Shown here in pieces: positions 1-64,000 of a stretch of DNA of 64,000 nt. The DNA comes from Spinacia oleracea (taxonomy: Eukaryota; Streptophyta; Magnoliopsida; Caryophyllales; Amaranthaceae). Made by a program: the position numbers and the translations under genes. Within the stretch, counting starts at the first letter, position 1. Each line of letters begins with the position of its first letter. The stretch is taken from assembly GCF_020520425.1 (NCBI RefSeq), contig NC_079490.1:3038001-3102000 (forward strand). Reading direction: 5' to 3'. The notes under the pieces are model-generated. The model was not told the origin of the DNA. It did not search any database and saw nothing but the letters and a program-made list of their open reading frames with translations.

Positions 1-163
1 GACATGCAATAAAGCATCTTAGAGTTTTTCGAAGGAAGTTTCCAGATCTGAAAACAAGAGAGAGAAAAAGAAGGGAGGAATTGCTTTCGTTGCTTCGATT
101 TAGCCACAGCCAGGTAAAATTTCGATCATTTCCTTCGATTTTCTTGTAGATTTTAGTAGAGCG

Positions 164-2413
164 ATGGCAAAAACTAGGCCGACCGTGGTTAAGGATAAGG
201 AAGATGTTGGGGTTAGTCGGGCCAAGTCACTCAACCCGATCTACTCTACTGTTGAGGATCCAGCGGCTTTTATAACTCTCTCCGGTCTGCCGCCTTCGGC
301 TGAAGTGAGGATTCCTGGTCAAGAGGATGAGGCCAAGGATTGCCCGGAGGGTTATGTGGTTATGTATGAGTACCCTTTTACTCTGGGGTTTTTGTTTCCT
401 TTTACGCCCTTGGCTAGATCTTTTGTCGAGGTGTTTCATTTAAGCCCTGGCCAATTGATGCCCCAGATCTGGCGTATTTTTACTGTAGTGCATAGGGTTA
501 CTTCGGGTTGGCGAACACCGTTTGACTTGGCTGATCTGATGCATGTTTATGATTTATCTTTGAAGGAGTGTTGTCGGTATACTTTGGTGACGAAGAAAAA
601 GAAGAAGAATTTGTGTGTCGGGTTAGCTGTAAATGATAGGGGTTGGCAAAGTCGTTTTGTTTATGTGAATAAGGCGTCTCTGGGAGAAGTAGGAAACTTC
701 TTAGTGGAAGGGTGGACGACGGAAGGTATTTTATGTTTCTGTACTTTTGATTTCTGATGTTTTACTGAACGTTGTCTTACTTGGCTTTGTCTTGCAGTTG
801 TTGATACGTCGTTAGCTGGTTTGAACTCTGACTCTCACGATAAGTGTTTGAGGTTTCTGGGTTGTTCTGTCGTGGAGAGATCGTTCAGCCGTGACGGAGG
901 TCGCTTGGGAAGTCAAGAGGGGAGTCAAGCCGGTGACGTTGACGAGGAGGAGACTGAAGACGAGACGATTTGCTTAGTTCGTCGTCGACGGAAGTTGGAC
1001 TTACGCGAGGAAGTTGTTGCGAATTCGTCGTCTGCATCAGAGGAAGAGGTTGAGATGGCTGACACATCAGGTATTTTTGGTTTGGTTTCTTATTTGCCTG
1101 GTTTATCTCTGGAGTGTGTTTTTGATGGTTTCTCGCTTTGTTTGTTGAAGAACATACGCTGTCTTCTAAGCCTGTGTCGAGGATGTCGCAGAGCGAGATG
1201 ATGGAACGAGCGAGGAAGCGGTTGAGGTCGAACAGTGCCGCTGGTGGGCAGGGTGGTCAGGCGATGCCTCTTGTGCCTCGTTATTCTAAGATAGGTGCGT
1301 CGCCTGAGACGCCCGTTGTTATAGGGGGTGAAGGTTTTCATCCTCTATCGGCGTCGTCGCCACCGAGGCCGTTTCAGGCGTCGTCGACTGCTGTTGCTGC
1401 GACTAGGCCCCCTGCTGCGTCGGCCAAGAAGCGTCCTGCTGACAAAAGTTCTGTCGAGGATACTGTCGTCACTCTGCCCCCGAACTTCTTGGGCGACGGC
1501 GAAGGTGCCGTCGTTTGGCCGTATGCAGACCGTTTGATATTGCCTTCGACGTATCAGCGTTATCACGAGGTCGTGCCTCTTTCTGTCGCGTCGGACACCG
1601 CTGAACTAATCCTGCGGGTAAGTGTATTTCTGTTATTTTATTCAGTTCATGGTATTTGTAAGTGCGTCGTGCGTCGATTTTGTGACATGTTTTTCGTTAC
1701 AGGCGTCACAGGCTGCTTTGGCCGTGCGTAGACAATGCTCCTTGTTGTGCGATGAGCTTACTTTCTCGAAGAACCAAGTGGCTATGGTGAAGAAAGCGGC
1801 GGTTTCTTGGGAAGGTAAGTGGGTGGCTTCTGAGAACAAGTTGGCTGACCTTGCTGCGGTGGTTAAGTCAAAAGATGAACAACTAAAGGGTAAGGACGAC
1901 CAGATTGCTGACGCATCGAAGGAGTTGGAAAGGGTAAAGGGGGAGTTGGCGTCGACCGTGGAAGAAATGGAAGGCTTAAGGGCTTTATACGACGCTTTGC
2001 AGGAGGAGTTTAAGGATTGCGAGGCTTTGGCTGTGTGGAGGACGAGGGCACAGATGATGTTCTCGTGTTTGAAGGGGGAGACCAGCCTCTGTCCATGCCA
2101 GAAAGAGGTGGACGATTATATTGCTAATGGTGGTACCCTCGAGGAGTTGTCGGTGCCGGTGGTGGACGCGGATGAGTTGGCGATGGAAGCCGACACTGCT
2201 GGAACCAACGGGGCTGAAGCCGACGTCGCTCCTCTGGTCGAGGACGTTTCTTCTGTGGATCGAGAGGGGGAGGTGCCCATGGAGCAAGGCGAGGGAGATG
2301 TTTCCGTCGTCGCCCCTCCAGAGGTGGCTTTGGCAGACGCGACGGTCAGCGTTGACATGCCCCCGATACTCGATCAAGTTATCTCGACCCCCCTTCCAGA
2401 CGAACAGGTGTGA
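164..2413 (+). mobile_element. Antisense additional ORF of the Tat/Retand element
   Basis: A plus-strand coding region runs opposite to gag-pol, between the end of pol and the missing 3' LTR. The first block (from ATG 164) resembles the 'putative plant transposon protein' found beside Tat elements, rich in Pro, Phe and Trp with the segment YVVMYEYPFTLGF. Later blocks are low-complexity Ser/Ala/Arg-rich and then an acidic heptad-like coiled coil near 1780-2000. Bases 1-163 look like a purine-rich leader with a splice-donor-like site near 113. Retand-clade elements are known for antisense ORFs in this place, and splicing has been proposed for such frames. Function is unknown. I do not join the blocks. 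Confidence 0.6.
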
Positions 2414-2579
2414 TGGCTGGTTGGTGTTTTATGTAATAGTTTAGTTGTATGGATATTTTATTTCTTGTTTTTGTATTTTGGATGTTTTTACTCGTCGTCG
2501 ATGGCGGCGGCGAGGTGTTTGGATATTTTGTGTGTTTTGCGCTTTCGCTTGGTAATGTGAAAGTCGCGGCCTTTGGGGT

Positions 2580-4061
2580 TGACAGGCTAAATCGCACTCC
2601 TATCAAAGATAAACCTAACGTTCACCAACTAAAAATATAGTAAGGGAAGCAGGGATCGTATCCACAGGGAAACAATGTTCTTTCTACTATTAATTAACTA
2701 ATCTAGACTACTGGTAACAAAGAGTTGGATTGGTTTGTATATTAAACTAAAGCAAATAATCAAATCGGAAAATAACAATATTAAAGGAATCTAGGGCAAC
2801 GGTTCACCATAAATGCAGAGCAGGATTGGACAACGGACAATAACAATCAATGAACAATCATAATTAGGAAAACATGCATCTCTCAAATCTTATGAATTCC
2901 TTAGGATAGAACAACTAGCGGGCTCTCGCTACGTACTAGAAATAATTCCTATCTAATAGCCACAGACCAAAAAACATCATATTTATACCTCTCGGCGCAT
3001 AATCTAAGGTTAATCAAACTCAAATCAAAATAGTCCGGCCGAACAGAATTGACGAGCAATAATAATAAGCTATAGAAATTATAATCAATCAATCAATTAA
3101 TCAAGTCCACATATAATCCCAATCATGCATTCATGGATCCCCTAAACCCTAGAAATTAAACTACTCACTCATGATAATAAATAACAAAGCAATTAACATA
3201 ATAGAAAACATGATCAAGCAATAAGATAAATTAAAGCAAGAAACAATACCGACTTGAAGAACAATGGAATAATAAAGCTTGAATCTTTGATTAAAATTAA
3301 AACTAAGTGTTTGGAGAAAATAGAGAGAACTAAAATAGACTAAGTAATTAGAAAACTAGAATAAAAGATATCACTAAAAATATAAGGGGCTAGTATTTAT
3401 AGTTTGCCCAAAATAGAGCCCAAAATCGGAAATAAAATCTCGCGAAATACGCTGGAGGTTGGCGTGGCCCGATCGGGCGACGCTTCGCCCGATCGGGCGA
3501 TGTGCTCGATAGTCGGCCCGATCGGGCCAAATTCCGCCCGATCGGGCGGTTGCAAAATGCCCAGAACAGCGCCCAGAATAACCGCCCGATCCGGATCGGG
3601 CGAAGCCCGCCCGATCGGGCGCGTGTTGAAACTGCACGATCCTCTATCTTAAAAACACCATATCTCCTTCGTTATAAGTCGGAATTAGGCGAGTGACCAC
3701 TCGTTGGAAAGCTCTTGAAGTCTAAAATCCAACCCAATTTGAATCGCTGCATTTGGAGTTGTATAACTCGAGTTATGATCAAAAGAGTGGACGACATTCA
3801 GTTTTCTACTTCTTTCACTATTCGCTTTGCATGAAAATTCTTCCAACTCAATGTTTGCGCTCTCGAAAGTATATAATCTCTTGTATTGATTCAAACGAGT
3901 AGGAAATGCACAAAAATATGCTAATTCCTACAATGATGAACCTGAAACTACAAACACACTACAAGGAGCACATTAGTACTAAAATCGCTCCGAAGAGCTC
4001 ATTTGAGATCAAAAAGTACTAAGGGACGGGGGTAAAAACTCTATATAAAACACATATATCA
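2580..4061 (-). repeat. Solo LTR of a second Ty3/gypsy (Athila-like) family
   Basis: The 1482-bp block has TG...CA ends on the minus strand, starting TGATATATGTG and ending TTTAGCCTGTCA. It is flanked by a perfect 5-bp direct repeat GGGGT at 2575-2579 and 4062-4066. No internal region or second LTR is attached, so it is a solo LTR, presumably left by LTR-LTR recombination. Its 3' end carries the CTATATTTTTAGTTGG-type run that often precedes the primer site in Athila-like elements. It interrupts the Tat element downstream of pol. A cluster of palindromic GCCCGATCGGGC motifs lies at about 3468-3622. Confidence 0.85.
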
Positions 4062-7000
4062 GGGGTCGCGCGCTGTGTGTTTGTGTATGATAAGTTTGTT
4101 TGTCTTTTTCTCGGTTGTTCGTCTTTCATGGTTATCCCGTCGCGTTTGGATGTCTTAGTTTCGTGTAGTAGATGTTTTGCAAATAATAAGTATTGAATCG
4201 ACCGATGTGTAAAATCGTACCTGCGCTGTTTGTTCGTTGTTTCTCGCGATCTCGTTCTGCGTCGTACGTTGTTGCTTCTGGATATCATTCGTCGTGCGTC
4301 TTGTACTCTGCAAAAGAAAACATGGGTCGCTAGGAGGATTGGCCGTTGGGGATGCCAACGGCCCTCCGATGCTTAAGTCAGTAATGGTTTTTAAACGAAA
4401 GTAAAACGATAAAGGAAGATAAAGACGACGATACGATAACTGATAAAATTGGTTACGACGAGATTTTAAAAATGGTAGAGTTTAAGATGTGTTGCGTTCC
4501 AGCTTCGGGGGACCGACTTGCCATCTTTGGTAATGAGTCTGTATGCCCCCTTTCCGACGATTTTGTCGATCAAGTACGGTCCTTCCCAAGTTGGTGCGAA
4601 TTTACCTGCGTTTAATTCTTTCGTGTTTTGAAATACTTTGCGCAGTACCCAATCTCCTTCTTTGAACATTTTCACTTTGACATTTTTGTTGAAGCATTTT
4701 GCCACGATCTGTTGTTGTGACGCCATTCTTATCAACGCTGCTTCCCTGAGATCTTCTGTGTTGTCGAGGTTTTCGCTGAGTTCTACGTCGTTTTGCTCCG
4801 GCGTCATAAGTCCATATCGTGCACTGGGCAACGTCACTTCAGGGGGAAGTACTGCTTCGCACCCGTAAACGAGTGAGAAGGGAGTCTGTCCCGTCGCCGT
4901 CCTAGGCGTCGTCCTGTTGGCCCATAGGATGGATGGCAGTTCTTCTGCCCATCGCCCCTTCTTGTCGTCCAACCGCTTTTTCAGCGACGCGATGATCGTT
5001 TTGTTGCTGGATTCCGCCTGTCCGTTTGCTTGGGGGTATCTAGGCGTCGACGTCTTTAGCTCGATGTTCCATGTTTTGCAGAAAGCTCTTGTCTTGTCGC
5101 TGATGAATTGTGATCCGTTGTCGCAGATGATTTCTGACGGTATTCCGAACCTGCATATTATGTTAGTCCATATGAACGAGCATACCTCTTTGTCCCTTAC
5201 TTGTTGGAATGCGCCTGCTTCGATCCACTTGGAAAAATAATCTGTTAGGGCTAACATGAAGACCTTTTGTCCTGGGGCGACGGGCAATTTGCCAACGATG
5301 TCCATCCTCCATTTCATGAAAGGCCACGGAGTTAGGGTTGGATGTAAGAATTCAGATGGTTTGTGTGTCATACCTGCGTGTCGTTGGCACTTGTCGCACT
5401 TGGATACGTACCTCATGGCGTCCTTAAGCATTGCTGGCCAATAGTATCCATTTCTTTTGATTCTGGTTGATAAGCTTCGTCCTCCTCGTGTCCTCCGCAT
5501 TCTCCTTCGTGGTATTGTTTCAGTAGTATTTCCCATTCGATTTCTTCGGCACATCGCATCAACATTCCGTTTGCTGATCGCTTAAATAGTACGTCCTGCA
5601 AAATAACATATCGTGAAGCTTTGAAAAGTATCTTTCTGGCTTCTAGCTTGTCGTCGGGTAGAGTTTCGTGCTTTAGGTAATCGAAGATGGGTTTGGTCCA
5701 ACTGTCTGTGTTTACGGTTGATAGGACGAGGCTGGCGTCTTGTGGTATGTCTTTTTCGACGGCGGGTGACAGTAGGTGTACTAGAGGTATGGTCGAGAAT
5801 GGTGATTTTCTGAGTGCGGATCCTAGGTTGGCAAGGGCGTCGGCTTGCGTGTTTAGGTCTCTTGGGACTTGTTTGATGGAGAAGGGTTTGAATTTGGAAG
5901 TTAATTCTTTCGCTTTCTCGAGATACAAGGTCATTTTTAGGTCTTTAGCTTCGTAGTCGCCGTTAATCTGGTTGACTATTAGTTGTGAGTCGCTGAAGAT
6001 GTTGAGTCCGCTTGCCCCTAATTCCATAGCTAATGTCGTTCCGGCGATTAGCGCCTCGTATTCTGCTTCGTTGTTAGTTGCCTTGAAATCGCAGCAGATT
6101 GCCTGTGCTATCATGTCCCCTTGTGGTGACTTCAGTACGACGCCTAAACCTGCACCACGAAAGTTAGATGAGCCGTCGACGAAGAGTGTCCATATTCCTT
6201 CTATGTTGTTGATGAGTTTGACTTCGTCGTCTGCTATCCTCTCTAAGTCGGGGCTGAAGTCTGCCACAAAATCTGCTAGGGCCTGCGATTTTACAGTCGT
6301 TCTTGGTTGATACTTGATGTCGAACCTTCCTAGTGCCATTGTCCACTTCTCCATTCGACATGTCAGTTCTGGCCTACGCATCACAGACTTGATTGGATAG
6401 TTAGTCATCACCACTATTTGGTGAGTTTCAAAATAATGCCTTAGTTTTTTGGCTGCGGTAACGAGTGCTAAAACGAGTTTTTCGAGGGAGGAATACCTGG
6501 TTTCTGCTTCCAGTAGTGACTTACTGATGTAATAAATGGGTAGTTGTTGTGCTTCGTCTTCTCGAGCTAGGACTGCGCTGACTGCTGTCGAGCTAACGGC
6601 TAAATAGAGTTGTAAGACTTCTCCTTCTTTTGGCTTGGATAGGAGGGGTGGCGACATCATATATTTTTTGAGGTTTTGCAGGGCTGCTTCGTGGTCGTCG
6701 GACCAGTTAAACCCCTTGTTTTTGCGCAAGACGTCGTAAAATAATCGACACTTGTCCGACGACCGCGATATAAAACGGTTTAGCGCCGCCACTCTTCCTG
6801 TCAAGCGATGTACCTCTTTTATGTTCCTGGGGGATTGAATGTTGATGATCGCGCGCACTTGGTCGGGGCTGGCCTCGATTCCTCGTTGGGTGACGATGTA
6901 ACCTAAGAATTTTCCTGCGGACACTCCGAAAGAACATTTAGTCGGGTTAAGTTTCATACCGTACTTTTTTAATATGTCGAAGGATTGTCGTAAGTGTTCC

Positions 7001-9528
7001 ACGTGATCGTCAGCCTTCCTCGATTTCACCAGCATGTCGTCAATGTATACCTCCATTGTGTCTCCGAGTTGGTCTTTAAACATCTTGTTGACTAATCTTT
7101 GGTACGTCGCACCTGCATTTTTAAGACCAAAAGGCATGACTTTATAACAATAAATTCCTCTATCCGTTACAAAAGACGTTTTTTCCTGGTCGTCTGGGTG
7201 CATAAGGATTTGGTTGTATCCTGAGTAGGTGTCCATGAATGTGAGCAGCTCGTGTCCGGCTGTGGCGTCGACCAGGGCGTCGATGTGCGGCATAGGGAAT
7301 GGGTCCTTGGGGCAAGCTTTGTTGATATCTGTGAAGTCGATGCAGACTCTCCATTTTCCGTTCTTTTTACTGACGACGACGATGTTTGCTAACCAATCTG
7401 GATATTTGACCTCTCTGATCTTCCCTGAATCTATCAGGTTTTGGACTTCTTCGTCTATGATTTTATTCCTTTCGGGTGCGAACTTACGTCGTTTCTGTTT
7501 TACCGGTCTGAAGGTGGGGTCGACGTTGAGCTTGTGGGTGATCACGTCTGGGCTGATTCCTGTCATGTCCTCGTGCGACCAAGCGAAACAGTCCGAGTTT
7601 TCTCTTAGAAACGACACTATCTGACTTTTGATGTTGTCAGGCAGTGAGGCTCCGATCCTTACGACTTGGTCTGGCTTTGTCTGGTCTAGTACTATCTCGT
7701 CGATTTGTTGGTCGTCGGGGTCGTCCGATGTCGACCCTGGCTGTAATTGCTAGATGGATGACTTGGATGGTTTCAGTGCTATCTCATAACATTTCTTCGC
7801 ATCTCTTTGCTGTCCTTTGATTTCCATGACCCCCCATTTGGTTGGAAACTTGATTGATTGGTGGTATGTTGATGGCACTGTCTTCATTTTGTGGATCCAT
7901 GGTCGTCCTAGGATGACGTTGTATGCTGATGGACAATCGACGACGTTGAACTTGGTCATCATGTTGACGCCTTCTGCGTATGAAGGCAGCAATATCTCTC
8001 CTACCGTCCGTAGTGCTTCTCCACTGAACCCTACCAGAACTGTTGATCTCCTTACAATATTTTTCTCTTCCAATCCCATTTCCTGTAGTGCTTCCAAGAA
8101 CAGTACGTTGGCTGAGCTTCCGTTGTCGACCAGTATCCTTTTGATCAATGCGTTCCCTATTGGGAGCGATATTACCAACCCGTCGTGGTGTTCCCGCTGT
8201 GTATCTACAGAATCTGAGTCGTCGAAAGTGATAGCCATTGCGGTCAGGGACCTGTGCAGTGCGACCTCGTCTTCGGTTTGTCCCTCTTCTACAGTCTCAA
8301 ATTCTCCCCTGTTAATTTTTTTAGCTGCAGAAGAGGTTAGTCCACAAATATCTGAACCACCGGAAATAACATTTACCACTTTATTGAATGGTGGTGGGTC
8401 TGGTCGCTCGCTGCTTGTCGTTGGGCCGGGCAGGGTGGTTTGCTCTTTGGAGAACGTTTCTTTTCCTTTGTCGCTCAACAGTTCTTTTAGATGCCCCCGT
8501 TTCAGGAGGTATGCGACCTCCTTTTTGAGGGAGATGCACTCCTCGGTTGTGTGGCCGTTGTCGCGGTGGAAGTCGCACCATTTGCTCATGTCCTTCATGG
8601 AGTCCGGTCTGTCGTTCTTCCGGGGCCATCTGACTGTCCCACCTACATTTTGAAGGGCGTTCACCACACCTCCAATGTCGACGTTGAAGCCGTAGTCGGA
8701 GATGTTAGGGTGTTCGACCCGCTCGTTCCTGTAAACATTGTTAGTATCATAATACTGATTGACACTTTGTACCTGGTTTTGCCGAACATATGGTTGGTGT
8801 CGCCAGTTGTTGTTTCTCGGGGTGTACGATCTTCTGTCGCTGCTGCCCCCTATCGATCGTTGAGATGCTGTTCGAATGACCTCGTCGTCTTCGATTCGCA
8901 TCTGGGCGGTGACCCTTGATCGCACCTCTTCGAAAGTTGCACAGGGGTATTTGGTTATTTCCCGGTATAGCTCCGAATTGGGGATGAGGCCTCTCTTGAA
9001 CGCCTCAATAGCAGTCCTGACATCACAATTTTTTATACCAATTTTTTCACAATTAAAACGGTTAAAATAATCGCGTACCGACTCGGTTGGCCCTTGAACC
9101 AACCGATAGAGATCACTGGTTTGTTTTTCTAACTGGCGACTGCTGGCGAATTGTTGGTAGAAGGCGTTGATGAGATCGGACAAACAGGAGATGGATCTGG
9201 GAGGGACGTTCGTGAGCCATTCCAAAGCTGCTCCATCAAGGGTGCCGCCGAAAGATTTGCACATAACAGGTTCCACTAGGTCGTGCGGAATCCCGATCTG
9301 CCACATGCGCTGCTTGTAGAAGTTGACGTGCCTATAGGGGTCGGATGTCCCGTCGTACAGGGTGGTCCAGGTTGGGATTCGGAGTGTGTGCGGAACTGTC
9401 ACTCTAGCGATCGCTTCGCAGAACGGCGACGCTGCATACCCGTCGGTCGGCTCGATCTCTACTGGTGTAGGTGCCCCGGGGAACTTGGTCATCAACTTCA
9501 TCAGGCGGGAATAGTGCTTCGTCATGCG

Positions 9529-10869
9529 TGAAGGAAATAATGCCCTTGGTCCAAGTATGCATTCTATGTTAAGTCTAATAAATGCGGTTCAGTATTAATT
9601 AACAAGTTAATAATTCAGTGAGATCAAGTGAGCTGAATGCCTAGCTAGAGGCCGCTTCAGTTCAAGTGGAATTAATGATATTAATCCACAGCTTACTCTT
9701 GACTGAACCCGTAGGGTCACACAAATAGTACGTAAACGGATCAAGTATTTAATGGCATTAAATACTCCATCTATGAATATTCGGAACCGACGGATCTTGG
9801 TTTCAGTGGGAGCTAAGATCGTCACAGGCAAGAAATGAATACTCCGGAAACGATGATATTGCCGGAAACGGAAATATGGATCGTATCGGAAATATGAATA
9901 TTATCCAAGTCGTAGATGTTGCCGGAAACGGAAACATGGTACGTATCGGAAAATATTATTGGAAATGGAAATATTACCAGAATCGGAAATATTGCCGGAA
10001 ACGGAAATATTGTCAGAATCGGAAATATTGCCGGAATCGGAAAATAATTCCGGAAACGGAAATATTAAATATTTGTTCGAAACGGAAATTAATTCCGGAA
10101 TCGGAAATATTAAATATTGTTCGTATCGGAAATAGATTCCGGAAATGGAAATTTAATCGGAAGCGTATCGTACGAATTAGCATCGGACGAGGCCTGCCGG
10201 ACGAAGGCCCAGCACGAAGCCAGGCCGTCGCCCAGCAAGCACGCACGCCACAAGCCCAGCGCGCGCCAAGGCCACGGATGCGTGGGCCTTGCTGCGTGGG
10301 CTGCAGCTCGCACGCATGGGCAGTCCTTGTGGCTGCCGTGTGTGTGTGAGTTTGTGCTCATGCGTGATTCCTGAATCTGCAAGAGTCAGTGTATGATTAA
10401 ATGTCTATTCCTAATTGGATAAATTAATTAAATAGAATTCATGTAGGATTCTAATTCCAATTAATTCGCATCCTACTAGGATTACGATTCCTTTTCCATA
10501 ACTCTATAAATAAAGGCCTAGGGGTCATAATTTATATACAAGTTTCAAAGTATTCAAAAGTGAGTTTTTTGAGAGAAAATTAAAACACATCTTGCTCATA
10601 AAAGTGCCGAATTTTCTAGTACCTTAAGGGCGATTCTAGTTGGTCAATCTTAAGGCGGATCCGGACGTGCTGTGGACTATCTACGGAGGGACGACACTTG
10701 GAGTCCTAAAAGACTTGTTCTTGTTCGGTTCGGGCGCAGCTAGGGAGGGCACGCAACAAAGAGTATGCATCTAATTATGCTATATGATTATGTGTAAATA
10801 ATATGATTCCTGGGTTAATGGTTGTTTCCGCATGATTTATGTAAATGTCATATGTATCATAACCTAACA
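9529..10869 (+). repeat. 5' LTR of the copia element
   Basis: This LTR is 1341 bp, from TGAAGGAAATAATG to CATAACCTAACA. It carries about ten near-tandem copies of a short motif of the form CGGAAATATT(G/A)CCGGAA between about 9850 and 10160, then a GC-rich stretch, and a TATA-like CTCTATAAATAAAG near 10502-10515 that probably marks its promoter. Confidence 0.93.
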
Positions 10870-13733
10870 GTGGTATCACGAGCCCCTTATTATTTTCATA
10901 ATCTAAATTGCATGAACATGGTTAAATATTACAAATTTGCAAGAATTAAAAGGGGTGATTAATTTTCGTAATTGTTAATTAATTGCAAATTGCGTTTATT
11001 TAATTATATGTACGCAGTTTTTCGGCAGTTTCTTCATTACTCATCCGAATTGAGTGATTTTTGTGTCAATTCCGCATGTAAAAGGCATTCTAAAATTTTG
11101 ACAAAAATAGTATTTTTCTGCCGAACCCAGAATTCTCAAATTCGAAGCCTAACTATGACTTTTCGAAGGTTTTAGTTTTTCGAATGCAAAATTTCGTAAA
11201 TTTAAGATGTTAAATTAAATATTTGCGATTCCTGTTGATAAATCTTGAATTTTTGATTGACCTACTGCATATGTTTAACAAGTTTGAATGCCTAGTCTTG
11301 TTAATTATGCAATCTAATTTGTAATTATGATTAATTTGTTGAAAATTAGAATAATTTAGAATTAATTTGATTTTCATAATTAATTGTAATTTAATTAGAA
11401 ACCTATGATTAAAAACCACCATAAAAATTGTAAATTTACGATAAATTTTAAATTTTTATGACCTAGACTTGAATCCATAACAATCGGAAATCAATTGGAT
11501 AATAAATTTTCGATTTTTTCGCCCCAAAATTATGAAATTAATAATATTTATTAATTTGTCATTAATTTTAAATATAAATTTTAAATTTTTTTGCGATTCG
11601 TTCAAATAACTTGCACGCACGAAGCAATGGACGCTTCGTGTTACCCTTAAGGGGTGTTGTATAATGCGGGCATGCGACGACGAGCAAGGGAGCTCGTCGC
11701 CCGTGCGGCACGAATGCAATGAGCAAGGGCGTAGTGCACGAGCACAAGGCAGCAGCCCTGCCTTGTGTCGTGTGCCACGAGCAATGAACGAATGGGCATG
11801 GGCGAAGGGCGAGCCAAGGCAGTCGCGTGTGGGCAGCAAGCGAGCTGCGCCACAACGCGCGCTGCCTCGCACAAGTGCGCGCAGCCTCGCGCGCAGCGAG
11901 CGCAAGCTCGCGTGCCACGAGCGCTGCGCCCAGCACTGCTCGCGCGCGCAGCGCGCGATGTCGCTCGCCCAGCGAGCGATGTCGCGCACCAGCGAGCGAT
12001 GGCTCGCGCCAGCGAGCGATGGCTCGCGCGCGCAGCGCGCGATGTCGCTCGCCCAGCGAGCGATGTCGCGCCCCAGCGAGCGATGGCTCGCGCGCACAGC
12101 GAGCGAGCCAGCGCGCCCAGCGAGCGATCTCGCGCGCGCACTGCGAGCGATAGCTCGCGTGCGATGGGGCGCTGTGCGGAGGCTTGCGATGAGACAGCAG
12201 CAGCTATGCGACGAGCGCATGGGCTGCGCGCACATGGCCAGCAATGGCTGTGTGCGTGCGGCCCATGGGCATGCAACGCGTAGGGTGTTTGCGTTACGAT
12301 TAGATCGTTTTGAATGTTTAATTTGAAAATTTCAGTTCACGTAATTTTAATTAATTTTAAAATTAATAATTTGAATTAATTTCTTGGATTTTAATTTTGA
12401 ATATTATAATTATAATAAATGGAATTTATTCTAATTATTTTACTAAAATTAAAATCATGAATTAATTTAAATGCGACTGAAATTAAATTAAATTTTTGGA
12501 TTCAATTATAAATTTATATGAGCTTTAAATTTTAATTAAATTTGTATGTTTCCGGTTAGACTAGAAATACAATTTTATGTTTAAAATTAGTAAAGCATAT
12601 GAATTTATTGGTTTGAGTGGGAGCGCCTTTTAGTCATAAATTCTTGATTAGGTCTACAAATCCTTAAGGTTAAAACAACTCGATTAGAATTAATAAGGAC
12701 TGAATAATTGGTAGATTATTGGTGACCTTGATTAATTGCTGCAAATGTTTACGTGATGCATAATGTGTTTTACTAACCAGCTATGTGGGCCATTCATGAT
12801 AATGAATGGGTGAATGGTATATATTGTATATGTACTGTTTTGCAGGTTATGAAGTGACTAGTATGGCCCAAATAGGATAGAAAATATGGTCTGCGTACCA
12901 TTAATTTGAATGTAATTGGTCTAAAGTACCAAAGTTATTTTTCAATTCAAATATGGTCTGCGAACCATCAAATAGTTGTAATTAGTTATAGCTTATCCTA
13001 TTTGAAGAAAATGGTGCCTCCCAAGGAGATTTTCAAGACGGACTTTGAAGTCAAAGCTTCAAGATGAAGTCGGGCCATACTAGATCACAAATATCTTATG
13101 CATGTTTTAAGTTATTTATTGCTTTAAATATGTCTTAAAATGCATGAGATCAAAAGCTTGATTATGTTGCATGATTAAGGATTTTAGTTCACTTAAAATC
13201 TAACCAACATAGTAAGAGCCTTAAGTTCCAAACTTAAAAAATTGAGTTAAAAGGTGCCATGCCAAAATATACACTTGCTTGGATATCCTTTACATCAATC
13301 TAGTAATAGTTTTCGCTCAGCGAGGTGTTACTTATTGGTCCTAAAGGGGCAAGGTACACAAATAATTGTGAGTACATGTTAGTTTTGGTGAAACTCAACG
13401 ATATAAGTAAGGAGTCCTTTTATGTCGTGGCAAATTCGATAGGTTTACCTAATAAGTTCTTAGACGTACCTATCAACCAAGAATAGTTTCTAGACTATTA
13501 GCAAAAGGCTTTTGCTTCCCTAAGATGTTCTAGGATTAAGTCGACAAACTGTGCTTAGTTCTTCAATGATTTTAGGATCTTGGAATCATTTTATTCACAC
13601 CTGCCGGAACACATAACTTGAATAAAATGCTTAATAAACATTGAATTATGCATGTATGCTAGAATTTAAGTTTATTAAGAGAAACTGTGAATGGTTATTT
13701 ATTTGTTTATTCTTTTCAATTGTAGTTTTTAAT
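10870..13733 (+). mobile_element. Long leader of the copia element with a GC-rich tandem-repeat core
   Basis: The region starts with a tRNA-Met-type primer site (TGGTATCA at 10871-10878). It is mostly AT-rich, but 11650-12290 is very GC-rich and built from imperfect repeats of GCGAGCGATGGCTCGCGC and close variants. Because this core lacks stop codons by composition, long overlapping frames appear on both strands. I regard none of them as a gene. A leader near 2.9 kb is long for a copia element. Confidence 0.7.
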
Positions 13734-16700
13734 ATGGCAAACAACAATCAAAACATCATCATGGGTTCTGAGCTTATGGTCAAGCTGAACCTGACAAATT
13801 TTCTTGAATGGGAAGCTAAGCTAGTTGAAATAGTCAAACTCAATGGACTTGAGTATGTACTATCACATCCCATGCCAAGCTACTATGCCAGAGACATGAC
13901 CCCTGAGAGATTTTACGCCTGGGATGCGGATCTCAAAAAGGTTATGAGTCTCATGCTGAACAATATCCCTGATGATTGGGCTAGAAGGTTTGTAGCTTAT
14001 GAACCTTTTACGCTCATCAAGAATCTGAGGGATATCTGTCGTGGAAGTACGGAGGACAGGGACCTGAACGTCCATGAGTTGATTGAATCAATGTCTGGGC
14101 TAAAGGTTAGTTCTCCCAACAGGTGTTATAGGATGGAGGTCCAAGAAACACATGTTCAGCTCCTTCGCACCAAACAGAGGGTAGGCGTCCCACTGAGGTT
14201 CCATGTGGATCTTATGTGTTCATATTTTGATCGCCTAAGTCTACTAGGAACACCAATAAGCGAAAGGATGGCAGTCTCTGTCTTGCTCAATTCACTACAC
14301 AGTGGGTTTGGTCGCTTCAAGCAACAATACCTAAGTGAACCAAGAGAAGAAACAATTGCAGAATTTATTCACCTTGTCAGAAAGGCTGAAATAGTACTGG
14401 ACTGTGAAGCCAAAGATTTACTCAAGGCTAGAAAGAGACCATTCAAGAAAGGTGGAAAGTCCAAGGGCAATGCTAAATCAAAGCAGGACAAGTCCACATC
14501 AAGCTGTCTTTATTGTGATGGAATAGGCCATTACAAAAGAGAATGTCCGAAGCTAAAGGAAGATCAGAAGAACGGAACAGTCGTTCCATCTTCAGGTATT
14601 TTCGTTATAGACTGTATACTTGCTAATTCAACTTCTTGGGTATTAGATACAGGTTGTGGCTCACACTTATGTTCCAATCCACAGGGACTAAGAAGAAGTA
14701 GAAAGTTAAGCAAGGGAGAAGTCGACCTACGAGTGGGAAATGGAGCACGGATTGCTGCATTAGCCGTAGGAACTTACTATTTGTCGTTGCCCTCCGGGCT
14801 AGTTTTGGAACTGGAAGAATGTTTCCATGTTCCAAGTCTTACTAAAAACATCATTTCAGTTTCTTGCTTAGATGCTAAGGGATTTTCCTTTATAATAAAA
14901 GACAATAGTTGTTCGTTTTATTTTAAAGAGATGTTTTATGGATCTGCTAGATTAGTCAATGGACTTTATTTATTAGATCACGACAAACAAGTATATAACA
15001 TAAATACCAAAAAGGCCAAAAAGGATGATTCAGATCTCACCTATCTGTGGCATTGTCGATTAGGCCATATAAACTTGAAACGCTTAGAAAGACTTCAAAG
15101 GGAAGGAATTCTAGAACCATTTGACTTAGAGGATTATGGTAAATGCGAATCATGTTTACTTGGCAAAATGACAAAGCAACCTTTCTCTAAAGTTGGAGAA
15201 AGAGCAAATGAACTATTGGGTTTAATCCATACAGATGTATGTGGACCAATGAGTACAAATGCTAGAGGTGGTTTCAGCTACTTTATCACTTTCACTGATG
15301 ACTTCAGTAGGTATGGTTATGTCTACCTAATGAAGCATAAGTCTGAATCCTTTGACAAATTCAAGGAATTTCAGAGTGAAGTAGAGAATCAATTAGGCAA
15401 GAAGATTAAGGCACTGCGGTCTGATAGAGGCGGTGAATATCTGAGCTATGAATTTGATGACCATCTGAAAGAATGTGGAATTCTATCAGAATTGACTCCT
15501 CCTGGAACACCACAATGGAACGGTGTGTCAGAACGGAGGAACAGAACCTTGCTAGACATGGTCAATGATGGGTCAGGCCGAACTTCCATTAGAATTTTGG
15601 GGACATGCACTAAATACAGCTGCACTCACTATAAATAGAGCTCCGTCTAAAGCTGTCGAAAAGACTCCATACGAATTATGGTTTGGAAAGCCTCCAAATG
15701 TGTCTTTTCTTAAGATTTGGGGATGTGAAGTATACGTCAAACGATTAATTTCAGACAAACTTCATCCAAAATCTGACAAATGTATCCTTGTGGGCTATCC
15801 AAAGGAAACAAAGGGGTATTACTTCTACAATACATCTGAGAACAAAGTGTTTGTTGCTCGAGATGGTGTCTTTTTGGAGAAGGATCACATTTCCAAAATG
15901 ACAAGTGGGAGAAAAGTAGACCTCGAAGAAATTCGAGTCGAACAACAAACTCTAGAGAATGCTCAAGATGACATTCAGGATGAAACTCAGAGATCTTTAG
16001 AAGAATCTGGTGAGAATCATGGTCAATCTAGAAATGTTACCCCGCGTAGATCGCAAAGATATAGATCTCAACCGGAAAGGTACTTAGGTATTTTGACGAA
16101 CGAGAGCTATGACGTTCTATTACTTGAAAGTGATGAACCTGCGACTTACAAGCAAGCTATGACGAGCCCTAGCTCCAAGCAATGGCAAGAAGCCATGCAA
16201 TCTGAATTAGACTCCATGTCTGAAAACCAAGTATGGGATTTGGTCGATTTGCCAGATGGCTACCAAGCCATTGGAAGCAAATGGGTTTTCAAACTGAAAA
16301 AGGACAAGGATGGGAAACTTGAAGTTTTCAAAGCTAGATTGGTTGCAAAAGGTTACAGGCAAGTCCACGGTGTGGATTACGATGAAACCTTTTCACCAGT
16401 TGCAATGCTAAAGTCTATTCGAATAATGTTAGCAATCGCTGCATATTACGATTACGAAATATGGCAGATGGATGTCAAAACTGCTTTCTTAAACGGCGTT
16501 TTAACAGAAACTGTGTTTATGACACAGCCTGAAGGTTTTGAGGATCCAAAGAATGCTAAAAAGGTATGCAAGCTAAAGAAGTCAATCTACGGATTGAAGC
16601 AGGCATCCAGGAGCTGGAATATACGTTTTGATGAAGCAGTCAGTGACTTTGGTTTCATCAAGAACGCAGACGAATCTTGTGTATACAAGAAGGTCAGTGG

Positions 16701-17715
16701 GAGCAAAATTGCTTTCCTAGTATTATATGTCGACGACATATTGCTTATCGGAAATGACATTCCTATGTTGAACTCTGTCAAGATTTGGCTTGGGAAATGT
16801 TTTTCGATGAAGGATCTAGGAGAAGCACAGTACATATTGGGCATCAAGATTTACAGAGATAGATCTAAAAAGATGATTGGACTTAGTCAAAGCACTTATA
16901 TCAATAAGGTGCTTGATAGGTTCAAGATGGCGGACTCCAAGCGAGGCTACCTACCCATGTCTCATGGAATGACTCTAAGCAAGACTCAGTGCCCAAAAAC
17001 ACTTGATGAGCGTAGACGAATGAATGGGATTCCATATGCATCATTGATTGGTTCAATAATGTATGCTATGATATGTACACGCCCGGATGTTGCGTACGCA
17101 CTCAGTGCTACGAGCAGATACCAGTCAGACCCAGGAGAGGCGCATTGGACTGCTGCCAAGAACATTCTGAAGTACCTGAAAAGGCACAAAGATGACTTCC
17201 TGGTCTATGGTGGAGATGATGAATTAATTGTTAAAGGCTATACGGACGCAAGTTTCCAAACCGACAAAGATGATTTCAGATCACAGTCTGGGTTTGTCTT
17301 CTGCCTCAACGGAGGAGCAGTAAGCTGGAAAAGTGCTAAGCAAAGCACCATTGCGGATTCTACAACTGAAGCGGAGTACATTGCTGCACATGAAGCAGCA
17401 AAGGAAGCTATATGGCTAAGGAAGTTCATAGGAGAACTTGGTGTAGTCCCCTCCATTAAAGGACCAATAGCCCTGTATTGTGATAATAACGGAGCTATTG
17501 CACAGGCAAAAGAGCCTAGACACCACCAGAGAGTCAAGCATGTACTTCGTAGATTTCACCTTCTACGAGAGTTCGTTGAAAGAAAAGAAGTCGAGATAAG
17601 CAAAATTGGAACTGATGACAACATATCAGATCCATTAACTAAACCTCTGCCGCAAGCGAAGCACAACTCGCACACTGCAGCTATGGGAATCAAGCATATT
17701 GGAGAATGGCTTTGA
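13734..17715 (+). mobile_element. copia gag-pol coding region
   Basis: Gag starts at MANNNQN (13734) and has a CCHC knuckle CLYCDGIGHYKREC near 14505-14546. Protease LDTGCGSHL follows near 14642. Integrase shows WHCRLGH, the CX2C pair and DDFSRYGYVYL near 15300. Reverse transcriptase has the YVDDILLIGND core near 16726-16760, and RNase H has DASFQT and TEAEYIA near 17247-17385. This is the Ty1/copia domain order. The region is a fossil with about one break. Confidence 0.9.
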
Positions 17716-18580
17716 TGTCTCTGTTTAATGTTTTAAAGTTTTAGAGTTTAAATCTTTGTAAAACATTATTGGTTAATCATTCACAAATAAATGAAAGGAA
17801 TTCATTTTTCCATTTAATTCGTGGTTTATTAAATGATGAGTCCCTTCAACTTGACGATATATTCAAGATAGACTGTCAGGACCAGTCCTGTGACTAAGAA
17901 ATGTCTATCAAGTGAACTTGAATGTCAAAGGTTGAAAATGGTCCCTAATCGGAGTTTTCTATAAAATTGGACGCATAGAAAACGTTAGACGATTAGAATG
18001 CAAGATGACTAGTAGTTCTGTTTCTTGAACTATGTGGACATGGCAATGTCATAATCATTTGCATAGATACTTACTTTGGGAAGACTAGTATCGGACAAGA
18101 CCTATGAAACTTTACTGTAAGAGATGAAAGTCTGTCATAAGTAAATTTCATTAAATTATTAGACACTAAATCCTCAATACCTGAGTGATTTGAGATTACT
18201 TGTTTGAGAACTGGTTACTTTGACGTTGACCAACCGTCGCACCGTAAAAGGAGGCTATAAAGGCAACGCTCAGGTAATCACCTATCAAACGAAGTCTAAT
18301 CTCAAGATCGCAAGATTGGGATTGTCCTCCCATAAATCAGGATGAGATGCTTAAAAGTTGTACAAGGCCACTCGGAGAGCTAGAAACTGTGAAATGCATG
18401 GCCGTGCTCGGATGAATCATAGGCTATGATTATCTGTTTATTTGATCAGTTGAACTCTGAAACCGAGGAACACCTCTGGACATAATAAGGATGACAACTC
18501 TTACCTTATGTTCAAGAGCAAGCATCGAGCGACAAAGGAATTAGGAAATGCACACTTGTCCCTAAGGACAAGTGGGAGAC
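17716..18580 (+). mobile_element. 3' non-coding segment of the copia element
   Basis: It lies between the coding end and the 3' LTR. No domain is seen. The last ten bases, ending GTGGGAGAC, form the polypurine tract used to prime plus-strand synthesis in this family. Confidence 0.75.
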
Positions 18581-19921
18581 TGAAGGAAATAATGCCCTTG
18601 GTCCAAGTATGCATTCTATGTTAAGTCTAATAAATGCGGTTCAGTATTAATTAACAAGTTAATAATTCAGTGAGATCAAGTGAGCTGAATGCCTAGCTAG
18701 AGGCCGCTTCAGTTCAAGTGGAATTAATGATATTAATCCACAGCTTACTCTTGACTGAACCCGTAGGGTCACACAAATAGTACGTAAACGGATCAAGTAT
18801 TTAATGGCATTAAATACTCCATCTATGAATATTCGGAACCGACGGATCTTGGTTTCAGTGGGAGCTAAGATCGTCACAGGCAAGAAATGAATACTCCGGA
18901 AACGATGATATTGCCGGAAACGGAAATATGGATCGTATCGGAAATATGAATATTATCCAAGTCGTAGATGTTGCCGGAAACGGAAACATGGTACGTATCG
19001 GAAAATATTATTGGAAATGGAAATATTACCAGAATCGGAAATATTGCCGGAAACGGAAATATTGTCAGAATCGGAAATATTGCCGGAATCGGAAAATAAT
19101 TCCGGAAACGGAAATATTAAATATTTGTTCGAAACGGAAATTAATTCCGGAATCGGAAATATTAAATATTGTTCGTATCGGAAATAGATTCCGAAAATGG
19201 AAATTTAATCGGAAGCGTATCGTACGAATTAGCATCGGACGAGGCCTGCCGGACGAAGGCCCAGCACGAAGCCAGGCCGTCGCCCAGCAAGCACGCACGC
19301 CACAAGCCCAGCGCGCGCCAAGGCCACGGATGCGTGGGCCTTGCTGCGTGGGCTGCAGCTCGCACGCATGGGCAGTCCTTGTGGCTGCCGTGTGTGTGTG
19401 AGTTTGTGCTCATGCGTGATTCCTGAATCTGCAAGAGTCAGTGTATGATTAAATGTCTATTCCTAATTGGATAAATTAATTAAATAGAATTCATGTAGGA
19501 TTCTAATTCCAATTAATTCGCATCCTACTAGGATTACGATTCCTTTTCCATAACTCTATAAATAAAGGCCTAGGGGTCATAATTTATATACAAGTTTCAA
19601 AGTATTCAAAAGTGAGTTTTTTGAGAGAAAATTAAAACACATCTTGCTCATAAAAGTGCCGAATTTTCTAGTACCTTAAGGGCGATTCTAGTTGGTCAAT
19701 CTTAAGGCGGATCCGGACGTGCTGTGGACTATCTACGGAGGGACGACACTTGGAGTCCTAAAAGACTTGTTCTTGTTCGGTTCGGGCGCAGCTAGGGAGG
19801 GCACGCAACAAAGAGTATGCATCTAATTATGCTATATGATTATGTGTAAATAATATGATTCCTGGGTTAATGGTTGTTTCCGCATGATTTATGTAAATGT
19901 CATATGTATCATAACCTAACA
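18581..19921 (+). repeat. 3' LTR of the copia element
   Basis: This LTR is 1341 bp and matches the 5' LTR base for base on inspection, except for one substitution in the stretch after the CGGAAATA repeats. It begins right after the polypurine tract and ends at the ATGCG target duplication. Confidence 0.93.
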
Positions 19922-20246
19922 ATGCGTGCATCCATCTTGTTCAGGCGTTGGGTCACCGGATCGGGAGCTTCTCCGTCTTCTTCCTCGCGGGTTTCCTCCT
20001 CATCGTCGGTCACATCTTCGAAGTCATCGGGCATCTCGAACGTTAGCTTTTTTGGCTTCCCACCTTTGTAGCGGGACTGGTGCTTGTTGCTCTTCACGGA
20101 TTCGAGCTCTTTCTGGAGGGTTTCATTGGATGCCCTCTCTTGGGCTAGCTCGGCTTGGGCTTTCTCGTAAGCCGCTTTCATCTCTGCGATCGTCATCTCT
20201 CCAGTAGTCATGGTGAAAGGGGTGCTTTGTGTAAAACCTAGTTAAT

Positions 20247-20265
20247 GTCCCCACAGACGGCGCCA
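20247..20265 (-). other. Primer-binding site of the Tat-type element
   Basis: On the minus strand the sequence TGGCGCCGTCTGTGGGGAC begins three bases after the LTR end. TGGCGCCG-type primer sites are usual in Tat and Athila elements. The tRNA species is not assigned here. Confidence 0.65.
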
Positions 20266-20268
20266 AAC

Positions 20269-20920
20269 TGTTTATGCCAAAATTCGTATGGAGGCGACTT
20301 TCGGCTAGGATCGACACTAACTAAGCAAAGAATTAATAACACAAATAAAAAGACACGACACAGAGAAGTGTTGACGCGGAAAACCCAGGAATAAGGTAAA
20401 AAACCGCGGATAGCTATGAGGCTATCAATCCACTAAGTATTCTGTATGATTGTTTATGCTCTTCTTTTTGAGAATTGATATTGAAAATCTAAAGTACAAT
20501 AATGAATGCTAAAACAGTTGATAGCTTAAGAGTTTGAGTGCTTGAGTTCACGTCTCCCTCCATCATGCCGTTCTTTATGCTTTTATATGCCAAATGCTAA
20601 CGGTTCTATCGGTTGGGAAGATCCCTGGAAGATAGGGGTTTCTCCTTGGCCGTTGCTCACGTCTTCAACAAACTCCCTAGTCTTCGGTCAAAGCTTGGAC
20701 CTTTTCCCATCTTATGACGGCGTGGCCCATGTTGGGCTTCTGGGCTTGGAACTTGACCTATCTCCTCTTACTTGCTCAAGCGTTGTTCTTCTCTTGTCGT
20801 CAGACCCCTGTCGCTGGTCGTATGTCGCCTAAGCTTTGTCTTCCGTCGCCTCACTTGACAAGCTCACTTGACACGACGCCACCTGCGACACGATGATACC
20901 TGGATGGCACGACAATATCA
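20269..20920 (-). repeat. 5' LTR of the Tat-type element
   Basis: The 652-bp segment has TG...CA ends on the minus strand (it begins TGATATTGTCGTGCC and ends just before the primer-binding site). A TATA-like ATATAAAAG on the minus strand lies near 20584-20592 and would serve as the LTR promoter. The outer flank begins GACGT at 20921, a candidate target duplication whose partner lies outside the window. The borders are inferred from the TG/CA rule because the second LTR is not available for comparison. Confidence 0.7.
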
Positions 20921-21324
20921 GACGTCAAAGCAGTTATGTCGTTAGTTCAATAAAGTGGGATAACACAATCCAAGTTACATCGTTCGAGAAATGTGTAATA
21001 AATTGGGTTTTCAACAAGAACAACGACGACGTTTTGATTTCTTTACCTCCTTACACAAACAAGACCTTAGACTACGAAAACAACGGAAATATAATCTACT
21101 TTATTTTTGCCAATTGCAGAGATCAGGCTCGTTCGTTTAAGTACACATATCCTGAAGAGGAGTTTTATAACCCTTTTATGAGAGCGACAATTGCCAGCCT
21201 TGTTGAGAGGGGTTACATTAAGGCTAACTCAAATTACGAAAATGATTTGATAGAAACCGATGCCATATTCAAAAGGGGTGCGGAGTTAAGAGAACGTTGG
21301 AGGGCCAAGAGCCGTATTCGATGA
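20921..21324 (+). pseudogene. Unrecognised reading frame truncated at the Tat element border
   Basis: An open frame of about 134 codons continues out of the LTR and ends at TGA 21322-21324. The nominal ATG at 20893 lies inside the LTR, so the true start is unknown and the upstream part is lost or lies beyond the element. The visible protein is polar and rich in Asn/Asp, with FYNPFMRATIASLVERGYIK near the middle and a basic Arg-rich tail (ERWRAKSRIR). The composition looks like real coding sequence, but I recognise no family. A T-rich stretch like a 3' untranslated region follows. It may be the 3' end of a host gene hit by the Tat insertion, or part of another repeat. Confidence 0.4.
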
Positions 21325-21587
21325 AAATATTGGCAATTGGCCGGATTCGTTACTGAAAGGTACAATCGATATACGGTGAAGATTCTCGAAAAAAGTTTTT
21401 ATTTTTATTTTTATTTTGAGTTTTGAGTTTGGAATAAATGTTTTCTTTTAGAGGTAAGGTCGAGTTATGATTTGTTTAGGGTTCTAGTACGTTAGAAGAG
21501 TAGAGTATGTGTTAGTTTAGATACGGTATGGTCCAGTGTCGTGTGTCTATTATATTTATGTTATGTTTTTTCTATATAAATTGATGT

Positions 21588-21590
<3 letters not shown>

Positions 21591-21658
<68 letters not shown>
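21591..21658. repeat. (TA)n microsatellite
   Basis: About 34 uninterrupted AT dinucleotides. It is likely to be highly variable in length between individuals. Confidence 0.95.
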
Positions 21659-21664
<6 letters not shown>

Positions 21665-21898
21665 ATAGGATTATCTTTTCCCGAAAACTATTGTTTAATT
21701 TTCTTTTTCTTCTAATCACGTTCGAAGACTTGAGAGTGTGATCGCACATCTCGTTGTTAGATCAATCCCCTCCGTAATGGCGTAATGCTATGCATAATTT
21801 GATTCGTATTCCAAGTGTGATTCTAGTACATAATCTCAAATATTATTTTATTTTTTGAAGGGAAGTAAATAATCTCAAATTGAGCCAAATTAATAATA

Positions 21899-22985
21899 CT
21901 AGGTTAGCACCCGTGCGATGCACGGTTTTATACAAAGATATTGTAAAATTTGTTTACAATAATTTTTTTTCCTAACCTGAACATTAGTAAATTGTATTTC
22001 GTATAACATATATATTTTCAGATATACCCGTATGAGGAATATTATTTTAAGTTACTCTGTAATCCGTAAAACATAATATGGAGTCGCAATTACAATTTTG
22101 AATAATTATCTTCCAAAAAATTTATTTTTAAATTCGATTTTTTAAATATCTCATTTAACGTCAATCATTAAAACACTTGGTGTCTCAACCAAGTAATTCA
22201 AAAAATAAAAAATCTCAACCAAACTTTCCTCTAACTTCTTTTCTTTTTTACGGGAGCTTTGCACTAACTCAAATAGAGGAAGCTCCAAAAAAAATTGTAC
22301 CACTAAATTGATTTTCTTTATAGTAAAATCGATTTTATTAATAAAAAAAAATCATATTATCACAGGTAATTAGAGATCCCCTAAATAACTACGGAATACT
22401 TCGTATCTTCATTATCAAATCAACAATCCATGATTGAATTGGAGTTATTAACAACATGTTGGCTTCTGAATGGCAAATTCAATCATAAGAAACAAAATAA
22501 TATAAGTATTTTTTATATACGGAGTACATGGTTAATGGAATACAAATTCAAATAAGAAGATACTCCCTCCGTCCCGGAATACTCGACCCGGTTTGACCGG
22601 CACAGAGTTTAAGGGACTTGAATTGACTTATTTAATTTAATAAGTAGTAGTTGATAGTGGGGTTTTATTTTAATGTAGTTAGTGGGAAATGTGTAAAGGG
22701 TGGGGTTGGGGGAGAGTAGGGGTTGAATTTTTAATTATTTTTTGTATGGGGTAGGAGGTAGGTGGGTTAATAAGGGTGGAGTGAGAAATAATATAATATT
22801 GTTAGAATATTTCCATTTTTAGAAACAGGTCAAGTATTAAGGGACGGCCCGATAAGGAAAACAGGTCAAGTATTCCGGGACGGAGGGAGTAGAGAGGAAG
22901 AGATGTACACTTGTTGGGTTTAATACTTCGTATACTGGTAGAGGTACAACTGAGAGGGAATTCACATCTATTTATATAGTAAATT
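21899..22985 (-). mobile_element. Non-autonomous Helitron, probable
   Basis: On the minus strand the 3' end reads as a hairpin CCGTGCATCGCACGG, eight bases, then CTAG followed by T in the flank. This is the hallmark Helitron terminus. The same end structure occurs at 55727. The 5' end is less certain: ACTATATAAATAGATGTG on the minus strand near 22985 fits the AT-rich Helitron 5' pattern, but the leading TC is not clear. There is no coding capacity. A Stowaway MITE is inserted inside (22563-22889). Confidence 0.5.
22563..22889. mobile_element. Stowaway-type MITE (327 bp)
   Basis: The inverted ends CTCCCTCCGTCCCGGAATAC match over about 26 bp with one mismatch. TA duplications flank it at 22561-22562 and 22890-22891. 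This is the Tc1/mariner-related Stowaway pattern. It has no coding sequence. Confidence 0.9.
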
Positions 22986-24319
22986 CAGTATTCTAATTGA
23001 TAGATTAATGTAATTATTATTTCAGTATTTTGAAGAGCCATGCTTGTTTAAAATACACATTAACAAATTAATCTAGTACAATGAACTACTGAGTATAATC
23101 GTTTTAGAAAAATGGCTTTGTACATTCTCCTCTAGAAAATTCCCCCAACTGTAATTTAATAATTTCTCTTCCCAATGCATGGAAATATGATTTCAATGTG
23201 AACATATTTTTAAATTAATCTAAAAACATTAGTTTCCATTATAGTGCACGGATAAACATGTACACTTCACATTCCACTTTAATGGGAACACAAATAATTA
23301 TTAAAATCTGATTAATATCAATTAATAAGGGAGGATGAATTGTGTAGCAAGCAATGTACATTTGAGCGGGAAAATATTGAAGAAGAGAGTGACACGTGTA
23401 CAGTTTGGAGGGAAGATGATGTCAGCAGTATTTCTTTTAGTAATAGTTATAGAAGATGAGGCCAATAATATGATGGTTGTACAATATTTTTTTGTTAAAA
23501 AGTAAGACGAAATCATTCAATTGCACACTACACACCTTAATGTAACATAGCATGATTCTAACTTAACTTAATTGTCACAATACTACCACAATAAAGAAAA
23601 ACCTCAGTCCGGAATTAATTATCACAAAAGACTTCATATTACACCTTGATCGATGATTAAATATAAGCTTAAAAATTGTATAAACACGACGCGCGAAGGG
23701 TGGTTGCTTGTGGGTCGAGCTTCGTGCCGAGCCCACAAGCCTTGGGCTTAAACAGGCTCGACCCATGCTAAACACACTTGTTTCACACTAGGCCACTCCA
23801 GGCCGAAAACTCAATAAGGTGGCTCAAAGTCTCAAACACGACCCAAGCACACATGACCTCAAGCCAGGTTGGGTTGTGTCTTCGTACCTAAGCTTAATTT
23901 TACTCAACATAACGTGCCATGTCTTACTTTTTCAAAAAATTATGGCCCTGGCCCAATCCACGGCCCATAATTTTGTGCTTGTGTGAAACCGTGTTTTTTT
24001 CATGTCGAGGCCCGGCCCAGCCCAATGCCTCTTTACACACGGCCCGCACACTTCTCATCTTTGTAAACTTTTCTTTCCGAAGGTTCTCATCTTTGTCAAC
24101 TTGACTTTAAACAACTTCAAATGAGCAATGAATCAATGAACTAATGAAGTAAAGTTTTGAGCTTTATATATACAACCCATCCCTATTATTTTTCCTACTC
24201 ATGGTACAAGTTCATCTTCAACCCACAAAAAACCCAAAGAAAAACCAAAGAAAAAAGACATGGCTAATCTATACAATCAAAGTATACTACTACTCCTACT
24301 ACTACAAATTGAGGGATCT
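22986..24319. other. Repeat-rich intergenic stretch without a supported gene
   Basis: AT-rich sequence downstream of the receptor kinase gene. 23690-24030 has GC-richer patches with GGCCC/GCCCA words that may be an eroded transposon. No exon chain, RNA gene or clean terminal repeats could be supported. Confidence 0.5.
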
Positions 24320-24460
24320 AACGATTATCTGTTGGTTCAGCGGTGATTGAGTTGAACATGGTAGGAATGACTCGTGTTCAATCCCCCGCAACAACAATTG
24401 GGAGGGGACTGAAACCCATCCACCCATAACTCACCCCGAATAAAGATTAACCCTAAACTA
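24320..24460 (+). repeat. tRNA-derived SINE, probable
   Basis: A box-A-like TGGTTCAGCGGTG (24333-24345) is followed about 40 bases on by a box-B-like CGTGTTCAATCCCC (24373-24386), the spacing of a tRNA-type pol III promoter, and then a tRNA-unrelated body. It does not fold as an intact tRNA. It lies just past the stop codon of the receptor kinase, so it may be part of that gene's 3' untranslated region. No clear A-tail or duplication was found. Confidence 0.4.
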
Positions 24461-24463
24461 AAA

Positions 24464-26425
24464 TCATCTCAAATTCGTACCATTATCTTCTACTTCTTCC
24501 AACCCATTATGACTACCAAAATCAACATGACCCATCGAATAATACGACTGAAACCCACCGGAAGTCGACATTTGACCCGACCCGCTACTACTCGCCGACC
24601 TCTCAATATCCTCCAACTCCGCATTAAACGAAATCGGCCGTTCCGGTATCGCCGGAACCTGCATATTTTCCGTCTCCAAAATCTTCACAACTTGATCCAT
24701 TGTTGGCCTAGCATACAATTGTGGATGCGAACACAAAACCGCCGTCAAAACATACTTCTCCATCACAGATTCCGGCCCCAATTCCGGCATCCCTTCTTCA
24801 ATAACATCTAACCCATGCCCTTTTCTGACCAACGACCACGCCCAATCCGTCACCAACGACGGCGACAACGACGGATTCCCGGCGTCAGATAAGATCGCTT
24901 TCTTACCACTCAAAAGCTCGAGTAAAACAACCCCGAAGCTGAAAACGTCGCTTCTTTCCGTTAACTGACCGTAAAGAGCATATTCCGGCGCAACATACCC
25001 CATTGTTCCGGCAACACGAGTACTCAAATGCGAAAACCCTTCTGGGTTAAACTTCGCAAGACCGAAATCAGCAACTTTCGCTTCAAAATTATCATCCAAT
25101 AATATGTTGCTAGCTTTAATATCACGATGAATTATCGAAGGTTGAGCTCCGTAATGAAGGTAAGCTAACCCACGCGCCATCCCCAACGCGATTTTCTGTC
25201 TCACCGGCCAACTGAGCTTCGTTGATCCGTATAAATGATCATGTAAACTACCATTATGCATTAAATCACAGACGATTATTCTTTGGTGACCTTCTAAATT
25301 GGTGGTGGCGACGCAATAGCCTCGGAGTTCGACGAGATTAACGTGACGAATACTTGCGATTACTTCGACTTCGTGGGTGAAACTAGCGTCGCCGGCGGCG
25401 GAGCAGTTTTTGAACCTTTTGACGGCGATTTCTGTGGTGTTATCCGGTAATAGACCTTTGTATACGTTTCCATAGCCGCCTTTTCCGATGAGGTTATCCC
25501 GGTGGAAGTTTTTTGTGGCGCGTTTTATCTCGTCGTACCCGAATTTCATCAAATGGGTACTTCCACCTATTGAGGAGAGATTCGGTCCTGCTCCTGACCC
25601 GACCCGGTTGATTCTCCTTTTTTTTTCAGCCATTTTCGCTCGATTCTTCTTCAACCTCGAGAAAAAGTAACCCCCGACGAAAATTGAGCATATTCCGATG
25701 AACCCTACGACTGTAATTAGAGAAATCAGCAGTATTTTTTTCTTCCGATTGTTGCGATTTTGGGAGGAGGAGAAATCGAGTGAGAATAAGCATTTCGCGG
25801 TGCCAGGATCAGACGGTCCGTATTGATTGATTAAAGCTCCGGCGTAAATCAACGGTAGATTTGTACAATCGGAGATGTTACCGTTGAAAGGACTATTGGA
25901 AGTGAGATATGAAGCTTGCAGAGTGGTGAGGCTGGTGAGACAGGAAGCGCAAGGGGACCCGTTTTCCAGCGACTGGTTACAGTTCGAAACGGCGTCGTCT
26001 AAGGCGGATTGAGGAACGAGTCGCTCGAATTCCGACCGAGTTGAGATGTTCATACAACCTTCGGAGATCCACTGAGTTCTGAACCCGCATGAGGACCGGA
26101 TCTTGAACCCGGGGAGGAACGAGTCGACGACTGAGTCGTATGAGGTCCAGCATGACTCGGAGGTGTTAACGGGTGGGTAGAATGACCCGGTGGATTGGAG
26201 GTATTGAGAGAGGACGAGGCGTAGACCTTCTGCTATGTAGCCGCAGTTTGCTCCGACGTCGTTTGAGGGTTTCACGTCTGCGTCTCGGACTAGTGTGCTC
26301 AAGGTGGTGAAGTTCAGTGGACATGGTGAAGAAGATGATGAGGTGGAGGGTACGGTGTCGTTTTGAGCTGAAGAAAGGAGTAGGAGTTGAAGAGAGAGAA
26401 AGAGGAGAAGATGGAGATGACACAT
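24464..26425 (-). CDS. RKF3: RKF3-like SPARK-domain receptor-like serine/threonine kinase
   Basis: A single-exon gene for a 653-residue plasma-membrane receptor kinase that should sense an extracellular cue and phosphorylate cytosolic targets. In order, it has a signal peptide (about 1-20), a cysteine-rich SPARK-type ectodomain (about 35-215, starting at PCPLNFTTL and with the pair CASCLTSL), a transmembrane helix (about 231-255), a basic stop-transfer run, and a kinase domain (about 307-575). The kinase has the glycine loop GKGGYGN (314-320), Lys336 in IAVKRF, HRDIKASN with Asp435, and DFG at 453-455, so it should be active. The Ser/Gly-rich tail carries possible phosphosites. Length and layout match Arabidopsis RKF3. 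The start is the only Met in front of the signal peptide. Ligand and role are not known from sequence. Tandem repeats begin directly upstream of the ATG. Confidence 0.9.
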   Translation of the reverse strand: MCHLHLLLFLSLQLLLLSSAQNDTVPSTSSSSSPCPLNFTTLSTLVRDADVKPSNDVGANCGYIAEGLRLVLSQYLQSTGSFYPPVNTSESCWTSYDSVVDSFLPGFKIRSSCGFRTQWISEGCMNISTRSEFERLVPQSALDDAVSNCNQSLENGSPCASCLTSLTTLQASYLTSNSPFNGNISDCTNLPLIYAGALINQYGPSDPGTAKCLFSLDFSSSQNRNNRKKKILLISLITVVGFIGICSIFVGGYFFSRLKKNRAKMAEKKRRINRVGSGAGPNLSSIGGSTHLMKFGYDEIKRATKNFHRDNLIGKGGYGNVYKGLLPDNTTEIAVKRFKNCSAAGDASFTHEVEVIASIRHVNLVELRGYCVATTNLEGHQRIIVCDLMHNGSLHDHLYGSTKLSWPVRQKIALGMARGLAYLHYGAQPSIIHRDIKASNILLDDNFEAKVADFGLAKFNPEGFSHLSTRVAGTMGYVAPEYALYGQLTERSDVFSFGVVLLELLSGKKAILSDAGNPSLSPSLVTDWAWSLVRKGHGLDVIEEGMPELGPESVMEKYVLTAVLCSHPQLYARPTMDQVVKILETENMQVPAIPERPISFNAELEDIERSASSSGSGQMSTSGGFQSYYSMGHVDFGSHNGLEEVEDNGTNLR

Positions 26426-26429
26426 TTCT

Positions 26430-27455
26430 ATTCTAGAGTTGTTGTTGATTCCATGGATGTGGGTTTTTGGTTTTGGTTTTGGGTTTTGAAAATGATTGGA
26501 TATAATTGGGATATGTTGATTTCAAGAACTCAAAACAAAAGTTGAGAGTGGTTGTTGAATCTATGGATGTGAGTGGGTTTTTGGTTTTGATTATGGGGTT
26601 TGAAAATGATTGGATATAATTGGGATTTGTTAGGGTGTTTGTATTGCCGTCTGTTATGTTGATTTCAAGAACTGACAACAAAAATTAGTTGAGAGTAGTT
26701 GTTGAATTCATGTATATAAGTGGGTTTTTGGTGTTCGTTATGGGTTTTGAAATAATTAGATATAATTGGGATTAGTTATGGACTCGGTATTACCGGCTGT
26801 TATATTGATTTCGAGAACTGATAACAAAAGTTATTTGAGAGTAGTTGTTGAATACATGGAGTTGAGTGGGTTTTTGGTGTTCATTATGGGTTTTGAATGA
26901 TTGGATATAATTGGGATTAGTTAAAAGGTTCGGTATTACTGCTGGTTATGTTGATTTCGAGAACTGACAACAAGAAACTGATTGTTGATGGGCCAAGTGG
27001 AGGTGTTAACCAAGCAAGACTAAGAGCAAGCGAGGGCTCTGATATCACCACCAGTTATGTTGATTTTGAAAACTGGCAGCAAAAAATGGTAACGAACGTG
27101 GCAAGTGGAGTTATTAATCAAGCAAGATTAAGAGCTTGTGAGGGGTCTGATATCACCGCCAGTTATGTTGATGGATCTGACAACAAAAAATGATAACTGG
27201 CGGGCCAAGTGGAGGTGTTAACCAAGCAAGATAAAGAGCATGTGAGGGGTCTGATATCACCGCCAGTTATGTTGATTTCGCAAACTGACAACAAAAAATG
27301 GTAACACACAGCGCAAGTGTAGGTGTTAATCAAGCAAGATTAAGAGCATGTGAGGGTATGATATCACCACCAATTATGTTGATTTCGAGAACTGACAACA
27401 AAAAAGGGTCACGAACAGGGCAAATAGGGGGGTGTTAATCAAGCAAGATTAAGAA
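26430..27455 (+). repeat. Two tandem-repeat families directly upstream of the RKF3-like gene
   Basis: Family 1 has four units whose shared start (GAGAGTAGTTGTTGAAT-like) falls at about 26432, 26545, 26691 and 26837, so the unit is 111-146 bp. Family 2 has about five units of about 105 bp, marked by CAAGCAAGATTAAGAGC near 27013, 27119, 27223, 27332 and 27438. Both families share a segment like GTTGATTTCGAGAACTGACA. The first unit starts within a few bases of the kinase start codon, so the arrays occupy the expected promoter and leader. Confidence 0.8.
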
Positions 27456-28167
27456 CATGTGAGTAAAATTAAGGACTAATAATAAAATAAGATATCTGGA
27501 AATTAATAGTGCAAGGAACAGCAGCCAGAGGGATAGTGTGTAGTGATGTTGATGCTGAGCTGATACTATGAATGGAGACAAAGTTAGATGGCTCCTTCAT
27601 GCTTCTAGGAAAGTTGGTTTATTCCTTTTCATGTTTTTTTTCTTCTTCTTCCTATTTTAAGGGGCCACTTGTAACTATGTAGAAGACTTTTGACTGGAAT
27701 GGTAACTAAAGGTTGTTAGAGCAAGCAAGCTCTTGGTGTTGGTCTTGGTGGTGGACTGGTGGTGCAGATGGAGGAGCAGAGTTGGTCGCAGCGGGGCGTG
27801 GAGGGGGAGACCGTGGTCACGAACGTTGAGGGTTAGTTTGGGGATTAGACAATGGGATTACGCGGGTGACTAAAGTTGGTAAAGAGGAATTCATAAGCAG
27901 TATTGTATGGTCACCTCAATTTTCACAGATTCGTGTTGATCATTACTTGTACTTAATATACTTCGTATAAGTTATTCATGATATATTGGGTAAACCAAAC
28001 TCAATGTATGTTCTATGTGGAGTACATATCTTATCATTGGATATACTTTTGCAAATATTCATTTCTTTTACTTTTATCGCAAAATTTTGACTTTGCAAAT
28101 AATAAAGAACGGAGGAAGTAACTCTTTGATTTCGTAACCATTTTCTTGTTTAGCATACAATAGAACA
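27456..28167. other. Intergenic, no supported gene
   Basis: A G-rich patch (27720-27850) is surrounded by AT-rich sequence. It may include distal promoter of the receptor kinase. No exon, terminal repeat or RNA gene was seen. Confidence 0.5.
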
Positions 28168-28169
28168 TA

Positions 28170-28429
28170 CTCCCTCCGTCCCTTAATACTCGCACCGTTT
28201 TGACTGGACACGCTTGCCAATGCACAATTTTGACCACCAATATCTTTAACTACATATTATAAAAACTTGTAAAAATATTAATATTTTGAAAATATATATT
28301 AAGATGAAGCCAACAATATATTATATACTAACATTTGTTTTCATATACTAGCATTAAATTAGGGTCAAAGTGAATTATGTGAATAGTGCAAAAAGTCAAA
28401 ACGGTGCGAGTATTAAGGGACAGAGGGAG
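28170..28429. mobile_element. Stowaway-type MITE (260 bp)
   Basis: The ends are CTCCCTCCGTCCCTTAATAC and its complement, matching over about 36 bp with one mismatch. TA flanks are at 28168-28169 and 28430-28431. Confidence 0.9.
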
Positions 28430-28431
28430 TA

Positions 28432-28853
28432 GAATTTTTAAATAAAATAGTAACATAAATTACTCAAACACCCTTACCTAAACTCTAAACTCTTCTTTCC
28501 CTTTTCTTTTTCATTGATGGAAAAATGGACAGTAGGTAGAGGGTGTTGAATGATCATCCCAAACCCTACCAAAAATTCCCACTCAACTTAAACAAATATG
28601 AAGAGATAATGGGAAGGGTTATATGGGTCATTCTACTTAAAAAAATATACTAATAAGTTGTTGAAATTAGGTTGTACATAGTGAAGTAGTTGTTACAGAC
28701 TTACAGTTCATCTGGGCAGGTTAGCTCAATGATTTGGAGTATTATTATGAGATTTAAACATGGAACTTGAGTTACACTTTTGGTCCAACTGTCCAGGTGG
28801 ATTTAGAAGACATGAAACTATTTCCATCTCTCAGCAAATAACGCAAATTTTTG
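28432..28853. other. Intergenic, no supported feature
   Basis: AT-rich sequence with no coding signal. A weak tRNA-like stretch near 28710-28790 was not convincing. Confidence 0.5.
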
Positions 28854-30813
28854 GCTATACCCGGGTACAGCCAAAGCTGGCTGTACCCCCATCCAAAACG
28901 ATGTCGTTTTGTGTTGTTTAAAATGAATATTAATATACTGGTACAAAAATGAACATCTACTATTTCGGAAATGAACATTTATTTATTTATTTGGAATGAA
29001 CATTGACTATTTTGGAAATGAACGTTTATTTATTTATTTGGAAATAAACTACAAAAATGAACATTTACTATTTCGAAAAAGAACATTTATTTAGTTATTT
29101 GGAATGAACATTTACTATTTTGGAAATGAACATTTATTTATTTATTTGGAAATAAACAATATAGGCGCTTGTAAAAACATAAAAGACCAATGAAGTGAAT
29201 AATTTCATTATGAACATTAACCATATATTTATTGTGAACAAACAAATAAACAAGAAAGAACAAATAATTCAACAAAAAAGAACAAACAATATAAAAAAGA
29301 ACATAAAATTCCAGAAAAAAGAACAACCAATACAACAATTATGAACAATTTTATGATGAATTTTAAAGCCAACATGAAAAAACAAACAATACAACAAGAA
29401 AGAACAAATACTGGTACAAATATGAACATTTACTATTTCGGAAATGAACATTTATTTATTTATTTGGAATGAACATTTACTATTTTGGAAATTAACATTT
29501 ATTTATTTATTTGGAAATAAACTACAAAAATGAACATTTACTATTTCGAAAAAGAACATTTATTTAGTTATTTGGAATGAACATTTACTATTTTGGAAAT
29601 GAACATTTATTTATTTATTTGGAAATAAACAATATAGGCGCTTGTAAAAACATAAAAGACCAATGAAGTGAACAATTTCATTATGAACATTAACCATATA
29701 TTTATTGTGAACAAACAAATAAACAAGAAAGAACAAATAATTCAACAAAAAAGAACAAACAATATAAAAAAGAACATAAAATTCCAGAAAAAAGAACAAC
29801 CAATACAACAATTATGAACAATTTTATGATGAATTTTAAAGCCAACATGAAAAAACAAACAATACAACAAGAAAGAACAAATACTGGTACAAAAATGAAC
29901 ATTTACTATTTCGGAAATGAACATTTATTTATTTATTTGGAATGAACATTTACTATTTTGGAAATGAACATTTATTTATTTATTTGGAAATAAACTACAA
30001 AAATGAACATTTACTATTTCGGAAATGAACATTTATTTATTTATTTGGAATGAACATTTACTATTTTGGAAATGAACATTTATTTATTTATTGGGAAATA
30101 AACAATATAGGCGCTTGTAAAAACATAAAAGACCAATGAAGTGAACAATTTCATTATGAATTTTAAAGCCAACATGAAAGAACAAACAATACAACAAGAA
30201 AGAACAAACAATAAAGCAGATAATTATTATGAACAAAAAAATAAACAAAAAATAACAAAAAATAACAAACAATATAAAAAAGAACATAAAATTCCAGAAA
30301 AAAAGAACAAACAATACAACAATTATGAACAATTTTATGATGAATTTTAAAGCCAACATGAAAGAACAAACAATACAACAATAAGTTTGATGAATGAATT
30401 TAAAAAACAACAAGAAAGAACAAACAGTACAACAAGAAAGAACAAACAATACAAAAAGAAATAATAAAAGATTAATGAAGAGTTTAATTATGAACATTAA
30501 CCATATGATTATTATAAACAAACAAGTAGACAAGAAAGAACGAGCAATATTAAAAAAAAAACATAAAGTTCTAGAAGAAAGAACAAAAAATACAACAATT
30601 ATGAAAATTTGATGATGAATTTAAAAAACAACATGAAAGAACAAACAGTACAACAAAAATGAACAAACAGTACAACAAGAAAGAACAAACAGTACAATAA
30701 GAATGAACAAACAGTACAATAAAAAAGAACAAACAGTCGACAAGAATGAACAAACAATATGAGCGCGTCATTTTTGGGGGGTACAGCCAGAGTTGGCTGT
30801 ACCCGGGTATAGC
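28854..30813. mobile_element. Terminal-inverted-repeat element with internal 473-bp tandem repeats
   Basis: The two ends are inverted copies of about 37 bp starting GCTATACCCGGGTACAGCC, with two mismatches. Each end is itself a hairpin (GGGTACAGCCA...TGGCTGTACCC). The inside has no credible gene: it is built from A-rich GAACAAACAAT and GAACATTTACTATTT words arranged in three units of 473 bp (the marker GGCGCTTG falls at about 29164, 29637 and 30110). No clear target duplication was found, so the superfamily is open. Confidence 0.65.
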
Positions 30814-31656
30814 AGTTAGCAATTGAGCAAATAATGCCTCTTAAAAACTTATTCATATAATTACATAAACAGCTGAATTCGAGTAAGCGATCATGCATTT
30901 AGGTACGGGTCAGGTCGGGTTTCACTGTTTCAGGATATTCTCTTTTTGAGAGTTCAGGTTGGGTTTTCAGACCGGGTTAGAGATGGCTAGCTCTCTCTAG
31001 TCCTCTACTACTTAAACGTAAAGGACAATTTGGGTTTAACACCTAATCATCGTTCGAGAACTGAGTGTTGTGCTGGATTCTGGCTATTAATGGGCCCCCA
31101 GCCCGTTGAACAGGTCTCTGCTGGAGTATCAAACACCAATCCTAGGAGGGTTTCAACACACTTTCACAAACCAGGCTTAAATGACATCTAAAATAACAGA
31201 AAGCAGCAATTATTCTTCCCCATATGCTTGTTATGCTCATAGCAATCATGTCACAGAAAAGAGGTGTTCCATTCATTCACAAAGGGGCATAAAATAGCTA
31301 TTTCTAGTTATTAATTTGAATCTTAGAGAGATAACTGGTGATTGATGAACACCATCTTCTCAAATTTCTAAAACATAATAATGTGATGCATCAGTGTGCA
31401 TCATAACAGAACAGCAGAGGAATCCGAGTGAAAAAATTAGAGATATCATTAAAATGTTAAAAGCTACCTTTCGTTTTTCCTATGTTTTATCAATATTAAA
31501 GTTCTCTTGTTTCATAATGTTATGCTACCGTTCCTATGTCTGGAAAATAGGCAATGTGTCGTTACCTCAGGTTGCACCTTCTTGCTTACTATCTATCTGA
31601 AAGCTGTATTTGATCCTAGGCTCCAAACTCCAAGTACAAAGCAAAATCTGTTTGAT
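30814..31656. other. Intergenic, includes likely 3' flank of the methyltransferase gene
   Basis: No exon chain or RNA gene is supported. The bases just below 31657 would be the 3' untranslated region of the minus-strand methyltransferase. Confidence 0.5.
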
Positions 31657-34600
31657 CTACTGAAGGGTAATCTCGTAAATGACCCCTTCCAAGTTTCCAA
31701 CGACTGAACGGGTTCCACAAACTTCTTTCGTTGACAAGCCATGTCCCTGGGCCTCGTTGAGCACCATCTGATCCATTCTGTGTAAGGATGAAAGATGTGA
31801 GTATCAAAAATACTTTCATAGCAAGAATTTTGAAAAGTAGATAACATAGATGAACAACGATACCATCAGACACGGACACACCAAAAATTAATATCCAAAT
31901 TTTAGTCATATAATATCCTTTTTCTTGTCTTAACCATAAGAGAGTCATTTTTACTGTATATAATTCTAGTTCTAAATCTATACCAAGTATAAGGAAAGTT
32001 AACCTAACATCATATATCCAGAAACCGGTATACAAAAGGGGGGAAATGAGTGGTTTGTAATGACTTTTCAAGCTTTTCTACAGAGTATCGTTTTGGTGTC
32101 ATAAGAGAGAGTCCATTTTTATCTACTCATTTCGGATCTTATACCAAGTATATGCGAAGTTAACCTAATATCATATAATTATCAAGAAACCGTTATACAA
32201 AGGGGGGGAAATGAGTAGTTTGTACTTTGTAATGTCTTTTAAGCTTTTCTACAAAGGATTAATTACTTTTAATAATCCAACCTTTGAGCCATTTTCCAAA
32301 ATTAATCCAACCTTTTGATTATTATCTAATAATCTAACCTTTATACCCCTTTAACTAATAATGCACCCTACCTGTTACGAAACAGGTAAAGCCGGTCATA
32401 TTGATGACGTGGCTTATGGCTGTTGTAAGTAGTGTGAGTGGGACATTTAAAACACCACTTTCCTTTTATTTGTCCCCCTTTACATTTATTCCTCCTCTTC
32501 TTCTTCTCCAGATCCTTAGAAATCGCCATTGATGGCCAAGCTTCAATTTTTATTTTATTTACTTTTAATTCAAGGTTAATGGCCTTTCATGGATCTTTAG
32601 CAAGGCGATTAGCAATTCGAACTTTGATGTTTGCTCTTGTCACTTCGATTTTGCCCCTTTTGCAACTTGTGATTGATATTGATCCTGCAAAACCCATGTT
32701 TATGAGCTCTAATGGAGTAATGGATGTGATACTAAAGTGGGTTATTTTGACCCGGATTCGCTCTTTGGCAGTTTCTTAAACTCAATACTCCATTCGTATT
32801 CCCACATTTGAGATCTGTTAAAGGGGTATTCCCAAGTCCCGTTGGCAGCGCGCAATGCTTCAGTTGACTTGTTCAGTCGGTTCCCAGTTTTTTGGAGCAT
32901 TATCGGTTAAAGGGGTATAAAGGTTAGATTATTAGATAATAATCAAAAGGTTGGATTAATTTTGGAAAATGGCTCAAAGGTTGGATTATTAAAAGTAAAT
33001 AATCCTTCTACAAAATAATCTAAGTATATTTGTGCATAAAAATAACCAATTTGGCCATTGTGGTAGGCCTCTACTATGGTTAGCTAACCACATTCTCTTC
33101 CGTTGTGGGCCCTCCTAATCTCTTCCTTCTATGGGTTGAAGTTACGGAAGAAAGAGAGAGAACCAAGAGAAGGTATCAATAGAAGCTCATATCAAACGTC
33201 TTAACATCTAGCAACTAGCATTGGGTGGACCTTCTAGTTTATACAAAAAGTTAGCATAAAAGATGAAAATATATCACTGTCATAAATTTCCTCAATGTTA
33301 ATAGCATGTTATTGTTATAGATTCTTTGCTGAGAGATCAACCAACAAACTACATGGCTTAAAAGTTTATTTTAAAACAATGGAAAATTTAAGAAATCACG
33401 AAATTTACTCACACTTTGGCGCGAGAGACATAACCCAGAATGAATCTGCATCTTCCTTTTCCTCTGATTTGAAGAAGCCTCTTAACTGTATCGAAAAGCA
33501 AGGGAATACTGGATTGTTGGAAGCGTATAAATTGTCAAGGCCCACAACAAATATATGCCCACGAAAATAAACGCAAAAGTGATAACTGAATACTTTTCTA
33601 CGAAAAATTGCACAAAGATGACAAACATCAAAGTAAATCTCAATCAACTGCACGCTTCAACAGTCTATCAGTCTATATATAGACATAGGCTGGTTGAAAC
33701 ATAGCACATAAACACCATCAATGAAATAAGAACTAGTAACGATAGCATGATTTGAATTTGCAAGAATTCACAATAAAATAAGAGAAAAATCAGGATATAA
33801 ATATCTGCTCCAAGAATTAGATCAAATCCTTCCGGATATCTTTGCAGAATTTCATTTCTCTGGTCAGAACTTCCCCATTCTAGTTTTTCGGCTTCCAAAT
33901 CTGAGAGAAAGAAATTGTAAATGCATATCAGTTCACTGACATGACATATACCACAATTGCTGCTCCAAGTCCCTTTTACACACCAGAGCAAGGGAAATTC
34001 TCAGAAGATGCATGTAGATCTATATTTTTCTTCAGGATCTGCATGACAGGAAAACACAAACAGTTACGCCAACAAAATTAAACCCAAATCTTCTAAATCT
34101 AAGTCTATAAACTATTAATTATAAACTATTAATTACATGACCTTGCCTTAAGAACTTCATCACTGTGGTCAGTCATCAGAACTTTTTTGCAAAATCTACT
34201 ACAGAGTACTCCGGTGACACCTGTGATATTGGAGTTGAAAGTTGAAAGATTTGAAAAACAGTACAGTAGGTAGAGAAGTAGGAAAAAAAGATAATTGTTT
34301 ATGCAATTTGTTTTAAAGATGATGTAAGAGAAAATGAAAAAGTACGAGACAGATTCAAGGTTCCCCCACAATCTGCAACATATCTCAATGCATGGGAATA
34401 GCATAAATTCCTTGTAAAACAAAGAGTAACACACAAAGTTCTTATGCTGAATTTGTCAAGAACTATCACTATCATTCTATCAAGGACATGGCCTGATGGC
34501 TTCTATAAAAACCTATTTCCATTCTTTTATTAATTCCTTCGAGATAAAGAGGTGTTCAACATCATAAGCATCTACTCGACCATAATTTATCAAGGTTGCA

Positions 34601-36436
34601 TGGGAATTGTTAAAGTAAAACATAGCATATTTGGCTTTCTGTTCACAAAAACTAACATTACCAAGTTCAATCCAATATAATAGTTGTGCACACTGAAACA
34701 GGCGAACAGCTGAAGAGTGGAAAGGGTGGGGTGGAGAGGGAACATACACGCCAAATAAATAAGCTATTAAAGTTAAAATGAAAGAAAGCTCAAGAGGTCA
34801 AAGCTCTGGATTCTTGAACCACACCAAACACAGATATAATTATAGCCTTATTGAGCTCACAATTTATCCAAAATACAACGCGACTAATTTCCAATTCCAG
34901 ATTACAAAGTTCTACAACCCTACATAAAGAAGATAGCTTAGATCAAAGAAAATGGCATACCAACACCAGAGCCTAACTCAATAACAGAAAGTCCTTGAAG
35001 CATCTCAGCATTTTTCGACAGGTATTCATTCAACAGCACCGCTCCAGGCCACACCAGTTGGCCAGTCAGATCAAAATCAGCTGCCCCAAAACATACCAAT
35101 TTCAGTATTACTTCTCCATGGTACATTTAAAAATTACCAATAGAATTCTAATCAAGTAATCAGGCTTTGATTTTTGAAATAGATTATGCGTAATTGCAGC
35201 ACATAAATGTAACTGATCAACATCAAAATGGTTATTTTCTTGCAAATTCCTGAAAACCCATTTCATTAAACCAACTATTGAAAGCAAATTTACTCACTTC
35301 AACCTAAATGAAGGCAAAATAGCTCAAAAAAATAAATTGTTCTTACAAAATTGTTTGCAATTCCAGAACATTTTACCCAATAGTGTAATCAACCAACAAC
35401 AGTTGAAGTTTTGCACAATAAGTTGTAAAATCACACAAAACTCAACTGATAATATTAACAATTGGAAGTGAATTTACTCACTTCAACCTAAATGAAGGCA
35501 AAATAGCTCAGAAAATTAAATTGTTCTTAAAAAATTGTTTGCAACAGCAGAACATTTTACCCAATTGTGTAATCAACCAACATCAATTGAAGTGTTGCAC
35601 AATAAGTTGTAAGATCACACAAAACCCAATTGATGATATTAACAATTGGAAGTGAATTTACTCACTTCAACCTAAATGAAGGCAAAATAGCTCAGAAAAT
35701 TAAATTGTTCTTAAAAAATTGTTTGCAACTGCAGAACATTTTACCCAATTGTGTAATCAACCAACATCAATTGAAGTGTTGTACAATAAGTTGTAAGATC
35801 ACACAAAACCCAATTGATAATATTAACAATTGGAAGTGAATTTACTCACTTCAACCTAAATGAAGGCAAAATAGCTCAGAAAATTAAATTGTTCTTAAAA
35901 AATGTTTGCAACTGCAGAACATTTTACCCAATTGTGTAATCAACCAACATCAATTGAAGTGTTGCACAATAAGTTGTAAGATCACACAAAACCCAATTGA
36001 TAATATTAACAATTGGAAGTGAATTTACTCACTTCAACCTAAATGAAGGCAAAATAGCTCAGAAAATTAAATTGTTCTTAAAAAATTGTTTGCAATTGCA
36101 GAAAATTTTACCCAATAGTGTAATCAACCAACATCAATTGAAGTTTTGCACAATAAGTTGTAAAATCACACAAAAACCCAGTTGATAAAATTAACAATTG
36201 GAAGTGAATTTACTCACTTGAAGCTGAATGAAGGCAGTATAGCTCAAGAACTTGAGACCCAAATGTGAAAGTGGTCAATTGGTAACTGCAAAATCAAATT
36301 AATTTACATAATTGATTCAACATTCAGCAATATCAGTTGATAGATTAATAGATAGAGAGGGAGAGAAGGGTTACTTGTCATTGATGAAGAATGATTCGTC
36401 CAAACAAACAATATCATCTTCCTCTTCTCCTTCCAT
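31657..36436 (-). CDS. METTL21/Methyltransf_16-type protein methyltransferase, 8 exons
   Basis: Exons in gene order are 36436-36375, 36285-36218, 35080-34961, 34220-34147, 34038-33984, 33900-33799, 33524-33413 and 31777-31657. They total 714 nt, giving 237 residues plus TAG, and all phases agree. The start is MEGEEEDDIV. The protein shows the family's order: DLTGQLVWPGA (46-56), SAM-binding motif I IELGSGVG (77-84), the acidic post-I strand LMTDHSDEVLK (98-108), the family motif FDLILGADICFQQ (152-164) and GYVSRAK near 191-197. Such enzymes transfer methyl from SAM to lysines of partner proteins; the substrate here is unknown. Introns are unusual: one is AT-AC (33798-33525), one GC-AG (34146-34039). 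Intron 2 holds a tandem array and intron 7 a MULE and a local duplication. Confidence 0.87.
31934..32255. repeat. Two-copy tandem duplication (about 160 bp) in methyltransferase intron 7
   Basis: The segment with CATAAGAGAGTCATTTTTA, ATACCAAGTATA, GGGGGAAATGAGT and AAGCTTTTCTACA occurs at about 31934-32092 and again at about 32099-32255. The MULE at 32256 was inserted at the end of the second copy, since its target duplication TTCTACAAA is the unit's own end. Confidence 0.75.
32256..33005. mobile_element. Mutator-like element (750 bp) with gene-like cargo, possible Pack-MULE
   Basis: The terminal inverted repeats are about 100 bp and nearly perfect (from GGATTAATTACTTTTAATAA inward). The flanking 9-bp duplication TTCTACAAA at 32247-32255 and 33006-33014 is the Mutator mark. 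The unique core holds a plus-strand frame with ATG at 32578 (MAFHGSLARRLAIRTLMFAL), a basic and then hydrophobic N-terminus, ending at 32779. It looks like a captured host gene 5' end. I cannot name the donor gene. It lies in intron 7 of the methyltransferase, antisense to it. Confidence 0.85.
33525..33798 (-). other. AT-AC U12-type intron of the methyltransferase gene
   Basis: On the minus strand the intron opens ATATCCTGA after exon ...GATATTT and closes TTTATAC before exon GCTTCCAACAA. A branch site CCTTGAC (33540-33534) places its A ten bases before the 3' end. These three signals match the minor spliceosome's AT-AC class (ATATCCTT, TTCCTTRAC, AC). Splicing here gives GADICFQQSS, the conserved family sequence. 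No GT-AG alternative restores it. Confidence 0.85.
35283..36219 (-). repeat. 184-bp tandem array copying exon 2 of the methyltransferase
   Basis: The segment TACTCACTTC occurs at 35291, 35475, 35659, 35843 and 36026 and its parent TACTCACTTG at 36211, a period of 183-185 bp. On the minus strand each unit has a stretch like the end of exon 2 (GCCTTCATTTAGGTTGAA against the true GCCTTCATTCAGCTTCAA) followed by the donor GTGAGTAAATTCAC. Two units (35729-35734 and 35912-35917) also keep a CTGCAG acceptor about 63 bases upstream. The array therefore lies in intron 2 and repeats exon-like pieces with splice sites. Confidence 0.85.
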
Positions 36437-39429
36437 TGTTAGGTTTTTGATTTTCCCTCCACAGAGATAGAACCCTATTCTTCAGAAAAATACTGGGTAC
36501 GAGAATTAGCTTTCTTCGATTTTTTGAAGTTTGGATGCTACTTGAATCCATATTCGTTTCATTTCGGCCCATGATCAGCTATGTAACTATGTTTGAATTT
36601 TGAGGGGAAAAATTAGTGCGTTCATTAATTAAGGGATACTTTGTCCGTGAATATATAAGAACGTATTTCACTGTGACAACTGTTCTCCCATTATTTGTTA
36701 TAAATTGGACGTCACTAACTTAGCTAAGTGATGGCAACGGAGTTCTCATCGCTTTTGACATGAGACCAATCAACAAAGGAATAATATGTGCTAACTTCTA
36801 AAACATCCTCAAGTATAGAATCAGGTCTGGAGAATAAGTTAAAACATCACTCAATCTGGTCACCATGCTCCGACAATCTGATTCAAGAATAACTCTCGAC
36901 AACCCGTACCTACGAGCGAGCTTGGTAGCAAATAAGATGGCCTTGCATTATGTTATGTCTGGTGGTCGATCAACTTCCTCGCATACGCCTGACTCCGACA
37001 AATAGCGTTATGTTTGAATTTTGTTCTTGATATATTTAAACTTTTCTTAAATGAAAAGCCTGTTTACCATCATCTTGATTTTGTTGTATACAAAATAATG
37101 TTTCAAATTGTTCTCTTGAGTTTTTTTTCCCCCTAATAAAACAATGAACAAACTGAGATATGAGAAACTTAGTTTGACTGGTTAGAACTTAGAACTATGA
37201 GTGACCAACACAAGCTACCTTATCAATAATTTATGGAATTGAATCGAAAGTTGATTCTTGAAAATGAAATCGGAATGTTCCCAAGTCATCCCGACCTATA
37301 GCAGACTCAATAGCAGAGATTGAACCCTAACGTTGTGAACTTGAGATTGAAAGCTGGAATCTTTTCTAGATGGTCAAGCAACTTGTGCACCACTGCAACA
37401 CTATGGAAATAATTAGCCAATATGTAAAACCGCAACATCATGGTCTTTATTACTTTTCCACTTTTTTCCACAAGACATAGTAAATTAGGAGGAAGTATTT
37501 ACACATATCTGATATGTGTAACCCAACACATATCTGACTCAAAAGAAAAGATAAAATAAAAAGTAAAGTGATTTTGGGGGAAAATGAAATTGAATAGCGA
37601 AAGACAAATGACATCTCTGCCAAGTTGGACCATGTGACGTGGAAAGAAGGGAGCTTCACCCCAAAACAAAATTTGTCTCCTTTCCCCCAAATCGTCTTCT
37701 TCTCCCCCAATTCACTTGTTCTTCTTCTTCCCCAATTCACCTTATCTTCATCAATTCTAACCTATTGATGAACAAAAACAAACAAATTTAAACCACAATA
37801 AAATTAGCTTCCGAATTATGGACGGAATAATTTTTTTGCGATGAGTTCGAGAGAAATAGATGCTGAAACTGGACGATTATCAGGCTAAATATAGTTGCAT
37901 TCCACAATTTAGATAGTGCCATTCCAATTAAGAAAGTACCATTTATACTTTATAAAGTACCATTTCAATGTATAAAGTACCATTTCTTATTAAAAAACTA
38001 CCATTCATATTTACAAATTCAACGTCATTTTACCTGAATTTTGCACTCTGAGATTAACTAATTACGAAACTTTTGGGAATAATCCAACAACATTACCATT
38101 AAACAATAACACTCCGATACATTACACACGAAAAAATCCATTAAACAATCACATTAACAAATTTTCAGATCGACTCAACCAATTTTTCAATTCAATAAAA
38201 AAATTGAAAACTTAGGGAATTACCTTCAAATGAAAAAGACCCACAAAAATCTGAGTATAATCACACTTCTGAGGAGAATCACACTTTAGAGAAGAGTAGA
38301 TCTGAGCTTCAACAAGGAGAAGAGGTTGGAGGAGAGAGAAGAGAGAAGAGAGAAATGAGGGAGATGAGAGAGATTGACGAAAGATTCGAGAGAGCAAGCA
38401 GAGACTAATGCCACGCTGGAAAACATTACCCACCAACAACCAACACACATGGATTTCATTAAACAAGTCAGCATTTTCAAATTTAGGATGAAGTTACCAA
38501 CATACCCCTGATATGTTTTTCTTGGTGCATGTCTGATAGCCGCTGCAAAAACCTCGTAAATTAGAGGAGTAATACACTAAAGTAGATGCAATTTGACTTA
38601 AATACAAGTCAACATTTAATGTCAATTGAAATGGCAAGGGACTGGCTTTTTAAGGAGCTCACAATCTTTGAATTGATGCATATTCTCCTCACCTCTTCTT
38701 TGTCATGAAGTGTATAGTTAAGGGGAAGTATTGAGTTTCACTTAAGTTACTTTTCTCATTTATATTTTAATATACATAGACCTTTTTTTAGGGAATATTT
38801 TAATATACATAGACAAGGTTTCACTTAAATCACATTTCTCATTTATATTTCAATATACATAGACAAAAAAAAGTAGCTTTAAAATTTTGAAAAGTAAGAA
38901 ATATTTCTTCCGCGACTGATGTAACACACGAAATAACCTTCTCTGGATGTCAAGTTAAAACATCTTAAACATTTATTTTTAAAAAAGTAAGAAATTTTGA
39001 TTTTCATGGCTTTGCCGCTCACTAAAACAAAAAAATATAAGTCTTGTTTGACAGTCAACTATTTAACATGGTATTTAGTTATTTTAATTTGCTGATTCCC
39101 AGTCAACCACTCATACGATACTCCATACTACATATTATAAGGTAACTTTCCTAGAAATACCAAATGACGAATTCAACTTAAATATTCCTTAAAAGTCACA
39201 TAATAATATTATAACATCAAGAGTAATTGACTTAAAAAAGCAAAAGAATAAATGGAATTGAAGAAATTGACCAACTTCCAACTAAAAACTACCCACCCAC
39301 CAATTTCCCTCCCTTTCTTAACTTCTTTGGTCATCAAAGGTTGAATTTTTAATTGAAAAATACAAGTCAAGTGTCTCAAATCACAAACCTTTAAATTGGG
39401 ACAAAGTATTTTTCCTACCACAAGAATCA
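36437..39429. other. Intergenic between divergent genes, no supported gene
   Basis: The first 150 bases would hold the methyltransferase leader and promoter. 37840-38000 has repeated TACCATTT words. 38220-38480 on the minus strand is a CT-rich leader-like stretch with a donor-like GAAGGTAATT, possibly a captured gene leader, but no exon follows. 39400-39545 is the pyrimidine-rich start of the HMG-CoA lyase leader region. Confidence 0.5.
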
Positions 39430-41025
39430 CTCTCACACCTTTCAACAATCAAGAATCAACACACAATTTTCAATTTTTTTCCATTTCTCTCTCAAAAATA
39501 GTTTTAGTTTCTCTCTCTACATCTCATTTTCTACAACAAACACCAAGAACGATTTATGAGCAGCTAGCTCCCTTTACATGTTTGTTGTATCTTTAATTAT
39601 TATTATCAATTTTTCTTCTCTTTCTCAACTACCCACAAAAATTTGATCAAAAAAATTGAATATTATTGAATTTTAGTGGAAAAAAGCAAAAAGCAAAAGA
39701 GGAAGACAATTCCCCTTTTTTCCCTGAAAAATCTAGGGTATTCAGTTCAATTTTGGGTTTTTTGACTCAATTTCAGGTTTGTTTTTAGTTGAATTTTATG
39801 GGTATTTTTCTTGTTTTGTTGATCTTGTTTATTTGATTGGGAACAGAGGATCAAGAAAGATAATGAAATTAGGGTCACGAATTGGGGAAAACCCTTTTTA
39901 CTTTATTTCTGGTAAAATTGGTACTCGAATTCAGCAATTTAGGGCTTTAATTACATTTTTCTGTTATTTTACCGTGGAATTGACTGAAATTGGAACTGGG
40001 TTATCTGAATTCCTCTGTTTTTTTCACAAGTTCAGCTCAAATGGAAGTTGTTCTTAAAATTGCTGGGTTTTACTTGTTCATATAGTTGTTGGGTTGGATT
40101 TGATGTCAATGTTTACAGTACTGGCACACCAATTAAGTAGTTATTGACGAATTTTGGTATACACATTGTCATTTTGGTAGATTCTTCGGTTTTCCTTAAA
40201 ATGTTAGGTTGATCTTGAACTAACTATGTTAGAGTTCATTTAAGTTGGTTAATTCCAATTTTGGCAATAAATTGGAAAACTATGTTTAAATGTGTCTAGC
40301 ATTGAACAAACTGAATGTGATTTTAAGTGCAAGATACTTCCTCCATTCTAAATTAATTGCAACACTGCGAATTTTGCCCTATTCATATACTTCTACAGTT
40401 CTACAAAAGTGTTTTGATCACGTAAATTTTACTATTGCTTAATAAACAATTCACATAGACTGTGCAATATATTAGAGTTCATTTAAGTTGATTGATTCCG
40501 GTTTTGGCAATAAATTGAAAAATTGTGTTTGAATGTGCTTATGTTGAGCAAACCAAATGTGCTTTTGAGTGCAAGTTACTTCCTCCGTTCTATATTAATT
40601 GGAACAATGCGACTTTTTCTCTATTCATATACTCCTATAGTTCTACTTACTAACTTTGACCACATATTTTTACTATCGGTTAATAAACCATTCACATGGA
40701 GTGTGCATTATAATTGTTGGTTGACTTATTTTTCTTAACAAGCTAACAAAAAAGTACTGTAGTACTAGTTTCTGGTGAAGTGATCCTGGTCCATTTCTAT
40801 GATTGTAGCATTTGTGGGATTTATTGGATTTATTCTGTTTGATCATACTTAGCTGATTTATTTCCTTAGACAAGTTAGTGCACCTTTCTTCAATGTTTGC
40901 GGAATGCGAGGTTTGTAACCTATAGACAAGATGCTAACAATCTCAAACATGGCTTATTTGAAGTATCTATGGAGAAATTTTGTTTAGATATTTAAATTTT
41001 TTTCTTTTCCCACATGTACTTTCAG
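39430..41025 (+). promoter_or_regulatory. Probable 5' leader with intron of the HMG-CoA lyase gene
   Basis: A CT-rich stretch (39470-39530, TTTCTCTCTC words) looks like a plant transcription start and leader. The coding exon begins at an acceptor TACTTTCAG (41017-41025) one base before the ATG, so at least one intron lies in the leader. Its donor is not fixed. A tandem duplication of about 240 bp sits within it (40228-40470 and 40471-40710). Confidence 0.45.
40228..40710. repeat. Two-copy tandem duplication (about 240 bp)
   Basis: Both copies run from TTAGAGTTCATTTAAGTTG through TTTTGGCAATAAATTG to ACTTCCTCC(A/G)TTCT and CTATTCATATACT, then end near TTAATAAAC(A/C)ATTCACAT. They differ at many positions, so the duplication is not recent. 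The ACTTCCTCC part looks like a single MITE end. Confidence 0.7.
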
Positions 41026-41026
41026 A

Positions 41027-44000
41027 ATGTCGAGTTTGGAGGAACCCCTCAGGTTTTCATCTGGTTCATGTCGGCCACGAGGAGAGGATTTGGGCATGGG
41101 AGCTCGTTGGATTGAAGGAAGCAGGTGCAGCACATCCAACAGTTGCAGGTCAGTGTTCTTTAAGGGCTCATTTATAATACTCCCTCCGTTCCTTTTTGTT
41201 CTTAACTTTTGGTATTACGCACGCGATTTAGCGACTAATTAATGTGCATTAAGATTCTTCTACTTTTTTTTACTTAAACAAGGCAAATTACGTTCTTTAT
41301 AATGTTTTCACTTTTATCAAAAATCCGACACTAAGAAAATGAGAAAGATTTAATTGCCCAATGGAAAAACGTGAGAGATTAAATGACCCAATCAATTTAA
41401 TTGGTTAAAATAATATTTGGACACAAAGTTTGATAGAATATTAAGGCATTTATGTGATATTATAAAAGGAAATGTAAAGAACAAAACGGGACACCCAAAA
41501 TGGAATATGTAAAGAACAAAAAGGGACTGAGGGAGTATTATCTTATATGCAAATCTTTGTTTGTGGCGGAGTTTTACATTCGATGTGCTTCTTAATTTTG
41601 TTGCAGTGAGGATACCGAAGATTATATGGGAGAAGCTTTTCTATGGGGGAGGAAAAGTAGGGAGTCCCATGGTAACTCTTTCAGCTGGAGAAGCTTAAGC
41701 TTAGGTAGAAATCATATGACTTATGTAAATCATGACAAGTGCACTGGTGCCAAAAGGAGTAAGGTAATTGGATACTTTGTTCATCTATTCTTCGAGTTCT
41801 AGTATTTTGTAGCTGTAAATCTGTAATGCAAGTCTTTCGCAGTAAGCGTTTGGCAATCATTTTATTCGTGACGTGAATTTGGTATATGGATTCCTTTTCA
41901 TCCGGGAGTTGCTTGAGTTTTGTCAATTTGCTTCATTGATTTTTCCTTTTTCTTATGGACTTTTGTTTCCCGTGGCATTCAAACTTTTTGCAGGTTACAA
42001 ATGGCATACCAAATTATGTGAAGATCGTGGAGGTTGGTCCGAGAGATGGACTCCAAAATGAGAAGAACATGGTGCCTACTCATGTAAAGGTTGAGTTGAT
42101 CCATAGACTAGTTTCTGCTGGATTATCTGTTGTTGAGGCAACAAGTTTTGTCTCGCCCAAATGGGTACCTCAGGTATCTTATCTTCCCTTTTTCTCAGTG
42201 ATTTGTACTTATTAGGCCCCGTTTAGGGATGTCAACGAGCCGAGCCGAGCCGAGCCGAGCCGAGTATTTGGTTGTTCGAGCTAAGCTTGATAAGATATTT
42301 CTAAGCTCGAGCTCGAGCCGAGCTTAATCGAGCTTTCATTCCCTTGTTCGAGCTCGGCTCGTTAAATTTTTTCATTGTTCGAGCTTAGCTCACGAGTAGC
42401 TCGTTTAAATTCAAGCTCGAGCCGAGCCGCACTATATCAATATAAACAAGCTTTTCACAAACGAGCCTCGATAAACGAGCAACATCGAATTTAATCTTCG
42501 GTATATATCAATAAACGTAATATTATTTTAAAAATTTAAAAAATAACTAATTCAAACAATTTTTTTGCATAGTATACTTACTAATACTATTTAATAATCT
42601 CATAAAATAAAGGTATTCTAAAAATTGAAGTCTAACAAAATAGGTGCAACTTAGTTCTAACTTTAAATTCGAGCTTGAATGAGCTTTAAACGAGCTTATA
42701 AACGAACACGGACGAGCTTATGAACGAACATGAATGGGCTGTTCGCGAACCTAAACGAGTTGAACACCAAGTTGTTCGAGCTAGCATCATTATTAAACGA
42801 GCTTCAAAATTTTGTTCGAACTCGTTTATTTATTAATGATCGAGATTTGACCGAGCTTGTTCACGAGTTGTTCACGAACATATCAGCTCGTTGACATCCT
42901 TAGCCCCGTTCGGTATCACGGCCAGTTTCCATTTTTTGGTTTTGTAAGTCATATGATTTAGATTGAATCATGAACTTAAAAAATAGTCATACCTATCGTA
43001 ATCATGTTGATTTTGAAAACTAGCAACAAAATCTGGAAACAAAAATGATATACTGAACAGAAAATTGTTCAATTCCCGGGATATTCTTGTAAACCTTCTT
43101 TTGTTTTGCAGCTCTCAGATGCGAAAGATGTTATGAAAGAAGTTTGCAATGTGGATGGTGCTCGTCTTCCTGTGTTGACCCCAAATTTAAAAGTGAGTGA
43201 TTTTCAAGGTTGATATCTGTACTTAATAGGAATTCACATGAATAGTTCTATAGACCTGTTTCTTGTATTCCGTTTCCAGGGATATGAAGCAGCTATAGCA
43301 GCTGGTGCTAAGGAAATTGCTGTTTTTGCATCCGCTTCAGAATCCTTCTCAAAGTCGAATATAAACTGTAGCATTGATGAAAGTCTTGTTCGTTATCGTG
43401 CTGTTGTCTCTGCTGCTAAAAAACTCTCAATTCCAGTTCGTGGGTATGCTCTATACCTCTGGTCTGAAAATTTTGCAATGTTCGTAAAATGTTGACATAT
43501 TTACATAAGGAAAATTTGCAAATTACTACCTAGGTCTTTAGTTACAAATTACCACCTAGTTTGTTAAAAGTTGTCAATTACACCATCTAAGTGTTTAGTT
43601 ATTGTTGTCAATTACTACCTTAGCTCATATTTCGGCTAATTAGTCACTAATCATATCATAATCAACTGGTTAAATGCTGTCTGTTTTGCTTTAGTTCATC
43701 TGATTTGAAGATCATTCTTTTTCTATACATGCTATTGGATTTGACCAGGTTACTGAACAGGCGAACACATTTCTCTTTCTAGTTTATCGAATACCGATGC
43801 TAAATATGAAGATAATTTTGTAGGTATGTTTCATGTGTTGTTGGTTGCCCGGTAGAAGGGCCGATTCCTCCTGCAAAGGTGGCATATGTAGCCAAGGAAC
43901 TGTATGCCATGGGCTGCTTCGAAATCTCTCTAGGTGATACTATTGGCACCGGAACACCAGGTAATGTTGTTGTTATCTGAGCTATCTTTCTTCTCAACCT

Positions 44001-45432
44001 AGAAACGTCTTCCGTTCTTATTTAGATGACACAATTTGACTTTAGCACTATTTATACACTGTCCTTTGACCGGGTTTTGTTATTTACGCGCAAGATAAAA
44101 TGTAGTCACGTGAGATCTTTGAATCGTCTTGATAAATGTTTTCAAACGATCAACTTTTTATAATTTTTCCTTTTACAAAATTAAAGATATTAATGATAGA
44201 AAATGTGCATTGACAAAGGTGACTAAAGAATTGTGTCAACTAAATAAGAATGGAGGAAGTATCATGCAACTCAACATGGGTGTGAGTATTGGATATTGGT
44301 ACAAATCTAAGTGTCAGACACGTTAATGCTCAAAATTTCACGGGGATAAGACAAAATGAATAGTCGGTGTGAATATGGAGTAGTTTTCTACATCTCCGTT
44401 GATACCTGGACTTAGATTGACAACTTTGTAATTGTTATTCAGACTTGAATAATCCTCATTGTCATTTATGTTCTTTCTTTTCTTGCAGGTACTGTAATTC
44501 CCATGCTCGAAGCTGTAATGGCTGTTGTTCCTGTTGAGAAGCTCGCTGTGCATTTCCATGATACTTATGGACAATCTCTTCCAAACATTTTGGTGTCTCT
44601 TCAGGTGAGTTCAGATCTTTATCTGTTTTCTACTGCATAATGTTTGATGTGTTTAATTTAGGTAAGACTTAGGCTCCGTTTGGTAGGGTGTAAAGTGTTT
44701 TCAAGGAAAACGATTTTCCCCATTTCAATCATTTTACGTTGTTTGGATTGGCAAGGGAGGGAAAAACAAATTAACATAACTCCCTCGAAGGTGGAAAAAA
44801 CTGTTCCACTTGAAAGGGAGGGAAGCCACTTTTCCACCTTTCTTCCTTACCTCCTCTCCTTTCTTCCCCTCAATCTTCACCATTTACTCCCATTTCTTTT
44901 TAAGGAACCAAACAAAGGAAAACTGATTTGCAATTATGTTTTCCCTTGGAAAATCATTTTACACTGGAAACATTTTACACCAAACCAAACGGAGCCTTAG
45001 GCTTTTGTTCTTTCAGCCGAGTTTTCCTTGACTAAACTTATCTGAACTTACCTGAACTTATGAGTTATGATCCCTTCTGAGATTTTTCGTACCATTTGCT
45101 AGTTCAATTCTTACGGCATGTTCTTTCCGAACTTATCCTAAACTTATCTGAACTTATCTGACGTTTTTTTTCTTTCCGAACAGATGGGAATCAGTACACT
45201 CGATTCCTCGGTAGCAGGACTTGGTGGATGCCCATATGCAAAGGGAGCATCAGGAAATGTTGCAACAGAAGATGTGGTATACATGCTTCATGGACTCGGC
45301 ATCACCACTAATGTAGACCTAGGCAAGCTGCTGTCTGCTGGCGAGTTCATCTGCAAGCATTTGGGTCGGGTTTCTGGTTCTAAAACTGCTATCGCGTTGG
45401 GCCGAGCAACCTATGATACCTCTAAGATGTGA
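41027..45432 (+). CDS. HMGCL: Hydroxymethylglutaryl-CoA lyase, mitochondrial, 8 coding exons
   Basis: The enzyme cleaves HMG-CoA to acetoacetate and acetyl-CoA, the last step of leucine breakdown in mitochondria. Exons are 41027-41148, 41607-41763, 41994-42173, 43112-43192, 43280-43443, 43824-43960, 44489-44604 and 45184-45432. All introns are GT-AG and the phases close on 401 residues. The start MSSLEEPL matches plant homologs. Residues 1-93 are a Ser/Arg-rich targeting region. The TIM barrel follows, with [10 protein letters not shown] (108-117; catalytic Arg110 and metal Asp111), the two metal histidines in HFHD (302 and 304), and the signature [13 protein letters not shown] with catalytic Cys335. 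All key residues are present, so it should be active. Several MITEs lie in its introns but none touches an exon. Confidence 0.95.
41180..41535. mobile_element. Stowaway-type MITE in HMGCL intron 1
   Basis: The ends CTCCCTCCGTTCCTTTTTGT and complement ACAAAAAGGGACTGAGGGAG are inverted. TA flanks are at 41178-41179 and 41536-41537. It is 356 bp and has no coding sequence. Confidence 0.85.
42215..43060. mobile_element. Older MITE split by the hAT insertion
   Basis: Taking away the hAT element leaves GGCCCCGTT joined to CGGTATCACGGCC, and the other end near 43050 reads GATATACTGAACAG, a worn inverted partner. The inside resembles the MITE at 55495-55714 (TTTTGGTTTTGTAAGTCATATGA), so both belong to one family. 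Confidence 0.6.
42224..42902. mobile_element. hAT-type non-autonomous element (679 bp) in HMGCL intron 3
   Basis: The ends TAGGGATGTCAACGAG and CTCGTTGACATCCTTA are inverted copies with one mismatch. A perfect 8-bp duplication GCCCCGTT flanks it at 42216-42223 and 42903-42910, the hAT hallmark. The body is rich in GAGCC and GAGCT words, with no gene. Confidence 0.9.
44007..44262. mobile_element. Degenerate MITE in HMGCL intron 6
   Basis: The inverted ends CTTCCGTTCTTATTTAGATG and its partner (read inward from 44260 as CTTCCTCCATTCTTATTTAG) agree over about 30 bp with several mismatches. The terminal CTTCC resembles worn Stowaway ends. Confidence 0.6.
44672..44996. mobile_element. PIF/Harbinger-type (Tourist-like) MITE in HMGCL intron 7
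   Basis: The ends GGCTCCGTTTGGTAGGGTGT and complement CAAACCAAACGGAGCC are inverted. A TTA duplication is at 44669-44671 and 44997-44999. It is 325 bp. Confidence 0.85.
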
Positions 45433-46868
45433 ACTTACAAGTTACAACTATATGATATGAAGATCAAGTGAAACGAGGCGATAACGATAATCTTGTTTCA
45501 TGTATTTCTTATTTTTGTAACAAGTTATATACAAACAATTCTGCAAATGCAGTTACTCTAAAAATATATACCATATGTAGACCATTGAGAATTTGAGATA
45601 TCTCCCACTTAACAATAATTGAATGATTATGCAAAGTGTATTTTGGCTATTTCAAGCAATTTGTTGAGAAAAGCTCCTCCTTTTTTAAAAAAAAGAAAAT
45701 TAATAAATGTTCATTATTTACTAAATTAGCAAGTTTTTCAATTGTTTACTAAATGTTCAAGCCTTTCAAAAAAAAAAGCAAGTTTTTCAATTGTTTTTCA
45801 ACATATCAATCAATTATAAGGGGTGTGGACATGTTGGCAAAAGTTACAAACTTTAAAGTTGCTAATTACTCGTAGTACGTAACTGGTTGTAGTCAAAAGT
45901 TAGAAAGTTAGTAACAAACTTTTTTGACATCCGGTAAGTTTATTAACTTAAAATAAAGAGTAACGAATAGCCCAACATGATTTATAATAATACTAATAAG
46001 TTGAGCTTTACTAGATTTTTACATTCCGAATTAAAACAAAAACAATAAAAAAAACAAGCAATTTGCATTCGGAGGCGCTAATAGTTAGATAAAATCTTCA
46101 AATTAAATTGAAAAAGCCTCTCAAAACTAACGAGTCCCGTGAATATTTTCCGTCACGAACTTATCATCTCAGGACATTTTGTATACTGTGCATGAACGAA
46201 GAAATAACCGATTGCAAATAGAAATACTCCATAATCAAATAATTAATCCATAAACTCTTGTGTAATACGCTTAACGGTTTGACCATTTTTTTTGGTACTA
46301 ACTAAACTAGTGTAAAACATAACTAAAAGTAATAAAATCATAACTAATTGAGTAACAAAATAACTAAGGTATAAAGACAAATAGTTTTATGAGTCGAATA
46401 ATTATTATTTTTTAACAAACTTATTATTAACTAAAACTCATAAAATCTTAACTAATCGATGTCATTGCTTAATCAATCAGTTACGTTGTTTAACTAATTG
46501 GTTTAGTGCTTAACTAATTAGTTCGGTTGCATAACTAATTAGTTTCGTTGTTTAACTAAGTGAATTTCATACTTAACTAATTGGTTTCAGTGATTAACTA
46601 ATTAGTTAAAGTGAATAACTAATTAGTTACAGTGCATAACAATGACGATTTTTCTGTTTGACCGTCTTTCTTAAAAGTTTGTATAATTAATCACATCTTA
46701 AACAAAAAATTAAATTTAAATTATTCTATAAATTCAAAATAAAATTTCTCTCAATTCCTTTTTGACTTGAAATTTTACTCTACAAACTTGAGGAAAATCA
46801 AAGTTGGATCAACAAGAAGACACAAAACAAAGATCTAAACTTGAAGAACAAAAGGAAGCACTAACAGC
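45433..46868. other. Intergenic, AT-rich; HMGCL 3' flank and promoter of the next gene
   Basis: The HMGCL 3' untranslated region probably extends to about 45560. No gene is seen. A minisatellite occupies 46440-46640. The last 100 bases are the likely leader of the following gene. Confidence 0.55.
46440..46640. repeat. Minisatellite of TTAACTAATTAGTT units
   Basis: About seven imperfect units of about 26-28 bp, each containing a TAACTAATTAGTT-like palindrome followed by a variable spacer (CGGTTGCA, TCGTTGTT, TCAGTGA, ACAGTGCA). Confidence 0.75.
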
Positions 46869-49800
46869 ATGGATGAACGCGAATTTCAACGCCTTCTTCT
46901 CCTCTTCCCTGTCATCCGAACACCCGATTACTGTGTATTTTCTCTCTCCTCTTCTTGTTACAGTAAAACCCTAGATTTTGTTTGTTGTTCCCAATTTTGA
47001 TTACTGCGTATTTTTCTCTCTTCTCTTCTTGTCAACAGTAAAACACTAGATTTTTGTTTATTGTTCCCAATTTAGATTACTGATTCATATGGGTACTTTG
47101 TGATCTTAAATCCATGATTTATACCTGCTCACTTGCTTAATTTTGGGGTTTATGATTAATGTTTTTGATGGGGTTTTGTGCATTGTTCCCAATTTAGATT
47201 ACTGATTCATATGGGTACTTTATAATCTTAAATTCATGATATATACCAGCTCACTTGCTTAATTTTGGGGTTAATGATCGATTTTTTAGATGGGGTTTTC
47301 GCCATTGTAAGTCTGATTGATGGGATTAGTCCCTAGTTCCAGATTCCAGTTTTACTACACATTTCTAGTAGTCTTGCTGAAATTCTATTCTGGGTATTGC
47401 ATTTACAGTAGTTAAGCTGTGATTAGCATTCAATTTGTGGGAGAGGGCTGGATAGAAATTGAAATATCAAATTTGCACATTTGGGAATTGGGAATTGTGT
47501 TTTTCTAGTAATGAAATCTCCATATGCTTAGAGTAAATATTGGTACAATGTGCTTGGGGTCGTTTCGTCTGGAAATCATAGTCACATGTGCAAATTTGGG
47601 ATGTCCGGAATAAGTTGTCGGAATGGGAAGAGTGCATGATTGATACAATTATTATAAAGACCTGGTAGGACCATGTCATATTTTAACTATATAGGAGGTT
47701 GGAACAGTGTAAATTCTTTTGGGTGGTTGGACTGTTGGAGTATGACAATGTTGCCTTAAAGAGTTAAGCGCCTCCAAGGACCAGGGTTACCTGGTTCGCT
47801 AGTATGAGATTGGGTACGGGTTTGCAATTCGCTACCTAATTTGCTAAATTAGACCAAAATTATACCATTTTGATGTTGTAATTCTCTTTTTCGGTTCGCG
47901 GTTTGTGGGCTGATTGGAGGATTAGGTAGCACTGCCGAGGACAATAAATTGAAGCTTCTTTCAGTCTATACTTTCAAAGAGAGAGGTAGAATTCAGAGAG
48001 AGACTTTCAGTAGAACTTAATGGATATAATTGCCGATAGACTAGCAACAATTCAGAACGAAATCCGTCAGGCAGAAAACCAGAAGATCCAATATGAGCAA
48101 ATGCTCGGTCTGTTCTGGGAGCATCCGCCTGCTCTTGATATCGAAGATGTAGGAAGAAGGATGCATTTTTTACTGGACTGCATTCAAACCCTAGAAGACC
48201 AGAAAAGGGCCCTCCTTAATGAAGAACAAGACCTGATTGTGCAGGCCACCACCCTTGCCCGCCACGGAGATTAGAACAGAAGATTCCGTCGACTCTTTCT
48301 AGAAGATTTAATAAGTGTCTGTAGACGCATAGTAGTGTGTTTTAATGTATGGTCTTCTTCTTCTTTGTTTGGTTTTCTTTGTTATGTTTGCGTAAATAAA
48401 TAAAAAAATCGAGCAATGTTCTGAAATCACTTTATATATACTATTATGCCCATAATGATTGTTAACTTTCTCTTGCTCCATTCTCTTTTTGAGTTTTTGC
48501 TCTAGATGTTCTTGATTTTGAGTTCAAAAACGAATGTACAAAATTACCTTTGTCTAAGCTCGCCCCAATCTAGACTTAGCCCATATCTTTTGCCTTGTCA
48601 TTCTGATACAATATTATAGAAGCTCTGCCATATCTATCAGCTAATTAGCTAGCCGCCGTTACCTAGTCTTAGCTACTCTCATTTTCCTTCGGCTTCTGAA
48701 GTGAAGGTTCTTACTGATGACTGCATTTATTTCGCTTGCTTCTATAGTGATTACCCGTCCCTTGCTAAGAAAAGGGAATTCCAAGTAGTCTTGTCATGAA
48801 TCAAAAGAGTAACCCTCGGGGTTGAACTGGCTTCTTGAAATATAAAAAATGGCTCTGATGTTGATCGGACGGATCAGGAACATGTTAATAGCCCCCTGAC
48901 ACCAAATTCACTGTCTGCCTATCCTTGAGCAGCAGGGAAGAACTTTGGTCATAACTGAGATAGGAATCCGGTGGTTTCTGTCAAATATTTTTGCTTGAAA
49001 TGATTTTATTATGGGTGTAGAATATTATGGAGTGATGTAATAAACTAAGAAATACTGTTGTTGTCTTTCCTTTTCCGTGTTTTGGATCTGATTAATTTCA
49101 CCGTCTTTTTGAAATAGCAAGCCGACGCAGAATCTTCAGGTCAATCTACCTCACAGGCAGAAAAGAATGAGGAGGTGGTCTCACTTAATTTATTTATTTT
49201 TGCTTCGTGGTATTGCATTGCTTGCTTTTTTTCCCTATATGACCATTTTTTATCTCCAGGCACTAGAGTGGCAAGATGCTTGGAGTGAGCAAGAAACCAA
49301 TAACCAAGGTATTTTCCGATAGTGGTACTCCGTATTAGATTGTTGTTTTATTGAAAATTTTACAGGTACTTTGATGTCCTTGAGTGAAAACTTTGGATCC
49401 TAAGTGTGCCTTTACTTTCATAAGTTGTTCCTCACTCCCTCTTCTCCTTATTGCATTTAGAACTTATGTATCTTACGTTGTCATTTATAGAAGACATGAA
49501 AACCAGTTTTGTGAAGAAAATATTTGAATCATATGTTCCAGTTGATAACTCTAATCCAATGTCATGCAGATTTGTATACCAACGTCGTGACCTTTTTTTG
49601 CTATCTTAGACTCCTTTGAGGGTTTAGATATGTCCACTTTTCTTCAATTATTTAGTTGCTCTGCAAATGTTTAAAAACCTTAATGATGTCATTGATGATG
49701 ACTTGCTTTTTTGACTGATCCTATTTTTTCGAACTGTAACCAATTGATATCGTTTCCACGTTTTGTAACAGATGTCTTCTGGGATAAGTTAAAATCTACA

Positions 49801-52800
49801 GCAGGAAAAAAGGTGAGCACAAAGCATGTAACAGTTCTTTTATAATGTGGTACTCTCAGGGCATGACAAGTTAAGCTAATTGGAAATTTATGTTTAAACC
49901 ATAACATATTATCATATCGAGGCCCTATATTGTTAGAAATTCATAAAAAATACTTCACTTCAGGAATTCCTTACCACTCTATAGTATGTTGTCATGTAAT
50001 GCCTTGCTGGTGTTTGCGTGATTAGTAGGTAGCAAAATCTATATGAGCTGATTGGTTTTATTAGTTTTTTGTGGGATCTCATCAGCGTAAAGTCCATGTC
50101 TATGAGTCTATCAAGGAAGTAACTTCCAATTGCGGTTTGCGTTCTAGATGCTAAGTTTATGAATCTTCTACCTGTCGCAAATTCTTAAATGTTCAATTTG
50201 TTGAAGGAAGGAGGAACTGATAGATGTCTCCGTATTCTTTCTCTTTGTGAAGTCTATTGGTGGACAACCAAAAGTTGCCAAATTTGAGTTGTAACAATAG
50301 CTAATTAAAGATTATTATTATTCAACCAAATCCCATAGTTGGGTATACCACCCTAATATTCTCCAAGCTCTTCTTCACTACCTTGCAGCTTCTTAGGGGG
50401 CGTTTGGTTCGCGGATTTTTGGTATGAGGTATGGGTTTGGAATGATCAAAACCCATTCCTTGTGTTTTGTTTAGACAAATTCATTTTCTAAACCATACAT
50501 CGAACCCACAAGGTATGGGGTTTAGAAACCCAAGGGGAGAGGTGGGTATGGCTCATACCAAACCTTTAGGTATCAAATAAAAGAAAAATATTCATTCCTG
50601 GATATAACCAAGCACATGACATTAGGAATCAAGTTCCAACCCCATACCTCCATGGTTTCATTCCTGATTCCAAACCCATTGCACTACGCGAACAAACACG
50701 CCCTTAAATCTTTAATTGTTCTTTTATTTTTTCCCTTATCAAAAAAAAGCTACAGGATGGAGTTGGAACGGTGGATTTAAAGGGGAGATCATTGTGATAC
50801 AGAGAAAAATCCCGCTTGTTTGCCTTTTGATCATATCATCTATAATCACCCATGGTTAATACGGGAAAGATACTGATGATATTAAACAAGTAGGGACGTA
50901 AAGACAAAGTGGCTTCTCTTGTGTGTGTGGTTTTGGTCTTTTGGATAGAATGCCATTTATAAATGGATAGAATGACCAACATTAACTTTAGGCTACCCTG
51001 GGAGGATGACCGAGTGTATACTGCTCCAGATACTTCTTTTATTTGAAAACAATTATGTCATTGGGCGATGCTAGGCTGTCTCTTAAGTATATACTCTTGA
51101 ATGCCATCGGGGTAACAGTAGGATTCTATCAAGATTTGCCACCAAAAATATAGAAGTTTTTCACGGGCATGATTATAGGCTTATCGAAATCAAGTAGGGC
51201 TGCTTTGAGGTGATCATATTTCAGGGTTGTCATTTAAAGATCAAATTACCTATATGTACTCCATGTGTCTGTCTCAGTGGGACCCTTCTTTCAGCCATTT
51301 CTTGAGATTTTTAACCCCAATATTCTTAAAGTGTCTTTGTGGAACTTGTGGTTTTTACTTAAGCTTTGTTTTGTGTCACACCAATTCTTCTTAATTCGTT
51401 TGAGAACTTTAGAATGGGCTTATTAGAAGTGATTGAGAGGCTGGTATCATCTATGGATTAAATGACTAACATAGGTTTGAAGAGAGAGACATTTTGGTTC
51501 AACATTTTCTGCAATTTTTTGGTCAAGATAGGATCTCTGAATAATAATGTGGAAATCAGTATTGTGTCTCGTGTCATAACTCATAAGTGATCCACCGTCT
51601 GGAAGGCCTTTGAGTGCCGAAGGATGATTCCCACGTGTTTTTCTAGAGTAAGATAACCCTCAAAGAGTGATTCGGGGTCTAATATCATGTATGGATCAAA
51701 CGTTCAAATTTGGATCTTAGGAAACCTGTGGTTCGATACCTTACACACCTTGTCCTCCAGTCTCTTCTTGAAAATATTTTCCATCAGTTTTTTAAATGGT
51801 TTCTTTAGCATAACGTGTGACTTTTGTCTGAAGCAATTAATATTGTGTCTATTATCCAATCTGAAGAAAGTTCCTTCTAGTTTCTATGGAGTCTTTATCT
51901 TCAATTTGTGCTTTTTTCGTTTTTTTTGGAGGATTGAGGGTTTCGGTTCAGATCATGGGTCAAATGACAACGCAGGCTTTAAATGACCTCTATGAACCTT
52001 AGGTGCCGTGAAACCACCCTTCAATACTTCTTGAAAATTTCCACCATGCCCGAAATGGCTCTTATTTGACTTCACACCTTTCTAGATCTACAAGTATTGA
52101 ATCCAGTATCATCTGTGGTCTCAAAAGCCTTTGAGAGATGAGAGAACTCTCATTTTGATTTTGATCATGATTTTCCGGAAGTCACAGATTGATCTGATGT
52201 TCCGATATGGCCTCTTCATTTGCATTTGCTTGGCTAATCGGAATAATTTTGTGTTATTTATAGTTTTGAAGGCCTTTTGGGTGACTTGTGGACTACACCT
52301 TCTAATTTTCGTTTAGACTTTCGAACTAGTTTCAGATATGAATCAAATATTGAATATGGACGGAACGGACCTTAGACAACTTCACGGGTGCCTGAGAGAC
52401 TTCCTTCCAACCCTAGCATGAGTTTTGTTTTTTTAATTGACACAGTCATTATTGGTTTTGACATATGCTGGGATTTCTCTTCTGTTTTGCTTATCTAGTG
52501 GGTATATTTTTGGTGATTTCACATATGCTGGTAATTTTTTATTAATTTAAGCTCAAACTTTATTCATTTAAGCTCAATTTTTTCCATTTAGTATCAAACT
52601 TTATTCATTTAAGCTCAATTTTTTTTCATTTAGTATCAAGCTTTATTAATTTAATTCAGTTTTTTGGTTTTTTTTTCATTTCCACCCTTTTTTTCTTTTT
52701 CCCTTACCGATTTATTTAAGAAAATGCCATGGTATTTGCACTATTCACAAATCACAGTTCTTGACAAATACATTTCCATTTTAGATGAGTTAGTTTGTAT

Positions 52801-53094
52801 GTTGTATGTTCTATTCTTTTTCTCCCTCCTTCCGCGGTTTAACGATTTTTCATTTCTTGGTAGGTTGGCTCGGGTGAGGCAGAGAAGTTCTGCAACGCGT
52901 TCCAGAAAATTTACCAGAAACTTGTATGTAATCCCATATTCGAGTTTTGAAATTCTAAACTAAATAAATAAGTAAAAGCTATATTTGTTGAGTATTGTTG
53001 ATGATAAATACCGGTTTTCTTGTTCTAGGTGCATGAAGAGCTAAGCAGAGAGACGATGGAAAGCTTCTTAAACTCATCTGAATCTGTTAACTGA
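46869..53094 (+). CDS. Conserved small plant protein of unknown function, 6 exons, 112 residues
   Basis: Exons are 46869-46934, 49118-49174, 49260-49308, 49772-49812, 52864-52923 and 53029-53094, all with GT-AG introns. The phases agree and the frame closes at TGA 53092-53094. The protein opens MDEREFQRLLLLFPVIRTPDYC and continues with a polar Ser/Gln/Glu segment, then DVFWDKLKSTAGKKVG and a helical C-terminus EKFCNAFQKIYQKLV. There is no signal peptide or membrane segment. The pattern (MDEREF...LFPVVR...DAFWEKLK...AEKFCKAF) looks familiar as a plant-conserved family, but I cannot give it a name or function. Introns 1 and 4 are long (2.2 and 3.1 kb). Intron 1 contains a second open frame and intron 4 a Harbinger-type MITE. 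Confidence 0.75.
48020..48274 (+). CDS. Small open frame of 84 residues inside intron 1, possible nested gene or alternative exon
   Basis: The frame opens ATGGATATAATTGCC after a leader-like AGAGAGAG stretch and ends in TAG. It is followed by a T-rich flank with AATAAATAAA-like signals near 48397. The product is highly polar and probably one long coiled helix (EIRQAENQKIQYEQMLGLFW, then a second helix QTLEDQKRALLNEEQDL). Codon use looks like coding sequence. I recognise no family. It could be a nested gene, a retrocopy or part of a transposon. No splice sites link it in frame to the host exons. Confidence 0.45.
   Translation: MDIIADRLATIQNEIRQAENQKIQYEQMLGLFWEHPPALDIEDVGRRMHFLLDCIQTLEDQKRALLNEEQDLIVQATTLARHGD
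50396..50703. mobile_element. PIF/Harbinger-type MITE in intron 4 of the conserved gene
   Basis: The ends GGGGGCGTTTGGTTCGCG and complement CGCGAACAAACACGCCC are inverted, with subterminal inverted GGTATGGGTTTGGAAT-like parts. A TTA duplication is at 50393-50395 and 50704-50706. It is 308 bp. Confidence 0.85.
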
Positions 53095-53347
53095 TTCAAT
53101 TTTTCCGGTTTTGCACGTTTTTCCAATTAACATGAAGCAATTGCCTAGATTTTAAGATGATGCATCAACAATGTATGTAACTCCATTTATGTTATGTTGA
53201 TTCACGACGAAAAATTGTTGCTAATACAAGACTATGTAATGTAAGCGACTTTTAAGGGTTTGTACTAGAAATTTTAAGTTACTATGGAGTACTTAACCTG
53301 TATTTGTTATTGCATTTGCATTGAATATTTACAAGTAATAATAGTGT

Positions 53348-53530
53348 AACCAACATAAATTGGTGGAGTTGGTGTGGAACTCAGACTTGGAGGTCACAAG
53401 TTCGAGTCCCATCAACTGCGAAATGCTTGGGAGTGGCTCAAGCGATAACCTGCGGAGCTGGGCTGGTTAATCTGTGCTAGGTGCTGGTTCAGTTAGGGTC
53501 CCTTCTTATTACCTATTAAAAAAAAAAGGC
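53348..53530 (+). repeat. tRNA-derived SINE with target duplication
   Basis: A box-A-like GTTGGTGTGGAACTC and a box-B-like ACAAGTTCGAGTCCC (53396-53410) lie about 35 bases apart. A body of about 100 bases follows, ending in an A-run. Direct repeats AATAATAGTGT (53337-53347) and AATAATAGTAT (53531-53541) flank it. The related block at 63205 has the same site without the SINE, which supports the borders. Confidence 0.8.
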
Positions 53531-54225
53531 AATAATAGTATGGATTTAAGAGATTTTGGTTAGTTGTCAAAAATGAAGTTATGATACTATACAAGGTAAA
53601 TAATAACTTGCTAATTGCAACCATAAATCACCTTATACTAGTAAAGTTATCAAATCACACTAGGTTATCAAAAGTGTCCTAGAAAAATCTAGTAACTAAA
53701 ATGTGTAGAATTATCCTAAAAAATATCTAGTAGCTAAAGATATGCAGTAGTTAGAAAATATAAGTCACCACCTACTACTATTGTATATATATATATACCT
53801 CTTGTATGCATGATTGTGATGAAGAAATAAGAAAATATAATCAGATCCCACAAATTAACTGTAAAGTTAATCTTCATTTTAAGATCTAGCTAGGACAAAA
53901 GACATTCAATTTTCTTTACAAATGAGCAACGTGGAAAAATGGATTTAACTTGTAAGTGAAATCTCGAGAACAAAGGACAATTTGAATATGATCCCAAACA
54001 ACAATCCAAATTCCAAATATGGTACAAAGGTAGTTATCAAAATGATAGCAAAACTTAAAATAAAAAGATACGAGAGATACTTTGAGATAGAAAAAATAAA
54101 CACCCAGATTTTTTGTTTTTTCTTATGCGCGATCAATGGACATAGGAAGGAGATCGTGTTCTTGATTTTTTCTTACGTGCGCATGTTTTTCATTGCTATC
54201 TCTCACATAATAGGAGTTTCCAAAC
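53531..54225 (+). repeat. Duplicated block, copy 1
   Basis: This stretch matches 63205-64000 in the same orientation over its whole length with scattered differences and small indels. Shared stretches include CTTGCTAATTGCAACCATAA, ATCACACTAGGTTATCAAAA and TCATTGCTATCTCTCACAT. It lies beside a papain-like gene fragment. Confidence 0.8.
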
Positions 54226-54326
54226 TTCGAAATAGAGCAGCCGTTTAAACACATTGTGTGGAATCCTCTATTATTGGGAGCTCGAGCTCTCTAAAATCCG
54301 ATATGGCACAGTCGACATCTCGACAT

Positions 54327-54593
54327 CTATACGGTCTCTTTGTAATGCTTAGTTATAAGGATCAAGCGAGCGCCAATAGGATGGTTGCGAAGAACTTGAA
54401 TTATTTCCTTCCCTTGATCACCTCGAACCACTGCTACATCACCGATAAAAGCTACACGTGCATTGATATGCCTTGGTTTGAGCATTTTTTGTTTTGCAAT
54501 CCATTTGTTGAGATAATCACTGTCCAAGCAAATCCCATGACACTTGATCCATTTGAATGCTTCAAAACAGAGAATGAATATGTTTTATCCTAA
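54327..54593 (-). pseudogene. Fragment of a papain-like cysteine peptidase gene, tentative
   Basis: On the minus strand the frame reads AFKWIKCHGICLDSDYLNKW and then NARVAFIGDV...IIQVLRNHPIGARLIL. This follows the papain family pattern between the catalytic Cys and His (AFxYIxxNGI..DYP, VxIDGYEDV, LKxAVxxxPVxVAI). Neither catalytic residue is in view, and no flanking exons with splice sites were found, so I take it as a gene fragment. Confidence 0.4.
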
Positions 54594-55494
54594 TGCACAA
54601 GACTTTGACATTTATAAGTAGCTCATGTTTCGATTATAATCTTCTCTCTATTATGTGTGAGGCAGTATAGGGCTTCTAAAGTATCCACCAAGCTGTAAAG
54701 CCGACATAAATCTATAATTGAAGCACAGAATAGTAGTTAATAAAGTGAGATATTCGATCAATCTTAAGGAATGATTAGCTAGAGTTCATTTGCACTTACT
54801 ATATTCCTGTTTTTTTCAATAGGCTCATATAGTACAAAATTCAATTTAAGGTTCCATGAATGTACATACCCAACCGCCATTCTACAAAAGAAAAAAAAAT
54901 CAACATGCATATATAACATTTGCAAGGCATTTTTCTCTAATTCTTTGGTACTCTGGTGCTTGAAAAATCTCAAAATCCATGGAGTTCTATGAATCTATGA
55001 AAAAAAAGTGCATCAAACCTACCTTAAGCACCTATAATTCACTAATTGATGTAGGCAGCAGAAAAGGCTTACATAGATAACATTTATAACATACATATAG
55101 GATTACCTCCTTGACATATACATGTATGTGTTGGAAAAATTCAGATCTGAACATAAAAATATTTAGATCCGAATTTTTTGAAGAAATTTGGCAATAAAAA
55201 TGGAAAGAAAAAATGGAGATTCAACCATAAAATTTCTAAATTACTTAAACATTAAAAAAATGAAAATAATATGGTTTTAAAAAAATGAAAATAATCTAAT
55301 TAATAATACGGAGTACTTCAATCATCTTTTTTTTTTTTTTTTTCCGTTTTTCATTCAAAATATTACACATAATGATTTTTGTTTCAAACGTCAAAATTTT
55401 TTGAGGAGGGTAAAAATTTGAGAAGAGAGAAAATTAAAATGACAAATTTATGTTTTAATCAGATTATTTATATGCATAATTTTAGGGCTCGTTC
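54594..55494. other. Intergenic, AT-rich, no supported gene
   Basis: Poly-A and poly-T rich sequence (poly-T run near 55327-55342). No exon or RNA gene was seen. Confidence 0.5.
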
Positions 55495-55714
55495 GGTATC
55501 ATTTTCTATTTCCAGTTTTCTGTTTTTTTACAAAACTAAAAACCAAAATATGAAAACCACAAAAAGTAGTTTTCAGTTTTTTGTTGTCAGTTTTCAAAAT
55601 TAACATGATTATAATAGGTATGACTATTTTATAGTTGATAATTCAATATAAATCATATGACTTACAAAACCAAAAAACCAAATACTGAAAACTGACAGTG
55701 ATACCGAACTAGGC
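55495..55714. mobile_element. MITE, probably PIF/Harbinger-like
   Basis: The ends GGGCTCGTTCGGTATCA and complement TGATACCGAACTAGGC are inverted. TTA lies next to the left end and close to the right end. The inside shares TCAGTTTTCAAAATTAACAT with the older MITE in HMGCL intron 3. It ends a few bases before the Helitron. Confidence 0.7.
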
Positions 55715-55726
55715 TTTAGTTTTTTA

Positions 55727-58411
55727 CTAGATTTAAAGCCCGTGCGATGCACGGGTTAATTTTTTTTTTTTATGAGATATTTTTTCAACTTTAAGTGATA
55801 GTTAAGAATGGGTCTTTATTTATCTACTAAATTTTTAAAAAATAAATGTTTAAAATTTATCTCTTATAATCTTTTACCGGATCTTTATTTATCTATTTTT
55901 AATTTTCTCGTACTATCTTTTACTCCCTCCATTCCTTTTTGTTGTTCCTATTTCCTTTTTTGGCGTTTCTTTTTGTTGTTCCCCTACTGAATCTTTACTA
56001 TTTTTGGCCATAGTTTTTTTTACCAATTTACCCTAAGATTCCCCACTATTTACCAAAAATACCCTAAGATTCTACCCTTTCCCACCCACTTTTACCCCAC
56101 CCACCTTATTTAATTATTTAACCTAACCCCACCCCCCTCCCTTTATAACCCGTCGCTTTCTCACACTTCACTCTCATCCCTCATTCTGATTTCTCTCTCT
56201 CACCTCTTCGGATCTCTCTCTCTCTCTCTCTTATTTCACTCTCTCTCTCTCTTAAAATCCCTCCCCTGTTCTTGAGAAAATCCTAGGTTTTCCGCCTCTG
56301 TTCTGGGTTTTCCTCTCCAAATCTCTCAAATCTGAAACGTTTTCGCCGAAAAACTTTCATAAAAATTACTCGGATTCATTTTCCGATCAGATCCCCTCTA
56401 TGTTTGTCCCCTTTTTGGTCCCTAATCGTCGTTGATCTTTGTTTTTCTGGTACGTGATGGGTTCTTCTTTGTCTAGAACTCGAGATGATTCTGGGGTGGA
56501 AACTTCTGGTCAAAGAATCCCCGATTCCAACTGTGATTGGGGATCCAAGTGCAACTGTCCCAATAACGAGCATTCCTACTCCGCCGAATATAAAAACAAT
56601 CTGTATTTGGCCCAAAAAGAAAATACGAGTACTCGAAACTATTTGGAAGAATGGTTTCGGAAGAGGGAAGTGGAGCCAGGAGAGGAGGTTGAGTCAAAAT
56701 ATGACGATCGGAAACCCACTCCCTCAGATCTACGTTTTTTCGGTGAAGGAGATTCCGATGAGGTATTACTTTTGATTTTTTGCGATTTATTTAGGGTTAT
56801 TTATGTCGGTTTTATTAAAATGGTTTGATGATTGTTTGCATGTCTAAAAAAGTGGGATTTGATAAATGTTGGATTTATTTAGAGTATTGTTCATTGAACT
56901 CGGATTATTTATTGGATAAGTTGCTCTGATTTCCCATTGCATGTGTTAAAAATGCAGATCTGATATTATTTCGAATTTGTTGGGAATTTTTTGGAGATTT
57001 GTTGGATTCAATCGGACTTTTTATGTTATTTTTTGCTCTGTTTTCTCATTGCATGTTGTTAAAATTGAGTTCTGATTTTATTTGGATATATTTGGAAATT
57101 ATTTGAAGAAAATCGGAATATTCATGTGTTTTGTTGATCTGTTTTCCCATTGCATGTGGTTAAAAATGGGATCTGGATGTATTTGGGATTTTTTTGAAAT
57201 TTTTTCGGTAAAAATGGGATCTGGATGTAAAAATGGGATCTGGATTTATTTATCTTTTTTACTTCCTAGCAAAATTTATCTTTTATTATCTTTTACCGGG
57301 TTTACAATTTTAAAAGACGAACATATCTGAATCATCCACCTAAATCGCATCCATATGTCAAACTGCTAATAAAGCAACTTAATTCCGTCAAAAAGAATGC
57401 TAAAACCAGATATAATAAGCAAAAATTAGGAGAGAAGAAGTACCAATAGATTCATGTAATGGTCAGGATCAAAGGATGGAGAATTAATTGTATCCAATGT
57501 AGCGTACTTTGAAGAAAGTGTACTTGAATTAGCTACTGAAATTGTTTGATCCGTGAAATAGAAGCTCGATAAAGATTAACTCGGCAAAGAAGTAATCAAC
57601 ATCGTGCAACAGAAAAAATAACACCATTGAATCTTCTCGGAGACTCGGAGTCATTGAGACATGAACGTAAAGGGATATTTTCAGCAACAAAATTCACCTT
57701 AGATGGTAATACAAAGCTAGAACAACGATGTGATTAAACCATAGGTAAAAGAATGGTCATATTATACAAACTATGGAAAACCGATATGATTTTGTCCAAG
57801 GTCGTCAAAAAGTTGATCTCAGGATCTTTGAAGCAATGTTAATCATAAAATATGATCAAGATGTTAACCGAGTTAAAGAACAAATCTAAACTTTAGCATA
57901 ATTCTTTGCCTTACCTAGGATAATCCTTTGCAATTACTCGTATCCATTATGGCAAATCATAAAATCATTCTTGGAAAAAAAAAAAGTAAGTACCCTACAC
58001 AATGCCTACAAAGTATAAAGCATTAACAAATGAACAAATACTAATAAGGCTTACTATGAAAAATACATTCAACAAATTAAAAACAAATTATTAAGAACAA
58101 ATTATACAAAACGTTTATTTGCTTAAAGGAATACGTTTATTTGTGCTGAAAGATATTTATTATCTCAATTATTCATCCCAAAAGGTTTCCCTCTTTATAT
58201 ATACAAAAAGGTAGAAGAGAAAGATAATTTTTTGTTGAAATCTATCTTTATCATATTATCTACTAATTTAATCATGGCAAGGGATCTAATATTTATTTTT
58301 TATTTTTTAATAAACCTAAAATATTAGTTAATAATATGTGATGATGTGGAAATCCTACGTGGACGCTCTAAATGCTCTCCAAAAAACTCCCCTTTATATA
58401 TATATATTAGA
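55727..58411 (-). mobile_element. Non-autonomous Helitron (2.7 kb) carrying gene fragments
   Basis: On the minus strand it starts TCTAATATATATATATAAAG at 58411 and ends with hairpin CCCGTGCATCGCACGGG, eight bases, CTAG (55730-55727), and T in the flank. These are the expected Helitron termini. No Rep/helicase is present. The interior holds a plus-strand promoter-leader-exon fragment (about 56100-56762) and a single Stowaway-like end at 55922. Its 5' end lies about 250 bp from the RPL10 start codon. Confidence 0.8.
56457..56762 (+). pseudogene. First exon of a host-like gene captured by the Helitron
   Basis: A CT-rich leader (56158-56270, TCTCTCTCTC runs) leads to ATG 56457 and 102 in-frame codons, ending at a donor GAG|GTATTA (56762/56763). 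The product begins MGSSLSRTRDD, a possible N-myristoylation start, and continues as a polar acidic segment with NYLEEWFRKREVEPGEEVES. No downstream exon is found before the Helitron ends, so the copy is partial. The family is not recognised. It may still be transcribed, because leader and start codon are intact. Confidence 0.6.
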
Positions 58412-58509
58412 CTTGTTTTCAAAAAAATATACGTATTCATTTTTTTTTAATGCATTTCATTAGAAAGGTGGGTACACGTATGCCAATAGATGGTTACACC
58501 ATAAACATC

Positions 58510-58659
58510 ACAGCCCGGCCCAACAAATATGGGCCCAACTCGTCCATCACTCGTTCTATAAATAATTAGAAGCCCAGTATTATTTCTTATCATATCCCCC
58601 ACCCCCCAACTAGGGTTTTTCAGAGATTTCGGAGCTGAGCATTTCGTGAATCGCTCGCA
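58510..58659 (+). promoter_or_regulatory. RPL10 core promoter and leader
   Basis: It contains site-II-like GGGCCCA (58531-58537) with GCCCGGCCCA just before it, a TATA-like TCTATAAATAA (58555-58565), GAAGCCCAG, and a telo-box in reverse TAGGGTTT (58611-58618). Site II plus telo-box is the usual set for plant ribosomal protein genes. Confidence 0.75.
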
Positions 58660-61716
<3,057 letters not shown>

Positions 61717-61960
61717 GAGAATACAAGCTTCATAATTTCTTTGGGTTTGAGTTAGTTGTGATCAATCAAAACCAGAATCCTTTTTTTTAACTGTAGTTTC
61801 AACTTTATGTTATTTTCAGAGATTATTGTTGTTGGCCCAAGTTTTGATATTGGAGATCCTTTTTGTTTTAAACGTCAATTAATGTATCCTTAAAATGTGT
61901 ACCAATGAATCTGTTTTACAGTTGTTGCTTTTGAGCCTGAACTACATTGTTTGAACTTAG

Positions 61961-62081
61961 GTTGGATTAAAAAACACTATTATCACACCCAAAATACTGT
62001 TTTTTGGTGTGATAATAGTGGTGTAACAAGTCTTCACTTATAACCTAATGGGTTGTTATAATAGTGTTTTTTAATCCAAAC
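61961..62081. mobile_element. Small inverted-repeat element (121 bp), MITE-like
   Basis: The ends TTGGATTAAAAAACACTA and complement TAGTGTTTTTTAATCCAA are inverted, with an inner palindrome around GGTGTGATAATAGTGG. No clear target duplication was found. It lies just after the RPL10 3' region. Confidence 0.6.
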
Positions 62082-62183
62082 TAGTTTGAAGTAAGATTGT
62101 GATTGTTGTGGAGCACAAATTAGAAGGTGCACCCAATTGTGTGTATTTCTACATACAATTGGGGTAAAAAGCGCATTTTTCAA

Positions 62184-62571
62184 GGATTTTTTGTCATTTA
62201 ACACCTTAAAAAAACTAGTTTTTGTAATTTAACACCTTACTTATTTTTTATTGTTTTTAAACACCTTAAAAAACAAAAAAAAATTTAGAAATCAACACCA
62301 CTTGACAATTTTTATTAGAAAAAATATTAGTTTTTAACTATGCTAAAGGTTCCAAGGCATGATATGGTGGTAAACAACTCCTTCTACTATCAAATTATGC
62401 TTTGGAAGTTATAGCATGATAAAAAATCAACGTTTTTTTCTTATGAAAATCGTTAAGCGGTGTTGATTTATAAATTTTTAGATTTTTAAGGTGTTTAAAT
62501 ATAATAAAAAATAAGTAAGGTGTTTAATTACAAAAATTAATTTTGTTAAGGTGTTAAATGATAAAAAATCC
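62184..62571. mobile_element. MULE-type MITE (388 bp)
   Basis: Long inverted ends of about 100 bp or more (GGATTTTTTGTCATTTAACA against, inward from 62571, GGATTTTTTATCATTTAACA) carry repeated AACACCTTA words. The flanks ATTTTTCAA (62175-62183) and TTTTTTCAA (62572-62580) make a 9-bp duplication with one difference. There is no gene inside. Confidence 0.75.
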
Positions 62572-62716
62572 TTTTTTCAATTTATAAGCACATTTTCGTG
62601 GTTTAAAAGCACATTTTTACCATTTAAAAAAGTACACTATTTTTGTAGAAAAAAATCTTTTTATTTTAACAATTATATATTTATATTGCATTCAACAATA
62701 TGTTGTTTTCACTTAG

Positions 62717-63194
62717 GAGCTGTGCGACATGCAAGTCTCATGCATGGTTTTTAATGAGAGTGTAGAAGTGAGGAATCCTCTTTTCGACTCAGACTCTTCC
62801 ACTCCAATCGTTGCTTTTCTTTCTGTTACTTCGAAAGTAGCTGCTTCAGCTTCACCCACTCGAATTTTTGACATTCCCTTTTATTTCTCATCAAAAGAAT
62901 GGCATATTCTTCTGGAAATTCTAGCTATTCTTAGCATGATGTTGGGGAATCTCATTGCTATTACTCAAACAAGCATGAAACGTATGCTTGCATATTCGTC
63001 CACATGTCAAATCGGATATGTAATTATTGGAATAATTGTTGGAGACTCAAATGATGGATATGCAAGCATGATAACTTATATGTTGTTTTATATCTCCATG
63101 AATCTAGGAACTTTTGCTTGCATTTTATTATTTGGTTTACGTAGTGGAACTGATTACATTCGAGATTATGCAGGATTATACACGAAAGATCCTT
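62717..63194 (+). pseudogene. ndhB: Nuclear copy of plastid DNA: ndhB intron end and exon 2 fragment
   Basis: The first bases (GAGCTGTGCGACATGCAAGT then CTCATGCATGG) are domain V of the plastid ndhB group II intron. The frame that follows is NdhB exon 2: [32 protein letters not shown]-like segments, [20 protein letters not shown] and [14 protein letters not shown], ending at [12 protein letters not shown]. NdhB is a membrane subunit of the chloroplast NDH complex, but here there is no exon 1 or rest of exon 2, so this is a non-functional transfer. Several substitutions against the usual plastid sequence (for example STCQ where plastids have SIGQ) show it is not brand new. Confidence 0.88.
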
Positions 63195-63204
63195 ACAAGC
63201 CATA

Positions 63205-64000
63205 ATAGTGTGGATTTGAGAGATTTTGTTTATTTGTCAAAAATGAAGATATGACACTATACCCGTCAAAATTTAAAAATAAAAATAAAAAATGATACTA
63301 TACAAGGTAAATATAACTTGCTAATTGCAACCATAAATCACCTTAGACTAGTAAAGTTATCAAATCACACTAGGTTATCAAAAGTGACTCTGCTAGTTGT
63401 TAAAATATTAATCTAGAAAAACCTAAAAATATATGAAGGTATGCTATAATCTAGAATAATTTTAGGAAATATCTAGGAGTTAGCCTAGAAAAATCTAGTA
63501 ACTAAAATGTCAAGAATTCCTACAAAATATCTAGTAGCTAAAGATATTTAGTAGTAAGAAAATATGTTAGAAAATATATGTCACCTTCTACTACTATTAT
63601 ATATATACACCTCTTGTATACATGATTGTGATGAAAAACTAAGAAAATATATCAGATCCCCACAAATTAACTGTGAAATTAATCTTAATTTTAAGATCTA
63701 GCACGAGCAAAAACATGAATTTCACTTGTAACTGAAATTTCAAAAACAAAAGGCAATTTAAATATGATCCTAAACAACAATCCAAATTCCTAATATGGTA
63801 CAAAGTAAGTTATCAAAATGGTAGCAAAACCTAAAATAAAAAGATATGAGAGATACCTTGAGATAGAAAAATAAAAAACACCCAGATTTTTTGTTTTCAC
63901 TTACGTGCGGTCAGTGGACATGGGAAGAATATCATGTTCTTGATATTCTTAATGCACATATTTTTCATTGCTATCTCTCACATGGTAGGAGTTCCCAAAC
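63205..64000 (+). repeat. Duplicated block, copy 2, running off the window end
   Basis: This is the partner of 53531-54225. It begins a few bases after the plastid-derived piece (ATAATAGTGTGGATTTGAG) and lacks the SINE. It has extra short segments (63262-63292 and about 63390-63440). The match continues to the last base of the window. Confidence 0.8.

Follow-up and report, generated by a model that had tools for sequence, protein, structure and literature searches.

A tandem array in intron 2 of a spinach (Spinacia oleracea) methyltransferase gene multiplies the end of exon 2 together with its splice donor. The array lies in a window of 64 kb, the whole stretch of DNA analysed here (contig NC_079490.1, positions 3,038,001 to 3,102,000, numbered below from 1 to 64,000). 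To judge from what its units match, it is an array of copied donors and not of copied exons, and it is a case of a known kind, the internal tandem repeat across an exon–intron boundary. We consider it probable that a tandem duplication across this boundary grew by unequal exchange, that splicing still proceeds from the first donor and that the spare donors are passive.

The host gene runs on the minus strand from 36436 to 31657, and its eight exons, whose borders were placed from the reading frame and the splice consensus, give a complete frame of 237 amino acids. Exon 1 (36375–36436) starts with the ATG. Exon 2 (36218–36285) has 68 nt, the last ~30 of which (36218–36247) look like the source of the repeat, and exon 3 (34961–35080) carries the acceptor for which six donors would compete. 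Exons 4 to 8 lie at 34220–34147, 34038–33984, 33900–33799, 33524–33413 and 31777–31657. An earlier note on this DNA had put exon 2 on the side of 36285 and the start of exon 3 at 35080, in agreement with these borders. The protein matches the Pfam family Methyltransf_16 (PF10294, lysine methyltransferase) from residue 49 on with an E-value of 3.9e-23, as well as 10 distinct sequences with solved structures, which include METTL21-type enzymes, and the gene looks intact. Exon 2 codes for about residues 21–43, N-terminal of the Pfam match. Of four alignments displayed, the one with METTL21B (4qpn) starts at residue 23, which lends weak support to exon 2 being coding.

Other junctions of the same gene also deserve a description. 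Exon 4 is followed by a GC donor (AAG, then GCAAGG, 34141–34147), and intron 6 (33525–33798), with ATATCCTG as its donor and CCTTGAC shortly before its AC end, resembles a U12-type AT-AC intron. The donor of exon 7 (33401–33412) reads GTGAGTAAATTT, its first 11 bases being common to the array donors. A literature search under At5g44170, which we take to be the locus name, returned nothing.

Tandem Repeats Finder places the array at 35273–36246 on the minus strand, as direct repeats with a period of 184 bp, 5.3 copies and 95% matches. It sits within intron 2, which with the array measures 1,137 nt, and extends into the end of exon 2. Six GTGAGT donors begin at 36217, 36032, 35849, 35665, 35481 and 35297, spaced by 185, 183, 184, 184 and 184 nt, and the steady period of 183–185 bp that the earlier note had claimed for five tandem copies is borne out. 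The authentic donor of exon 2 (36212–36217) opens the edge unit U1 (36033–36217, 185 nt), and every later unit opens with a spare donor: U2 (35850–36032, 183 nt; donor 36027–36032), U3 (35666–35849, 184 nt; donor 35844–35849), U4 (35482–35665, 184 nt; donor 35660–35665) and the other edge unit, U5 (35298–35481, 184 nt; donor 35476–35481). The tail (35081–35297) holds the last spare donor (35292–35297) and the probable original intron 2 of ~217 nt. GTGAGT is unbroken in all five copies. With a 24-mer ending in GTGAGT, six sites were found at up to three mismatches, five of them exact (the copies) and one with three mismatches (exon 2); 100 shuffles of the window gave 0.00 matches on average.

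A dispersed repeat as source of the array was rejected, within the 64-kb window, on a blastn search with U3. This search returned the array itself, the end of exon 2, palindromic matches of 23–24 nt on the other strand within the array and three short matches elsewhere in the window (24 nt at 58081, 27 nt at 59403 and 13 nt at 42553). Rfam at the gathering threshold gave no structured RNA match in 31000–38000, a pattern scan of viral contigs gave no match, and a protein scan of prokaryote genomes gave 26 pattern matches and no confirmed one.

The identity of the copied segment emerges from comparison with exon 2. The last 30 nt of the exon and of U1 agree at 24 positions, as well as which none of 1000 shuffles scored; U1 to U4 all reach 24/30 and the last copy 25/30, and blastn aligns U3 to the exon 2 end at 24/29 (82.8%). 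That each copy repeats the end of exon 2 with its GTGAGT donor, as had been proposed, is confirmed in five of five copies by this identity and by the exact 24-mer. The accompanying description of the units as exon copies complete with splice sites was overstated, as only the last ~30 nt and the donor match. Whole-exon duplication is rejected on the same ground. In a global test of the 58 nt upstream of the exon-like end against exon 2 with its acceptor, 356 of 1000 shuffles scored as high or higher, and in a shorter test of the unit against the remainder of exon 2, 100 of 500 shuffles were as good; no clear match to the first 38 nt of exon 2 or to its acceptor was detected in the units. Local alignment of the unit with intron 1 plus exon 2 did reach a score that 6 of 500 shuffles equalled, for U3 as for U1, but through many gaps and in AT-rich sequence; given the failure of the narrower global test, this similarity is unproven. 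Because the upstream stretch is no closer to exon 2 than shuffles are, the first ~33 nt of the supposed 63-nt exon look intron-derived. Most simply, the copied segment would comprise the exon end, the donor and the head of the intron. In the original frame, the copied exon end translates as ELFCLHLG before it meets a stop.

The relationships between the units suggest how the array was built. Pairwise identities range from 92.4 to 98.9%, being 98.4–98.9% among U2–U4, 94.6–95.1% between U1 and U2–U4, and 92.4–93.5% between U5 and the other four. The tail resembles the unit over the first 45–52 nt past the last donor, with 78% identity to U3 over 45 nt. Beyond that, a collinear global test, in windows chosen after looking, was equalled by 8 of 1000 mononucleotide shuffles for U1 and 31 of 1000 for U5. 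In a local alignment, the tail beyond its first 60 nt matched the unit no better than shuffles did (168 of 500 were as good), and for this reason an ancestral intron of ~217 nt is not secure. We infer that the initial tandem duplication took in ~184 bp: the 3′ end of exon 2 (~30 nt), the donor and ~150 nt from the start of a short intron 2 (~217 nt). Unequal exchange would then have enlarged the array from the head of the old intron and homogenised it in part. U2–U4 look youngest, U1 and U5 would be older edges and the tail the oldest part. The protein would be kept by splicing between the first donor (36217) and exon 3 (35080), the five extra donors being passive baggage in the enlarged intron. 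Passive duplication is supported by the open eight-exon frame, the PF10294 match, and the second splice-junction duplication and other long-period arrays of the window described below.

Several other readings of the array have to be weighed against passive duplication. Near-identical units of 184 bp are difficult for short reads, and the true number of units could differ from the assembled one or the array could be an error. However, the units are not identical, with 20 variable columns among the 185 aligned, they show a gradient from edge to middle as in a real array, and ordinary gene sequence stands on both flanks, all of which makes an assembly artefact hardly credible. Another reading concerns an acceptor-like site, which reads CTGCAA in U1, CTGCAG in U2 and U3, CTGCTG (without AG) in U4 and CTGGAA (without AG) in U5. 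In U2 and U3, it delimits exon-like stretches of 62 nt (35850–35911) and 63 nt (35666–35728), both with an in-frame stop. The earlier note was right on the presence of CTGCAG in two copies with exon-like stretches of about 63 nt; its statement that these copies keep the acceptor probably has the direction wrong, and the pattern agrees with the middle units having gained it. The AG looks derived because neither edge unit has it (CTGCAA in U1, CTGGAA in U5), and states common to U1 and U5 and absent from U2–U4 occur at columns 53, 72, 100 and 121 (A at 121). In the simplest history, the AG would have been gained in the ancestor of U2–U4 and then lost in U4. Inclusion of the two stretches between exons 2 and 3, as poison cassette exons that trigger decay, could draw on the AG, the GTGAGT and the in-frame stop present in both, and by a crude pyrimidine count the CTGCAG site (5 T and 7 pyrimidines of 15) about equals the acceptor of exon 3 (6 and 7). 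It is nevertheless very improbable, given that CTGCAG occurs in only two of five copies, that the AG looks derived and is absent from U4, and that the stretch looks half intron-derived. Another AG, in CTTCATTTAG six nt upstream of each donor, is present in all five copies and has a better pyrimidine run than the CTGCAG site (9 T and 12 pyrimidines of 15), but the exon it would define has 6 nt with a stop.

The donors themselves offer more to a regulatory reading. The earlier note had proposed poison exons or splice decoys, and the decoy half appears to fit the sequence better: the poison half is weakened by the lack of a detected inherited acceptor and by a derived AG in two of five copies, whereas intact GTGAGT in five of five copies, equal U1 energy and early stops suit decoys. 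The copied donors could compete for U1, slow or divert the splicing of intron 2, and lower or tune output through retention and through alternative donors with early stops. Such a role would be favoured by five intact donors whose predicted pairing energy with U1 equals that of the real one (-7.3 kcal/mol), by an invariant block around them and by the stop at codon 46 in each of the five alternative-donor products. We still hold it to be unlikely in view of the predicted folding. A small hairpin is predicted at all six donors, with -4.9 kcal/mol at the real donor (z -2.17), -8.1 at four copies (z -2.98) and -5.2 at the last (z -1.65). Opening the donor with flanks of 40 nt would cost 5.4 at exon 2, 6.4–8.9 at the four copies and 4.7 at the last, in an order unchanged with flanks of 20, 70 and 110. 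Four of the five spare donors would thus sit in a stronger hairpin than the real donor, and the last would be about as open as the real donor or more so; if real, the hairpins would favour the first donor over four copies, not over the last. Nor are the opening costs extreme among 38 donor-like minus-strand sites between 20000 and 64000, array sites included (median 3.7, 90th percentile 8.4). The hairpin as a special device was set aside on this same spread and stays a lead only. Folding of one unit gave z -2.34 and of the 920-nt array z -4.45 against 20 shuffles, values that repeats with internal palindromes might give anyway. The invariant block is a run of 57 nt that is the same in all five units; 29 of its columns are exon-like and 28 intronic, the latter comprising the donor and 22 others. 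The longest invariant run has P 0.012, for a block picked after inspection and changes that are not all independent, and the probability that 35 chosen columns (exon-like plus donor) would show no variation by chance is 0.012, that for 38 columns 0.0075. Passive decay would predict this block less well, which is a hint only. In the last copy, divergence jumps just past the donor (2, 8 and 6 differing columns in blocks of 20, 20 and 17), and this jump could be an exchange breakpoint. A more elaborate version, in which selection holds exon end, donor and hairpin constant while the rest drifts, would let the number of units set the diversion of splicing, or the protection by U1 from early polyadenylation, as a control tunable by copy number; we judge it decidedly improbable.

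Under passive duplication, a limited misdirection of splicing is the most that the spare donors could cause. Past the end of exon 2 the frame runs into TAA at codon 46, in line with the early stop that had been predicted there, and use of any of the five array donors would lead to that stop, the last donor leaving an intron of 217 nt. The five 6-nt microexons bring stops as well. Decay would be expected for mRNAs with such early stops and exon junctions still downstream. The likeliest molecular effect would be a low-level use of alternative donors, giving mRNAs that stop at codon 46 and would be removed by nonsense-mediated decay. Overall, the array is most likely passive and looks like an ordinary local duplication.

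A second splice junction in the window has been duplicated in a comparable way. In intron 1 of a plus-strand gene that we presume, from its protein, to be RPL10-like (region 59041–59445), Tandem Repeats Finder reports a 193-bp tandem duplication at 59041–59417. It copies the acceptor and five exon bases, TTTTTTTAG followed by GGCCT occurring both at 59231 and where the real exon begins, at 59435, and the copied acceptor, if used, would lead to a stop. Further arrays lie at 46926–47299 and 57010–57205, and adjoining arrays with units of 146 bp and 108 bp occupy 26512–27463, just upstream of an open reading frame (24464–26425, minus strand) that by eye is receptor-kinase-like. Two splice-junction duplications in 64 kb, beside other long-period arrays, point to a common mutational process more than to a special device, and a genome-wide count would show how often such events occur.

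The rest of the window holds several mobile-element-like frames, named by eye. Identical open reading frames of 157 amino acids at 9876–10349 and 18928–19401 (plus strand) flank Copia-like frames at 13641–17715 (plus strand), as would the LTRs of one element, and Gypsy-like frames lie at 4466–9525 (minus strand). The frame at 62729–63205 (plus strand) resembles ndhB; we take it to be plastid ndhB-like, and it may be plastid DNA inserted into the nuclear genome.

If the spare donors are used, the array would provide a natural series of near-identical donors, evenly spaced by 184 nt in one intron. Such a series would help to measure how plants choose among equal donors, and the array could be a copy-number variant that alters the output of the gene. 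If they are silent, it would show how much tolerance a plant intron has for intact spare donors, here five in number.

A literature search by title and the start of the abstract found nothing on this array, on duplicated donors with decay or on competing equal donors. Several known systems share some of its aspects. Donor accessibility is treated in PMC9311317, and plant tandem repeats in general in PMC3887541. Poison exons (PMC11357089) and decoy exons (PMC8706089, PMC12017769) likewise involve splice sites within introns or close to them, with early stops or retention as the outcome, and are backed by RNA, whereas in the spinach gene no inherited acceptor was detected. The intronic VNTR of ABCA7 (PMC5954066), whose length correlates with splicing and expression, is likewise an intronic tandem repeat; it differs in being human and documented by population and RNA data. 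Tandem exon duplication with mutually exclusive splicing, as presented in PMC6071210, has in common the tandem duplication with an adjacent intron and stem-loops. Whole exons are duplicated there, while the spinach units copy the exon end only, without the acceptor; instead of a whole exon with both splice sites and a frame kept open, they yield early stops in the two cassettes and five microexons tested.

The closest parallels cross an exon–intron boundary. In human segmental-duplication genes, internal tandem repeats at such boundaries can alter splicing patterns, and units of more than 60 bp (62–126 bp) are listed for intron changes in the coding sequence (PMC2812944). The spinach array has the same arrangement of head-to-tail units with exon and intron sequence across the boundary. 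In a potato RdRp gene, an intron was gained through tandem duplication across an intron–exon boundary (PMC4974935), and this case shares with ours a plant gene and a boundary-crossing duplication that carries splice signals. A new intron of that type takes both its donor and its acceptor from the duplication; in spinach the donor was copied, and no copied acceptor was detected. Repeat number differs between the human paralogs with RNA support, and in potato the acceptor side was copied and the new intron shown, whereas the spinach array, read from the letters of one assembly, is a series of five copies of the donor side, with a 184-bp unit, in a plant gene.
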